A DNA stretch of 64,000 nt, taken from assembly GCA_012728415.1 (NCBI GenBank), contig JAAYFD010000032.1:59512-123511 (forward strand), read 5' to 3'. This DNA is from Gammaproteobacteria bacterium. Its GTDB lineage: Bacteria; Pseudomonadota; Gammaproteobacteria; Pseudomonadales; Pseudomonadaceae. The position numbers and the translations under genes are program-made. Below the pieces are notes generated by a model. The model was given only the letters and a program-made list of their open reading frames with translations, did no database searches and had not been told where the DNA came from. Positions 1 to 64,000 of this stretch are shown here, piece by piece (positions within the stretch are counted from its first letter, which is position 1; the number at the start of each line of letters is the position of its first letter).

Positions 1-53
1 AGGTCAATATGATGTTGTACATGTGCATCCGTCATACTGTTAAGTGCCCCATA

Positions 54-995
54 TCAATTACTTGGCAAAGCCTGCATCCCCACCCAGTGGCGGGCGAACT
101 GTTCGGCACAGCGGCCGTTGCGGTTACCCCGTGCCTGAGCCCAGCGAATAGCCTGCTTCTCAAGCTCTTCGTCGCGCTGCCAACTCATTTTTTGCTGCGC
201 TGCATAATGACTAACCCAGTGGCAGACCACATCCAGATAGTGGTCCTGGCTAAAAGCATAAAATGACAACCACAGACCAAACCGGTCAGACAGGGCTATT
301 TTGTCTTCCACTGCCTCGCCCGGATGCAGTTCGCCATTGTCACCGCGCTGCCAGTCACGGTTGTCGCTCATGTATTCTGGCAAAAGATGACGCCGGTTCG
401 AGGTTGCATAGAGCACCACATTATCCGGTGCCTGTTCCAGCGAACCGTCAAGAACACTTTTCAACAACCGGTAATCACCCTCTCCGGCCTCGAACGACAG
501 GTCGTCACAAAACACTATAAACCGTTGTGGCAAGCCGGCCAGCGCAGCGACAATCAGCGGCAGTTCAGCCAAGTCATTGCGCTCGACCTCAACAAGACGC
601 AACCCCTGCCCGGCGTATTCAGACAGAATTGCCCGCACCAGCGAAGACTTTCCTGTACCTCGGGCGCCCCACATCAGGGCATGATTACAGGGCAACCCCT
701 GTAAAAACTGCCTGGTGTTGGCCAGCAGCAGGTCGCGCTGACGCTCAATGCCCAGCAAGTCACCCAGCTTGAGCCTGGAACGCACCTCGACCGGACGTAA
801 ATAGCCCGCGCGCGGACTGCTGACCCAGCGTGCTGCCAGCTGCCTGTTCCAGTCCAGAGGTGGATGGCGCTCCGGCAGCAAGGGCTCAAGTCGGTCGAGG
901 GTCTGGATCGCCCGCTGTAAAAAAACTTCCATTGAATTTTGCACTCTGGCCTCCCCGGTTTTGCGGTGCAAGGAATCCCGCACCAGCGCAAGCAT
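54..995 (-). CDS. DUF815-family AAA ATPase
   Basis: Walker A MWGARGTGKSSLVRA, Walker B-like RFIVFCDDLSFE; start chosen at MLALVRDSL, because the upstream part of the 643-aa ORF is antisense to the aminotransferase. Confidence 0.85.
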   Translation of the reverse strand: MLALVRDSLHRKTGEARVQNSMEVFLQRAIQTLDRLEPLLPERHPPLDWNRQLAARWVSSPRAGYLRPVEVRSRLKLGDLLGIERQRDLLLANTRQFLQGLPCNHALMWGARGTGKSSLVRAILSEYAGQGLRLVEVERNDLAELPLIVAALAGLPQRFIVFCDDLSFEAGEGDYRLLKSVLDGSLEQAPDNVVLYATSNRRHLLPEYMSDNRDWQRGDNGELHPGEAVEDKIALSDRFGLWLSFYAFSQDHYLDVVCHWVSHYAAQQKMSWQRDEELEKQAIRWAQARGNRNGRCAEQFARHWVGMQALPSN

Positions 996-1106
996 TATCC
1001 GATAAAAGCTGGCATTATAGACGAGGTAGCCGAGCGCTGCGGGCCTGTCTGTGTACCCCCGCTGGCGACCAATCTGTATACCCACCTTATTTGCGGGACA
1101 TTTCTC

Positions 1107-2318
1107 ATGCAGTTCACCAAATCCAACAAACTGGCCAACGTCTGTTATGACATTCGCGGGCCGGTCATGAAGCATGCCAAGCGCCTGGAGGACGAAGGCC
1201 AGCGTGTAATCAAACTCAATATCGGCAACCCGGCCCCTTTCGGCTTTGAGGCGCCCGAAGAAATTCTGCAAGATGTCATCCGCAACCTGCCAACTGCGCA
1301 GGGCTACAGCGATTCCAAAGGCCTGTTCAGCGCCCGCAAAGCAGTCATGCACTATTGCCAGCAAATGAACATCGACGGTGTCGGCATCGAAGACATCTAC
1401 CTGGGTAACGGTGTCTCCGAGCTGATCGTGATGTCTTTGCAGGCAATGCTCAATAACGGCGACGAGGTACTGATTCCGGCGCCCGACTATCCACTGTGGA
1501 CCGCTGCCTGCACCCTGGCCGGCGGCAAGCCAGTGCACTACCTGTGTGATGAGCAGGCCGGCTGGTTCCCTGACCTGGACGATATCCGCAGCAAGATCAC
1601 GTCCAACACCAAGGCCATCCTGATCATCAACCCCAACAACCCGACAGGTGCAGTCTATTCTGAAGAACTGCTGCAGGAAATTGTTGAAATCGCCCGCCAG
1701 CACAACCTGATCGTGCTGTCCGACGAAATTTACGACAAAATTCTCTACGACGGTGCCAGGCATACCTGTATTGCCTCGCTGGCCGACGACCTGCTGTTTT
1801 TGACATTTAATGGCCTGTCCAAGTCTTATCGGGTAGCCGGTTTCCGCTCTGGCTGGCTGATTGTTTCCGGTGCCAAAGCCCGTGCCCAGGGCTATATTGA
1901 AGGTCTCGACATACTGGCCAACATGCGCCTGTGCGCCAATGTGCCCTCCCAGCATGCAATCCAGACTGCGCTGGGCGGCTACCAAAGCATCAATGATCTG
2001 GTACTACCCAATGGCCGCCTGCTGGAGCAGCGCAACCGTGCCTGGGAACTGCTTAACGACATTCCCGGTATCAGCTGTGTAAAACCCATGGGTGCCCTCT
2101 ACGCCTTCCCGCGCATTGACCCGAAGGTTTGCCCGATCCATAACGACGAAAAGTTCGTGCTGGACCTGCTATTGCAAGAAAAGCTGCTGGTGGTCCAGGG
2201 CACCGCATTCAACTGGCCATGGCCCGATCACTTTCGGGTGGTTACCCTGCCACGGACCGAAGACCTGGAAGTGGCCATCGGCCGTATCGGCAACTTCATG
2301 AAGACCTATCGCCAATAG
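1107..2318 (+). CDS. alaA: PLP-dependent aminotransferase (alanine aminotransferase AlaA-like)
   Basis: INPNNPTGAVYS and LSKSYRVAGFRSGW PLP-lysine motif; start at MQFTKSNKLANVCYDIRGPV. Confidence 0.85.
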   Translation: MQFTKSNKLANVCYDIRGPVMKHAKRLEDEGQRVIKLNIGNPAPFGFEAPEEILQDVIRNLPTAQGYSDSKGLFSARKAVMHYCQQMNIDGVGIEDIYLGNGVSELIVMSLQAMLNNGDEVLIPAPDYPLWTAACTLAGGKPVHYLCDEQAGWFPDLDDIRSKITSNTKAILIINPNNPTGAVYSEELLQEIVEIARQHNLIVLSDEIYDKILYDGARHTCIASLADDLLFLTFNGLSKSYRVAGFRSGWLIVSGAKARAQGYIEGLDILANMRLCANVPSQHAIQTALGGYQSINDLVLPNGRLLEQRNRAWELLNDIPGISCVKPMGALYAFPRIDPKVCPIHNDEKFVLDLLLQEKLLVVQGTAFNWPWPDHFRVVTLPRTEDLEVAIGRIGNFMKTYRQ

Positions 2319-2326
2319 CAGCCAGC

Positions 2327-2752
2327 ATGGATCTGCACATTGACGACTTCTACCGTGACGCGGCACTGGGGCTGGTCAAGCTATACCAGTCCTTTCCGCG
2401 CCCCGTCACCCTTTACCTGGATGACATGGTCGGCATTCTCCCGGCGGATGAGGTCGGCCTGCCGCATCCGCGCCAGCAGCACTGCCTGGCAACCTTGCTC
2501 TGGCTGGCCAATGAAGGCTACCTCCGCCATCTTGGCACACTGGGCTATGAAGCTCTTGACCAGGCCGAGCTGAGCGAAAAAGCCTTTGTTCGGCTGTCCA
2601 GCTGCAATCACCCGTTCAACGATTTCCCAGCCGATACTCCGGCCAGCATCCAGCGCGCCAGCGGCAGCATGGCCCAGCAGCTGCGGCGACATTTGCAGTC
2701 CCGCAACAGCGAAGCCCTGATTGCTGTCATGCAGTATTTTTTCCAGATGTAG
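2327..2752 (+). CDS. conserved hypothetical protein
   Basis: intact ORF MDLHIDDFYRDAALGLVKLYQSFPRP immediately downstream of alaA. Confidence 0.65.
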   Translation: MDLHIDDFYRDAALGLVKLYQSFPRPVTLYLDDMVGILPADEVGLPHPRQQHCLATLLWLANEGYLRHLGTLGYEALDQAELSEKAFVRLSSCNHPFNDFPADTPASIQRASGSMAQQLRRHLQSRNSEALIAVMQYFFQM

Positions 2753-2934
2753 ATCCCGGCTAACGCCTTTCATGCAATGCCGGAACAGGTCCCTGTTGCA
2801 CGAGCCAGCTCCGCTGGCCATTCCTAAAATATTTTGCAACAATCCTGTAATCCAGTCTGGCAAAAACTCTTGAATATCGCCCGGCTACACACCATATAAT
2901 CACGACCCTTTATAAAACTGGAGCTCTACGCATC

Positions 2935-3810
2935 ATGATGCGCATCTTACTTTTTCTTGCCACCAACGTTGCCGTACTTATTGTTGCCAGCATCGTCCTC
3001 AGCCTGCTCGGTATCGACAACTACACCGGGCAAAGCAACACCGAGCTGCTGGTAATCTGTGCCGTATTCGGCTTCACCGGTTCGTTTATCTCCCTGTTCA
3101 TGTCCAAGTGGATGGCAAAAAAATCCACGGGCACCCAGGTGATTGACCAGCCACGTACCCACAACGAACAATGGCTGATCAACACCGTACAGCGACTGGC
3201 CAACGACGCCGGTATCGGCATGCCTGAAGTCGGCATTTTTCCTGCCTACGAAGCCAACGCCTTCGCCACCGGCTGGAACCGGAACAACTCACTCGTTGCC
3301 GTCAGCCAGGGCCTGCTTGAACGCTTTTCTCCGGAAGAAGTAGAGGCTGTACTGGCCCACGAAATAGGGCACGTCGCCAATGGCGACATGGTTACCCTGA
3401 CCCTGATCCAGGGCGTGGTAAACACCTTCGTCATGTTCTTTGCCCGCATCTTTGGCAATTTTGTCGACAAAGCAATCCTGAAAAATGAAGATGGCCCAGG
3501 TATCGGCTATTTTGTCGCCACCATCTTTGCCCAATTGGTACTGGGCATTCTGGCCAGCATTATCGTAATGTGGTTCTCCCGCCGCCGCGAGTTCCGCGCC
3601 GATGAAGCCGGTGCCAGGCTGGCCGGCACTGGTGCCATGATCAGCGCGCTGCGCCGCCTGCAGGTCGAGTCAGGCCAAGTCGAGTCACAAATGCCCGACA
3701 GCATGGCTGCCTTTGGCATCAGCAGCGGCTTCAAACAGGGCGTCGCCAGCCTTCTGATGAGCCACCCGCCACTGGAGCAACGTATCGCGGCCTTGCAACA
3801 ACGCAGCTAA
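2935..3810 (+). CDS. htpX: protease HtpX (M48 membrane metalloprotease)
   Basis: [11 protein letters not shown] zinc motif; N-terminal TM segments; [17 protein letters not shown]. Confidence 0.95.
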
Positions 3811-3824
3811 GCATCCAGCTTATA

Positions 3825-3862
3825 AAAACAACCGCGCCAGCTTTCTGGACGCGGTTGTTTTA
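3825..3862. terminator. bidirectional intrinsic terminator between htpX and the SBP gene
   Basis: AAACAACCGCG-ccagctttctgga-CGCGGTTGTTT stem with flanking A/T tracts. Confidence 0.8.
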
Positions 3863-3887
3863 TTTTCTGCAGCTGCCACCAGGACGC

Positions 3888-4613
3888 TCAGCTGTCAGCT
3901 TGCAGCGCAGCAGCCAGACGTTGAAGCAGCGCGGCATCCTTGCACGCCGAATTGTTGCTGATCGCCAGATAACGGGGGCTTGCCTGTACCGGCCGGGTCA
4001 GATGCTCAATATCAGAAGCAGCCTGCGCCTGCATCAGCAAGCTATTGATCAACTCGCGGTCGGCCACCAAAAAATCGATCGTACCCTTCAGCAACGCAAC
4101 CAGTGCCATGGCCGGACTGTCCAGTTCATGCATTGCCTCAAGCTCAAGGTGCGGCTGCAGCCCGGTCAGGCTCCCCGTGACGCGCTGTTGCAACCAAAAC
4201 CCGCCGCGCAAGCCGTTAAGCTGTGGCCAATGTTCCAGGCTGACCACTTCGCCACTGCGCAGCCAGATCAATTGTTCATGCTGCCACAAGGGGGGTAGCA
4301 AAGGGTGGGCCATTGTTTGTTGCAGGCGCTCCAGTCCGGCACCCAACCACAGGTCCAGCACCCCGGAAGCAAACTCTTGTGCACTGTCTTCACCATATTC
4401 GTGCACATGCAATTGCAACTCGCCGATCCTTTGCAACTGCTCCACCTCCTGTTCGGGGGATTTGCCGGCAGGCCACTGCACATCAGGCTCAACCACCAGA
4501 TGAAGTTGTTCACACGCGGACGGCTCTGGTACATCTGCCAGCGCGGCTGCCACCAGCCCACTCCATAAAAGAAAAATTCGTATTCCCATCCGGCCACCTG
4601 CCTGCACAAACAC
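3888..4613 (-). CDS. periplasmic substrate-binding (SBP_bac_3-like) protein
   Basis: signal peptide and overall SBP-like composition; weak motifs. Confidence 0.55.
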   Translation of the reverse strand: MFVQAGGRMGIRIFLLWSGLVAAALADVPEPSACEQLHLVVEPDVQWPAGKSPEQEVEQLQRIGELQLHVHEYGEDSAQEFASGVLDLWLGAGLERLQQTMAHPLLPPLWQHEQLIWLRSGEVVSLEHWPQLNGLRGGFWLQQRVTGSLTGLQPHLELEAMHELDSPAMALVALLKGTIDFLVADRELINSLLMQAQAASDIEHLTRPVQASPRYLAISNNSACKDAALLQRLAAALQADS

Positions 4614-4856
4614 CCGTTAAATATAGCGGATTTTGCACGCCGGCAGACAACGGTAATGTTTTGCAGCACCACTTGCCCGGTACCGGACACTCTGGCCTTT
4701 CTCCAGCGCTGCTACAGAAGGGGGTTTCCAACAAGAGGAAACCGCAACCTGTTAAAATGCCGTCTTCGGTAGAGACAACAGACCGAATACCGTGCCCGGG
4801 GGAGCACGCGGACTCACGACACAAACAATAAACAATAAACAATTGAGGTATTCCAC

Positions 4857-6038
4857 ATGCAGGACGTAGTCATTGTTGCCGCAACCCGTACCGCCATCGG
4901 CAGTTTCCAGGGGTCTCTGGCCAGTATCCCCGCCGAGGAGCTCGGCGCCACCGTCATCCACAGTCTGCTGGAGCAAAGCGGTGTGGCCGCCAGCGAAGTG
5001 GATGAAGTCATTATGGGACAGGTGCTCACTGCCGGCAGCGGTCAGAATCCGGCCCGCCAGGCTGCAATCAAAGCCGGCCTGCCAGTACAAACCCCTGCCC
5101 TGACCCTCAACAAGGTATGCGGTTCGGGCCTCAAGGCTTTGCACCTGGCAACCCAGGCCATCCGCTGTGGTGACGCCGAAGTAGTCATTGCCGGCGGCCA
5201 GGAAAACATGAGCCTGTCACCCTATGTGCTGCCCAGGGCCCGTACCGGCCTGCGCATGGGCCATGCCCAGCTGCAGGACAGCATGATCATTGACGGCTTG
5301 TGGGATGCCTTCAACGATTACCACATGGGCATAACCGCCGAAAACCTGGCCGAACGTTACCGCATCAGCCGTGAAGAACAGGACGCCTTTGCCGCCGCCT
5401 CCCAGCACAAAGCCTGTCAGGCACTGGAAGCCAATCGCTTTGCCAGCGAAATCACGCCGGTCAGCGTACCCCAGCGCAAGGGCGATCCGCTGGTGTTCGA
5501 GCGTGACGAACAGCCCCGTGCCGGCACCACCGCCGAAAACCTGGGCAAGCTGCGCCCTGCTTTCAAAAAAGACGGCAGCGTCACCGCCGGCAATGCCTCT
5601 ACCCTCAACGATGGCGCTGCTGCGGTCCTGCTGATGAGTGCCAGCAAGGCCAGCACGCTCGGTCTAACCGTCATGGCCAAGGTTGTCGCCTGCTCCAGCG
5701 CTGGTGTCGAACCGGAATTCATGGGTACCGGCCCCGTTCCGGCCACCCGCAAGTGTCTGGAGAAGGCTGGCTGGCACCACAATCAACTGGACCTGATCGA
5801 GGCCAACGAAGCCTTTGCCGCGCAGGCCATCTCTGTCAACCGTGAACTGGGCTGGGATACCGCCATCATTAACGTCAATGGAGGTGCCATTGCCCTTGGC
5901 CACCCGATCGGCGCTTCCGGTTGCCGCATTCTGGTTTCACTGGTGCACGAAATGCAGCGCCGTGATGCCAAAAAAGGCCTGGCTACCCTCTGTATTGGTG
6001 GCGGCCAGGGGGTCGCCATGGCCATTGAGCGGGACTGA
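4857..6038 (+). CDS. atoB: acetyl-CoA C-acetyltransferase (thiolase)
   Basis: [12 protein letters not shown] active-site Cys, [30 protein letters not shown]. Confidence 0.93.
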
Positions 6039-6186
6039 TTTTGCATCCGATGACAGCTGTACCTTGACAGCTGGTCAGTGTATCAGACACAAATAACCAG
6101 GCCGGGCTATTTTCAATCCTTTCTGGCCCGGCAAATGTACAAATACCGGCAGCATGATAACGGCATCAACGTACTGCACATAACGA

Positions 6187-6212
6187 AAAACCCGCCAGTT
6201 GGCGGGTTTTTC
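6187..6212. terminator. bidirectional intrinsic terminator
   Basis: AAAAACCCGCCAgttGGCGGGTTTTT between convergent atoB and etfA. Confidence 0.8.
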
Positions 6213-6240
6213 GTACAGGTTGCCTGAATTATAAGCCTGC

Positions 6241-7170
6241 TTATAAAGCAGCATCCAGCTGCGGTATTACATCAAACAGGTCAGCTACCAGGCCGTAATC
6301 GGCCACCTGGAAGATCGGTGCATCCTCGTCCTTGTTGATCGCCACAATCACCTTGGAGCCGCTCATGCCGGCCAGGTGCTGGATGGCGCCGGAAATGCCG
6401 ACAGCAATGTACAGGTCAGGCGCAACAATCTTGCCCGTTTGACCCACCTGCAGGTCATTAGGAACAAAACCGGCATCAACCGCAGCACGGGATGCGCCCA
6501 CTGCTGCACCCAGCTTGTCTGCCAGCTGGTACAGCATGTCGAAGTTCTCGCCATTCCCCATGCCACGGCCGCCAGATATCACCACACGGGCTGAGGTCAG
6601 GTCGGGACGGTCGGACTGGGCCAGCTCCTCACCAACAAAGCTGGAAATACCAGCATCGGCACCGGCCGCGATGTTTTCAACTGTGGCTGAACCCCCTTCG
6701 GCTGCCGCCGCATCAAAACCGGTACCACGCACGGTGATGACCTTGATGGCAGCACTGGACTGCACGGTGGCAATGGCATTGCCGGCGTAGATTGGACGCT
6801 TGAAGGTATCGGCGCTTTCTACCGCAATAATTTCAGAAATCTGGTCAGTATCCAGCAGCGCAGCCACACGGGGCAACAGGTTCTTGCCTGTGGTGGTGGC
6901 TGACGCCAGCACATGGCTGTAGTTCTTGCCCTGATCGGCCACCAGCGGAGCAACGTTTTCCGGCAGCTGGTGTTCATAGGCCGCATCATCCGCAATCAGC
7001 ACCTTGGCCACACCGTCAATGTTTGCCGCCGCCTCGGCAGCCGCTGCACAGCCTGCACCGGCAACCAGCACATGAATGTCGCCGCCAATGGCCTTCGCCG
7101 CCGTGACGGTGTTCAGGGTTGCTGCACCCAGCGCAGCGTTGGAGTGTTCAGCAATAACCAGAATAGCCAT
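6241..7170 (-). CDS. etfA: electron transfer flavoprotein alpha subunit
   Basis: [12 protein letters not shown] and C-terminal FAD-binding [13 protein letters not shown]. Confidence 0.95.
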
Positions 7171-7919
7171 TAAATCACCTTCGCTTCGTTTTTCAGTTTC
7201 TCGACCAGCTCAGCCACATCGGCCACCTTGATGCCTGCGCTACGCTGGGCCGGAGCCTCAACCTTCAGTGTGGTCAGGGTGGAAGCCACCGTCACACCCA
7301 GATCGGCAGGACTGACGGTCTCCAATGGCTTTTTCTTGGCCTTCATGATGTCCGGCAGCTTGGCATAACGTGGCTCGTTCAGGCGCAGGTCGGTGGTAAC
7401 AATGGCTGGCAGTTTCAGACCAACAGTTTGCAGGCCACCGTCAATTTCACGGGTCACATTGACCGTATCACCCTCTACTTCCACTTTGGACGCAAAGGTG
7501 CCCTGCGGATAACCGGTCAGTGCACCCAGCATCTGGCCGGTCTGGTTGTTGTCGGTATCAATGGCCTGCTTGCCCAGCATGACCAGGCCCGGCTGCTCCT
7601 TGTCAACCAGCGCCTTGAGCAGCTTGGCCACACTTAGCGAGCTGACCTCGCCGTCCTGTTCAACCAGGATGGCACGGTCGGCACCCAGTGCCAGCGCAGT
7701 ACGCAGCTGTTCCTGGGCAGCGGAAGGACCTACGGATACGGCGATCACTTCACTGGCGACGCCTTTTTCCTTCAGGCGGATGGCTTCTTCCACACCGATT
7801 TCACAGAAGGGGTTCATGGACATTTTTACGTTGGCCAGTTCCACGCCGGTATTGTCCGCCTTTACGCGCACCTTTACGTTGTGGTCAACCACTCGTTTGA
7901 CAGCTACTAGAATCTTCAT
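7170..7919 (-). CDS. etfB: electron transfer flavoprotein beta subunit
   Basis: [20 protein letters not shown]; overlaps etfA start (TAATG). Confidence 0.95.
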
Positions 7920-8225
7920 GGATTCCTCGTTATCTCCGGTGAATAAAAAACCGTCAAGGCAAGCCAGGACAGTGATACAGGGCTGCACAAGGCCAGCCGC
8001 CGCAGACACAAAACGCCTGCTATCTTGAACGCAACCTGATATGCGGTCAATACGGGAGCAATCAGTCACTGCTCCTGCGGGACAACATCTTGCAATGAAA
8101 CCGCCGACTCGGACTTGCCATGCTACGAAGCCGGCTATCAGGGAAAATCATTGTATTTGTTGGTTCCGGCCGATTTTGCATGCCGATGGCACGACTGTCG
8201 ACCGAAGGTTCCCTGCCGCTGATTC

Positions 8226-8260
8226 TAAACAGGTTTGAAAAAAATTCAAACGATCGTTTG
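8226..8260. promoter_or_regulatory. tandem PsrA-like operator candidates in the etfBA / ETF-QO divergent region
   Basis: CAAACGATCGTTTG (8247-8260) matches (G/C)AAAC-N4-GTTT(G/C); weaker TAAAC-AG-GTTTG at 8226-8237. Confidence 0.5.
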
Positions 8261-8362
8261 CATTGGCCGTTTCGCCCGTGGTAGTTATAATGCCCAGCGC
8301 TGTCCCGCACACCGGTTCAGCCACCTACAATAAATAAAAGCCGTACACCGAGGAGATAGCCT

Positions 8363-10018
8363 GTGGAACGCGAATTTATGGATTTCGATGTCGTCATCGT
8401 TGGCGCCGGCCCTGCCGGACTCTCCGCCGCCTGCCGACTCAAGCAAAAAGCTGCCGCAGCCGGCCAGGAGCTTAGCGTCTGTGTCGTTGAAAAAGGCTCT
8501 GAAGTGGGCGCCCACAGCCTGTCAGGTGCAGTATTCGAAACCCGTGCCCTGGACGAGCTGTTTCCCGACTGGAAAGAACTCGGTGCCCCTCTGAACACTC
8601 CGGTAACCGGTGACGACATCTACTTGTTCACCGGTCCCGACAAGGCCCGCAAGATTCCCGGCTTCTTTGTGCCTAAAACCATGCACAACGAAGGCAATTA
8701 CATCATATCCCTTGGCAACCTCTGCCGCTGGCTGGCCGAGCAGGCAGAAAACCTCGGTGTCGAAATTTATCCCGGCTTTGCTGCCCAGGATGCCCTGATC
8801 AATGACGAGGGTGCGGTCTATGGCATTCTGACCGGCGACATGGGCGTTGACCGTGACGGCAATCCGAAAGACGGCATGTACACTCCCGGCATGGAGCTGC
8901 GCGCCAAGTACACCCTGTTTGCTGAAGGCTGTCGCGGCCATATCGGCAAGCGCCTGCTGGCCCGCTACGAGCTGGACAAGGGTTGTGATCCGCAGCACTA
9001 CGGCCTGGGCATCAAGGAGCTGTGGGACATCGACCCGGCCAAGCATCAGCCTGGTCTGGTAATTCATACTGCCGGCTGGCCGCTGGACAATGACAACCCG
9101 GGCGGCTCATTCCTGTATCATCTGGAAAACAACCAGGTGGCCGTCGGCCTGATTGTCGATCTGTCCTACAGCAACCCGCACCTGTCACCTTTTGAAGAAT
9201 TCCAGCGTTACAAGCACCACCCCGTGATCAAGCAGTATCTGGAGGGCGGCACCCGTGTTGCCTACGGTGCCCGCGCCATCACCAAGGGCGGCTTCAACTC
9301 GGTACCCAAAATGGTCTTCCCCGGCGGCGCCCTGATCGGTTGCGACCTGGGCACGCTGAATTTCGCCAAGATCAAAGGCAATCACACCGCAATGAAATCC
9401 GGCATGCTGGCAGCGGAAGCAGCGGCTGATGCCCTGCTCGCCGGTGGCGAAGGTGGCGACGAGCTGACCGCCTACACCGAAGGCTACAAAAGCAGCTGGC
9501 TGTACGACGAGCTGTATCGTAGCCGCAACTTCGGCCCGGCCATTCACAAGTTCGGCGCTACTTTGGGTGGAGCTTTCAACTACATTGATCAAAATATTTT
9601 TGGCGGCAAAATTCCGCTCACCCTGCGTGACACCACGCCCGATCACGCCACCCTGAAAAAAGTCAACGAAGCGCCAAAAATCGACTATCCAAAACCTGAC
9701 GGCAAGCTCAGCTTCGACCGCTTAAGCTCGGTTTTCCTGTCCAACACCGCACACGAAGCCAACCAGCCAGTACACCTGGTGTTGAAAGATCCAGCCATTT
9801 CGATCGAAAAACACCTGCCCCTGTATGATGAGCCGGCACAACGCTACTGCCCGGCGGGTGTCTATGAAATCGTGGAGGCCGACGAGGGCGGCAAGCGGAT
9901 CCAGATCAATGCTGAAAACTGCGTGCACTGCAAGACTTGCGATATCAAGGATCCGTCACAAAACATCACCTGGGTAGCCCCTGAAGGCGGCGGCGGCCCA
10001 AACTATCCCAACATGTAA
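8363..10018 (+). CDS. etfD: electron transfer flavoprotein-ubiquinone oxidoreductase
   Basis: GAGPAGLSAACRLKQ FAD motif; C-terminal 4Fe-4S NCVHCKTCDIKDP. Confidence 0.95.
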   Translation: MEREFMDFDVVIVGAGPAGLSAACRLKQKAAAAGQELSVCVVEKGSEVGAHSLSGAVFETRALDELFPDWKELGAPLNTPVTGDDIYLFTGPDKARKIPGFFVPKTMHNEGNYIISLGNLCRWLAEQAENLGVEIYPGFAAQDALINDEGAVYGILTGDMGVDRDGNPKDGMYTPGMELRAKYTLFAEGCRGHIGKRLLARYELDKGCDPQHYGLGIKELWDIDPAKHQPGLVIHTAGWPLDNDNPGGSFLYHLENNQVAVGLIVDLSYSNPHLSPFEEFQRYKHHPVIKQYLEGGTRVAYGARAITKGGFNSVPKMVFPGGALIGCDLGTLNFAKIKGNHTAMKSGMLAAEAAADALLAGGEGGDELTAYTEGYKSSWLYDELYRSRNFGPAIHKFGATLGGAFNYIDQNIFGGKIPLTLRDTTPDHATLKKVNEAPKIDYPKPDGKLSFDRLSSVFLSNTAHEANQPVHLVLKDPAISIEKHLPLYDEPAQRYCPAGVYEIVEADEGGKRIQINAENCVHCKTCDIKDPSQNITWVAPEGGGGPNYPNM

Positions 10019-10027
10019 AGCCAAGCC

Positions 10028-10052
10028 AAAGCCCTCCTTCCGAGGGCTTTTT
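10028..10052 (+). terminator. intrinsic terminator
   Basis: AAAGCCCTCcttccGAGGGCTTTTT. Confidence 0.8.
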
Positions 10053-10134
10053 GTTGCCCGGGTGAAATTCGGCCACTGCGAAAATAGCGAAAATGCATGA
10101 CAGTCTGTCGCATCAATAACAAAAACGCATAAAT

Positions 10135-10160
10135 GAATTCAAATTGATTCTTTTGAATTC
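10135..10160. promoter_or_regulatory. inverted repeat upstream of sbp
   Basis: GAATTCAAA-N8-TTTGAATTC, perfect 9-bp arms. Confidence 0.45.
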
Positions 10161-10214
10161 TAAGCGGCTTTGCCTAAACTCTGCTTTTTACACCCCCCTA
10201 CCGGAGTTGAAACC

Positions 10215-11207
10215 ATGAAACCACTGTTGGCAGCCTCCTTCACCGCACTGCTTGCACTGAGCCAGTCGCTCAGTGCCGCTCCGCTGCTGAATGTCTCCTA
10301 TGACGTCATGCGCGACTTCTACAAAGACTACAACCCGTTATTCCAGAAGCACTGGCACGAGCAGGGTAACAAGCCGGTTCAGCTGCAGATGTCACACGGA
10401 GCCTCTAGCAAACAGGCCCGCTCAGTCATTGATGGCCTGCCCGCTGATGTCATCACCATGAACATGGCCACCGACATACATGCCCTGTACGAACACGGCA
10501 AGCTGATTCCGGAGAACTGGGCCACACGTCTCCCGGACAACAGCGCACCGTTTACTTCAGCAACGGTATTGATTGTCCGCAAGGGTAACCCCAAAAACAT
10601 CCAGGACTGGCCCGACCTTCTCCGCGAGGATGTAGAAGTCATTATTCCCAACCCGAAAACATCCGGCAATGGTCGTTACAGCTATCTGTCGGCCTGGGCC
10701 TATGTATTGAAAAACGGCGGCTCGGAAGAAGAAGCCCGCAACTTTGTCACCAAACTGTTTGCCCAGGTACCTGTCATGGACACAGGCGGCCGTGGCGCCA
10801 CCAGCACCTTTATGCAAAACCAGATCGGAGATGCACTGGTGACCTTCGAAAACGAAGCCGTGATGATTGCCCGTGAATTCGATGCCGGCTCCTTCGAGGT
10901 GGTGTATCCAAGCGTCAGCGCCCAGGCCGAACCGCCCGTGAGCATAGTTGACAAGGTGGTTGACCGCAAAGGTACCCGCGAGCTGGCACAGGCCTACCTG
11001 GAATACCTGTGGTCCGATGAAGCACAACGGATTGCTGCGAAAAATCACCTGCGCCCACGCAACGCAAAAATCCTCGCAGAATTTGCTGACCGTTTTCCTG
11101 CCGTAGACTTCATGCCCGTAGAAGAAACATTCGGCAACTGGGCACACATCCAGCAAGTCCACTTCAATGATGGCGGAGTTTTCGATCAAATTTACTCTGC
11201 CCGATAA
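10215..11207 (+). CDS. sbp: sulfate/thiosulfate ABC transporter substrate-binding protein
   Basis: LLNVSYDVMRDFYKDYNPLF, QSHGASSKQARSVIDGLPADVITMN-like, NPKTSGNGRYSYLSAW. Confidence 0.92.
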   Translation: MKPLLAASFTALLALSQSLSAAPLLNVSYDVMRDFYKDYNPLFQKHWHEQGNKPVQLQMSHGASSKQARSVIDGLPADVITMNMATDIHALYEHGKLIPENWATRLPDNSAPFTSATVLIVRKGNPKNIQDWPDLLREDVEVIIPNPKTSGNGRYSYLSAWAYVLKNGGSEEEARNFVTKLFAQVPVMDTGGRGATSTFMQNQIGDALVTFENEAVMIAREFDAGSFEVVYPSVSAQAEPPVSIVDKVVDRKGTRELAQAYLEYLWSDEAQRIAAKNHLRPRNAKILAEFADRFPAVDFMPVEETFGNWAHIQQVHFNDGGVFDQIYSAR

Positions 11208-11210
11208 TCA

Positions 11211-11250
11211 AAAAACCCCGGCCCAACTCAGAGTTGTGACCGGGGTTTTC
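11211..11250. terminator. bidirectional terminator between sbp and fur
   Basis: AAAACCCCGG...CCGGGGTTTT. Confidence 0.75.
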
Positions 11251-11262
11251 ATACCTGGCAGC

Positions 11263-11664
11263 TTACTTTTTCTTGACGTAAAGAACCAGGCTGTGATCAA
11301 CCAGCTCATAGCCCATTTCTTCAACGATTTCTTGCTGCCTCTGCTCAATTTTTTCGTCGTAAAACTCGAACACCTCGCCAGAGTCTACACATACGATGTG
11401 GTCATGATGCTCACCATCATCCAGCTCAAACACGGCGTGACCACCATCAAAGTTATGCCGGATAACCAGTCCGGCATTCTCAAACTGGGTCAGAACCCGA
11501 TACACAGTCGCCAGGCCGACATCGTCTCCCGCTTCCATCAATGCTTTATAGACATCCTCGGCACTCATGTGACGCTGCTCAGATGCGTCCAGGATCTGCA
11601 TGATTTTGACTCGCGGCAAGGTGACCTTCAATCCAGCCTTACGCAATTCAATATTTTCAGACAT
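11263..11664 (-). CDS. fur: ferric uptake regulator Fur
   Basis: SENIELRKAGLKVTLPRVKIMQIL; HDHIVCVDSGEVFEF. Confidence 0.95.
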   Translation of the reverse strand: MSENIELRKAGLKVTLPRVKIMQILDASEQRHMSAEDVYKALMEAGDDVGLATVYRVLTQFENAGLVIRHNFDGGHAVFELDDGEHHDHIVCVDSGEVFEFYDEKIEQRQQEIVEEMGYELVDHSLVLYVKKK

Positions 11665-11765
11665 AATCTACTACTCATTATATGCGGTTTCGCAGACACC
11701 CGGGAACAGGTATGCTTTGCCGTTCAATTAAATTGCACAACAACGATAGTGGAAGTTCGTCGCCA

Positions 11766-12128
11766 ATGCAAAAGAAACCTTTACTGCACAGCCTCTGTCT
11801 GGCCACCCTCCTCGCTATTGCCGGCTGCTCCATACCCGGCGTCTACAAGGTCGACGTTCAGCAAGGCAATGTCATCACACAAGACATGGTCGATCAGTTA
11901 CGCCCCGGCATGACGACACAGCAAGTCCGCTTCATCATGGGCACTCCGCTGATCAGCGATACTTTTAACCCACAGCGCTGGGATTATCTTTACAGCCTGG
12001 AGCCCGGCCGCCAACAGCGTCGCCAGGAGCGCATCAGCCTTACTTTTGACCAGGAAGGCAGGCTGATCGGGCTGCAAGGAGACTTCATGCCGGGCGTCAG
12101 CAAAGACCAGGCCATCCTTGGCGACTGA
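11766..12128 (+). CDS. bamE: outer membrane assembly lipoprotein BamE
   Basis: lipobox [36 protein letters not shown]. Confidence 0.92.
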
Positions 12129-12232
12129 GACCAGCCCGTACCCTCGCCGGCAACGCTTGCCTCCCAGTGAGAATCATTAAGCCCTGCTCCGGTCCGCGGT
12201 TGCGCAGTGCAGCGCGGTCACGGAGCACAGCT

Positions 12233-12541
12233 CTAGCCTTCCCTGGTTTGTGCTGCCCGCTGGGCACGCTGCTTGCGCACTTCTTTCGGATCCACCAGCA
12301 AGGGCCGGTAAATTTCAACCCGGTCACCATGCTCCAGAACCTGCTCGTCCGGTTTGCTGACAGCCCTGCCAAAGATCCCCAGCGGACTGCCTGCCAGATC
12401 CAGCCCGGGAAACTCCCTGTCCAGTCCGGACAGCATAGCCGCCTGACGTACCGTTGTGCCTTCGGCAACCCGCAATTCCACAATTTTCTGTTTATTGGCC
12501 AGTGCATAGGCCACTTCGACATCCAGCATTGCCTTATCCAT
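12233..12541 (-). CDS. rnfH: RnfH family protein (RatB/UPF0125)
   Basis: VEVAYALANKQKIVELRVAEGTTV...DRVEIYRPLLVDPKEVRKQRA. Confidence 0.9.
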   Translation of the reverse strand: MDKAMLDVEVAYALANKQKIVELRVAEGTTVRQAAMLSGLDREFPGLDLAGSPLGIFGRAVSKPDEQVLEHGDRVEIYRPLLVDPKEVRKQRAQRAAQTREG

Positions 12542-12968
12542 ACAGTTGCTGCGCCCTCCGGCAAAATGCATCCACCATGGTACTGGCTGCATGATTGAAT
12601 AACGGTCCCAAGGTGGCCCGCATGATGGCACCCGAATAATCAAACTCAAGATCAAGACTGATCTTGCTCGCTTCGTCTGTCAGCGCCTGAAAAGTCCAGA
12701 CTCCATGCAAATGACTAAAGGGACCGCTAACCAGCCGCATCTCGATACTCCGGCCAGGGTCAAGCCGGTTATGTGTGGTAAAACGTTGTGACAATCCGGC
12801 TTTGCTCACAGTCAGCTCGGCCGTCATCTGTTTGTCATCAGATTCCAGTATTTTGGCTGCCGAACACCATGGCAAAAAATCCGGGTATGCCTGCACATCG
12901 TTGACCATGTCAAACAGCGCCCCAGCCGGATATGGCAGCAATGCCGAACGGTTAATTTTGGTAGTCAT
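12534..12968 (-). CDS. ratA: type II toxin-antitoxin system RatA family toxin (START-like/COQ10 domain)
   Basis: [34 protein letters not shown]. Confidence 0.92.
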
Positions 12969-13122
12969 CAGTCTCTGTCGTATACAGTCAAACCTTAGTC
13001 GCGCAACAGTCTACCGAAAGCGGCACTGCTGGAACAGTCACCCGCTTTGTGAAAATGCATTTTCACTCTGCATACAGCTACCACTCGCCAGAAAACAATA
13101 TTGCCTCTATAATGCTACGGCT

Positions 13123-13599
13123 ATGGCTAAACAGAAAAAGCACCCCAAGGGGACCATCGCGCTCAACAAGAAAGCGCGTCACGATTATTTTATTGAGCAC
13201 CGTTTCGAAGCGGGGCTTGCGCTCGCCGGCTGGGAAGTCAAAAGCCTGCGTGAGGGCAAAGCCCAGCTGGTTGACAGCTACGTGCTACTCAAAGATGGCG
13301 AAGCCTGGCTGATGGGCTGTCACATCACCCCATTAAAAACTGCAAGCACCCATGTAGTTGCCGACCCTACCCGCACCCGCAAGCTGTTGCTGAACAAGCG
13401 CGAACTGGAAAAGCTGTTTGGCGGCGTTCAGCGTCAGGGCTATACCTGCGTGGCACTGGCCCTGTACTGGAAAAAACATCTGGTCAAATGTGAAATCGCC
13501 CTGGCCAAGGGCAAGAAGGATTTTGACAAGCGCCACGTCCTGAAAGAACGCGACTCCCAGCGCGAAATGCAGCGCGCCATCCGCGAAAAAAACAAGTAG
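13123..13599 (+). CDS. smpB: SsrA-binding protein SmpB
   Basis: [38 protein letters not shown]. Confidence 0.96.
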
Positions 13600-13853
13600 C
13601 GGCTATAACCTTCGCTCGCACGCAACTACTGGTTTGTATCCCTCACTGCCCAAGGCAGGCCCGGGGTACGCGGGATATTGTCACTGCCCCTGACGGCCTG
13701 TGTATTTCAATCGCCAAACCGGCACACACCCGGCACAACTCAGCGCATGTCCCCTACCGCCACGCCACAAACCACCCACAGCAGCCCAAACACCACACAG
13801 CGACAGCAGCCCGGCATCGCCGGGCTATCTCCCTCCCGCACAAGGTAGATTCA

Positions 13854-13944
13854 GGGTGTGCGGGATGTTATGGCAGGCCTTAGCGGTTTGTGTCATTTCA
13901 ATGACACGAACCAGCGTCAGCCTGTCATAGCATTCCGCACACCC
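13854..13944. repeat. 91-bp near-perfect palindrome (MITE/ncRNA-like hairpin)
   Basis: GGGTGTGCGGGATGTTATG...GGTTTGTGTCATT-TC-AATGACACGAACC...CATAGCATTCCGCACACCC pairs along almost its full length. Confidence 0.7.
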
Positions 13945-14044
13945 CAGCCACCACGGTGCAAAACCATCACAAAACCACCCATCTCCCCTTTTCATGTAAA
14001 GTACCCATCTTCCATAAGTTTCCCCAGACCATTCAGCGAGTTCC

Positions 14045-16612
14045 ATGTCCAGTTCCAGCACCCAGCACACCCCGATGATGCAGCAGTATTGGCAGCTAAA
14101 AAACCAGCACCCGAACCAGATCATGTTTTATCGGATGGGCGATTTTTACGAACTTTTTTATGACGATGCCAAAAAGGTCGCCCGGCTGCTCGACATCACC
14201 CTGACCTCACGCGGCCAGTCAGCCGGCCAGGCCGTCCCCATGGCCGGCATTCCCTACCATGCAGTTGAAGGTCACCTGGCCAAACTGGTCAAGCTTGGCG
14301 AATCGGTGGTGATTTGCGAACAGGTCGGCGATCCGGCCACCAGCAAGGGACCGGTCGAACGCCAGGTGGTACGTATTGTCACTCCCGGTACACTGACCGA
14401 TGAAGCATTGCTGGATGAACACCAGGACAGCCTGATCGCGGCCATTCTGGGTGAGGATCAGTTATTTGGCCTGGCAGTGCTGGACATCAGCAGCGGCCGT
14501 TTCCAGGTGCAGGAGCTGGACGGGTTACCCGCCCTGCTGGCCGAGCTGGGGCGCTTCAATCCCGCCGAGCTGTTGTTGCCGGAAGACTGGCCCCTGCTTG
14601 ACCAGCTGCCGCAACAGCGCACCCGCCAGCAACGGCCAATTTGGGAATTTGATATCGACAGCGCCCACAAGGCTCTGTGCCAGCAGTTTGGCACCAAGGA
14701 CCTGCGCGGGTTCGGTTGTGACGGATTAAGTCTGGCACTGGGTGCCGCTGGCTGCCTGCTGCAATATGCCAGGGATACCCAACGCACTGCCCTGCCACAT
14801 ATTCGCCGCCTCAGCCACGAACAGGCCAGCCATAGCGTGGTACTGGACGCTGCCACACGACGCAACCTTGAGCTGGACCAAAACCTTTCCGGCGGTCGCG
14901 ACAACACCTTACTGTCAGTGCTGGACCAGTGCCAGACCGCCATGGGCACCCGCCTGCTGAGCCGCTGGCTGCATCGTCCGCTGCGCCAGCGTGATGTGCT
15001 GGAACAACGCCAGGATGCCATCGCCCACCTGCTTACCAACTATCATTTTGAGGCCCTGCAGCCCCAGCTCAAGCATATTGGCGATATTGAGCGCGTACTG
15101 GCCCGGGTTGCCCTGCGCAGTGCCCGACCGCGCGACCTGGCACGCCTGCGCGATGCCCTGAACGCCCTGCCGGAATTACAACAGACACTGGCAGCCTGCA
15201 ATGAAGGGCGGCTGCTGCAACTGGCGAGTGAGATCAGCCAGTTTCCCGAGCTGGCCGATACCCTCGAACGGGCCGTGGTTGATACACCGCCGGCAGTAAT
15301 CCGTGATGGCGGCGTGCTCAAGGCCGGCTACAACGCCGAGCTGGACGAGCTGCTCAACATCAACGAGAACGCCGCCCAGTTCCTGCTGGACCTGGAAACC
15401 CGGGAGAAGGAGCGTACCGGCCTGGCCAACCTCAAGGTCGGCTATAACCGTGTCCACGGTTACTACATCGAACTGCCCACCCGTCAGGCCGAGCAGGCAC
15501 CCATGGATTACATCCGCCGCCAAACCCTCAAGGGCAGCGAGCGCTTCATTACCGCTGAGCTGAAAGAGTTCGAAGACAAGGCCCTGTCAGCCAAAAGCCG
15601 CGCACTGGCACTGGAAAAACAGCTGTATGACGAACTGGTCGAGTTGCTGATCGGCTCACTGGGCGAGCTGCAACTGAGCGCCATGGCACTGGCCGAACTG
15701 GACGTGCTGGTCAACCTGGCCAGCCGCGCACTGGACCTGGACCTGTGCCGTCCACAATTTGTTGACGAACCGGCACTGCATATTGAGCAGGGTCGCCACC
15801 CGGTGGTCGAACAGGTGCTGACCACACCCTTTGTCGCCAATGATGTCGAGCTGCACGATGACTGCCGCATGCTGGTCATTACCGGCCCCAACATGGGTGG
15901 TAAATCTACCTATATGCGTCAGACCGCACTCATTGTGTTGCTGGCCCATATCGGCAGCTATGTACCTGCCACCCGCTGCCGCCTATCGGCTGTTGACCGT
16001 ATCTTCACCCGCATCGGCTCCAGTGATGACCTGGCCGGCGGCCGCTCCACCTTCATGGTGGAAATGAGCGAAACAGCGAACATCCTGCACAATGCCACCG
16101 AACACAGCCTGGTCCTGATGGACGAAGTGGGCCGCGGCACCAGCACCTTTGACGGCCTGTCACTGGCTTGGGCCGCCGCCGAACAGCTGGCCGCCCTGCG
16201 CAGCTGGACACTGTTTGCCACTCACTACTTCGAGCTGACTGCCCTGCCCGAGCAGCTGGAGCATGTCGCCAACGTGCACCTGAGCGCCACCGAGCACAAA
16301 GAACGCATTGTGTTCCTGCACCATGTGTTGCCCGGCCCAGCCAACCAAAGCTATGGCCTGGCAGTGGCCCAGCTGGCTGGCGTCCCCGAACCGGTCATTG
16401 AACGTGCCCGTCAGCATCTGCAACAGCTGGAGCAACAAAGCCTGGAGCAACCCGCCGCGACAACCCGTCACACCATGCACTCGCCACTGCAGCCCGACCT
16501 GTTCGCCACTGCGCCCCACCCTGTGGCTGAGGCCTTGAGCAGGATCAATCCGGACGAGCTCAGCCCGCGCCAAGCTCTGGAATTGTTATATAAGTGGAAG
16601 GACAGGTTCTAA
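14045..16612 (+). CDS. mutS: DNA mismatch repair protein MutS
   Basis: [45 protein letters not shown]. Confidence 0.97.
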
Positions 16613-16760
16613 CATCTGCAAGCACAAGCTGCTAGAATGCTGCGGATTATAAAGAGTTTGATTTGTGCCCCGGCCTGCTGCCCCGGGCACAACACCGTTT
16701 TTGCATAGACGGGCGATCTGCAACTGCATTGACTGCCCGTACCTGCCTGGAGAATCCGAC

Positions 16761-17084
16761 ATGACATTTGTGGTAACCGACAACTGCGTCAAGTGCAAAT
16801 ACACCGACTGTGTGGAAGTCTGCCCGGTTGACTGTTTCTACGAAGGCCCCAATTTCCTCGTCATTCATCCCGATGAGTGCATCGACTGCGCCCTCTGCGA
16901 GCCTGAGTGCCCGGCCGTCGCCATCTATGCGGAAGACGAAGTACCAGAGGACATGCAGGAATACATTGAGCTCAACGCCGAACTGGCTGAGATCTGGCCG
17001 AACATCAGTGAGAAAAAAGACCCGCTACCCGATGCCGAAGAGTGGGACGGCGTAGCCGACAAACTCCAGTATCTGGAGCGTTAA
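16761..17084 (+). CDS. fdxA: 7Fe ferredoxin FdxA
   Basis: [46 protein letters not shown]. Confidence 0.95.
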
Positions 17085-17090
17085 ATCCCG

Positions 17091-17119
17091 AAAGGCGCCG
17101 CACTGCAGCGCCTTTTTTC
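17091..17119 (+). terminator. intrinsic terminator after fdxA
   Basis: AAAGGCGCcgcactgcaGCGCCTTTTTT. Confidence 0.75.
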
Positions 17120-17160
17120 ATTCTTGCCCCTGCTTTTCCAACCCTTGTCAAGGACCCGTC

Positions 17161-18624
17161 ATGACCTTACGCCGCACCAAAATTGTCGCCACAATCGGCC
17201 CCGCCTGTGATCAGCCCGGCGTGCTGGAACAGCTGATTTTGGCCGGCATGAACGTTGCCCGCCTCAACTTTTCTCACGGCACCGCCGACGAACACCGCCA
17301 GCGTGCGGCGTGCATTCGCGAGCTGGCCCGCAAGCATGGCCGGCACGTTGCCCTGCTGGGAGACCTACAAGGCCCAAAAATACGCATCGCCCGCTTTACC
17401 GATGGCAAGATCGAGTTGCAAGCTGGCGACCGCTTTGCTTTTTCCATCAGCCACCCGAAAGATGCCGGCACCCGCGAGCGGGTCTGCATCGACTACCCGG
17501 CCCTGGTCACCGACTGCAACGTTGGCGATGAATTGCTGCTGGATGATGGCCGCGTCATTTTGCGGGTCGAAGAAGTCACCCCGGACAGCCTTGAGTGCCG
17601 CGTACTGGTCGGCGGCACCCTGTCTGACCACAAGGGTATCAACAAGCGTGGCGGCGGCCTGACCGCACCGGCCCTGACCGACAAAGACCGCCAAGACATC
17701 CTGCTGGCCACCGAACTGGAGCTCGAATACATTGCCGTCTCTTTCCCCCGTGATGCCGCCGACATGCTGCAGGCACGCCAATTATGCGACGAGGCGGGCA
17801 GTCAGGCCTGGCTGGTGGCTAAAATCGAGCGTGCCGAAGCGGTAAACAATGACGAGGTTCTGGCCGGACTGATCGAGGCCAGCGATGCTGTAATGGTTGC
17901 CCGTGGTGACCTGGCCGTGGAAATCGGCGATGCCGAACTGGTCGGCATTCAAAAGAAAATCATTGCCGCCGCCCGCCGTCACAACAAGGCCGTCATCACC
18001 GCAACCCAGATGATGGAATCGATGATCAGCAGCCCGACCCCAACCCGGGCCGAAGTGTCCGATGTTGCCAACGCTGTCCTGGACCATACTGACGCCGTCA
18101 TGCTGTCTGCTGAAACCGCCGCTGGCCAGTTTCCAGTTGAAGCCGTTGCCGCCATGGCCCGCATTTGCATGGGTGCCGAGCGCTCGCCAGCTTTGCAGTC
18201 TTCATCCCACCGCATCGGTCGCGTGTTCGGCCAGCAGGACGAGAGCATAGCACTGGCCACAATGTACATCGCCAACCACTATCCGGGTGTCAGGGCCATC
18301 ATTGCCCTCACCGAAAGCGGTCGCACGCCCCTGGTCATGACGCGCATCCGCACCACGATTCCGGTATACGCTTTTTCATCCAACCGCATGACGCAAACTC
18401 GCGTAGCATTGTTCCGCGGTGTTGAAACCATAGCTTTCAACCCGTCCGAGCATGCAGAAAACGAAGTCTGCAGCGCTGCCATCGAACAACTGCTGACACG
18501 CAATATTGTACAGCCCGGCGACCAGGTCATTCTGACCATGGGTGACGTCCACCACTGCGTCGGCTGCACCAACACCATGAAAATCCTGCAAGTGCAAGCC
18601 AGTCAGCGCCCTGAAAACAGCTAA
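17161..18624 (+). CDS. pyk: pyruvate kinase
   Basis: RRTKIVATIGPAC; MVARGDLAVEIG; ITATQMMESMI. Confidence 0.95.
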   Translation: MTLRRTKIVATIGPACDQPGVLEQLILAGMNVARLNFSHGTADEHRQRAACIRELARKHGRHVALLGDLQGPKIRIARFTDGKIELQAGDRFAFSISHPKDAGTRERVCIDYPALVTDCNVGDELLLDDGRVILRVEEVTPDSLECRVLVGGTLSDHKGINKRGGGLTAPALTDKDRQDILLATELELEYIAVSFPRDAADMLQARQLCDEAGSQAWLVAKIERAEAVNNDEVLAGLIEASDAVMVARGDLAVEIGDAELVGIQKKIIAAARRHNKAVITATQMMESMISSPTPTRAEVSDVANAVLDHTDAVMLSAETAAGQFPVEAVAAMARICMGAERSPALQSSSHRIGRVFGQQDESIALATMYIANHYPGVRAIIALTESGRTPLVMTRIRTTIPVYAFSSNRMTQTRVALFRGVETIAFNPSEHAENEVCSAAIEQLLTRNIVQPGDQVILTMGDVHHCVGCTNTMKILQVQASQRPENS

Positions 18625-18637
18625 CCCTGTGCGGCGA

Positions 18638-19216
18638 CTAGCCGGGAAATTCCAGCCCGGCTTCACGCAGGGCGGCAATGACTTCGGCCATCGGCAAGCC
18701 GACCACATTGGTGTAGCTGCCGGCAATCGAGCTGACAAACAACCCGCCGCGCCCCTGAATGCCATAGCCGCCGGCCTTGTCCTGCTGCTCGCCGGTCTCC
18801 CAATACCAGTTCACCTCACGCTCTAACAGATTACGAAAGAACACAGTGGTACTGACCCGCTGAACACGCATGCTATCGACCGTTTTCAGGGCAAAAGCAG
18901 TCATCACCACATGTGAGCGTCCGGACAGCCTGCGCAGCATTGCAGCCGCCTGTGCACGGCCGGCCGGCTTGCCCAGCAGGTCGTCCTCCAGCGCCACTAC
19001 GGTATCTGCTGCCAGCACAAGTGCATTCGCCGGCTCACCCAGTTGCTGCAAACCGGCCTCAGCCTTTTCCTTGGCCATGCGCTCAACATAACTGGCCACA
19101 GGCTCCTGCGGCCGGCGTGACTCATTAATGGCAACGTCCAGAGCCCCAAACGGCAGCCCCAACTGACTCAACAGCTCGCGCCGGCGCGGCGAACTGGAAG
19201 CAAGATAGAGATTCAA
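18638..19216 (-). CDS. maf: Maf family nucleotide pyrophosphatase
   Basis: LYLASSSPRRRELLSQLGLPF; VLAADTVVALEDDLLGKP. Confidence 0.95.
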   Translation of the reverse strand: MNLYLASSSPRRRELLSQLGLPFGALDVAINESRRPQEPVASYVERMAKEKAEAGLQQLGEPANALVLAADTVVALEDDLLGKPAGRAQAAAMLRRLSGRSHVVMTAFALKTVDSMRVQRVSTTVFFRNLLEREVNWYWETGEQQDKAGGYGIQGRGGLFVSSIAGSYTNVVGLPMAEVIAALREAGLEFPG

Positions 19217-19481
19217 GAGCCCGCCCCTTTGTGTATAAATATTTCAGAAGCAGGATTCTACACCCACGGCAAGGCAACATACAGTCATGGCCGCACACAA
19301 CCTGCTTTCCGGCATCCCATGGCGCGACAACAAACCGCACCATGCGGAGGCAGCCGCCAATCATGGCAAAGCATCATCATATAGCCAAATGCTCTGGAAC
19401 CTCCCGGGGGCATGCTTGTACCCAGGGCACGCCTAAAGGATAATACCGCCACTATTTTTTTCAGGATCCGGCTATACATTC

Positions 19482-20066
19482 ATGAGCGAGCTAGTCCTCA
19501 TTGCCCTGAGCGCCATCTTGGTGAACAACTTTGTCCTGGTACAGTTTCTGGGCCTGTGCCCCTTTATGGGCGTCTCCAAAAAAATTGAAACCGCCATCGG
19601 TCTTTCACTGGCCACCACCTTTGTCCTGACCCTTGCCGCCATCGCCAGCTACCTGTTGCAGGCCTATGTGCTCAGGCCTCTGGATCTGGAGTTTCTGCGC
19701 ACCATCAGCTTTATCGTGGTGATTGCCGTCGTGGTGCAGTTCACCGAAATGCTGGTGCAAAAAGCCAGTCCCGTACTGTACCGTGTGCTCGGTATTTTCC
19801 TGCCCCTGATTACCACCAACTGCATCGTACTGGGCGTAGCGCTGCTCAACGCCAACCGCGTCGAGTACGGCTTTGTCGCCTCCAGCATCAATGGCTTTGC
19901 CGCCGGTCTGGGCTTTTCCCTGGTGTTGGTACTGTTTGCTGCCATGCGTGAGCGCATCGGCCTGTCAGATGTTCCCAAACCCTTCCAGGGCGCTGCCATC
20001 GGCATGATTACTGCCGGCCTGATGTCACTGGCCTTCATGGGCTTCAGCGGACTGGTGAAGCTATGA
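19482..20066 (+). CDS. rnfA: Rnf electron transport complex subunit A
   Basis: [27 protein letters not shown]. Confidence 0.96.
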
Positions 20067-20644
20067 GCCTGATCCTGATTGCGGTCATCACCCTGACCGT
20101 ACTGAGCCTGCTTTTTGGTGCCATTCTCGGCTTCGCTGCCGTCCGCTTTCGCGTCGAAGGCAACCCGATCGTTGACCAGATCAACGCCCTGTTGCCACAA
20201 ACCCAGTGCGGCCAGTGCGGTTATCCCGGCTGCCGCCCCTACGCCGAAGCCATTGCCAACGGTGACAAGATCAACAAGTGTCCGCCCGGTGGCGAAGCCA
20301 CCATCCAGGCACTGGCAGACCTGCTGGATGTCGAGCCTGAACCGCTGGATGCCGCAGAAGGCGAAAAACCGGTACAGGTTGCCTATATCCGCGAAGACGA
20401 ATGTATCGGCTGCACCAAGTGCATCCAGGCCTGCCCGGTGGACGCCATTCTCGGCGCTGCACGGCAGATGCACACCGTAATCGTCAGCGAATGCACCGGC
20501 TGCGACCTCTGCGTCGAGCCCTGCCCCGTGGACTGCATCGAAATGCGTCCGGTAACCGGCGACCTGCGCAGCTGGGCATGGGAGCAGCCCGCCAGCACAC
20601 CCGACTTGCTGATGATTGCCACCGACAGGGAGGTACAGGCATGA
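20063..20644 (+). CDS. rnfB: Rnf complex subunit B
   Basis: [21 protein letters not shown] plus two 4Fe-4S motifs. Confidence 0.96.
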
Positions 20645-22551
20645 CTGCCAACTGGCCCTTGCACAGATTCCACGGCGGCATTCATCCGCCAGAAAACAAA
20701 ACACAATCCACCAGCGGCCCAATCCGGCAAGCGCCACTGCCGACCCTACTGGTGGTGCCGCTGCTGCAGCATATCGGCCAGCCGGCCGAACCCTGTGTCA
20801 GTGAAGGTGAACGGGTTTACAAAGGCCAGCTGATTGCCCTTCCTGCCGGCCTCGGTGCGGCCGTGCATGCGCCCAGCTCCGGCATCGTACAGCGCATTGG
20901 CGCGGCCCCCTATCCGCATGCTTCCGGCCAGACATTCACTGCCATCGAAATTGCCACCGACGGCAAAGATGAATGGCACCCCGACATCCAGCCGGCCGAT
21001 CCCGCCAGTCTGGACGATGAACAGCTGTTGCAGCGCATCCGGCAAGCCGGCATCAGCGGCATGGGCGGTGCCGGTTTCCCCACCGCCACCAAGCTGCACA
21101 GCGGCCAGCAGTCCAGCATTGATACCCTGATCATCAACGGTACCGAGTGTGAGCCCTACATCACTGCGGATGATATGCTGATGCGTGAGCGCGCAGCCGC
21201 CATCGTGGCCGGCAGTGCCATTTTGCAGCGTCTGCTGCAGGCCCGCCAGGTGGTGGTCGCCATTGAAGACAACAAGCCGGAAGCGGTTGCCGCCATGCAA
21301 AACGCTGTCCAGCAATCCAACTGGCATGTGGTGGTTGTTCCCACCCTGTACCCGTCCGGCGGCGAGCGCCAGCTGATCAAGATCATCACCGGGCTGGAAG
21401 TGCCTTCCGGCCGTTTGCCGGCCCACATCGGCATTGTCTGCCAAAACGTGGGGACGGCTGCCGCCGTGCACGATGCTGTCTATTTGGGCCAGCCACTGAT
21501 TTCCCGGGTTACCACCCTGACCGGTGCTGCCCTGCAACAGCCAATGAATGTGGAGTGCCTGATTGGCACCCCGGTCAACGAACTGCTGGAGCTGGCCGGC
21601 CTTGAACGCAAGCAGCTGAACCGGGTGATTGTTGGCGGCCCAATGATGGGTTTTAGCCTGGCCGACCTGAATGCACCAGCGATCAAGACCACCAACTGCC
21701 TGATAGCCAGTACCGAACAGGAAATGCCTGCACCCGAACCGGCCCTGCCCTGCATCCGCTGCGGCGAGTGCGAGCTGGTCTGTCCTGCCGGTCTGCTGCC
21801 ACAGCAACTACTGTTCTACGCTCAAGGGGGGGATCACGAACAACTGCAGGCCAACAACCTGTTTGACTGCATCGAGTGTGGCGCCTGCTCCTATGTCTGT
21901 TCCTCAAAAATCCCGCTGGTGCAGTACTACCGCTCAGCCAAGGCCGACATTCGCGAACAGCAGCAAAAGCAGGCCAAAGCTGAACACGCCCGCCAGCGCT
22001 TCGAGTTCCGCCAGGAGCGTCTACGCCTGGAAGAAGAGCGCAAAGCTGCCGAACGCCAGGCCCGCGCCGAGCGCATGGCTAAAGCCAAGGCGGCCAGAGA
22101 GCAGGCTGCTGCAGCCAAACCTGCACCAGCAGCTGACGGTCCGTCGGCCGATGCACTGAAAAAGCTGAAAATCGAAGCCAGCATGGCTCGTGTCGCGCTG
22201 GGCAAAGCAGAAAAACAGCTGGCCCAGCACGACACACCCGAGCTGCATGCCCAGGTCGAGCAGCTGCGGGCCGCCGCCGCCCGCGCACAACAGGCACTGG
22301 CCGATGCCGAAGCCAAAACAGCCCCGGCTACAGTAGCCGCCCCGGAAAAAACCGACAAAACCGGTAAGCCGGCCCTGAGCGAAGCCGCCAAAAAAGCCAA
22401 GATCGAACTGGCCATGGCCAAAGCTGCACTGAAAAAAGCCGAACGGGCCGAAGCGCCCGAAGAGGAACTGGGTGCGCTGCGCGAAGCCCTGGCCAACGCC
22501 GAACAAGCTCTGTCCACAGCAGAAGCCGGGCCCGCAATGGCCAGTGAATAA
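20641..22551 (+). CDS. rnfC: Rnf complex subunit C with Ala/Lys-rich C-terminal extension
   Basis: [53 protein letters not shown]. Confidence 0.95.
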
Positions 22552-22562
22552 CCGGAGTTTTC

Positions 22563-23597
22563 ATGTTTTTAACTCAAGTCACCTCACCCCATGCCGTACG
22601 CAAGGATCACACGCGCAACCTGATGCTGCGTGTCATTCTGGCAGCCATTCCCGGTCTGCTGGTGTCCTGCTGGTTCTTCGGTCTGGGTCCACTGTTCAAC
22701 GTGCTGTTGTGCGCCCTGTTTGCCACCGGCTTTGAAAGCCTGGTCCTGAAACTGCGCCAGCGTCCGGTAATGTTTTATCTGAAAGACTACAGCGTACTGG
22801 TGACTGCCGTATTGCTGGGGCTGGCCCTGCCGCCCTGGTCACCCTGGTGGCTGCTGCTGGTCGCCACCGGTTTTGCCGTGGTGTTTGGCAAGCAGCTGTT
22901 TGGCGGACTGGGGCAAAATCCGTTCAACCCGGCCATGCTCGGTTATGTGGTGGTGCTGGTTTCCTTCCCGGTCGAGATGACCAGCTGGCCGGCTGCCCAC
23001 GCCGTAACCCTGCAGGGCGGGTTGGCCCACATGTTCGCCGGTACACCCTGGCTGGACGGCTGGAGCCAGGCCACCGTGCTGGACAGCCTGAAAAACAATC
23101 AGGGCCTGACTCTCGACGAGCTCTGGCAGGGTTACAACGGCTTTGGCTGGTTGTCCAGCCTGGACAGCGAGCTGACCAACCTGGCCTTTCTGCTCGGTGG
23201 CCTGTGGCTCCTGCACAAGCGCGTTTACACCTGGCACGCACCGGTCGGCATGCTGGCGGCACTGTTCGTCATGAGCCTGGTATTCTGGGGCGGCAGCGGC
23301 TCGGAGTCGAACGGCTCACCGCTGTTTCACCTGTTCAGCGGTGCCACCATGCTGGGTGCCTTTTTCATCATAACCGACCCGGTCAGCAGTGCCACCAGTA
23401 CCCGTGGCCGCCTGCTGTTCGGCATCGGCGCCGGTGTGCTGATTTACATTATCCGCAGCTGGGGCGGTTACCCGGATGCCATTGCTTTCTCGGTGCTGCT
23501 GATGAACCTCTGCGCGCCCACGCTGGACTACTTTACCCGGCCACGAGTCTACGGGCATGACAAAGCCAGACGCGGCTTCAACACGGAGGGCCAGTGA
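22563..23597 (+). CDS. rnfD: Rnf complex subunit D
   Basis: [40 protein letters not shown]. Confidence 0.95.
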
Positions 23598-24256
23598 TGA
23601 CCAACGCAGACAGCATGCCGCGCTCCATCCGCAAAAACGCCACCGCGCTGGGCCTGTTTGCCGCCATCACCGTGGCCATTGTGGCCCTGATCCAGCAGGG
23701 TACCGTCAGCCGCATTGACGACGCCCGCGCGCAGGCCCAGCTGCAGGCCCTGGCCGAAATTTTGCCTGCCGGCAGCTACGACAACAACCTGCTGGAACAC
23801 ACTCTGGTGCTGGATGACCCGCTGCTGGGCAACCGCACTGCACAGCCGGCCTATCTGGCCTTTCTGGATAACCGGCCCAGTGCCATCATTTTGCAGGCCA
23901 CCGCACCGGACGGCTACAGCGGCAGCATCCGCCTGCTGGTTGGCATCATGGCCGACGGCAACCTGGCGGGTGTGCGCGTACTGGAGCACAAGGAAACCCC
24001 GGGGCTGGGTGATAAAATTGAAACCAGCAAAAGCGACTGGATCTACAGCCTGACCGGGCGCAGCCTGAACAACCCGCCCAGCGAGCGCTGGGAGGTGAAA
24101 AAGAACCGGGGGGAGTTCGACCAGTTTGCCGGTGCCACCATTACCCCCAGCGCCGTCGTGCGGGCGGTACACAAGGCGCTGCAGTTTTACGATGCCCACC
24201 ATGAACAACTGTTCGCGTCGGCACTGGCCAGCGAGCAGCCGGAGGACTTGCCATGA
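23597..24256 (+). CDS. rnfG: Rnf complex subunit G
   Basis: [10 protein letters not shown]...[21 protein letters not shown] site; ATGA overlap with rnfD. Confidence 0.95.
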
Positions 24257-24963
24257 GCGTCAATTACAAGGAACTGACCGTCAACGGCCTGTGGAAAAAC
24301 AACCCCGGACTGGTCCAGCTGCTGGGCCTGTGTCCGTTGATGGGCACCAGTAACTCCACCGTCAACGCCCTGGGCCTGGGCATCGCCACCCTGCTGGTGC
24401 TGGCTTGCTCCAACGCTGCCGTATCGCTGATTCGCCATGCGGTCACGCCAGCCATCCGCCTGCCGGTATTTGTGATGATCATTGCCGCACTGACCACCTG
24501 CATCGAGTTGCTGATGCAGGCCTACACCTACCAGCTGTACATGATTCTTGGCGTGTTCATTCCGCTGATTACCACCAACTGCATCATCCTGGGCCGGGCC
24601 GAAGCCTTTGCCGCAAAGAACAGCGTGGCCAGCTCCGCCTATGACGGCTTCATCATGGGGCTGGGTTTTGCACTGGTGCTGCTGGCCATTGGCATGATTC
24701 GCGAACTACTGGGAACCGGCATGCTGTTTGCCAACATGCACCTGCTGCTGGGCCCCGTGGCTGCCAACTGGCAATGGGTAGTGTTTGAGAATTATCAGGG
24801 TTTCCTGCTGGCCATTTTGCCACCCGGTGCTTTTCTGGTAATGGGCCTGTTAATTGCCCTGAAAAACCATATCGATGACTGGGTACTGGCCCGTCAGCCC
24901 GCTGTGGCTCCAATCTCTACTGCTGCCGACCGCCGGGTGCGGGTGACGGGCGTGGTGGAGTAA
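24253..24963 (+). CDS. rnfE: Rnf complex subunit E
   Basis: [39 protein letters not shown]. Confidence 0.95.
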
Positions 24964-25169
24964 CACCCACCTCACGGCCCGATACAACGGTGTACGGGCC
25001 GCCCTCCCTGCCTGCTCTATCCCGTACCTGCGCGTTCATGCTTGAGCCATTTAACGTGAAATCCTCCAACATTGAGCCCCTGTCACAAACCTGTAACATA
25101 TTATCCATACTATTAGCGTGTAAATAATACAGGCCGTCCCTATTTGGACATTTCACAGCAGGAGCACTC

Positions 25170-25625
25170 ATGCACACCTTGGATATTGCCTGGTCAGAAG
25201 ATTATGCAACCGGCATCGACATCATTGATGAACAACACAAAAAACTTTTTGAGTTGTTCGCACAAGTTGACAGCATGACCCACACCGGCTCGGAAGATGA
25301 CATCAGGTATATCGTCAAACAACTGCTGGATTATGCTATTTCACACAACTCGTTTGAAGAAGGCTTGATGGAAGAAGCCGGCTATCCAATGGCCTCCTCC
25401 CACAAAAAAATTCATGATGCATTCAAAGAACGGGCCCTGTCATACGAGCAAAAAATCAACAATGAATCCAATCCTAAAAAACTGGCTCGTGAAATACGTA
25501 TCGATATCGGTCTCTGGCTGATCAACCATATCAAGCGCGAAGACCGACACTACGTTAATGACGTCAAAGCCTACCTGAAAAAAACTTCGCGCAAGCGCAA
25601 GCCGCTATTTGGGTTGCTGGGATAA
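25170..25625 (+). CDS. bacteriohemerythrin
   Basis: HTLDIAWSEDYATGIDIIDEQHKKLFEL; HNSFEEGLMEEAGYP; INHIKREDRHY. Confidence 0.92.
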   Translation: MHTLDIAWSEDYATGIDIIDEQHKKLFELFAQVDSMTHTGSEDDIRYIVKQLLDYAISHNSFEEGLMEEAGYPMASSHKKIHDAFKERALSYEQKINNESNPKKLAREIRIDIGLWLINHIKREDRHYVNDVKAYLKKTSRKRKPLFGLLG

Positions 25626-25669
25626 TACAGTCACGATTTGTTCTGCTTGAAAAACCAGAACAAATCGCC

Positions 25670-27241
25670 TTACCGCCGAATGTCCCGCATCCGCAAACCT
25701 GTCAGCAACAGTCCAGCCACAAACGCCAGCATTCCGGCCACGACCAGAATACTGACCTCCAGCACCCGATGCTGCCAGCCCCAGTCTAGCCACTCCTGCA
25801 CAGGCGCATTGAGCCACAGCACCACAGTCACCATCAGGGCACAGCCGGTCAGCAGTTGCATAATAAAGCGCGGCCAGCCGGGAGCTGCGCGGTAGACACC
25901 GGCCTTGTGCAAGCCCCACAGCAACAGGCCGGTGTTGAGCATGCTGGACAACGAAGTGGCCAGCGCCAGTCCTACATGCTGCAGCGGCCAGATCAGGATC
26001 AGATTCATCACCATATTGGCCACCATGCAGATCACGGCGATCCGCACGGGAGTCTTCATGTCCTGACGGGCAAAAAAGCCGGGGGCCAACACCTTGATCA
26101 GCATGAAGGTCAGCACGCCCAGCGAGTAGGCCTGCAAGGCACCGGCCGACTGGCGCACATCCTCACCGGTCATCTGGCCATAGTGAAACAGCGTGGCAAT
26201 CAGCGGCTCGGCCAGCACGCCCAGCGCCAACGCCGCCGGCACCCCTACCAGCAACACCATGCGCAAAGCCCAGTCAATGGTAGAAGAAAAAGCTTTCGGA
26301 TCATCCCCGGCATGCTGGCGTGACAGCGCCGGCAAAATCACCGTACCAATGGCGATACCAAACGCCCCCAGCGGCAACTCGGACAGGCGGTCGGCATAGT
26401 ACAGCCAGGACACGCTACCGGTAACCAGAAACGACGCCAGTACGGTATCCAGCAACAGGTTGATCTGGCTGACCCCTACACCAAACAGCGCTGGCAGCAT
26501 CAGCAACAGGATGCGCTTGACACCCTCGTGCCCTCTTGAAGGTCTGGGCAATGGCAACAGCCGAATTTGCCACAAAAAAGGCAACTGGAACAACAGCTGA
26601 GCAACACCTGCAATAAGCACACCCCAGGCCAGCGCCATGATCGGCTGGTCAAACAGCGGACTCAAGAATATCGCGGCACCAATCATCGACAGGTTAAGCA
26701 GCACGGGCGTGAATGCCGGCACCGCAAAGCGGCCATAGCTGTTGAGAATGCCGCCACAAAAAGCAGTCAGCGACACCAGCATCAGATAAGGGAACGTAAT
26801 GCGCAGCAGCTCGCCGGCCAGTTGCAACTTGGCCGGATCCATACGAAAGCCCGGTGCAAACAGCATGATTAGCCAGGGCGACAACCCGACACCCAGCAGG
26901 GTAATGATGGTCAGGACAAAGCTCAGCCGGCCGGCAGTGCGGTCAACCAGGTTTTTTACCTCGGCCAGAGTGCGTTTTTCCCGGTACTCGGACAGCACTG
27001 GCACAAAAGCCTGGGCAAAAGCACCCTCGGCAAATAGCCGGCGCAAAAAATTGGGAATCTTGAAGGCAATAAAAAAGGCATCAGCAGCCGGACTGGAACC
27101 AAAATAACCGGCAACCACAATGTCACGCACCATGCCCAGTATGCGCGACAACATGGTCATCGTACTGACCACTGCGCTGGACCGCAACAAGCCACTGCCT
27201 TTCCGACCCCGCTCTGTATGCTCCTGCATATCCCTGTCCAC
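25670..27241 (-). CDS. murJ: lipid II flippase MurJ
   Basis: LLRSSAVVSTMTMLSRILGMVRDIVVAGYFGSSPAADAFFIAFKIPNFLRRLFAEGAF. Confidence 0.95.
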   Translation of the reverse strand: MDRDMQEHTERGRKGSGLLRSSAVVSTMTMLSRILGMVRDIVVAGYFGSSPAADAFFIAFKIPNFLRRLFAEGAFAQAFVPVLSEYREKRTLAEVKNLVDRTAGRLSFVLTIITLLGVGLSPWLIMLFAPGFRMDPAKLQLAGELLRITFPYLMLVSLTAFCGGILNSYGRFAVPAFTPVLLNLSMIGAAIFLSPLFDQPIMALAWGVLIAGVAQLLFQLPFLWQIRLLPLPRPSRGHEGVKRILLLMLPALFGVGVSQINLLLDTVLASFLVTGSVSWLYYADRLSELPLGAFGIAIGTVILPALSRQHAGDDPKAFSSTIDWALRMVLLVGVPAALALGVLAEPLIATLFHYGQMTGEDVRQSAGALQAYSLGVLTFMLIKVLAPGFFARQDMKTPVRIAVICMVANMVMNLILIWPLQHVGLALATSLSSMLNTGLLLWGLHKAGVYRAAPGWPRFIMQLLTGCALMVTVVLWLNAPVQEWLDWGWQHRVLEVSILVVAGMLAFVAGLLLTGLRMRDIRR

Positions 27242-27309
27242 ACCGCTAAAAAAGAGAGCTTATTCTACGGAAACCTCCCGTCATTGCCTATGTTTGCTTA
27301 TCACCAGGG

Positions 27310-28827
27310 GTGCACGATAGCTGTCAGCCGAGCATGAGTCGTTTGTTTGACGCCAATTATTCTTGCATCGACCGCCTGCATCCTTCAGACTTGGTAAAAA
27401 CTGCAACGTACACTTGGCGGCACCTGCTTCACCCCTGCAGCTACAATCAGGCCATTGCCTGCACAACACAACTGAAACGACAACCCGCGCTGATGTGCGT
27501 TACCCTGTTCTTGAGCAACTACAATAAAAGGACAAACTTCTTGGACGACCTGACCGGATTTCTAGATCGCCAGGAATGCATACTGGAAGCAGAGCGCCTG
27601 TCTACCCGGGCCCGATATAACAACAGCACCCTGTGCGCCCTATGGATCAGCCTGAATCGCTTTCGTGAAGTCAACACATCCTTTGGTCATCAGGCAGGTG
27701 ATGAGGTTTTGGCCCGGCTTGCTCAACGCCTGGCAGAGCAGGTATCACCTGCCCATCCAATCGCTCGCATTGGCGCTGACGAATTTCTTGTGCTCTTGCC
27801 GGACATACCACTGGCAACCGCAATGGCGCTGGCCAACCGCATTCACTCAGCCTTGCGTGAGCCCCTGCTGGTAGGGCGGGTCACCTGGCGCCAGTCGTGC
27901 AGCATAGGTCTGGCCAAACTTGGCAATGAGCCTGGCATCGGCCTGCTTGAGCGTGCCGACCAGGCCATGCAGGAGGCCAAACAAAGCCAGGGGGCACTGC
28001 TGACTGCAACTGCTATTGGCACTGACCGTGACAGCCAGGCGACCACGCTCAAGCGCGAAGAGCTAAGCATTGAAGAGATGCTTCATGAAGCCATGGAAAA
28101 CGGTGGTTTTTCCCTGCAGTACCAGCCGGTTATTGATGTCATCAGTAGCCAGGTCGTTGCCTGCGAGGCCCTGATGCGCTGCCGGGTGCGGGGCGAAAAC
28201 CTGACCCCGGACCAGTTCATTCCGGTAGCAGAAAAAACCGGCATGATCATTGAGCTGGGTGACTGGACCCTGTTGACCGCCGCACGCACAGCCGAACGGC
28301 TACTGGCTGCCGGCCATCCAACCAGGCTTGCAGTCAACGTCTCGCGCGCCCAGCTGACTGCCCCGAAGTTTCAGCAAACATTGCACGCGTTGCTGACGGT
28401 CAGCAATCTGCCCCCCTCATTGCTGGAGCTGGAGCTGACCGAATCTTTGTTTATGGACGCCTCGCCGGCAGTGCGCTGCAACCTGGATGCTGCAGTCGAA
28501 GCCGGACTGTCCCTGGCCATTGATGACTTTGGTACCGGGTATTCATGCCTTGCTTACCTAAAAGACATTCCGGCCAACAAGCTCAAGCTTGACCGCACCT
28601 TTGTCAAACACCTGCCAGAAGACCGCAAATCACTGGCCATTGTGCGCGCCATTACCCGGCTCGCCCAGGACCTGGGCATGACCGTCGTTGCCGAGGGCGT
28701 TGAAACTACCCAGCAGCGGGATATACTCATGAACGCAGGCGTCAATGCCCTGCAGGGCTATCTCTTTAGCCGACCGCTTCCCGAAACCAGGCTGGAAGCC
28801 TGGCTAAGCTCTTTTGAAGGGGGTTGA
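27310..28827 (+). CDS. GGDEF/EAL domain protein (degenerate GGDEF, putative c-di-GMP phosphodiesterase)
   Basis: ARIGADEFLVLLP (degenerate GGDEF) and ACEALMRCR EAL motif; DDFGTGYSCLAYLKDIPANKLKLDR. Confidence 0.88.
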   Translation: MHDSCQPSMSRLFDANYSCIDRLHPSDLVKTATYTWRHLLHPCSYNQAIACTTQLKRQPALMCVTLFLSNYNKRTNFLDDLTGFLDRQECILEAERLSTRARYNNSTLCALWISLNRFREVNTSFGHQAGDEVLARLAQRLAEQVSPAHPIARIGADEFLVLLPDIPLATAMALANRIHSALREPLLVGRVTWRQSCSIGLAKLGNEPGIGLLERADQAMQEAKQSQGALLTATAIGTDRDSQATTLKREELSIEEMLHEAMENGGFSLQYQPVIDVISSQVVACEALMRCRVRGENLTPDQFIPVAEKTGMIIELGDWTLLTAARTAERLLAAGHPTRLAVNVSRAQLTAPKFQQTLHALLTVSNLPPSLLELELTESLFMDASPAVRCNLDAAVEAGLSLAIDDFGTGYSCLAYLKDIPANKLKLDRTFVKHLPEDRKSLAIVRAITRLAQDLGMTVVAEGVETTQQRDILMNAGVNALQGYLFSRPLPETRLEAWLSSFEGG

Positions 28828-29700
28828 ATGATGGATGTTCCCCAAAAGACCGGACTGGCTGACCAGCTGCTCATTGGTATCGATCAGAACTCAGTCCCAC
28901 CCTGCCCGGCCATTTTACAGCGCGTAGTAAACGAGTCGCAAAAACCGGAGCCGGACCTGCGCCAGCTGGCTACTATTGTTAGTGGTGATGTTGGTATTGC
29001 TGCCAGTCTGCTAAAAACAGTCAACTCTCCATTTTACGGCCTGCCCGGAAAGGCACATACCGTTCAACAGGCCATCAGCCTGCTCGGGATACGTCCAACC
29101 GTCAATGCTGTGGCCAGCCTGGCTTTACAGCAAGTATTGCCACCCCCGCCAAAACTGGAACGCTTCTGGGATGGCTCAATGAAGATTGCCCGCCTGTCCG
29201 GCTGGCTGGCGCAAAAGCTGGGCCCGGCCATCAAAACCAGTGCCGACCTGGCCTACACTTTCGCCCTGTTTCGTGATGCCGGCATTCCGCTGATGCTGAA
29301 CAGGTATCCGGACTATTACACAACACTTGAAGAAGCCAACAACTGCCCAGAACGACTGTTCACCCAGATCGAAGAAGATCGTCACGCCACCAGCCATGCG
29401 CTGGTCGGATACCTCCTGGCGCAGTCTTGGTGGCTGTCGCCCAACACCTGCACGGCTGTTCGCTATCACCACGACATCAGCATGATGTCATCGCACACCT
29501 GGGTTTTATCAAAAGAGGCTGGCGAGCTGATCGCATTGGCGCAACTGGCCGAACACCTGCTCCAGCATCTGACCGGCCAAAGCCAGACCCGTGAGTGGTG
29601 CAAAATGGGCACTGATATCCTGGCCCGCCTTCAGCTTACTGACTGTGCTGTGCAGGACTTGCTTGAAGAAGCCCGCAGCCTGTCCCTGATCGACAGCTAA
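28828..29700 (+). CDS. HDOD domain-containing protein
   Basis: LLIGIDQNSVPPCPAILQRVVNESQKPEPDLRQLATIVSGDVGIAASLLKTVNSPFYG. Confidence 0.88.
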   Translation: MMDVPQKTGLADQLLIGIDQNSVPPCPAILQRVVNESQKPEPDLRQLATIVSGDVGIAASLLKTVNSPFYGLPGKAHTVQQAISLLGIRPTVNAVASLALQQVLPPPPKLERFWDGSMKIARLSGWLAQKLGPAIKTSADLAYTFALFRDAGIPLMLNRYPDYYTTLEEANNCPERLFTQIEEDRHATSHALVGYLLAQSWWLSPNTCTAVRYHHDISMMSSHTWVLSKEAGELIALAQLAEHLLQHLTGQSQTREWCKMGTDILARLQLTDCAVQDLLEEARSLSLIDS

Positions 29701-29736
29701 CGCCCACTGCGCCGCTGACCAGAGCAACGCAGCCGG

Positions 29737-30552
29737 CTAACGCCGGTTTTTTTGATAGATCGGTTGCACACGGGGAATTGCATTTTTCAGGTTTTGTATG
29801 CGCGTAGCCGAAGCCGGGTGTGTGCTCATAAACTGCGGGGGTGCACCACCACCGGCCTGCTCCATTTTCTGCCACAGGGTAATAGCTGCTTCCGGGTCAT
29901 AGCCGGCACGGGCGGCCAGCTCGATTCCAAGCAGGTCAGCTTCGATTTCGGCACTGCGACTATTGGGCAGCATCATGCCATAGTTGACCGCAACATCCAC
30001 CAGTGCCAGCCCTTCCTCACCCACGCCAAGCAAAGCGCCCACACCAGTCTTGGCCAGTTCTATGCCATAGGCACGCGACATTTGCTCCCGGCTGTGCTCG
30101 CGCAAGGCATGTGCAATCTCGTGCCCCATTACAGCGGCAATTTCTGCGTCGGTCAGCTTCAGCTTGTTGATCAGCCCGCTGTAAAAAATGATCTTGCCAC
30201 CCGGCCCACAATTGGCATTGATTTCGGGGCTGTCAATCAGGTTGACCTCCCACTGCCAGTTGCGGGCATCCTCACGAAAATAAGGCGCCTGGGCAATCAG
30301 CCGCTGTGCAACAGCCTGCAAACGGCGAGCCTGTGCACTGCTGGTGTCCAGCTTGCCCTTGCCACGGGCTTCCTGCAGAGTTTCGCGATACATCTGGGCG
30401 TAAGAGCGGTTAATTTCTTCCGTTGAAAGTGCGCTGAACATGTACTGTTTGCGCTGCACTCCCACTGCACCACTCTGCGTTGTATCTACGGCCTGACAAC
30501 CGGACAACAACACCGCAGCTGACAGGCTGCACACGACAAAAAAACGCTTCAC
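29737..30552 (-). CDS. M48 family periplasmic metalloprotease (lipoprotein)
   Basis: lipobox LLSGC; MGHEIAHALREHSREQ. Confidence 0.9.
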   Translation of the reverse strand: MKRFFVVCSLSAAVLLSGCQAVDTTQSGAVGVQRKQYMFSALSTEEINRSYAQMYRETLQEARGKGKLDTSSAQARRLQAVAQRLIAQAPYFREDARNWQWEVNLIDSPEINANCGPGGKIIFYSGLINKLKLTDAEIAAVMGHEIAHALREHSREQMSRAYGIELAKTGVGALLGVGEEGLALVDVAVNYGMMLPNSRSAEIEADLLGIELAARAGYDPEAAITLWQKMEQAGGGAPPQFMSTHPASATRIQNLKNAIPRVQPIYQKNRR

Positions 30553-30575
30553 TGCAAATACCCTCGACAGACGGA

Positions 30576-31217
30576 TCAGTACTTGGCTTCAAGAACCAGA
30601 GCGTCCTGCTCCTGGCGCCAGCCAATACGATTGAGAAAACTCATCCCTAACAAGGCATCGGCCGGAAAATTCCCCTCCAGCACTATTGCTTCTACGCCAA
30701 GCACTTCAATCGCCCCCACCTTGACACTGCGCAACGTAACCTGCCAGCCACGCTCGACACCACTGGCGGTAGTGACCTGCATGGGCTTGCCGCTCGCCAT
30801 GAAGTCGATGCCCAGCCGCCTGGCCTGCACTGCGTTCAAGGCTACCGCCGACGCCCCGGTATCCAGCAAAAAAGGCATGCTGCTGCCATTGACCGAACCA
30901 TTAACCCAGTAATGGCCGCCACGCCCGCGTGCAATAATCAGTCGCTGCTTTTCTGGCGTGCTATAGCCTCCCTGATTATAGTCACGAGACAGCTCCATGC
31001 GCTGTTGCCGGCCATTGATACTCAACACTGCCGAGCGGCTATCAGCAGATATCAGTTGCAGCCCCATGGGGCCTTCCTGGCCCACCTTGAGCAAGGTGCG
31101 CTGACCATCAACGTTGACTACCGCTGCATTGGGGAACAGACCGACAACTCGCACAACAGGTTCCGCCATGGCCCGGCCTGCCAACACAGCAAGCAGGATG
31201 AGAATGAATCTACACAA
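30576..31217 (-). CDS. retropepsin-like aspartic protease (TIGR02281 family)
   Basis: MPFLLDTGASAVALNAVQARRLGI; start uncertain (TTG proposed behind AGGAG; track ORF extends to 31322). Confidence 0.85.
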   Translation of the reverse strand: MCRFILILLAVLAGRAMAEPVVRVVGLFPNAAVVNVDGQRTLLKVGQEGPMGLQLISADSRSAVLSINGRQQRMELSRDYNQGGYSTPEKQRLIIARGRGGHYWVNGSVNGSSMPFLLDTGASAVALNAVQARRLGIDFMASGKPMQVTTASGVERGWQVTLRSVKVGAIEVLGVEAIVLEGNFPADALLGMSFLNRIGWRQEQDALVLEAKY

Positions 31218-31279
31218 CGGACACACTCCTCGTGAGAACAAAGGTACTTTGCCACACGCACTCGCAAGCAGCTTCGTAC

Positions 31280-31753
31280 TTACAACCACAGACTGGCTGC
31301 CAGCAAGACCAGTGCGGCACAAATTCCAGCCAGAATATCGTCAAGCATAATGCCCAGGCCGCCCCCCAGTCTGCGATCCAGCGCACGGATTGGCCAAGGC
31401 TTGAGAATATCGAAAAAACGAAACGTAATAAAACCGGCCAGCCACCAGCCCCAGTGGGCCGGCAACAACACCAGGGTAATCCAGATGCCGACAAACTCAT
31501 CCCAGACGATACCGCCATGGTCATGCACACCAAGATCATCAGCCACCTTGCCACACAGCCAAACCCCGAACACCGAGGCAGTTGCAATGATCAGCAGCGC
31601 CAACGGCAAGCTGATCAGCTGCAGCAGCGGCACAAATGCCAGCCCGGCCAGTGTGCCCCAGGTGCCCGGCGCCCTGCGTGCCAGACCGCTGCCAAAGCCG
31701 AAGGCCAAAAAGTGCCAGAAGTTGCTCCACACACGTGGCTGCCTGGTTATCAT
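31280..31753 (-). CDS. pgpA: phosphatidylglycerophosphatase A
   Basis: FGSGLARRAPGTWGTLAGLAF; HDHGGIVWDEFVGIWI. Confidence 0.95.
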   Translation of the reverse strand: MITRQPRVWSNFWHFLAFGFGSGLARRAPGTWGTLAGLAFVPLLQLISLPLALLIIATASVFGVWLCGKVADDLGVHDHGGIVWDEFVGIWITLVLLPAHWGWWLAGFITFRFFDILKPWPIRALDRRLGGGLGIMLDDILAGICAALVLLAASLWL

Positions 31754-31987
31754 GGGTCAGGTTCCTGCTGTTTTCAAAGTTGACGGGCCATTAAGAAGCG
31801 CAGTATACAGGCAGACGCCCCCGTCTGGTCCTGTTGAATGCTGCTCTCGCTCCCCATCACTAATGGCAGTTGCACAGTCAAACCCTGTCAGTTTCAAACA
31901 GAAACTGAGCCTGCATGACCATGCCGGTGCTGGGCCTGCGATACCTGTACCTCTGTGCCGCCGGCCCATGCCGGAAAAACAACCGCG

Positions 31988-32926
31988 CTAAAAGTGCTGA
32001 TACCCCTTATGGGCAAGGTCAACCGACTGCCCTTGTCCGTCAACCAGCAACACTCCCTGCCCCACACAAACACGTCCGATACAGCGGGCCTGCGAGAAAT
32101 GCTTCTGCAGGGCAGCCGCATGTTGCCCAGGCAAACTAAATACCAACTGATAATCATCACCACCACAGAGTGCCCACTCCAGCGTCTGGTGTGCCGACAA
32201 TGCCTGTGCCTCCGGGTGAACCGGCACCCGCTCCTGCTCAATCACCAGCTGCACACCGGACTCGGCCGCCATGTGTCCGGCATCGGCCAGCAAACCATCA
32301 GAAATATCCAGCGCCGCCCCGCCCTTGCCACGCAACCACTGGCCAAGCTCAAGCTGAGGCTTGGGCGTCCAGTAGGCCGCAAGCAGTCCAGGATAGCTAC
32401 TGCTGCCGGCCTGCAGCACCTGCAACGCAGCCGCTGCTCCGCCTAGCGGCCCGCTCACCCAGAGCTGCTGGCCCGGTCGCGCACCACTGCGTAACAGTGC
32501 CTGCCCCGCAGGCACTGTGCCCATAACGGTAATACCCAGATTCAGCGGACCTTTTGTGGTGTCACCACCCACTAGCGGAATCGCTGCCTGCCGCGCCATT
32601 GTTTGCAGCCCGCGTGACAGCTCACGCAGCCAGTCAGCATCGGCCTGCGGCAAGCTGAGCGCCAAGGTGAAAGCCAGTGGCCTGGCACCCATGGCGGCCA
32701 GATCGCTAACGGCCACCGCCAGCGCACGCTGGCCCAGTAAAAAGCCATCGGCTCCGGGTGGAAAATGCACCCCCTCCAGCAAACTGTCGGTGGAGATGGC
32801 CAGCTGCTCACTCGCTGCAGTTTCCAGCAGGGCACAATCGTCACCAATCGAGTGAACCACTGCCCCGCCCGGTCTGGCGTAATCCGCTTCGCGGAACACC
32901 TGCCGGATCAGTTCAAACTCATGCAT
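31988..32926 (-). CDS. thiL: thiamine-phosphate kinase
   Basis: EFELIRQVF; IGDDCALLE; DISDGLLADAGHMA; start at MHEFELIRQ. Confidence 0.94.
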   Translation of the reverse strand: MHEFELIRQVFREADYARPGGAVVHSIGDDCALLETAASEQLAISTDSLLEGVHFPPGADGFLLGQRALAVAVSDLAAMGARPLAFTLALSLPQADADWLRELSRGLQTMARQAAIPLVGGDTTKGPLNLGITVMGTVPAGQALLRSGARPGQQLWVSGPLGGAAAALQVLQAGSSSYPGLLAAYWTPKPQLELGQWLRGKGGAALDISDGLLADAGHMAAESGVQLVIEQERVPVHPEAQALSAHQTLEWALCGGDDYQLVFSLPGQHAAALQKHFSQARCIGRVCVGQGVLLVDGQGQSVDLAHKGYQHF

Positions 32927-33035
32927 GGCAGCTCCTGATGGTTCCGAAGCCCTGACGGTTACCGAGACTGCCGCTGCAGGCTGCCGATCCGCTGGCATGT
33001 CGCAAACGCGCTCTACCCACAGCCGGCTACCCGGG

Positions 33036-33524
33036 TCAGCCCTTTTTGAACGCGTTGATTTCCGCGCTGCGCAACCTGTTGGCCAGCTTGTCCAATACGC
33101 CATTGACGTACTTGTGGCCATCGGTCGCACCAAAAGACTTGGCCAGCTCGATTCCTTCGTTGAGCACTACACGGTAAGGCACGTCAATACGCTGGCTGAA
33201 CTCCCAGGCGGCAAGGCGCAAAATGGCCAGCTCGACCGGATCCAGCTCGCTAACGCTGCGGTCCAGATACTCGGCAAACATTTCGTCCAGCTCGGTTACC
33301 TGATGGGCAATGGCCCGCAGGCCCTCACTGAAGTATTCGCCATCAACGCCGGAAAAGTCGTTATCGACCTGAAACTGGGCTTCGATATCGTTCAGGTTTT
33401 GCTTGGCGATCTGCCACTGGTATATCGCCTGCATCAACAGCGTGCGCGCCACGCGGCGTTTGGCAATTCTGCCAGTGGCGCGTGGCGGTGGGTTGTCGCC
33501 GTAGTCGTCGTTGTTAAGACTCAC
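33036..33524 (-). CDS. nusB: transcription antitermination factor NusB
   Basis: [16 protein letters not shown]...[23 protein letters not shown]. Confidence 0.95.
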
Positions 33525-33991
33525 TTGGCCTCCAGCTGCGCCAGCAGACTTACCATTTCCAGGGCAGACAGGGCCGCTTCAGCACCCTTGTTGCCGGCCT
33601 TGGTACCTGAACGCTCGATGGCCTGTTCGATGCTGTCAACGGTCAGCACGCCAAAGGCTACCGGTACGTCATACTGCATGGAGACCTGGGCCAGCCCCTT
33701 GGTGCACTCGCCTGCCACATAATCAAAATGCGGCGTACCACCACGGATCACCGCTCCCAGGGCGATGATGGCGTCAAACTCTTCACGCTGGGCCACGCGT
33801 TGGGCCACCAGTGGCAGCTCGAACGCGCCTGGAGCGCGGATCACGCTGATGTCGCTTTCTTTCACGCCATGGCGTACCAGGGTATCAATTGCGCCGGTGA
33901 CCAGGCTTTCCACCACAAAGCTGTTAAAACGACCCACCACCAGTGCGAACTTGCCCTGTGGCGCAACGAAAGTACCTTCAAATGTTTGCAT
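33521..33991 (-). CDS. ribH: 6,7-dimethyl-8-ribityllumazine synthase
   Basis: [31 protein letters not shown]. Confidence 0.95.
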
Positions 33992-34034
33992 CTTGATATT
34001 CCTGTCCAATAAACACTTCTATTATATAGCTCTA

Positions 34035-34136
34035 GCGACAGGGACAAGACTCCGCAAGGTCGCCACAAATACATCCATGTAGACTCCATGCCGCCATCCA
34101 TGGCGGCAAAGCCTTGCTCCATCTTGTCCCTGTCGC
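34035..34136. repeat. palindromic intergenic element in the rib operon
   Basis: 15-bp perfect arms GCGACAGGGACAAGA/TCTTGTCCCTGTCGC plus inner GCCGCCAT-CC-ATGGCGGC; related diverged sequence near 34270-34320. Confidence 0.65.
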
Positions 34137-34437
34137 CTCTGTAAGTTCCGAGACACCTGAAAGATTATAAAAGCATCCAGACCACACCTGTTTCCAGTTC
34201 ATGCACGATCTTCCAGACCACAACCTTTCTTCTCAACCGGCACGTAAATGGTTGATGAAGAAAAGGTTTGCAGGCTACGCAAAGCCTTGGTCGCCATGGC
34301 GGCGATCTGGAGCCTACAGGGCAGTTTTTTGCTCCTGCAAAACTGCACTTCGACCCCCATCGTGTTCAGATGTACTTGCGGCATTCTTTAGTGCAGCCTG
34401 CAAGGCTTTCCGTCAACACCTGTGCATGGCCAAAAAC

Positions 34438-35538
34438 TTAATCTTGCGGTTGCAGGTATTCTACCACCTCAAGGTCAAAGCCGGAGATGGCATTAAAACG
34501 CATCGGCTTGCTCAACAGCCGCATCTTGCGCACGCCCAGATCGCGCAAAATTTGCGAACCGGCCCCCACAGTACTGTAAGTACCCGTATTTACATTGCCC
34601 CTTGTCCGCTCGCCCAGCTGACGATCCAGATGCTCCAGCAGGCTGGATCCGGTCATCTGGTTGGCCAGCAGCAAAACTACGCCACTACCGTCCTTAGCCA
34701 CTTTTTTCATCGCTGCCTGCAGGCTCCACAACCCGGGCCGCTTGACCATAAACAGATCGCGCAGCGGGTCCATGTTGTGCACCCGCACCAAGGTTGGCTG
34801 CTCTGGCGAAATTTCGCCCAGCGTCAGCGCCATGTGCACATCACCCTCATTGCAGTCACGATAGGTCACCAGTTTGAACTGGCCCAGCTCGGAATCCAGC
34901 TCCTGCTCGGATACCCGCTCGATGGTGCGCTCGTGAATCATGCGGTAATGGATCAGGTCGGCAATGGTGCCAATCTTCAGGCCGTGTTCCTGCGCAAACA
35001 CTTCCAGCTCGGGGCGACGCGCCATGGTGCCGTCATCATTCATGATCTCGCAAATCACCCCGGCCGGCTCAAACCCGGCCAGACGGGCCAGGTCACAAGC
35101 GGCTTCGGTATGCCCGGCCCGGGCCAGCACACCACCAGGCTGGGCGCGCAACGGAAAAATATGGCCGGGGCTGACAATATCTTCGGCCACAGCATCTTTG
35201 GCTGCAGCGGCCTGTACCGTGCGGGCACGGTCAGCGGCCGAGATGCCGGTGGTAACACCTTCGGCAGCCTCGATGGAAATGGTGAACTTTGTGCCAAAAC
35301 CCGAGCCGTTATGCTGCGCCATCAGCGGCAAGCCCAGCCGGTCGCAACGCTCGTCGGTCATCGGCATGCAGATCAGGCCACGGGCGTGCTTGGCCATAAA
35401 GTTGATGTGCTCGGCGGTGCAGGCTTCGGCAGCGATGATGATGTCGCCTTCGTTTTCACGATCCTCATCGTCCATCAGGATGACCATCTTGCCCTGACGC
35501 ATGTCTTCGATGATGTCGGCAATGTTGTCTAAAGCCAC
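34438..35538 (-). CDS. ribBA: bifunctional 3,4-DHBP synthase / GTP cyclohydrolase II-like protein
   Basis: MDDEDRENEGDIIIAAE; HAGHTEAACDLARLAG-like; VRVHNMDPLRDLF. Confidence 0.93.
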   Translation of the reverse strand: MALDNIADIIEDMRQGKMVILMDDEDRENEGDIIIAAEACTAEHINFMAKHARGLICMPMTDERCDRLGLPLMAQHNGSGFGTKFTISIEAAEGVTTGISAADRARTVQAAAAKDAVAEDIVSPGHIFPLRAQPGGVLARAGHTEAACDLARLAGFEPAGVICEIMNDDGTMARRPELEVFAQEHGLKIGTIADLIHYRMIHERTIERVSEQELDSELGQFKLVTYRDCNEGDVHMALTLGEISPEQPTLVRVHNMDPLRDLFMVKRPGLWSLQAAMKKVAKDGSGVVLLLANQMTGSSLLEHLDRQLGERTRGNVNTGTYSTVGAGSQILRDLGVRKMRLLSKPMRFNAISGFDLEVVEYLQPQD

Positions 35539-35552
35539 AATATGTACTCCTG

Positions 35553-36209
35553 TTAACGCAGAAACCCGTGTTCTGCCAAAAATGCTTCGGTAATTCCGGC
35601 TTGCGGCTCGGCCGCCTTGTCACCCAGCAGCAAACGCTCCAGATAGCGGGCGATCAGGTCAATTTCCAGATTCACCAGTGTGCCGGCCTGGTAGGAGTCC
35701 ATGATGGTTTCCTGCAGGGTATGCGGAACAATGGTCAGCTCGAACTCGTTGCCGCTGACTGCATTCACCGTCAGGCTGGTGCCATCCACCGTGATCGAGC
35801 CCTTCATCGCGATATAACGGGCCAGCCCTTTGGGAGCGCGAATCCTGAAAATGACCGCACGGGCGCTGTCACTGCGGCTGAGCACCTCACCGACGCCATC
35901 GACATGACCGCTGACCAGATGGCCACCCAGCCGGGTGGTCGGCAGCAGGGCTTTTTCCAGATTGACCGCACTGCCCTCGCGCAGATTGACAAAAGCGGTA
36001 CGGGCCAGGGTTTCACGGCTGACATCGGCACAAAAGCCGTCACCCGGCAGCTCCACGGCCGTCAGGCAAACACCATTGACGGCAATGCTGTCACCCAGCT
36101 TGACGTCAGCCAGATCGAGTTTGCCGGTGGCTACCCGCACACGAACGTCCCCGCCTTGCGGAGAGAGGCTGCGAATGCTGCCAACGGCTTCAATGATTCC
36201 TGTAAACAT
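35553..36209 (-). CDS. ribE: riboflavin synthase alpha chain
   Basis: MFTGIIEAVGSI; GDSIAVNGVCLTAVEL; GHLVSGHVDGVG. Confidence 0.95.
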   Translation of the reverse strand: MFTGIIEAVGSIRSLSPQGGDVRVRVATGKLDLADVKLGDSIAVNGVCLTAVELPGDGFCADVSRETLARTAFVNLREGSAVNLEKALLPTTRLGGHLVSGHVDGVGEVLSRSDSARAVIFRIRAPKGLARYIAMKGSITVDGTSLTVNAVSGNEFELTIVPHTLQETIMDSYQAGTLVNLEIDLIARYLERLLLGDKAAEPQAGITEAFLAEHGFLR

Positions 36210-36328
36210 GGCTTCTCCATGCGCAATCTACATGCGCAATAAAGGTGGCAAGTTCAGGGGTAAAACAGGAGGGAAGAATCGCGCTCAGGCACGATCCATG
36301 CGGCAGCAAAAGCCGCCAACAGAACTCC

Positions 36329-36489
36329 GTCCTCTCTCATCCGGACTGTTACCGTCGGCCCCGGAATCACACCGGGTCTGCTGACCCCGGCTGGCAACAC
36401 AGCCAACCGGGCGCTCGCGGGCTAACTGAACCAGCCTTCTAAACTGACTACAGTATTACCGCCGGTGGGGAGTTTCACCCCGCCCCGAG
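36329..36489 (-). promoter_or_regulatory. FMN riboswitch (RFN element)
   Basis: minus strand TCGGGGCGGGGTGAAACTCCCCACCGGCGGTAAT...GGGTCAGCAGACCCGGTGTGATTCCGGGGCCGACGGTAACAGTCCGGATGAGAGAGGAC. Confidence 0.95.
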
Positions 36490-36738
36490 AACGTTTTCGC
36501 ACAACCGCAAGCAAGCTTGCAGCCGGCAAAATACGGCACACCTTATACCACAAACAGGGAGCAGGTGACAGGGCGCACAGAGCACAGCATCAAGCAAACC
36601 AGTCAAAATTCCACGCCCCCCACAACGACAGCAGCCCGCAACCCGGTTGCGGCATCCCCCCTGCATTCGAGTCATTGTCTGGGGTATAATCCCCTGTTTA
36701 CCGATTTCGCCGCATTTTTTCGGGGTTCCTGTCAAACC

Positions 36739-39594
36739 ATGGATAAAACCTATCAGCCACACGCCATTGAAGCCACCTGGTACCAGAACTGGGAAAGCAA
36801 TTTGTACTTTGCTCCCCAGGGGTCCGGTGATCCTTACACCATTATGATTCCGCCGCCAAACGTCACCGGCAGCCTGCACATGGGTCACGGCTTCAACAAC
36901 ACCATCATGGATGCGCTGATTCGTTACCGCCGCATGCAGGGCCGCAATACACTGTGGCAACCTGGCACCGACCACGCCGGCATCGCCACCCAGATGGTGG
37001 TCGAGCGCCAGCTTGAAGCCCTCGGCCAGACCCGCCACGATCTGGGTCGCGAGGCCTTTCTGGACAAGGTCTGGCAATGGAAAGAGCAGTCTGGCGGCAC
37101 CATCACCCGCCAGATCCGCCGCCTGGGCAGCTCGGTAGACTGGAGCCGCGAGCGTTTCACCATGGATGCCGGCCTGTCCGAAGCAGTCAAAGAGGCTTTT
37201 GTCCGCCTGTACGATGACGGCCTGATCTATCGCGGCAAGCGCCTGGTCAACTGGGACCCGCAATTCCACACCGCCATTTCCGACCTGGAAGTGGAAAACC
37301 ACGACGAACAAGGCAGCCTGTGGAACCTGCGCTACCCGCTGGCCGACGGCGCCACCACAGCCGAAGGCAAGAACTACCTGGTGGTCGCCACCACCCGTCC
37401 GGAAACCATGCTTGGCGACACCGCCGTGGCTGTACACCCGGACGACGAGCGCTACAAAGCCCTGATTGGCCAGTTTGTTGACCTGCCACTGGTTGGCCGC
37501 CGCATTCCGATTGTCGGCGATGACTACTGTGATCCGGAGTTTGGCACAGGTTGCGTCAAGATCACCCCTGCCCACGACTTCAATGACTACGAAGTCGGCA
37601 AACGTCACAACCTGCCGCTGATCAATATTCTGGATCAGGACGCGGCCATTCTGGCCAAAGCACAGATTTTCAACAGCGATGGCAGCCACAACAATGAGCT
37701 GGACGCCAGCCTGCCGGAAGCCTTTGCCGGTCTCGACCGTTTTGAGGCGCGCAAGCTGATCGTCGCCGCACTGGAAAGTGACGGCCTGCTGGAAAAGATC
37801 GAGCCCCATGCCCTGAAAACCCCGCGCGGCGACCGCTCTGGTGCCGTCATCGAGCCCTGGCTGACCGACCAGTGGTATGTGTCCACCAAGCCGCTGGCCG
37901 AGCCGGCCATTGCCGCGGTGGAAGACGGCCGCATCCAGTTTGTACCCAAACAATACGAAAACATGTATTTCAGCTGGATGCGCGACATCCAGGACTGGTG
38001 CATCTCGCGCCAGCTGTGGTGGGGCCACCGCATTCCGGCCTGGTACGACGAATCCGGCAAGGTTTATGTGGGCCGCAACGAGGCTGAAGTACGCGAAAAA
38101 CACGGCTTGGGCGAGGACATCGTCCTGCGCCAGGACGAGGACGTACTGGACACCTGGTTCAGCTCGGGCCTGTGGACCTTCTCCACCCTGGGTTGGCCGG
38201 AAAAGACCGAGTTTCTCAAGACCTTCCACCCTACCGATGTGCTGGTCACCGGTTTCGACATCATTTTCTTCTGGGTCGCCCGCATGATCATGCTGACCAT
38301 GCATCTGGTGAAAAACGAAGACGGCAGCCCGCAGATTCCGTTCAAGACCGTCTACGTGCACGGTCTGGTGCGCGACAGCCAGGGCCACAAGATGTCCAAG
38401 TCCCGCGGCAACGTACTGGACCCGCTGGACATCATTGACGGTATCGACCTTGAGTCGCTGGTACAAAAACGCACCAGCGGCATGATGCAGCCACAAATGG
38501 CCGCTGCCATTGAAAAGCAGACCCGCGAGGAGTTTGCCAACGGCATCGCCAGCTACGGCACCGACGCCCTGCGCTTCACCTTCTGCTCGCTGGCCTCGAC
38601 CGGGCGCGACATCAAGTTCGACATGGGCCGCGTGGAAGGCTACCGCAACTTCTGCAACAAGATCTGGAACGCCGCCCGTTACGTGCTGATGCAGTGCGAA
38701 GGCAAGGATGTCGGGCTGGGTGACGAGCAGGAGATCGAACTGACCGTGGCCGACCGCTGGATCATTTCCCAGCTGCAGCGCACCGAACAGGAAGTGACCC
38801 GCCAGCTGGACCAGTTCCGTTTTGACCTGGCCGCCACCGCCCTGTACGAATTCATCTGGAACCAGTATTGCGACTGGTATCTGGAACTGTCCAAGCCGGT
38901 CTTGTGGGACGAAAATGCCCCCGCCGAGCGCACCCGCGGCACCCGCCGCACGCTGGTACGGGTGCTGGAGGCGGCACTGCGCCTGGCTCACCCGTTCATG
39001 CCTTTCATTACCGAAGAAATCTGGCAGCGCATCGCACCATTGGCCGGCAAGTCTGGCAGCACCATCATGCTGCAGCCCTTCCCCGCCAGCGAGAGCGACA
39101 AGCTGGATGCCCAGGCCGAAGGGGATATCGAATGGCTGAAAAATGTAATGCTCGCCGTGCGCAATATTCGCGCCGAGATGAACATCGGCCCGGGCAAAGC
39201 GATTCCGCTCTATCTGTCCAACAGCAGCAGCGAGGACCGCCGCCGCCTGAACGTCAACGAAACTACCCTGGCCAAGCTGGCCCGCCTGGAATCCATCAGC
39301 GTATTGGGTGCCGGCCAGGAGCCACCAATGTCCGCCACTGCATTGGTCGGCGACATGCAGGTACTGGTGCCCATGGCCGGCCTGATTGACACCAAGGCCG
39401 AACTGGCTCGCCTGGACAAGGAAATCAAACGTCTGGAGGGCGAGATCAAGCGTGTCAGCGGCAAGCTGTCCAACCAGGGCTTTGTCGCCAAGGCTCCTGC
39501 GGCAGTAATCGAAAAGGAGCGCGCCAAACAGACCGAATATGAGCACGCACTAGAGCAATTAACCGAACAACGTGCCAAAATGGCCAGCCTGTAA
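36739..39594 (+). CDS. valS: valyl-tRNA synthetase
   Basis: [27 protein letters not shown]; start [19 protein letters not shown]. Confidence 0.97.
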
Positions 39595-39724
39595 ACACCG
39601 CAGTTGCAGACCGGTTGCCACCGGTCTGTATTGCGCAATGCAATCCGGCCGCCAACGGCGGACCACAATAGAAAAATAACGAAGCGGAGCTGTACTTTTG
39701 CCCGCCTCAAGCAGGAGAACACAG

Positions 39725-40699
39725 ATGCTCAAATTTCCGAAGTCTGCCGTACTGACCCTTGGCGCCCTGTCCCTGGCAATGGGCGTATCACTGGCTGCCG
39801 CTGCCGATGTCAAATCAGTGGCCGTCGCCGCCATTGTTGAGCACCCCGCACTGGACTCGGCCCGCGACGGCATCCTCGAAGCCCTCAATCAGGCCGGCTA
39901 CAAGCAAGGCGACAACCTCAAGTGGCAGTACCAGAGCGCCCAGGGCAACACCGGCACCGCCGCCCAGATTGCCCGCAAGTTCATTGGTGACAAGGCCGAC
40001 GTCCTGGTGGGTATCGCCACCCCGACCGCCCAGGCACTGGCTGCCGGCACCAAACAGATTCCCATCGTGTTCACTGCGGTTACCGACCCGGTTCAGGCAC
40101 AGCTCACACCCAGCTGGGAAGCCAGCGGCACCAACGTTACCGGCGTCTCCGATGTGCTGGAGCTGGACAAACAGATCGACCTGATCAAGGAAATCATTCC
40201 CGATGCAAAAAAAGTCGGCATAGTCTACAACCCTGGCGAAGCCAACTCGGTGGCTGTGGTCGAGGCACTAAAAAAACAGCTGCCCGAACACGGCATGGAG
40301 CTGGTCGAAGCCGCTGCACCCCGCACGGTTGACGTACGCAACGCCGCCTTGAGCCTGGCTGGCAAAGTCGATGTGATCTACACCAACACCGATAACAATG
40401 TGGTTTCTGCTTATGAGGCCATGGCCAAAGTAGGCAACGACACCAAAACCCCACTGATTGCCTCTGACACCGACAGTGTCAAGCGTGGTGCCATTGCAGC
40501 CCTGGGTGTTGACTATCACGACCTGGGAGTGCAGACCGGCCGCATTGTGGCCCGCATCCTCGACGGTGAAAAGCCCGGCGACATTGCTCCACAAACCAGC
40601 GACAATCTGCAACTGTTCATCAACGTGACCGCTGCCGAAAAACAAGGCGTGCTGCTGTCCGAAGAACTGCTGTTGCGTGCCACCCAGATCATCCGCTAA
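39725..40699 (+). CDS. ABC transporter substrate-binding protein (TrpX-like)
   Basis: signal peptide then KSVAVAAIVEHPALDSARDGILEALNQAGYKQGDNLKWQYQSAQGN. Confidence 0.9.
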   Translation: MLKFPKSAVLTLGALSLAMGVSLAAAADVKSVAVAAIVEHPALDSARDGILEALNQAGYKQGDNLKWQYQSAQGNTGTAAQIARKFIGDKADVLVGIATPTAQALAAGTKQIPIVFTAVTDPVQAQLTPSWEASGTNVTGVSDVLELDKQIDLIKEIIPDAKKVGIVYNPGEANSVAVVEALKKQLPEHGMELVEAAAPRTVDVRNAALSLAGKVDVIYTNTDNNVVSAYEAMAKVGNDTKTPLIASDTDSVKRGAIAALGVDYHDLGVQTGRIVARILDGEKPGDIAPQTSDNLQLFINVTAAEKQGVLLSEELLLRATQIIR

Positions 40700-40939
40700 A
40701 CCTGGACCGGCCAACAAGCGCATCATCGCCGCCCCCGAGGTGGTGATGATGCAAACCAGACCAAACCCGGGAATCGATTAACAGTGCCAGTAGCGCAGCA
40801 AAACGTCACCTGACGCATGTCGCCGCATCGCCCTGAAAACATTCTGCCGCTTCTTGACTGCAACCTACCCCTTTTTACCGCCATGCAGGTATAATCCTGC
40901 GTTTAATTTGATCCCCACTCACCAACAATCCGAGTCTGC

Positions 40940-41830
40940 ATGTCCTGGTTCTCCTTTTTTGGCGCCCTTGAAATAGGCCTGATTTTTAGCCTGGTCGCCC
41001 TCGGTGTCTTCATTTCGTTTCGCCTGCTGCGCTTTCCCGACCTGACCGTGGACGGCAGCTTTCCGCTGGGAGGGGCCATCGGCGCTGTCTGCATTGCCAG
41101 CGGCATGGACCCTTTCCTGGCCACGCTGCTGGCTACACTGGCCGGCGCACTGGCCGGCGTTGTCACCGCACTGCTCAATGTCTACCTGAAAATCATGGAT
41201 CTGCTGGCCAGCATCCTGATGATGATTGCCCTCTACTCGGTCAACCTGCGCATCATGGGCCGGCCCAATATTCCACTAATCATGGAGCCAACCCTCTTCA
41301 CCACACTGCAGCCGGACTGGCTGGCCGACTACATTGGCCGCCCACTGATCATGATTGCCATAGTCATACTGGCCAAACTGGCGCTGGACGCCTATTTTGC
41401 CACTCAGCAGGGTTTGGCCATCCGCGCGACCGGTTCCAACCCGCGCATGGCCCGCGCCCAAGGCGTTAACACCGGAGCCATGATCATCCTCGGCATGGCT
41501 ATTTCCAACGGTCTGGTCGGTCTGGCCGGCGCCCTCTTCGCCCAGACCCAGGGCGGCGCCGACATTTCCATGGGCATCGGTACCATCGTCATTGGCCTGG
41601 CCGCCGTGATTGTCGGTGAAAGCATCCTGCCATCACGCCGGATCTTCATGCTGACACTGGCGGTAATTCTGGGTGCCGTGGTCTACCGTTTCTTTATCGC
41701 CCTGGCGCTTAACAGCGACTTCATCGGGCTGGAAGCCCAGGACCTGAATCTGGTCACCGCGGTACTGGTTACCATCGCCCTGGTGATTCCCCTGTTCAAG
41801 CAGCGCCTGGCGCGCCGGCGGAGTATCTGA
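40940..41830 (+). CDS. ABC transporter permease
   Basis: GALEIGLIFSLVALGVFISFRLLRFPDLTVDGSFPLGGAIGA. Confidence 0.9.
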   Translation: MSWFSFFGALEIGLIFSLVALGVFISFRLLRFPDLTVDGSFPLGGAIGAVCIASGMDPFLATLLATLAGALAGVVTALLNVYLKIMDLLASILMMIALYSVNLRIMGRPNIPLIMEPTLFTTLQPDWLADYIGRPLIMIAIVILAKLALDAYFATQQGLAIRATGSNPRMARAQGVNTGAMIILGMAISNGLVGLAGALFAQTQGGADISMGIGTIVIGLAAVIVGESILPSRRIFMLTLAVILGAVVYRFFIALALNSDFIGLEAQDLNLVTAVLVTIALVIPLFKQRLARRRSI

Positions 41831-41831
41831 C

Positions 41832-42626
41832 ATGCTCAAGGCCTGTGACCTGAAAATCACCTTCAACCCCGGTACGCCCATTGAAACCCGCGCCCTGCAG
41901 GGACTGTCGCTGGAGATCCCCACCGGCCAGTTTGTTACCGTGATCGGCACCAATGGCGCCGGCAAGTCCACCTTTCTCAACGCCGTTTCCGGCGACCTGC
42001 CGGTAGACAGCGGCCAAATCCTGATTGACGACTGTGATGTCACCCGATCACCGGTCTGGGGCCGCGCTACCCGTGTTGCCCGTGTATTTCAAGACCCAAT
42101 GGCCGGTACCTGCGAAGATCTGACCATTGAAGAAAACATGGCACTGGCCCAGTGCCGTGGCACCACCCGCGGGCTGGGCTGGGCGGTAAAAAAGAACCAG
42201 CGAGACTATTACCGCGAACAGCTATCACGCCTGGGGCTGGGACTGGAAAACCGCCTGACCGACCGCATCGGTCTGCTTTCCGGCGGTCAGCGTCAGGCGG
42301 TCAGCCTGTTGATGGCAGCCCTGCAGCCTTCACGCATCCTGCTGCTGGACGAACATACTGCCGCCCTTGACCCGCGCACCGCTGACTTTGTACTGGAGCT
42401 GACCCGTCGCATCGTAGCAGAAAAACAACTGACCACCATGATGGTCACCCACAGCATGCGCCAGGCACTGGATGTAGGTGACCGCACCGTCATGCTGCAC
42501 CAGGGCCAGGTTGTACTTGATGTCAGCGGCGAACAGCGCAAAGGTATGCAAATTTCCGATTTGCTGCACATGTTCGAAAAGGTACGTGGCGAAAAAATCA
42601 GTGATGATGCCCTGTTGCTCGGCTGA
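41832..42626 (+). CDS. ABC transporter ATP-binding protein
   Basis: GTNGAGKSTFLNAVSG Walker A; LLSGGQRQAVSLLMA signature; LLLDEHTAALDP. Confidence 0.93.
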   Translation: MLKACDLKITFNPGTPIETRALQGLSLEIPTGQFVTVIGTNGAGKSTFLNAVSGDLPVDSGQILIDDCDVTRSPVWGRATRVARVFQDPMAGTCEDLTIEENMALAQCRGTTRGLGWAVKKNQRDYYREQLSRLGLGLENRLTDRIGLLSGGQRQAVSLLMAALQPSRILLLDEHTAALDPRTADFVLELTRRIVAEKQLTTMMVTHSMRQALDVGDRTVMLHQGQVVLDVSGEQRKGMQISDLLHMFEKVRGEKISDDALLLG

Positions 42627-42656
42627 TCCTCCATACTCTTTTACAGGCATGAAAAA

Positions 42657-42674
42657 GCCCGCCGTCTGGCGGGC
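42657..42674. terminator. putative intrinsic terminator
   Basis: GCCCGCCgtctGGCGGGC preceded by AAAAA. Confidence 0.6.
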
Positions 42675-42700
42675 CTTGCATTTCAGGCCATCAACAACCA

Positions 42701-43180
42701 TCAGGTTCCCAGCCTGACCTGGCAGGACGCGGCCACTTCGTTGATCCGCTGCAGGATTTCCTCATTCAGGCCCTCGGCGGTAAAGCCGAACTTCGGCACC
42801 TGGGAAACCATCGAGCCCACATGGCCATTCAAATAGCGGTCGTACATATTGCAACCAATCGGCTTGCCATCGTCACCAATCTTGTCATTCTGGTGCAGCT
42901 TGAAGAAGGCATCGGAATAACGTACCGCAGAGTCCACATAGCACGCCTTGAACGCCTGGCGCGCTGCTTCAGCGGTCGTGGATTGCTCAACATTCTTGGC
43001 AGCCACGCCGATGACATGGGTACATTCATACACCGGCAGCTCACCCTCGGTTACCTTGATCCAGGCCGCATTGAAGCTTTTCTGATAGGGTTGGGCAACG
43101 TTCGGCATGGCCTGCCCGGCCTGGGCCAAACCACCCAGCGCCAGGCTCAAAATACATGCAGACAACAGCCTTGCTTTCAT
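42701..43180 (-). CDS. hypothetical secreted protein
   Basis: signal peptide MKARLLSACILSLALGGLAQAGQA; intact 159-aa ORF. Confidence 0.6.
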   Translation of the reverse strand: MKARLLSACILSLALGGLAQAGQAMPNVAQPYQKSFNAAWIKVTEGELPVYECTHVIGVAAKNVEQSTTAEAARQAFKACYVDSAVRYSDAFFKLHQNDKIGDDGKPIGCNMYDRYLNGHVGSMVSQVPKFGFTAEGLNEEILQRINEVAASCQVRLGT

Positions 43181-43634
43181 ACACTCACCTTATAGCAATC
43201 CAAATTTCGCAACCGCCTGCCAGACCGGGCCGGCACGGCCATGATGCATACAACGGAAATCCTACTCCTGTTTCAGCTGTCTGGGTCAGGATGCGTCATT
43301 ATGACACTGGCTTATTGCCAAATAGCACGCCACGCTACATTCAGGCGCTCGGCATGACGACAGACGAGCAGGTGGACGAGCTGTTCATTCAGGGGGTAGA
43401 GATTCAGCTTTAACGGTGTTTTGCAAAACATTTGGCACAGGTAGAAGGTTTGATCTGTGCCAAATATCGCACAAATCAGCGCCAAATATCGTGCAACACT
43501 ACTGAGGTCGGAGCGAGGAATGGCCAGGAGAGAGTGAAATGTGGTCCGGAACGGCCAGTTTGAGAGGTTGGCGAAGTCCGCAGGCTTCCGCAGCAACTCC
43601 CAACAACACGCGGGAACCGGCGCGATCAGGCACG

Positions 43635-43664
43635 AAAAAGCCCCAACTGATAACAGTTGGGGCT
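43635..43664 (-). terminator. intrinsic terminator next to the left att site
   Basis: minus strand AAGCCCCAACTgttatcAGTTGGGGCTTTTTC. Confidence 0.75.
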
Positions 43665-43670
43665 TAAGTA

Positions 43671-43684
43671 TTGGTGGGCCGGGG
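43671..43684 (-). other. candidate distal attachment site (tRNA/tmRNA 3'-end-like remnant)
   Basis: TTGGTGGGCCGGGG vs TTGGTGGAGCCGGGG at 58968; minus strand ends GGCCCACCA before a terminator. Confidence 0.5.
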
Positions 43685-44336
43685 TCACCTATACATAGAC
43701 TGTAACTACATGAATAAAAAGCATTTTATAAAAATAATATGTTTCAGGGATACACACAGGGATACAAAAGGTCTGCTACTGGCTACCCTTTAATGCAAAT
43801 CCAGTCTGCTGAATGCTGGCTCCCTGATGAAAATCTGAACCGGCGTCGGAAAGTATCTATCAGGCATGCATTTTTTGTACTTAGCAAAAGCTCACTCGAA
43901 AGCAACCATTGATCCTGGCTTCTATTGTTCACAGCGACCAGTGCGAATAAAAGGATGCCTCCTTTGGGGAGCGCTTTGATGCATTTGCAGCTCGTACCCC
44001 AATGTGAGCGCGGACGATCATGCTGGCCTAGATAACCATGCCCGCCCGCGTATCAGCAAACAGGTTTTCCATGGAAACCTGTCTGGATACCAACGCTTGG
44101 ATACCTCTCTTTAGCCTGTAACCTTGACTGTAACCACAGAGCTAACCTGTTCCTGAAAAATCAGGTTTCCGTGTTAACCCTTCTGTTAACCACTACTGTT
44201 TCGGCACTAAAACCTGCGTACCAGCCTGCCTACCGCCCCACTGCGTACCTCCAAGTATCTGAACCGAATCCGGAATGAACTAAGCGGCTTTAGTATGCTA
44301 AAGTCCATTTTTGTCGACGCACCTAGGAGCAGTAGC

Positions 44337-46313
44337 TTGAATACGGAAAACCATTCCCAAACCGCCGCCTTTCTCTGGTCCATCGCAGACCTCCTGCGCG
44401 GTGACTTCAAGCAGTCGCAATACGGTCGCATCATCCTTCCCTTTACGTTGCTGCGGCGCATGGAGTGTGTGCTGGAGCCGACCAAGGCCCAGGTACTTGC
44501 TGCAGCGCAGGAACACCAGAACAAACCGGATCAGGTACGCGAGCATCTCCTGTTGCGTGCCGCCGGCCAGCAATTCTTCAACGCATCTCCCCTGAGCCTG
44601 GCGACCCTGTCCGATACCCAGACGCGGGACGACCTGATGAGCTACGTGCAGTCCTTCAGCAAGGACGCCCGGGAAATCTTCGAGCACTTCGAGTTCGACA
44701 ACTTCGTTCAGCAACTGGTCAACGCCGATCTGCTGTATCAGGTGGTGCAACGCTTCGCCGCCACAGATCTGAGTCCGGCGCGCATCAGCAACTTTGCCAT
44801 GGGGCTGATCTTTGAGGAGCTTATCCGCCGCTTTGCAGAAAGCTCCAACGAAACCGCCGGGGAACACTTCACCCCGCGTGATATCGTGCACCTGACCACC
44901 TCGCTGGTGATCACCGGCCAGGACGACAAGCTCAAGCCCAACAGCATCGTCACCATATATGATCCGACAGCGGGCACGGGCGGGTTTCTATCCGAGGGCG
45001 ACGAGTACATCCAGTCCATCAGCGACAAGGTTACTGTCTCGTTGCACGGCCAGGAGCTCAATCCCGAGTCCTACGCCATCTGCAAGGCAGACATGCTGAT
45101 CAAGAACCAGCAAGTATCCAACATCAAGCTCGGCAATACCCTGGCCGACGACCAGCTGGCCGACAACCGCTTCGACTTCATGCTCAGTAACCCACCGTTC
45201 GGCGTTGAGTGGAAGAAGGTGCAGAAGCAGATCACCGATGAGCACAAGGAGAAAGGCTACAACGGTCGCTTCGGCCCCGGCCTGCCGCGCGTGTCGGATG
45301 GCTCCCTGCTGTTCCTGCTGCACCTGGTCAGCAAGATGCGTGACCCGCGTGAAGGCGGTTCGCGCATCGGTATCATCCTCAACGGCTCGCCGCTGTTTAC
45401 CGGCGGAGCAGGATCAGGCGAGTCCGAGATCCGTCGCTATCTGCTGCAGAACGACCTGGTCGAAGCCATAGTCGCGCTACCCACCGACATGTTCTACAAC
45501 ACCGGCATCGCCACCTATGTCTGGGTTCTGAGCAACCACAAGGCCGCCGAGCGCAAGGGTAAGGTGCAGCTGATTGACGGCAGCCAGCACTTCGCCAAGA
45601 TGCGCAAATCCCTGGGCAGTAAGCGCCAGTACATTACCGATCAGCAGATCGACGAGCTGGTGCGCCTGTATGGCCGCTTTGAAGAAACCGCGCAGAGCAA
45701 GATCTTCCCTGTCGAAGCCTTCGGCTACCGCCGCATCACCGTCGAGCGCCCGCTGCGCCTGAACTTCCAGACCAGCCCCGAGCGCATCGAGAAGGTGCTG
45801 GCGGAAAGGGCTATCCAGAAAATGACAGCTCCGGCACAGCAGCGCCTGATCGACACCCTGCGCAGCATGGACGCCAGCACCGTGTACCGCAATCGCGAGC
45901 AATTCAGCAAGCTGCTGAAAAAGTCTCTGGGCGACCATGACATCTTCCCCAGCACACCGGAACTCAGGGCCCTGCTCAACGCCCTCAGCGAGCGCGACCC
46001 CGAGGCGGATATCTGCATGACCAAGGGCAAACCGGAAGCCGACAGCGGCCTGCGTGATTACGAGAACGTCCCCTTGGGTGAGTCGGTATACGACTACTTC
46101 GAGCGCGAGGTAAAACCCCATGTACCCGACGCCTGGATCGATGAAAGCAAGACAGATGCGCTGGATGGAGAGGTCGGCATCGTTGGGTTCGAGATTCCCT
46201 TCAACCGCCACTTCTATGTGTTCCAGCCGCCACGCCCGCTGGAGGAAATCGACCGTGACCTGAAAGCCTGTACCGACCGCATCAAGCAGATGATCGAGGG
46301 GCTGTCGGCATGA
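44337..46313 (+). CDS. hsdM: type I restriction-modification system methyltransferase subunit HsdM
   Basis: [12 protein letters not shown] and [10 protein letters not shown] methylase motifs; TTG start behind AGGAGC proposed (track ORF begins at 44295). Confidence 0.93.
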
Positions 46314-46415
46314 GGGAAGGTTGTCAGTCCACAAATTCCGGGTACAATCCGGTCAACAATACCCGCCAAGGCTATGTTCTCTGGAGCACCCTCAAACCGG
46401 CAGGTTACTCAATAC

Positions 46416-46459
46416 ACCCGCCATGCCTCTCCTGGAAGCACACTCTGGCGGGTTTTTTA
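46416..46459 (+). terminator. intrinsic terminator between hsdM and the downstream genes
   Basis: ACCCGCCA...TGGCGGGTTTTTT. Confidence 0.65.
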
Positions 46460-46534
46460 TGCCTGAAATTTAACGCAGTAGGCGCTTGCGAAAACGTGAC
46501 ACCAGCGGTGGCACAAAGCTCTCCGGTACACAGC

Positions 46535-46639
46535 GTCATCCCTGCTGCTGACACTATCCTCCCGAGAGCCCAAACCGTCATCCTCATTGCCCAAACCGTC
46601 ATCCTCATTGCTCAAACTGTCATCCTCATTGCCCAAACT
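46535..46639. repeat. 21-bp tandem repeat array
   Basis: GTCATCCTCATTGCCCAAACC repeated at 46577, 46598, 46619 with two degenerate units upstream. Confidence 0.8.
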
Positions 46640-46666
46640 GTCATCCCCGCGAAGGCGGGGATCCAC
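46640..46666. repeat. REP-like palindrome (VIPAKAGIH class)
   Basis: GTCATCCCCGCGAAGGCGGGGATCCAC. Confidence 0.8.
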
Positions 46667-46689
46667 ACCGGCAAGCAAAGGAGTGCTGC

Positions 46690-47151
46690 ATGAAACAACC
46701 CGCCGTCTACCTGTTGTGCAGTAAACCCAATGGCACACTCTACATCGGTGTCACATCCAATCTTGTACAGCGGATATGGCAACATCGTGAAGGTGTAGTC
46801 GAGGGATTCACTCGTCGATACGGCCTAAAGACACTGGTCTGGTATGAGCAGCACGAAACCATGCAGAGTGCCATCAGCCGCGAAAAAGCATTGAAGAAAT
46901 GGAATCGCTCCTGGAAGCTGCGTCTGGTGGCAGAGCGCAATCCACAATGGCTCGACCTGTGGCCAGAAATCACCGGCCAAGAGTCCGGGTTTTCAGGTAC
47001 GCCGTCATTTCGGGAAGCCTCAGGCGCACCGCTATCCCGGAACGATTCAGGTGGCTCGTCATTCCCGAGTGCTTTTATCGGGAATCCACGCTCACCCTTG
47101 GATTCCCGCCTTCGCGGGAATGACGGCATTATTGAGGTAGACGAGCAATGA
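46690..47151 (+). CDS. GIY-YIG nuclease family protein with repeat-derived C-terminus
   Basis: VYLLCSKPNGTLYIGVTSNLVQRIWQHREG; C-terminus ...DSRLRGNDG encoded by palindromic repeat. Confidence 0.88.
   Translation: MKQPAVYLLCSKPNGTLYIGVTSNLVQRIWQHREGVVEGFTRRYGLKTLVWYEQHETMQSAISREKALKKWNRSWKLRLVAERNPQWLDLWPEITGQESGFSGTPSFREASGAPLSRNDSGGSSFPSAFIGNPRSPLDSRLRGNDGIIEVDEQ
47058..47124. repeat. REPIN-like inverted doublet of palindromes
   Basis: GTCATTCCCG..CGGGAATCCA-N10-TGGATTCCCG..CGGGAATGAC. Confidence 0.75.
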
Positions 47152-48461
47152 GCGGGTTTAAGCCGTACCCGGCGTATAAGGATTCCGGGGTGGAGTGGTT
47201 GGGGGAGGTGCCTGATCACTGGGTCATGGGCTCTCTGAAAAACATGGCGCTAATACGCAATGGTAAAGACTATAAGGAAGTTGAAAGCTCAGATGGAGAA
47301 TACCCCGTAATTGGTTCTGGAGGGCAGTTCACGACTGCCACCCACTACCTTTATGAGGGCGAGTCTGTTTTGCTTGGTCGTAAGGGGACCATTGATAAAC
47401 CACTATATATCAATGGCAGGTTCTGGACGGTGGATACCATGTTTTACACTGAGATCTCCAGAGAGACCTGCGCAAAGTTTTTTTATTATTGTTCTCTCAC
47501 CATTCCATTCGATTACTACTCGACCAGCACGGCGCTGCCGAGCATGACGCAGGCTGATCTGCTAAACCATCCAACTGCAATCCCGAGCAAGCTAGAGCAA
47601 ACCCAAATCGCCCGTTTCCTCGACCACGAAACCGCCCGCATCGATGCGCTGATCGAAGAGCAGCGGCGCCTGATAGAACTGCTCAAGGAAAAGCGCCAGG
47701 CCGTCATCTCCCACGCCGTCACCAAAGGCCTCGACCCGACGGTGCCGATGAAAGACTCCGGCGTGGAGTGGCTGGGCGAGGTGCCGGCGCATTGGGAGGT
47801 TGGTGGTCTGACACGGTTTATTGGACCTGTTGTTGATTATCGCGGCAGAACCCCCAAAAAGGTTGATGAAGGTGTTTTCTTAGTCACGGCGAGAAATATT
47901 CGAAATGGTCGAATCGACTACGAGGCATCCCAAGAGTACGTTGATCCTGCATCTGCTGAATCGTTATTGGCAAGAGGAAGGCCGGAGGTAGGGGATTTGC
48001 TATTTACTATGGAGGCGCCTCTCGGACAGGTTGCTTTGATTGATCGAACCGACATAGCGCTTGCTCAGCGAATTGTTAAGTTCCGAGGTGAGCCGCATGT
48101 GATGAAGAACCACTACCTGATGTATTGGTTGATGAGCACTGCGTGTCAGGCTCGATTGGAAACTCTAGCGACAGGCTCCACGGCTCTTGGTATCAAAGCA
48201 AGCAAATTAGGAATGATCGAGTGCCTTGCACCGCCTCTAAAGGAGCAAGATGAGATTGTTTCGTATATCACGCAAGAAACCTCCAAGATCAATACGCTTG
48301 TTTCTGAAGCGGAGCATGTAATCCTATTACTGCAAGAACGCCGCTCCGCCCTAATCTCCGCCGCCGTCACCGGCAAAATCGATGTCCGCAACTGGCAGCC
48401 ACCTGCCGCGCAATATCCAGTGGGTGATGCCCACAACCGCACTGAGCCGGAGGCCGTATGA
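47148..48461 (+). CDS. hsdS: type I restriction-modification specificity subunit HsdS
   Basis: two half-repeats DSGVEWLGEVPDHW / DSGVEWLGEVPAHW; two TRD halves; ATGA overlap with the GIY-YIG gene. Confidence 0.92.
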   Translation: MSGFKPYPAYKDSGVEWLGEVPDHWVMGSLKNMALIRNGKDYKEVESSDGEYPVIGSGGQFTTATHYLYEGESVLLGRKGTIDKPLYINGRFWTVDTMFYTEISRETCAKFFYYCSLTIPFDYYSTSTALPSMTQADLLNHPTAIPSKLEQTQIARFLDHETARIDALIEEQRRLIELLKEKRQAVISHAVTKGLDPTVPMKDSGVEWLGEVPAHWEVGGLTRFIGPVVDYRGRTPKKVDEGVFLVTARNIRNGRIDYEASQEYVDPASAESLLARGRPEVGDLLFTMEAPLGQVALIDRTDIALAQRIVKFRGEPHVMKNHYLMYWLMSTACQARLETLATGSTALGIKASKLGMIECLAPPLKEQDEIVSYITQETSKINTLVSEAEHVILLLQERRSALISAAVTGKIDVRNWQPPAAQYPVGDAHNRTEPEAV

Positions 48462-49399
48462 GCGCTCCAGGTCGCAGCATTCGTCTGTTTCTGGTGGACG
48501 GCACACCTAATGGCCTGATCACCGCGGAGATCATGAACTGGACTGGGCATGCCCTGACGAGCCCACGAAGCAAGCTGACCGAGCTGGTACAGCGACCGGA
48601 ATGCGGGCGTACCGGGATCTACTTTCTGGTTGGGCCCGATCCGGAAAACGCCATGCGTCCGCTGGTGTATATCGGCGAGTCGGACGATGTAGCCAAGCGG
48701 CTGCGGCAACATAACCGACCCGAGGATCAGGGTGGCAAGGATTTCTGGGAAAAGGTCTGCCTGATCACCAGCAAGGACCAGAACCTGACCAAGGCCCACG
48801 TCAAATATCTGGAAAGCCAGTTGATCAACCTGGCCAAGGGATCGGGCCGTTGCGGACTGGTCAATGGCACGGCCCATGACTACTCGATGCTGCCGGAGTC
48901 AGATCAGGCCGACATGGCATTCTTTATTGAGCAGGTCCGCACCATACTGCCGGTGTTGGGATTCGACTTTCTGCGCGATAGGCAAACGCTCAGTACGCAG
49001 TTGCACTCTGCCTCTGCCGCTGGCCAGAGCGGTGTGACATTCGAAATGGAGCTCGCCAAGTACGGGATTCGTGCTCTGGCCAGGGAAGTGGATGGCGAGT
49101 TTGTTGTGCTTGCCGGTAGCCAGGCCCGTGAAGCCTGGGTGGGCGGCACCAACTACGCCAGCTATCGCCCCCTGTATGAACAGCTGACGGCTGATGGCGT
49201 GTTGGTGAAAGATGCAACGGGCAAGGTCAGTTTTGCACAGGATCAGGCCTTTTCCAGCCCCAGCGCAGCGGCTGCTGTGATTTCCGGTCGCGCTGCCAAT
49301 GGCCGAATTGTCTGGCGGGAGCAGTGCAGCGGCAAGTCTTATGGGGATTGGCAGAGTGCGATACTGGAGGCGCAGACTCCTGAGCTGGTGGAGGAGTAG
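48458..49399 (+). CDS. GIY-YIG nuclease family protein with DUF4357-like C-terminus
   Basis: GIYFLVGPDPENAMRPLVYIGESDDVAKRLRQHN; C-terminal SYGDWQ. Confidence 0.8.
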   Translation: MSAPGRSIRLFLVDGTPNGLITAEIMNWTGHALTSPRSKLTELVQRPECGRTGIYFLVGPDPENAMRPLVYIGESDDVAKRLRQHNRPEDQGGKDFWEKVCLITSKDQNLTKAHVKYLESQLINLAKGSGRCGLVNGTAHDYSMLPESDQADMAFFIEQVRTILPVLGFDFLRDRQTLSTQLHSASAAGQSGVTFEMELAKYGIRALAREVDGEFVVLAGSQAREAWVGGTNYASYRPLYEQLTADGVLVKDATGKVSFAQDQAFSSPSAAAAVISGRAANGRIVWREQCSGKSYGDWQSAILEAQTPELVEE

Positions 49400-49401
49400 T
49401 T

Positions 49402-49503
49402 ATGCCGAATGGCAATGAAGCCCGACTCCAGCAAGCGATAACCGATGCCATGGATGCTTTCAGGTTGGCGGGCGAGTTCAGTACACAGGAGGTGTGCAAT
49501 TGA
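49402..49503 (+). CDS. 33-aa small ORF between GIY-YIG/DUF4357 and fic
   Basis: MPNGNEARLQQAITDAMDAFRLAGEFSTQEVCN; overlaps fic start. Confidence 0.35.
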   Translation: MPNGNEARLQQAITDAMDAFRLAGEFSTQEVCN

Positions 49504-50633
49504 AATTTGAAGAATTCCAGTCCGGTACCTGGGTGCAGCAATATCGCTACAAGAGCTTCAGCCCTGTCAAGGTTAATCGGGAATGGTGCTGGGAAAATCC
49601 GGAAATCAATACATTACTGGAGCGTGCTTCCCGCGCTTTGGCGGAGTTGGATGCTTTTACGTTGATTGTTCCGGATGTAGATCTGTTTATTCAGATGCAC
49701 ATCACCAAAGAAGCCAATAATTCATCGCGGATTGAAGGCACCCAAACGGAAATGGATGAGGCTGTTCTGGACAGCAGCCAGCTTGCGCCGGAAAAGCGTG
49801 ACGATTGGCAGGAAGTGCAGAATTATGTTCAGGCAATCAACGAAGCGGTGGATGAGTTGCAGCGATTGCCTTTGTCCAATCGCCTGCTCAAATACACCCA
49901 CAGCATTCTGATGCAGGGCGTGCGTGGCGAGCACAAAACCCCGGGCGAGTTTCGGCTGTCGCAAAACTGGATAGGCGGCAGCAGTCTGGCCGATGCGGCA
50001 TTTATTCCTCCCCACCAGAGTGAGGTCCCGGAGTTGATGGGTGACCTGGAGCTGTTCTGGCACAACGATCAAATCAACGTGCCAGAGCTGGTGCGTATTG
50101 CCATCAGTCATTATCAGTTTGAAACCATTCACCCCTTTCTTGATGGTAACGGCAGGATTGGCCGGTTACTCATAGCGCTGTATCTGGTAAACAAGGGCTT
50201 GCTGCGCAAACCATCGCTGTACCTCTCGGATTTTTTTGAGCGAAACCGGGCCAGCTATTACGACGCGCTTATGCGGGTGAGAACGTCCAACGATCTGCTG
50301 CACTGGGTGAAATTCTTTCTTTCCGCGATCATCGAAACTGCGGGTAAAGGTAAGCAAACGTTTGAAGGGATTCTGTCCCTGCGCCGTGAGGTAGATGCAC
50401 AGATATTGAGTTACGGCAAGCGGGCGGAAAATGCGCAGATCCTTTTGAAGCGCCTATACAGGCGACCTGCGGTGACTGCCATGCAGGCTGCCGAAATCCT
50501 TGATTTGAGCCACCAGAGCGCTTCGGCGCTACTCAAAAAGATGACCGAGGATGACATATTGGACGAAATAACAGGTTATCAGCGTAATCGGGTCTTTGTG
50601 TTTACGCGTTACCTGCAGCTATTCCGTAGTTAG
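49494..50633 (+). CDS. Fic family protein (class II, auto-inhibited type)
   Basis: HPFLDGNGRIGR Fic motif; N-terminal SSRIEG inhibitory (S/T)xxxE(G/N) motif; C-terminal winged-HTH-like region. Confidence 0.92.
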   Translation: MQLKFEEFQSGTWVQQYRYKSFSPVKVNREWCWENPEINTLLERASRALAELDAFTLIVPDVDLFIQMHITKEANNSSRIEGTQTEMDEAVLDSSQLAPEKRDDWQEVQNYVQAINEAVDELQRLPLSNRLLKYTHSILMQGVRGEHKTPGEFRLSQNWIGGSSLADAAFIPPHQSEVPELMGDLELFWHNDQINVPELVRIAISHYQFETIHPFLDGNGRIGRLLIALYLVNKGLLRKPSLYLSDFFERNRASYYDALMRVRTSNDLLHWVKFFLSAIIETAGKGKQTFEGILSLRREVDAQILSYGKRAENAQILLKRLYRRPAVTAMQAAEILDLSHQSASALLKKMTEDDILDEITGYQRNRVFVFTRYLQLFRS

Positions 50634-50650
50634 GGCAAGCGGGACGAGCG

Positions 50651-50742
50651 AGTGTAAGTTTGCTCCCAATAACCTTACACTTGGATTTTCATATGTAAAC
50701 TTCCTGTCTTTATCCTTACATATGGCTATCTGTGTGTAAGGG
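50651..50742. promoter_or_regulatory. array of five TGTAAG-type half-sites upstream of hsdR
   Basis: AGTGTAAG/CTTACACT and CATATGTAA/TTACATATG inverted repeats plus TGTGTAAGG. Confidence 0.55.
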
Positions 50743-50853
50743 TATGCGGGTCAATGGGGGTCGGAAGGGCCTTCAGGTAAGGGTTAGATAATATCGCGCT
50801 GTATCAGAGTTCCTGTTGGATCTGGGCGTGGAGGATTCGTAGAAGGAATCGCT

Positions 50854-53800
50854 ATGAGTGACAGTAGGGAACACCAGTTCCAGCAAGACATCATCACCGC
50901 CATGACCGCGCAGGGTTGGCTTACCGGCCCCGCCAGCGGCTACGACCGCACCACGGCCCTGTATTCCGAAGACTTTCTCGGCTACTTCAAGGAGGCCTGG
51001 CCGGAGCGTTGGGAGAAGTTCGCCAAGGCCAACCCGAACAAGCCGGAAGATGTGCTGGTGCAGAAGCTGGTGCGCGAACTGGAGCAGAGCGGCACCCTGG
51101 ATGTGCTGCGCCATGGTTTCAAGTTACCGGGCGTCAAGGTGGAGACCTGCAGTTTCAAACCCGACCACGGCATGAATCCGGATACCCTCAGGCGCTACCA
51201 GTGCAACCGCCTGCGGGTGGTACCGGAGGTGTCTTACTCGCCGCACTACCGGGAGGGCGAGTACAACCCGCGCCTGGATCTGGTGTTGTTCGTCAACGGC
51301 ATCCCCACGGCCACGCTGGAGTTGAAAAGCGAGTTCAAGCAGAGCGTGGAAAACGCCAAGCGCCAGTATCGCTATGACCGCCCGGTAAAAGATCCGCTGA
51401 CCCGTAAGCCCGAGCCGCTCCTGACCTTCAAGCGTGGTGCGCTGGTGCATTTTGCCGTGGGCCAGAGCGAGGTGGCGATGACCACCAAACTGGATGGCAA
51501 GGATACCTTCTTCCTGCCATTCAACATGGGCAGCCTGGATGGCGGCGCTGGCAACCCGCCGCCACCGGATGACAGCCAATACGCGACCGGCTATCTGTGG
51601 AACCAGCTGTTTCAGCCGGACGCCTGGTTGAAGGTGCTGGGCCGCTTCCTGCACCTGCAGAAGACCGTGAAGGAAGATTTCGACGGCAGGAAGACCACCC
51701 GGGAAACCATGATCTTCCCGCGCTACCACCAGTGGGACGTGGTCAACAGATTGATCGAGACGACCCGCGCCGAGGGACCGGGGCAGCGCTACCTGATCCA
51801 GCACAGCGCCGGCTCTGGCAAGTCCAACTCCATTGCCTGGACGGCGCATCAGCTGGCTGCCCTGTATGGGGATGATGGTCAGAAGCTGTTCAGTTCGGTG
51901 ATTGTCATTACCGACCGCACCGTGCTGGACAAACAGTTGCAGGACACCATCTACCAGTTTGAGCATGCCCAGGGCGTAGTCAGGTGCATCACCCGGGATA
52001 TCGGTAACAAGAGCAAGTCCGAGCAGCTCGCCGAAGCGCTGGCCGAACAGACGCGCATCATCATCGTCACCATCCAGACCTTTCCGGCACTGTTCGACGC
52101 GCTGGACAAGCATCCCCAGCTGGCCAGCGGGCACTATGCGGTGATTGCCGACGAGGCGCACTCCTCGCAAACCGGCTCATCGGCCAGCAAGCTCAAGCAG
52201 ATTCTCGGCAGTGACGCCTCCCGTACCGATAACGAGGAGCCGGAAGAGATCAGCGCTGAAGAGCTGCTGGATGCCGCGGTGGCCGCCCGTGCGCCCAATG
52301 AGCGCATCAGCTATTACGCCTTTACCGCCACGCCCAAGGCCAAGACCCTGGAGCTGTTCGGTCGCGAGCCTGACCCAACGCGGCCACGCGGCCCTGACAA
52401 CAAGCCCGAGGCATTTCATCTGTACTCCATGCGCCAGGCCATCGAGGAGGGTTTTATTCTCGATGTGCTGCAGAACTACACCACCTACAGCACCGCCTGG
52501 AAGATCGCACATCCGGACGGTGGCGACGAGGAAGTGGACTCGAAGAAGGCGCGGCAGAAACTCGCCCGCTGGGTGCGCCTGCATCCGTACAACATCAGCC
52601 AGAAGGTTGAGGTGATCGTCGAGCACTTCCGTGCCAACATCCGTCACCTGCTCGACGGCCAGGCCAAGGCCATGGTGGTCACCAGCAGCCGGCAGGAGGC
52701 GGTGCGCTACCAATTAGCGATGATCGCCTACGTCAAGGAGATGGGGTACACCGACGTGCATCCTCTGGTAGCCTTCTCCGGCAGCGTGCTGCCCGATGAG
52801 GTAATTCCCGAAGAGGTGACCGAGAACAGCAGCCTGCTCAATGCCGGGCTGAACGGGCGGGACCTGGCGGACGCCTTCGACACCCAGGACTTCAACGTGA
52901 TGATCGCCGCCAACAAGTACCAGACCGGCTTCGATCAACCCAAGCTGTGCGCCATGTACGTGGACAAGAAGCTGCAGGGCGTGGACTGTGTGCAGACCCT
53001 GTCGCGGCTGAACCGCCTGTTTCCGGGCAAGCAGACCTTTATCCTCGACTTCTTCAATGAGCCGCAGGATATTCTCGATGCCTTCCTGCCGTACTACACC
53101 AAGGCCGAGCTGACCGATGTCACTGATCCGCAGCTGATCTACGATCTGCAGAAGAAGCTGGATGCCGAGGGCATCTACTACTGGTCAGAGGTAGAGGCCT
53201 TTGCCCTGGCATTCTTCGATCCCAAAGCCCCGGCCAGCAAGCTCAGCTACTACTGCGCCCCGGCCAGGGAGCGGTTTGCCAAGCGCTACGCCTTCAGCGT
53301 CGAGGCGAGGCAGCAAGCGCTGGAATACAAGCGCACCGCCGAAGCCAACGGCGACAGCGCCGGCCTTAAGAGCGCCGAACATGCCCTGAAGGAAGCGGGT
53401 GAGCAGATCGATCAGCTCGACCTGTTCCGCAAGAACCTGCAGAGCTTCGTGCGGCTGTATGAGTTTCTCTCCCAGATCATTCCCTATGAAGACCGCGAGC
53501 TGGAGCAGCTCTGTGTGTATGCAAAACACTTGCATCCGCTGCTGCGCGCAGATCGGCTGCAGGAAGACGACGTGGATGTCGGTGAGTTGCAGCTGACTCA
53601 TTACCGGCTGACCAAGCGCGCCGAACATAAGCTGCGGCTGGATGAGGAAGGCGGAGACTACACGCTGGACCCGGCAACCGCTGTGGGTAGCGGCAAGGCC
53701 CATGACCCGGAAAAGAAACGCTTGTCCGAGATCATCGAGGCACTGAACGAGATCTTCGGTGCCGAGGTCAGCGACGAAGACCAGCTGCAGTTCCTCACCG

Positions 53801-54051
53801 GCATCGCCAATCGCATCAGCCGCCAGGAGGACGTGATGGCACAGGTCAACAACCACTCGGTCGAGCAGGTGATGCACGGCCTGTTCCCCAAGCGGGTGCT
53901 GGATACCGTACTGGACGCTATGACCGACAACGAAAAAATGTCGCTGGAAGTGCTGGATAACGAGACCAAGAGCCGGGCGTTTGCGCTGGTGATTTTGAAG
54001 ATGCTGAAGACGGCAGCCAGCTTCAATGAGGCCGGCATGCGCAGCATCTGA
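50854..54051 (+). CDS. hsdR: type I restriction endonuclease subunit HsdR
   Basis: SAGSGKSNSIAWTAHQL helicase motif I; IADEAHSSQTG; FTATPKAKTLELFG; nuclease region LDLVLFVNGIPTATLELKSE. Confidence 0.95.
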   Translation: MSDSREHQFQQDIITAMTAQGWLTGPASGYDRTTALYSEDFLGYFKEAWPERWEKFAKANPNKPEDVLVQKLVRELEQSGTLDVLRHGFKLPGVKVETCSFKPDHGMNPDTLRRYQCNRLRVVPEVSYSPHYREGEYNPRLDLVLFVNGIPTATLELKSEFKQSVENAKRQYRYDRPVKDPLTRKPEPLLTFKRGALVHFAVGQSEVAMTTKLDGKDTFFLPFNMGSLDGGAGNPPPPDDSQYATGYLWNQLFQPDAWLKVLGRFLHLQKTVKEDFDGRKTTRETMIFPRYHQWDVVNRLIETTRAEGPGQRYLIQHSAGSGKSNSIAWTAHQLAALYGDDGQKLFSSVIVITDRTVLDKQLQDTIYQFEHAQGVVRCITRDIGNKSKSEQLAEALAEQTRIIIVTIQTFPALFDALDKHPQLASGHYAVIADEAHSSQTGSSASKLKQILGSDASRTDNEEPEEISAEELLDAAVAARAPNERISYYAFTATPKAKTLELFGREPDPTRPRGPDNKPEAFHLYSMRQAIEEGFILDVLQNYTTYSTAWKIAHPDGGDEEVDSKKARQKLARWVRLHPYNISQKVEVIVEHFRANIRHLLDGQAKAMVVTSSRQEAVRYQLAMIAYVKEMGYTDVHPLVAFSGSVLPDEVIPEEVTENSSLLNAGLNGRDLADAFDTQDFNVMIAANKYQTGFDQPKLCAMYVDKKLQGVDCVQTLSRLNRLFPGKQTFILDFFNEPQDILDAFLPYYTKAELTDVTDPQLIYDLQKKLDAEGIYYWSEVEAFALAFFDPKAPASKLSYYCAPARERFAKRYAFSVEARQQALEYKRTAEANGDSAGLKSAEHALKEAGEQIDQLDLFRKNLQSFVRLYEFLSQIIPYEDRELEQLCVYAKHLHPLLRADRLQEDDVDVGELQLTHYRLTKRAEHKLRLDEEGGDYTLDPATAVGSGKAHDPEKKRLSEIIEALNEIFGAEVSDEDQLQFLTGIANRISRQEDVMAQVNNHSVEQVMHGLFPKRVLDTVLDAMTDNEKMSLEVLDNETKSRAFALVILKMLKTAASFNEAGMRSI

Positions 54052-54079
54052 GCATGCAATCCAAGGTGAGGGCTGATAC

Positions 54080-54865
54080 ATGAGCAATGAAACTATCCAA
54101 ATCCCGACAGGAGACTATGACCGATTTGTCCAGGCGGCTTGCGCAGCAGCCGCCACCGAAATGGAAAAATTGGTGCAAGCAACCATCTCCACTCTGCGGG
54201 ATATGGATGCCACCGGTATGTTCGGAGATATAGCCGCCCGCCATTTATGGGACGAATACTGCTGGCAGTTGCAGGAAGGCCCGTATGACAACGATGACTT
54301 TGGCTTTGGTAGCACCAGCGAAAACTTCGAAAAAGTGTTGGACGGAGTGATCGCAGGCGCACTCGACGAACTGCCCCAGCACACCTTGCTGTTTTTGAGC
54401 ATCTACACCCGAAACGACCTGGAAGAAGAGAGTGATTCGGGGAGCATCGGCGGCATCAGTCGCTACGATATCGCTTCCGCCGTGCGGGAGCGTGTCAGCG
54501 GGGCCGCGGCGTGGCGCAATCTCGACGTTATTGGGCCTTATCGAGGCGATGTCATATCTATGGAAGTCAGCCTGGGCGGTCTTGCGGGCGAAGCACTCTC
54601 TGACATTGGTGAGCAGAGCGACTTCCTTGCCGAGCATGTGGATCAAATGCTTGAAGGTGGTGCCAGCAACATTTCCGACATCAGCCATGCACTGCTCGAA
54701 CGCTACGTAGAGCTTATTCATGAGGACGAGGACGGGGTTCTGCTACAAGCACTTTTTCATCGATTTGAAAATGACATCAAGGCACTGGTGCTGGAAAAGG
54801 ACATTCGTCCAGCGGTAGAAGATGCCATTGGGCAGCTGGAGGAAATGTTGGAGGATGAATCCTGA
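54080..54865 (+). CDS. hypothetical acidic protein linked to the type I RM locus
   Basis: intact 261-aa ORF 29 bp downstream of hsdR, same strand; no recognised domain. Confidence 0.7.
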   Translation: MSNETIQIPTGDYDRFVQAACAAAATEMEKLVQATISTLRDMDATGMFGDIAARHLWDEYCWQLQEGPYDNDDFGFGSTSENFEKVLDGVIAGALDELPQHTLLFLSIYTRNDLEEESDSGSIGGISRYDIASAVRERVSGAAAWRNLDVIGPYRGDVISMEVSLGGLAGEALSDIGEQSDFLAEHVDQMLEGGASNISDISHALLERYVELIHEDEDGVLLQALFHRFENDIKALVLEKDIRPAVEDAIGQLEEMLEDES

Positions 54866-55087
54866 TCCCCGACAGTTCATCCCCACCCTGCTCGCGCTGT
54901 TGAATCGTGGGGACTGCTCCAGAGGGAACTGCAGGCTTAGCAGGCCCGACGTGGTAGGAATCGCGGGCGACGTCCCAGGCGGCTGAAAAGTGAGCATCGG
55001 CAGGGTCGCCTTCGTGCGCTCGCGTATTGCTCCCGAAACCCTACCGCTTCCGTGGATTCCATCCCCTCGCACATATGCTCGGAGAGC

Positions 55088-55435
55088 TCAGTGGGGCGGC
55101 CGCCAGTCTGGGTGAGTTCGGATCAGGCGGGCCGCAAAACGCGGGTGAATATGGCATTGCTCGGCCAGGTCGTGGCGATCCACAAAACCATGCACCAGCA
55201 GATAGTCAGGCGAGCAGCCCAGCAGGCCGGCGAGCTTTTCCAGCCACTCCATTGCCTGCGGCGGCGAATCACTCGCCTCGTGCAGCGCCTTGATGATCTC
55301 CAGGCGGTGGGTGCGGATTTCCTGCAGCAACTCACCGGGAGGCTCATGGTCGGCTTCCCAGGTCAGGCGTCCATCTTCCAGCACCAACTGGATGCCTTCA
55401 GCTTGGGCCAGCTCCAGCAATTGCGCGGCACTCAT
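55088..55435 (-). CDS. TubC N-terminal docking domain-like protein
   Basis: AAQLLELAQAEGIQLVLEDGRLTWEADHEPPGELLQEIRTHRLEIIKAL. Confidence 0.55.
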   Translation of the reverse strand: MSAAQLLELAQAEGIQLVLEDGRLTWEADHEPPGELLQEIRTHRLEIIKALHEASDSPPQAMEWLEKLAGLLGCSPDYLLVHGFVDRHDLAEQCHIHPRFAARLIRTHPDWRPPH

Positions 55436-57428
55436 ATCTCACCCCGGAATTTGGCAGGTGCTGCGACATTTGCGACTTTTGCGACAAGCCCCGTGGCTGC
55501 TGGGTTTGGCTGTTGCGACAGCGTCGCGACAGGCTGCGACAAATGCGGCGTTGGGGTGTCGCTGTCGCAGCGCGTCGCAATCGTGTCGCAGACCTTCTGG
55601 CCTTGAGCTGCGCGGGTTGTCGCAAAATTCGCAGTTGTCGCAGAGGGTGCGAGATTGAAGGTCTTGCCATCGACGGTGTGCAGCCAGCGGTGCTCAACCA
55701 GTACGGCCAAGATCGAGTCACGCTGCTTGGCGCTTTTACGGATGAAGGGCGGGCCTTCACGTTGCAGGGTGCGTGCATCGAAGCTATGCCAATGATTTGT
55801 CAGCAACCAGTCCAGCAGACGCTGAGCTTGGAGCAACTGCGGATCAACCTTGCTCGGATTGGTCAGGCGCAGAGCCTCGCCCAAATACCAGCGCACCAGC
55901 ACGGCAGCTCGGTCGATCAGATCGGCACCAATACGCTCGCGGCCTTCTACCACGGCAAATATTCCCGCAATGCGCAGCAGGTTCTCGGCCCCCTTGGCGG
56001 CGGTCGGTTTTATCTCCTGCATGCCGCCACCCTGGCCAAGCTGGCGTTCGATGGCATCGTACTCAGCAATCCACAGATCCAAGGCGGCAGTCTCCAGCAC
56101 CAAAATGGGCGGGGCCAACTCCCCGCGCTCATCCTTGATGGGCTCCTGCGCCAACAGGCAGGCCATGCGCTGCCAGTAGCGACCGAGGCGAGGATCACGG
56201 GACGGGTCGGCGTCACGGTAGAAGCGCGTGCCGGCCAGTGACTCCGGCCAGGCGATTAGGAAGCGGCGAGAAAGCCTTGCCCCTGCATGAGCGGATTGCT
56301 CAGCACCTCGGTGGCGACGATGGGCTGGATCATCAGATGGACACTCAGCCGGCAGCCGAAGCGGGCCGAGCTTTCTCCCTCTGATGCACGGGTGCGGCTG
56401 ATCGGTGCGCCGTCCCAAAGCTTCGACAGGCCAGCCACGCTCTTGAGCGCGTTCTCAGGCTTGGCGGCATGGCCGCCAAAGAACTGCCCGCCTTCGTCAC
56501 TGAACAGACCTTGTGAAGGGTGGCCACGCAGCAGGGACTTTTGCAGCCCCTCCAGGGTCGGCTCTTCGGAGAGGATGAACGGCAACGGCGGTGCCTCGGG
56601 CTCCAGCAGTTTGCCCAGATCATTGGCCACCGATTCGGGGTCGCCTTTAGCCTTGTCGAGAATGTTGGCGCGGGCTTTCTGGTAGGCATCGCGCTGGTCG
56701 CGGTACTCCTTGGCATCGACCTTGTACTGTTCCAGCAATTCGCGCTGATGCTGCTGGTGCGCCTGCAATGCCAGACGATCCGCTGCCGATTTGCGGTCGC
56801 CCGACTCAGCCACCGTCAGCGCGAACAACGACAGCGGCTGGTCTGCGGTGATGATCCCGAGCGGCGAATAGCAGCCTTTTACCCGGCCACCGGAGAGAAA
56901 GCGCTTGCTGCCGTCGGGGTGGATGCGTTGCACATTCACCAGCTGGCCATTGAGTGTCAGCGGCACCAGTAGCACGTTGCCCTTCTGGCGCAGGTTGTAG
57001 GGGCGGCAGCCCTTGGCGATCAGGTAGGGGTGGCCGGGATCGGCACGGCGGGCATCACACCACAGGCGGTTGACATATTCTGCCGCTGCTTGATTGCGCT
57101 GGCGCCTCTCCACTTCATGCTGACGCTTGGCCTGCTCGTTACGTTTGCGGATCAGCTCAGCCTGCAGCGAATCAGCTGGCTTGCGAGCGCTCCAGGTGTG
57201 CCAGTGGCCGCCATCCTTCCAAGTGCCGTACCAGCCCGATGCGATGGCGTCCACGTGCAGACAGTAGACACCATTCAAGGTGCCAGGCTTGTCGCCGGGG
57301 ACGTGGAAGCGGTGTATCTGGCCATCTCCCTCTGGTACGAAATCGATCTTGCCAATTACGCTTTGCATAGAGTCACGGAAAAGAATCGCCGCATCGGAAA
57401 GGAGGGGGAAGTAAAGAGCGCGGCCCAT
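55432..57428 (-). pseudogene. DUF3987/toprim-primase-like replication protein, frameshifted
   Basis: ORF 56256-57428 (N part, ...SNPLMQGQGFLA) and ORF 55432-56418 (RRFLIAWPESLAGTRFY...) join in frame if one nucleotide is restored near 56270. Confidence 0.75.
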
Positions 57429-57649
57429 TAGACGTCACGCTCTTTGATTTTTGTGGCCAGCCAGGCGTTCAGCTCGGCGATAACGTAGTAGGCCGTGGCT
57501 TGGCGACTGTCACTGAACTTTATGGGTTTGGGGAAGGTCGGGTCTTTCTTGCGCAGCTTGTCCAGCCCGGAGCGGGTCTGGCCAATGACCTTGCAGACCT
57601 CAGTCTGGGGGATGAGTGCTTGATCAATCTTTGAGTGAACTGGGTGCAT
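57428..57649 (-). CDS. alpA: AlpA family transcriptional regulator / excisionase-like
   Basis: LIPQTEVCKVIGQTRSGLDKLRKKDPTFPKPIKFSDSRQATAYYVIAELNAWL. Confidence 0.85.
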   Translation of the reverse strand: MHPVHSKIDQALIPQTEVCKVIGQTRSGLDKLRKKDPTFPKPIKFSDSRQATAYYVIAELNAWLATKIKERDV

Positions 57650-57724
57650 CTGAGCGCCTCCGTATTGGGTACGGAGGCAATTTAATTGGAGGGTGGGGTG
57701 AGGCCTAAACCGTCATAAATGCGC

Positions 57725-58207
57725 TTATGATGGCGGTAAAATATCCCCTGCCAGTATTCTTAGAGTATCATCTGGCAGAATCTCTATGCCCTCCCGATAG
57801 GTTTTGTATGCGCGCTCTACCGTCCGGTCGCTGATAGACAGGTGCCCTGCAGCGTCTGAAACGGCGCATTCCCAGCTAATGCCTTTACGCATTTGCAGGA
57901 TTACGATGCAAGCTGCGCGCAGGTCTCGTTCTGTATTGTCAGGGCGGTTGTATTTGCCTTTGATCGCTTTCAGGCCGAGGGCTTGGTCGGCGCTGTGCCC
58001 TTGCAGGATCTGGGCAAAAACGTGCTGCATCAGCGAGTGAAGTAGGGCTGGGTCAAAATCAATCTCGTCACGCATCCGCTCGTGGAACAGCTCTATCACC
58101 TTTTTAGACAGTTCAGGGTCGAAGTTGCCTTTGAGGTACTGGATGACGTTGTACAGGCCTTCGGGCGTAACCTCGTCCCATTTGCGCTTTCCTGGCATTT
58201 GCATCAC
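57725..58207 (-). CDS. hypothetical island protein
   Basis: intact 160-aa ORF between alpA and integrase remnant. Confidence 0.6.
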   Translation of the reverse strand: MMQMPGKRKWDEVTPEGLYNVIQYLKGNFDPELSKKVIELFHERMRDEIDFDPALLHSLMQHVFAQILQGHSADQALGLKAIKGKYNRPDNTERDLRAACIVILQMRKGISWECAVSDAAGHLSISDRTVERAYKTYREGIEILPDDTLRILAGDILPPS

Positions 58208-58836
58208 TAGGCCCCTTGTTTAAGCTCGACAAGATTGCTGGTAGCCAGCTTGTCCAGATGGTCGGCATACCACTGCATCATCACCTTGCGCTGCTTCAGG
58301 TAGGTGCTCTTGTCGTAATTGCACGCAAAAACTCCATCCACTCCATTGGCATGATGCCGGTGTATGGCCGCTTGCCGAATATGGGGAATACGTGCTTTTC
58401 AAGTGCACCAATGGTGCGGACCGCAGTACCTTCGCTCCAGGTTTTGCACTTGGCTGCATACCATTCGCGAGCCAGGTGCTCAAAGGTGTTGTTCGCAGCT
58501 TCGAGTTCTGCGGCTCGCTTGGTCGCCATGATACTGCCGTCCTTCGCAGTGTTGTTACGTAGCTCACGGACTTTCCGACGGGCCTGTTCACCAGTCAGTC
58601 GATGGTCGCCAGTGCCATAGCCGCCCAGCCCTAGCCATGACCATTTACTTACCGTCTGCTTTTTTGTAGCGCAGCTGCCAAGATTTGGAGCCGTCTGGTT
58701 TGACGCGGAAGTACAAGCCGTCGCCATCCAGCTCGCGATACTCTTTTGCTTCGGGTGCCAGGCTGGCGAGTACGGTGTCGGCAAGTGGGCGGCGTTTGAT
58801 CTCGCTGCGTTTCATGCTTGTATCCCCGTGGTTCAA
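58208..58836 (-). pseudogene. P4-type tyrosine integrase, frameshifted and internally deleted
   Basis: N-term MKRSEIKRRPLADTVLASLAPEAKEYRELDGDGLYFRVKPDGSKSWQLRYKKADGK / frameshift / WSWLGLGGY...TPMEW-like MPMEWMEFLRA / then only the C-tail NYDKSTYLKQRKVMMQWYADHLDKL. Confidence 0.85.
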
Positions 58837-58900
58837 TTTATTTCAAAGGATACACGGAAGGCAATTGTGTGTGAGGTTGTTGGGGAGCGTTCAGATACAA

Positions 58901-58925
58901 GAAAGCCCGCGCAAGGCGGGCTTTC
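58901..58925. terminator. intrinsic terminator-like hairpin beside att
   Basis: GAAAGCCCG-cgcaagg-CGGGCTTTC. Confidence 0.65.
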
Positions 58926-58967
58926 AGGGGTGTTTTCAGCCATGTGGGTACATGTGAAAACTTGCAT

Positions 58968-58998
58968 TTGGTGGAGCCGGGGGGATTTGAACCCCTGC
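58968..58998 (-). other. tRNA/tmRNA 3'-end fragment, proximal attachment site
   Basis: minus strand GCAGGGGTTCAAATCCCCCCGGCTCCACCA: T-loop and acceptor-CCA, but no full tRNA or ssrA body adjacent. Confidence 0.65.
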
Positions 58999-59114
58999 TT
59001 TGAAAGTCCACTGGCGGCCCATGCCAGTCATTACAGGGGTTTGCGGTTTCCTTTGCAGCCTTTGGCGGCATGTGGCGTCCTGCTCTTGGGCAAATACTGG
59101 GCAAACTTTAGGTT

Positions 59115-59792
59115 TTACGGCGCCATCTCACCAGCCAAGCAGAACATCTGGTTACGGCTACAGTTTTCCTGAAAAAACCGCTTTGCTCCCTTTCTGCAGT
59201 CTCTGTATCTCAAGCTGCCTGCTTTCTCGTTTGAGCAAACAGAGCTTGTATCAATCCTTGAACCAATCACATCATAGGAAAACCGGCCTGACGTTCGCGT
59301 CTTTCTTCCGCCTCTGCCCGACTGCACCGAATCCCAATACCAGGGGGCCCATTCTCTGTACCTGGTCGGTGCTTTTCTTGTCTGGGGTTTTGCCCGGCTT
59401 GTCATTGTTGGCGGTGGAATACTATTCACTGCACCTTTCGGCACATAGTTCTGATCATTGAAAACCGTCTGTTTTTTACCCGTGCCAGGCTGGTCTACCG
59501 GTTGCACCGCTCTTTCTATATGTAACTGCTTTGCAGGCTCTGCCATAACTGGCGCTTTTGCCTGTACCGGTTCCGGTGACCTGGCCACAGCCTGCATACG
59601 CTTCTGGACGGCTGCCTGTTCTTGGACTCGCCTTTGCTCTATCTGTTTCAGATCTTCCTGGTAAAACCACCAGCCGATTAGAGCTGCAATAGCCAATGTC
59701 ACCAGGCTTGAAATAATGATAGGTGTGTTTCTCTTTTTCGGCTTAGGTGCCAGCTGGTCCCGTTCTGTAACCCTTATTTCCATTGATACCAT
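59115..59792 (-). CDS. hypothetical single-TM prophage protein
   Basis: 225-aa ORF with TM TPIIISSLVTLAIAALIGWWFY. Confidence 0.5.
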   Translation of the reverse strand: MVSMEIRVTERDQLAPKPKKRNTPIIISSLVTLAIAALIGWWFYQEDLKQIEQRRVQEQAAVQKRMQAVARSPEPVQAKAPVMAEPAKQLHIERAVQPVDQPGTGKKQTVFNDQNYVPKGAVNSIPPPTMTSRAKPQTRKAPTRYREWAPWYWDSVQSGRGGRKTRTSGRFSYDVIGSRIDTSSVCSNEKAGSLRYRDCRKGAKRFFQENCSRNQMFCLAGEMAP

Positions 59793-59817
59793 CTTTCTGT
59801 AATTTTTCGGGTGATTA

Positions 59818-60087
59818 TCATCCCGCGTTTTGTTTGCCTGATGTTTCGTTTGCCTGGTCGTAGGCAGGGCTGGTCTGCCCTATTTCTGGCGCAACATTTC
59901 CCGTTGTCAGCCAAAAAGCCCAGTTTGGGTATAGCTTCCCAAGCTCTTCAATTTCTACGGCACCAAAGCGAGCCCGTCCCCGCTTTATGTTCTGCCAGCG
60001 TACATATTCTTTGCTGTTTGGTTTTGCCAGGTCTTCCAGGCTAGCCATACCAAGCAACAGCTTAGCTCTATCGGTTATATCCATCAT
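59818..60087 (-). CDS. putative phage repressor (DNA-binding)
   Basis: 89 aa, ITDRAKLLLGMASLEDLAKPNSKEYVRWQNIKRGRARFGAVEIEELGKLYPNWAFWLTTG; divergent from the prophage + strand genes. Confidence 0.6.
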   Translation of the reverse strand: MMDITDRAKLLLGMASLEDLAKPNSKEYVRWQNIKRGRARFGAVEIEELGKLYPNWAFWLTTGNVAPEIGQTSPAYDQANETSGKQNAG

Positions 60088-60134
60088 TCATCTTATACAA
60101 ACAAATTATCAAAATATCAGCCTACAGGCTTGCA

Positions 60135-60177
60135 TGTACTGCGTACACATGTACAATGGACATATGTAGATAGTACA
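60135..60177. promoter_or_regulatory. prophage operator array
   Basis: TGTACtgcGTACA, TGTACA, GTACA half-sites between divergent repressor and + strand genes. Confidence 0.5.
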
Positions 60178-60225
60178 TCAGCCATTACCGGCCATTACCG
60201 GCAAGTCAAGTTTAAGGGGTTTTTC

Positions 60226-60450
60226 ATGCAACAGCTAGCAATCAAGGATGCGGACCAAGTGCAAAAGCTTTTGATCGCTCCCCCGGTCATGCCCTGGCGC
60301 GATTTTGCTGCATGGGTCCAGCTTTCTGATGACGTTGTTGAGCACTGGGTAAAGCGCGGCTATTTGCCAACCGTGAAAATCGGTCGTTACCGGATGGTGA
60401 ATATCGCTCTACTGACCCATCAATTGCTCAACGATGAATATGAGGTTTAA
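60226..60450 (+). CDS. small HTH/excisionase-like prophage protein
   Basis: MPWRDFAAWVQLSDDVVEHWVKRGYLPTVKIGRYRMVNIALLTHQLL. Confidence 0.6.
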   Translation: MQQLAIKDADQVQKLLIAPPVMPWRDFAAWVQLSDDVVEHWVKRGYLPTVKIGRYRMVNIALLTHQLLNDEYEV

Positions 60451-60453
60451 GCC

Positions 60454-61008
60454 ATGACTATTATGAGCCGTTCCGAAGTCCTAGAAAGCCTGCGCACTTA
60501 CCTGATGATGATGCAGCACCAGGTAAAGCAAGTGGGTAAAGCTGCCAAAGGTACTTTTAATTTCGATTTCTACTTGCGTGCAAGTAAGGCGTTTATAAAA
60601 AAGCGTGATCTTTATTTAACGCTTGGCGTTTTGACCAATGACGACTATGAAGACTTGCACCGCCTGCACCAGGTGATTCTTGATGAAATGGAGGTTGCAA
60701 GTCGTGACCAGTTCCCAGAAAAACGCGCTTTATTCTTCTCGGCACCTTACCGAAACGCTCCGAAAGATGCGCAAGGCTATCCACTGCAGCCGGTGCAGCT
60801 GTGTAATTTGCTGGAGCAAGAAATATTTAAAGGATTACCAGCGTTCTGCGAGCCTGGAAAAGCACCTTCCAACATCCAGGCATCAAAATACATTCCGTTC
60901 TTCACACTCAACGAATTTGAGGGGTTCAAACAGATTGCCCCGCGGTTCTCTGACAATTGGCGTCCAACGCTCACCGTTACAAAAAGAATTCTTTTACATA
61001 CTCGATGA
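60454..61008 (+). CDS. hypothetical inovirus-like protein
   Basis: 184-aa ORF collinear with the prophage. Confidence 0.55.
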   Translation: MTIMSRSEVLESLRTYLMMMQHQVKQVGKAAKGTFNFDFYLRASKAFIKKRDLYLTLGVLTNDDYEDLHRLHQVILDEMEVASRDQFPEKRALFFSAPYRNAPKDAQGYPLQPVQLCNLLEQEIFKGLPAFCEPGKAPSNIQASKYIPFFTLNEFEGFKQIAPRFSDNWRPTLTVTKRILLHTR

Positions 61009-61022
61009 AGTAGAGGCCAGCT

Positions 61023-61253
61023 ATGAAAGGCACTGAAAAGATCAAAATTCCACCCCGTCAAAAGCAGATTGACGATAAAAACAGGCGTTTTTACGTTATG
61101 GCCCCGTCCAGCGTCAAGTTGGCACTGGAAAAGGAAGCATTTAACCGCGGTACTGACCTTTGGACCCTGGGCGGCCAGGTGCTTTGCCAATGGATTGCGG
61201 CGGGCTTCCCGGATCAGATCGTCAGCCGTGACCCTGAGACAGCGGAGGAGTAA
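61023..61253 (+). CDS. hypothetical small prophage protein
   Basis: 76-aa ORF MKGTEKIKIPPRQKQIDDKNRRFYVMAPSSVKLALEKEAF. Confidence 0.55.
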   Translation: MKGTEKIKIPPRQKQIDDKNRRFYVMAPSSVKLALEKEAFNRGTDLWTLGGQVLCQWIAAGFPDQIVSRDPETAEE

Positions 61254-61293
61254 CCAGGTGAACGCTTTTACTGACTTTCAAACACCTTCGATC

Positions 61294-61456
61294 CTTTCCC
61301 CTCTGCCCGTCGCGTCGTGTCGCTCGCGTGACCCGTCCGGCGCTTTTCTTAAGGCTGTAAAGGGCGCGAAGCGGCGTAGCGAACCCTTTACAGCCTTAAG
61401 AAAGGTGCCAGGGTTCACAAGCGAGCAGCACGAAACGCGACGGGTAGAGGGGAAAG
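61294..61456. repeat. nested large inverted repeat (candidate filamentous phage ori/packaging hairpin)
   Basis: outer 22-nt arms CTTTCCCCTCTGCCCGTCGCGT/ACGCGACGGGTAGAGGGGAAAG (1 mismatch); inner perfect 20-nt arms TTTCTTAAGGCTGTAAAGGG/CCCTTTACAGCCTTAAGAAA. Confidence 0.85.
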
Positions 61457-61553
61457 CCCCCCTGCCCCGAGCCGAGAAGAAGCGAGCGCTTTTAAGACTT
61501 TCCGAATCCGCTGGGTTTCAGTGTCAAGTGGACCGTGGAATAAATGGGAGGGC

Positions 61554-61586
61554 CCCAAATAAAACGGCTTTGTCGTTTTATTTGGG
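61554..61586. repeat. hairpin
   Basis: CCCAAATAAAACG-gctttgt-CGTTTTATTTGGG. Confidence 0.85.
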
Positions 61587-61728
61587 AGGTACCCGTTTAT
61601 GCCGCGAAAGCCACTTGTACACCCCCACCAATAAACACGCTCCCGGCTGGGGTCGGGTAATCATGGCCGCCAGGCCATTATTCCCCGCACCCCTGCCACG
61701 TGGCGAACGCAGGGATAACAAGGGACAG

Positions 61729-61747
61729 CGTCCCTTGGTTTTGATTC
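61729..61747. repeat. short hairpin
   Basis: CAAGGGAC-agc-GTCCCTTG. Confidence 0.7.
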
Positions 61748-61779
61748 ACGGGGTTTGGGGGACCCGGATGCTTATTAAT

Positions 61780-61828
61780 CGAATTAAAACGGCTTCCGTT
61801 TTGATTCGATTAATAAGCAGCTGGAGCG
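61780..61828. repeat. large hairpin
   Basis: GCTTATTAATCGAATTAAAACG-gcttc-CGTTTTGATTCGATTAATAAGC. Confidence 0.85.
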
Positions 61829-61977
61829 TTAATCAGCTATTGCACGGACTGCTTGTAAAGAAGCCGCCGAAGGCGACATTACCGCTTTTAATGCAGAACT
61901 GAAACAGTTTTAACCAACCGCTGAATGATCAGCATTACCTGTAAGAAAGCCTGTTAAATCAGGCAGGAGAAAGAAAA

Positions 61978-62313
61978 ATGCAACTTCAAGCCATGTTGTT
62001 GAGCGTCCAGAAAACCATTGTTGACCGCAACATTTATGCAAAGGCGTTTATTGCCTTGCCAGCTGATAACGAAAAAGACGCAGTCAGCAGCGTGATGCAG
62101 CTGGGCATCCAGGAAGACAAAGCTGAAGAGGTTTTTAAACAGGTTGTTGATAACAACCTGAAGCTGGGCGAGCTGGTCAACGTGGGCGTAACCATTGTCC
62201 GCGGTGCACAGAACAGCGTAAAGCAGGTAGTGACCTCTATCACCAGTGTACAGCGTCCAGCGCAGCAGCCAGCATCACAACGTGATGTTCCATCAAAGTC
62301 TGAACAAAAGTAA
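61978..62313 (+). CDS. putative ssDNA-binding (gpV-like) phage protein
   Basis: 111 aa, position directly upstream of coat genes; assignment by synteny only. Confidence 0.45.
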   Translation: MQLQAMLLSVQKTIVDRNIYAKAFIALPADNEKDAVSSVMQLGIQEDKAEEVFKQVVDNNLKLGELVNVGVTIVRGAQNSVKQVVTSITSVQRPAQQPASQRDVPSKSEQK

Positions 62314-62326
62314 TTGAGGATTTTTA

Positions 62327-62527
62327 GTGAATATTCTTGTATGTGACCAACCTTTTGACCTGAGCGCCGGAGCTGCAATGTGCCCTGGTCAACTTGGTAC
62401 GGTTGCATATGAGGGTAACCCGGCAAATGCCGGATTAACCTGGCAGGAAGTAGAAGAGTTACAGGACGGTGTTCTGGTTTTATTTGCTGCCGTATTTGGT
62501 TTCCTGGTACTCAGGAAGCTGCTTTAA
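62327..62527 (+). CDS. small membrane protein, putative minor coat protein
   Basis: GTG start; C-terminal TM LVLFAAVFGFLVLRKLL. Confidence 0.6.
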   Translation: MNILVCDQPFDLSAGAAMCPGQLGTVAYEGNPANAGLTWQEVEELQDGVLVLFAAVFGFLVLRKLL

Positions 62528-62545
62528 CTTTAAGAGGTATTTCTT

Positions 62546-62746
62546 ATGAAAAATCTTATGAAGCGCGGCATTGCCGCATCTGTTGCCACTGGTGCCGTGA
62601 TCTCCGGAAGTGCTTTTGCAGCTGTGCCTGCAGATGCCCTTGATGCGTTGACTGAAGCATCCTCTGATGTGGGAACTATCGGCTGGGCCGTGTTCGCTGT
62701 CATTATTGCCGCAATGGCTTTCAAGTACATGCGCCGAGCGCTGTAA
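62546..62746 (+). CDS. filamentous phage major coat protein (gpVIII-like)
   Basis: signal peptide ...GSAFA, acidic N-terminus, TM TIGWAVFAVIIAAMAF, basic tail KYMRRAL. Confidence 0.88.
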   Translation: MKNLMKRGIAASVATGAVISGSAFAAVPADALDALTEASSDVGTIGWAVFAVIIAAMAFKYMRRAL

Positions 62747-62750
62747 ACAA

Positions 62751-62781
62751 CAAAGGGCGCTCAAATGGGCGCCCTTTTTCT
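62751..62781 (+). terminator. intrinsic terminator after the major coat gene
   Basis: AAAGGGCGCtcaaatgGGCGCCCTTTTTC. Confidence 0.85.
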
Positions 62782-62856
62782 TTCATTGTTGTGTGCCTTG
62801 TTCCGCTGGGGAGCGGAAGGCACACACCAATGCAAGAACAACCTGGGGCAAATTCT

Positions 62857-62928
62857 ATGAGTATTCAGTGGTTTTATTTGATTGTCGTAACGCTCGCGTT
62901 TTGGGCGTTGTTCTTCGGGAGAATCTGA
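62857..62928 (+). CDS. 23-aa membrane mini-protein, candidate minor virion protein
   Basis: MSIQWFYLIVVTLAFWALFFGRI; not in the ORF track. Confidence 0.5.
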   Translation: MSIQWFYLIVVTLAFWALFFGRI

Positions 62929-62930
62929 GC

Positions 62931-63092
62931 ATGTGGGAATCACCGAATCTGCTATCAGATCCAGCGCCGGTAAATCTTGTCAAGCGCAATGTGCAGAACC
63001 GCTTGGGCATCAATGCGGCTCAGTCTGGCAATGTTGGGCATGTATTGTATGAAGTAAAGCGATTACAGAAGCGGCAAAAGGGCGAGGGTTAG
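62931..63092 (+). CDS. 53-aa hypothetical prophage protein
   Basis: MWESPNLLSDPAPVNLVKRNVQNRLGINAAQSGNVGHVLYEVKRLQKRQKGEG. Confidence 0.5.
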   Translation: MWESPNLLSDPAPVNLVKRNVQNRLGINAAQSGNVGHVLYEVKRLQKRQKGEG

Positions 63093-63096
63093 GGAT

Positions 63097-64000
63097 ATGA
63101 GATATTTATTGTTATGTCTGCTGTGTGTTTTTGGCTCTAGTGCGTTTGCTGCAAAAATCCAACAGCCACCTATTAATGGATTTATTGTTACATATGTTAG
63201 CGATAAGAATATACCTATCAAGGTTGGAGAGCGTGCTACTACTCAGGCTGCTTTTTGTAATAGACTTTTTACATATTCTAAATCAGCTCATGATCGTGAA
63301 GAAAAACCTGCTCCGCATATTACCTATACTTATAAAGTTGAAGAAGTTCAGTATGGGGCGCTTGGAATTTATGGGACTTTTTCCCCCGGCGAGGGTGGTT
63401 GTGCAACTTTTGGAACTTTAACAACCTTAAATACTTTTAACCCTCCTGAGACGGTCGATGAAACTTATTACGATCATTTGCATTTATCACGTGGAGCTGT
63501 TTGTAGTGATTTGAGTGATCTTGTTTATGATCCAGATACAAAACAGAATGTTTGCTATGTTGATCCACCGAAACCACCGGAGCCAAAAGAATGTAAAGCC
63601 GGTGAGGAAATTTTACGTTATGGATTTTCAGCGGCTGGTGGTGAGGTTAATTACAATCCGAATGTTTGTTATGAAGGTTGTAATTACAACTATGAAAGCC
63701 GTTCCGGTGCAGGCATTGAAATGCCGGATTATCCTGGCATCTTTAAATATAACGTCTATTACAAATCAGATGGTTCCGAATGTTCCGCCCCGACTCCGCC
63801 GGTAACTCCGCCAGATATTCCTGATCCACCTGAAGAGCCTTGTCCTGAAGGTTGGGCCTTGGGTGCTGATGGTTCGACCTGTTTTAGAAAGCCTGATCCT
63901 GATGATGGTGGTACTGGCGGCACTGGTGGTACCGGTGGCGATGATGGTGGTACCGGTGGCGGTGGTGATACCGGTGGCGGTGATGGTGGTACTGGCGGCA
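63097..64000 (+). CDS. pIII-like attachment/minor coat protein, truncated by window end
   Basis: MRYLLLCLLCVFGSSAFAAKIQQPP...Cys-rich domains...GGTGGTGGTGGDDGGTGG Gly-rich linker; open for 301 codons to the window edge; missing from the ORF track. Confidence 0.8.
   Translation, partial: MRYLLLCLLCVFGSSAFAAKIQQPPINGFIVTYVSDKNIPIKVGERATTQAAFCNRLFTYSKSAHDREEKPAPHITYTYKVEEVQYGALGIYGTFSPGEGGCATFGTLTTLNTFNPPETVDETYYDHLHLSRGAVCSDLSDLVYDPDTKQNVCYVDPPKPPEPKECKAGEEILRYGFSAAGGEVNYNPNVCYEGCNYNYESRSGAGIEMPDYPGIFKYNVYYKSDGSECSAPTPPVTPPDIPDPPEEPCPEGWALGADGSTCFRKPDPDDGGTGGTGGTGGDDGGTGGGGDTGGGDGGTGG

What the first reader, a model, noticed from the sequence alone, without database searches (positions are those of the whole stretch)
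59115..64000. Filamentous (inovirus-like) prophage abutting the defense island
Divergent repressor-like gene, xis-like gene, hairpin-rich noncoding region, SSB-position gene, signal-peptide-bearing major coat protein, terminator, mini-proteins and a Gly-rich pIII form a recognisable inovirus order. Most non-structural ORFs have no obvious family from reading, suggesting a divergent lineage. Rep and Zot/pI are expected to the right of the window.
Basis: partly seen in the sequence, partly recalled or inferred. Interest (0 to 1): 0.7.

Follow-up and report, generated by a model that had tools for sequence, protein, structure and literature searches.

The report
Pf1-like filamentous prophage in tmRNA gene
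The right end of the window is the left half of an ordinary but divergent filamentous phage, a relative of Pseudomonas phages Pf1 and Pf4, sitting in the tmRNA gene next to a defence island; its one unusual feature is a folded non-coding DNA element, conserved across unrelated Pseudomonas phages and plasmids, that looks like a start site for copying single-stranded DNA.

Summary
The finding is right. Window 58968-64000 is the left half of a Pf1-like inovirus prophage (Pf-tmRNA integration type). The contig ends at 64000, inside the Gly-rich pIII repeat, so nothing lies to the right. The other half is at the end of contig C7: pIII C-terminus, pVI, Zot/pI, Pf-type Rep (54% identical to Pf1 ORF430), tyrosine integrase, then the 28-bp tmRNA core that also stands at 58968-58995. 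CoaB matches Pfam Phage_Coat_B; the SSB-position protein models as an OB fold. The morphogenesis genes are of the Pseudomonas phage 62-2 type joined to a Pf1-type Rep, a known mosaic. The bin holds two further Pf-like prophages.

The unexpected part is the hairpin-rich gap (61254-61977; z = -15 as ssDNA). It contains a ~100-nt covarying element ending GGGATRACAAGGG-loop-CCCTTGG. In 199 same-family genomes its core lies beside a Pf-type Rep in 68 of 71 cases. It also occurs in inoviruses with unrelated Reps and on Pseudomonas plasmids, so it is probably not a Rep-specific origin; a host-recognised complementary-strand start site fits best (inferred). Novelty: new member of a known kind.

The parts
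58968..58995 (.). Left att core, 28 bp of the 3' end of the tmRNA gene (TTGGTGGAGCCGGGGGGATTTGAACCCC)
   Evidence: Identical at the right end on C7 next to the complete tmRNA gene; 27 of its 28 bases match the Pf-tmRNA attP of PMC7549136
59086..59108 (+). Direct repeat TGGGCAAAnnnTGGGCAAA just inside the left end; arm-type integrase sites inferred
   Evidence: Equivalent repeats inside both ends of prophages A and B; the binding role is inference
59115..59792 (-). Membrane-anchored accessory protein, 225 aa, conserved Cys-containing C-terminal domain; function unknown
   Evidence: PHROG 7381 E=2.7e-19; relatives in 21 Pf-like loci; model with one long helix and a C-terminal domain, no PDB match
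59818..60087 (-). Repressor C-like regulator, 89 aa
   Evidence: PHROG 147 transcriptional regulator 6.5e-20; hit in Pf4 2e-28
60226..60450 (+). XisF4-like excisionase/regulator, 74 aa
   Evidence: 48% to the Pf4 71-aa homologue; PHROG 1864 2.4e-23
60454..61008 (+). Lineage-specific early protein, 184 aa
   Evidence: 43% to prophage C only; no family
61023..61253 (+). Small early protein, 76 aa
   Evidence: Relatives in prophages B and C and a few Pf-like loci
61294..61456 (+). Hairpin HP1, about 160 nt
   Evidence: Single-strand fold; the same long hairpin with changed arm sequences in prophage C and Pseudomonas sp. A-1
61525..61617 (+). Hairpin HP2, 93 nt
   Evidence: z = -7.6 as ssDNA; similar sequence in prophage B
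61641..61738 (+). Conserved ssDNA element ending in GGGATAACAAGGGACAGCGTCCCTTGG (61712-61738); proposed host-read complementary-strand start site
   Evidence: z = -4.4; distribution and covariation of relatives
61769..61818 (+). Hairpin HP4, about 24-bp palindrome, seen only in this prophage
   Evidence: z = -10.4; no match in relatives
61850..61889 (+). 40-nt non-coding stretch conserved in prophages A, B and C
   Evidence: 90-92.5% identity
61978..62313 (+). ssDNA-binding protein (gene V position), 111 aa
   Evidence: PHROG 15465 4.4e-11, the family of the gp5-like protein of phage 62-2; AlphaFold OB-fold order, pLDDT 82; PDB matches mostly SSB/PriB
62327..62527 (+). gp7-like minor coat protein, 66 aa
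   Evidence: PHROG 4800 1.1e-15, the family of 62-2 and 42-1 gp7-like proteins
62546..62746 (+). Major coat protein CoaB with signal peptide
   Evidence: PF05356 Phage_Coat_B 4.2e-16
62752..62777 (+). Terminator-like hairpin after coaB
   Evidence: 11 pairs followed by a T-rich tail
62857..62928 (+). 23-aa hydrophobic mini-protein
   Evidence: ORF read directly; function inferred from position only
62931..63092 (+). 53-aa ORF, no relatives found
63097..64000 (+). pIII/CoaA adsorption protein, N-terminal part with signal peptide and Gly-rich repeat, cut by the contig end
   Evidence: PHROG 815 and 4352; the C-terminal part on C7 hits PHROG 4352 and the TspB C-terminal domain

Best explanation
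Window 58968-64000 is the left half of a temperate Pf1-like filamentous phage of roughly 9.5 kb. Its tyrosine integrase joined a 28-bp attP to the 3' end of the host tmRNA gene, which stays whole. A repressor C / XisF4-like switch controls excision. After excision the Pf-type initiator (on C7) nicks the circle for rolling-circle replication; the OB-fold SSB coats the viral strand; CoaB, the gp7-like protein, pIII, pVI and the Zot/pI ATPase assemble and extrude the virion. Identity and gene functions rest on homology; an active life cycle is inferred. In the non-coding gap, the ~100-nt covarying element at 61641-61738 is most likely a site on the viral single strand that the host machinery uses to start the complementary strand (or early transcription from ssDNA); that part is inferred from its orientation, its independence of Rep type and its presence on Pseudomonas plasmids.
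For: CoaB PF05356 4e-16; other genes by PHROG profiles. Right half on C7 with Zot, DUF2523 pVI, Rep and integrase. Rep 54% to Pf1 ORF430, with the SIYNK motif whose tyrosine is essential in PAO1 Pf (PMC4863604). Identical 28-bp cores at both ends, matching the published Pf-tmRNA attP. Same gene order in Pf-like prophages of other Pseudomonadaceae and in phage 62-2. SSB fold. Element: 68 of 71 genomic copies within 9 kb of a Pf-type Rep, 67 upstream on the same strand in two distance classes; covariation 43 double-changed cells against 13.6 shuffled; exact copies with G2P and Rep_1-like initiators and on plasmids.
Against: The C58-C7 join is not sequenced, and the bin mixes two genomes. No induction data. 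For the element: prophage C and a third of the Pf-type Reps lack an exact copy; one plasmid family carries copies in both orientations; no enzyme is known to read it.
Confidence: 0.93

Rival explanations
1. The prophage is a cryptic remnant that no longer excises or makes virions.
For: No evidence of activity is available from sequence; a decayed P4-type element stands beside it.
Against: Every recognisable structural, replication and integration gene is an open frame, and both att cores and the tmRNA gene are intact.
Confidence: 0.2
2. The window end belongs with contig C3, not C7.
For: Both C3 and C7 begin inside a Gly-rich pIII repeat and run into a tmRNA gene.
Against: C20 and C3 share 24 of 58 18-mers of one repeat type while the window shares none with C3; window and C7 pIII pieces both hit PHROG 4352; C7 has the window's composition.
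Confidence: 0.04
3. The conserved element is the phage packaging signal, bound by the pVII/pIX-like proteins during virion assembly.
For: A hairpin on the viral strand in fixed orientation but in either of two places, shared across Rep types; in M13 the packaging signal is read by pVII and pIX (PMC10480500).
Against: It is also on plasmids with no inovirus genes around it, and it spans phages with different gp7-like families (PHROG 1147 and 4800).
Confidence: 0.25
4. The conserved element is the Rep nick site, ori(+).
For: Almost all genomic copies lie upstream of a Pf-type Rep on the same strand.
Against: Exact copies in phages with G2P-type (PF05144) and Rep_1-like initiators and on plasmids; prophage C lacks it although its Rep is 78% identical to that of A.
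Confidence: 0.15

Closest known systems
Pseudomonas phage 62-2 (OR621022) and Pf-like prophages with the same Zot type in Pseudomonas/Stutzerimonas (e.g. L027, L042, L062)
   Same: Same gene order; repressor, xis, SSB (PHROG 15465), gp7-like, CoaB, pIII, pVI, Zot (43%), Pf-type Rep and integrase
   Different: Diverged proteins, own pIII N-terminus, own early genes, different cargo (62-2 carries an OLD-like nuclease and a methyltransferase), much more hairpin-rich gap
Phages Pf1 and Pf4 (genus Primolicivirus)
   Same: Rep 54% to Pf1 ORF430, XisF4-like and repressor C-like switch, integrase 44% to Pf4, CoaB family, the conserved GGGATGACAAGGG hairpin
   Different: Zot, pVI, gp7-like and SSB belong to other families or are too diverged for BLAST
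Pf-tmRNA prophages of P. aeruginosa (Fiedoruk et al. 2020, PMC7549136)
   Same: Same integration site and matching attP core
   Different: Different host genus of the same family; sequences diverged
Single-strand initiation sites (ssi/sso) and ssDNA promoters such as Frpo
   Same: Folded hairpins on the entering single strand, independent of Rep, shared by ssDNA phages and transferred plasmids (general description in PMC5714925)
   Different: No match to any Rfam family; no description of this sequence found in the library; function untested

Membership tests
Pf1-like filamentous phages (Inoviridae) | Major coat protein of the Pf1 CoaB family with signal peptide | tested here: met
   PF05356 4.2e-16
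Pf1-like filamentous phages (Inoviridae) | Zot/pI assembly ATPase next to pVI and pIII | tested here: met
   On C7: PF05707 1.7e-18, DUF2523 8.4e-14, pIII C-terminus PHROG 4352; join with the window inferred
Pf1-like filamentous phages (Inoviridae) | PA0727-type rolling-circle initiator with SIYNK tyrosine motif | tested here: met
   54% to Pf1 ORF430 over its full length; SIYNK in the translation; role shown in PAO1
Pf1-like filamentous phages (Inoviridae) | Repressor C / Xis switch and tyrosine integrase with tRNA or tmRNA att | tested here: met
Pf1-like filamentous phages (Inoviridae) | ssDNA-binding protein upstream of the coat genes | tested here: met
   Fold-level evidence only: OB-fold model and SSB/PriB matches; no BLAST similarity to Pf1 gV
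Pf1-like filamentous phages (Inoviridae) | Production of filamentous virions or RF DNA | not testable with these tools
   Needs induction of the host
Genus Primolicivirus | Formal genus demarcation by genome similarity | not tested
   No formal criterion applied; best protein identities 43-54% suggest it lies outside
Pf-tmRNA integration type | 28-bp 3' end of tmRNA repeated at both ends | tested here: met
Single-strand initiation site / ssDNA promoter (element 61641-61738) | Conserved secondary structure on the single strand, supported by compensatory changes | tested here: met
   Tested on 21 Pf1-type copies; the window copy itself folds at z = -4.4
Single-strand initiation site / ssDNA promoter (element 61641-61738) | Independence from the Rep protein and presence on unrelated ssDNA-transferred replicons | tested here: met
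Single-strand initiation site / ssDNA promoter (element 61641-61738) | Primer or transcript start by host enzymes on ssDNA | not testable with these tools
   Needs an ssDNA-to-dsDNA conversion assay

The most novel reading that the evidence does not exclude
Filamentous phages with three unrelated initiators and several plasmid families of Pseudomonadaceae share one ~100-nt folded ssDNA element that host enzymes use to start the complementary strand (or to transcribe from ssDNA): a general, so far unnamed ssDNA entry signal of this bacterial family.
Probability: 0.5. Interest if true: 0.65.

Novelty: new member of a known kind. Interest (0 to 1): 0.4.

Why it matters
The prophage extends the Pf phages, best known from P. 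aeruginosa, to a small-genome member of the same family, and shows again that their switch, replication, structural and integration modules reassort. The conserved hairpin element gives a concrete, testable candidate for how Pf phages and Pseudomonas plasmids turn incoming single strands into double strands. No description of such a site for Pf phages was found in the open literature searched here. If it works as inferred, it would be a host-level step shared by phages and plasmids.

Tried and rejected
Looking right of the window: impossible, the contig ends at 64000. C3 start as the partner: rejected by repeat comparison. Element as Rep-specific ori(+), my first hypothesis: dropped when exact copies turned up in phages with G2P-type and Rep_1-like initiators. 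tblastn of CoaB and of the SSB alone against phages, and a viral-contig scan with the SSB alone: nothing; profiles were needed. Rfam: only sub-threshold matches in the window, among them the tmRNA fragment, and none for the element in Pf1, 62-2, 42-1, blackswan219-6 or pF047. Fourth prophage at C36: no phage genes there, the 28-bp match is spurious. Structure of the accessory protein 59118-59792: no PDB match. 16S search to name the host: no 16S in the bin. HP1 against phage records: nothing. Terminator reading of the element: most copies lack a T tract (the tail is GGTGTT).
Full report
1. Where the finding lies. The window is contig C58:59512-123511 of a 2.8-Mb, 68-contig bin (90% complete, 3.3% contaminated), and C58 ends exactly at window position 64000. 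The bin contains three PF05707 Zot genes, on C3 (two) and C7.

2. The missing half. C7, read from its end, starts inside a Gly-rich pIII repeat and continues with pIII C-terminus, pVI, Zot/pI, Rep, tyrosine integrase, att core and the complete tmRNA gene. C3 starts in the same way with another version, and C20 ends with a second left half. The C20 and C3 pIII repeats are the same (24 of 58 18-mers shared); the window shares a few 12- and 15-mers with C7 and none with C3. The pIII pieces of the window and C7 both hit PHROG 4352, at profile positions 102-277 and 304-477. C7 has the window's tetranucleotide composition. So prophage A is C58 plus C7 and prophage B is C20 plus C3. The join itself is not sequenced. 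Two tmRNA loci with the same neighbouring genes suggest that the bin mixes two related genomes.

3. Boundaries. The 28-bp sequence TTGGTGGAGCCGGGGGGATTTGAACCCC stands at 58968-58995 and at the C7 end next to the whole tmRNA gene. Fiedoruk et al. give a 28-bp tmRNA attP for the Pf-tmRNA type; its reverse complement matches this sequence over 27 bases (PMC7549136). Double TGGGCAAA-type repeats lie inside both ends of A and B; that they are integrase arm sites is my inference. Left of the core is a decayed P4-type element whose integrase pieces are frameshifted and show no catalytic domain, and then a type I restriction-modification/SoFic island.

4. Gene content. Repressor C-like, XisF4-like, SSB, gp7-like, CoaB (PF05356, 4e-16) and pIII are all recognised by profiles. 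Rep is 54% identical to Pf1 ORF430 over its whole length and carries SIYNK; the tyrosine of that motif is essential for Pf production in PAO1 (PMC4863604). Zot is closest to Pseudomonas phage 62-2 at 43%. The SSB-position protein is not similar to Pf1 gV by BLAST, but its model has the OB-fold order of strands, and the listed PDB matches are mostly SSBs, PriB and other OB-fold chains (best E 4e-3, probability 1.0). Among 80 genome loci with a Pf-type Rep, the gp7-CoaB-pIII-pVI-Zot set of this prophage co-occurs as a block in about two dozen; phage 62-2 has the same combination. The 184-aa and 53-aa ORFs, the 76-aa ORF for the most part, and the pIII N-terminus are lineage-specific. The accessory membrane protein 59118-59792 has relatives in 21 Pf-like loci; its fold and function are unknown.

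5. The hairpin-rich gap. As single-stranded DNA the gap 61254-61977 folds at -192 kcal/mol against -110 in shuffles (z = -15, 20 shuffles). It holds a ~160-nt hairpin (61294-61456; equivalents with changed arms in prophage C and in Pseudomonas sp. A-1), a 93-nt hairpin shared with prophage B, a 24-bp hairpin found only here, and a 40-nt stretch shared by A, B and C.

6. The conserved element. At 61712-61738 is GGGATAACAAGGG-ACAGCGT-CCCTTGG. The same hairpin is in Pf1 and Pf4. In 199 genomes of the host family the pattern (with a loop of 2-6 between the conserved arms) occurs 71 times, with no hit for the reversed pattern. Of these, 68 are within 9 kb of a Pf-type Rep; 67 are upstream on the same strand, at either 357-675 nt or 3960-5636 nt. 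So it sits in one of two places, between zot and rep or upstream of ssb, in fixed orientation. Upstream of it lies a hairpin that changes sequence but keeps pairing: 97% of cells paired, 43 double-changed cells against 13.6 in shuffles and at most 8 when slid (21 copies of the Pf1-type architecture). Other architectures of the upstream hairpin, including the window's own, were only folded singly.

7. What the element is not. I first took it for the Rep nick site. Exact copies then appeared in phages 42-1, 5a-DAzarov and blackswan219-6; the initiators of 42-1 and blackswan219-6 belong to PF05144 (G2P) and a Rep_1-like family, and other viral contigs repeat this. It also occurs in 102 plasmid records, nearly all Pseudomonas, in up to four places per record. 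On one ~50-kb plasmid family there are copies in both orientations with no inovirus genes around them. On pMP-R124 it lies directly after an ssb gene in the transfer region. Some plasmid hits are inoviruses themselves or carry integrated ones. In 246 genomes of the order it was seen only in the host's own family. Complementary-strand start is carried out by host enzymes without Rep (PMC5714925), so a host-read start site explains independence from Rep, limitation to one host family, viral-strand orientation and sharing with plasmids. A packaging signal remains the main rival. Prophage C and a third of the Pf-type Reps lack an exact copy, which no reading explains yet.

8. Verdict. The prophage is a new, fairly divergent member of a known kind. 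The element is the part a specialist would want to test.

Noticed in passing
L009 (G000:C3:1-20000) 12820-20000 and L010 1 to about 2330: A third Pf-like prophage (C), complete on one contig, beside tRNA-Pro(GGG); its Zot is 59% identical to Pf1 ORF424 and its Rep 78% identical to that of prophage A, but it lacks the conserved GGGATGACAAGGG hairpin.
   Followed up: partly
L016 (G000:C20) 1-4891 and L009 1-4411: A second tmRNA-integrated Pf-like prophage (B), split between two contigs in the same pIII repeat.
   Followed up: partly
L009 4385-7808 and L011 1-3021: Two versions of the tmRNA / ketoacyl-synthase-like / cmoA-like / cmoB-like neighbourhood in one bin, so the bin mixes two related genomes.
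   Followed up: partly
window 55435-58836: Decayed P4-type element: integrase frameshifted and without a catalytic domain, DUF3987 protein split in two overlapping ORFs.
   Followed up: partly
window 44295-54048: Defence island: type I restriction-modification (M, S, R), a SoFic-like protein and a PDC-S14 candidate.
   Followed up: partly
window 59118-59792: Widespread Pf-phage accessory family (PHROG 7381): membrane helix, QTVFNDxNYxP-type motif and a conserved Cys-containing C-terminal domain, near the repressor gene; unknown function, possibly superinfection exclusion (guess).
   Followed up: partly
L250 (NZ_CP077989) 20011+, 24000+, 34898-: Three copies of the conserved element, in both orientations, on a ~53-kb P. 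aeruginosa plasmid that also carries anti-CRISPR genes.
   Followed up: partly
window 62740-62916: Sub-threshold Rfam match to MicX (34.6 bits, gathering 75), probably chance, over the coaB terminator region.
   Followed up: no
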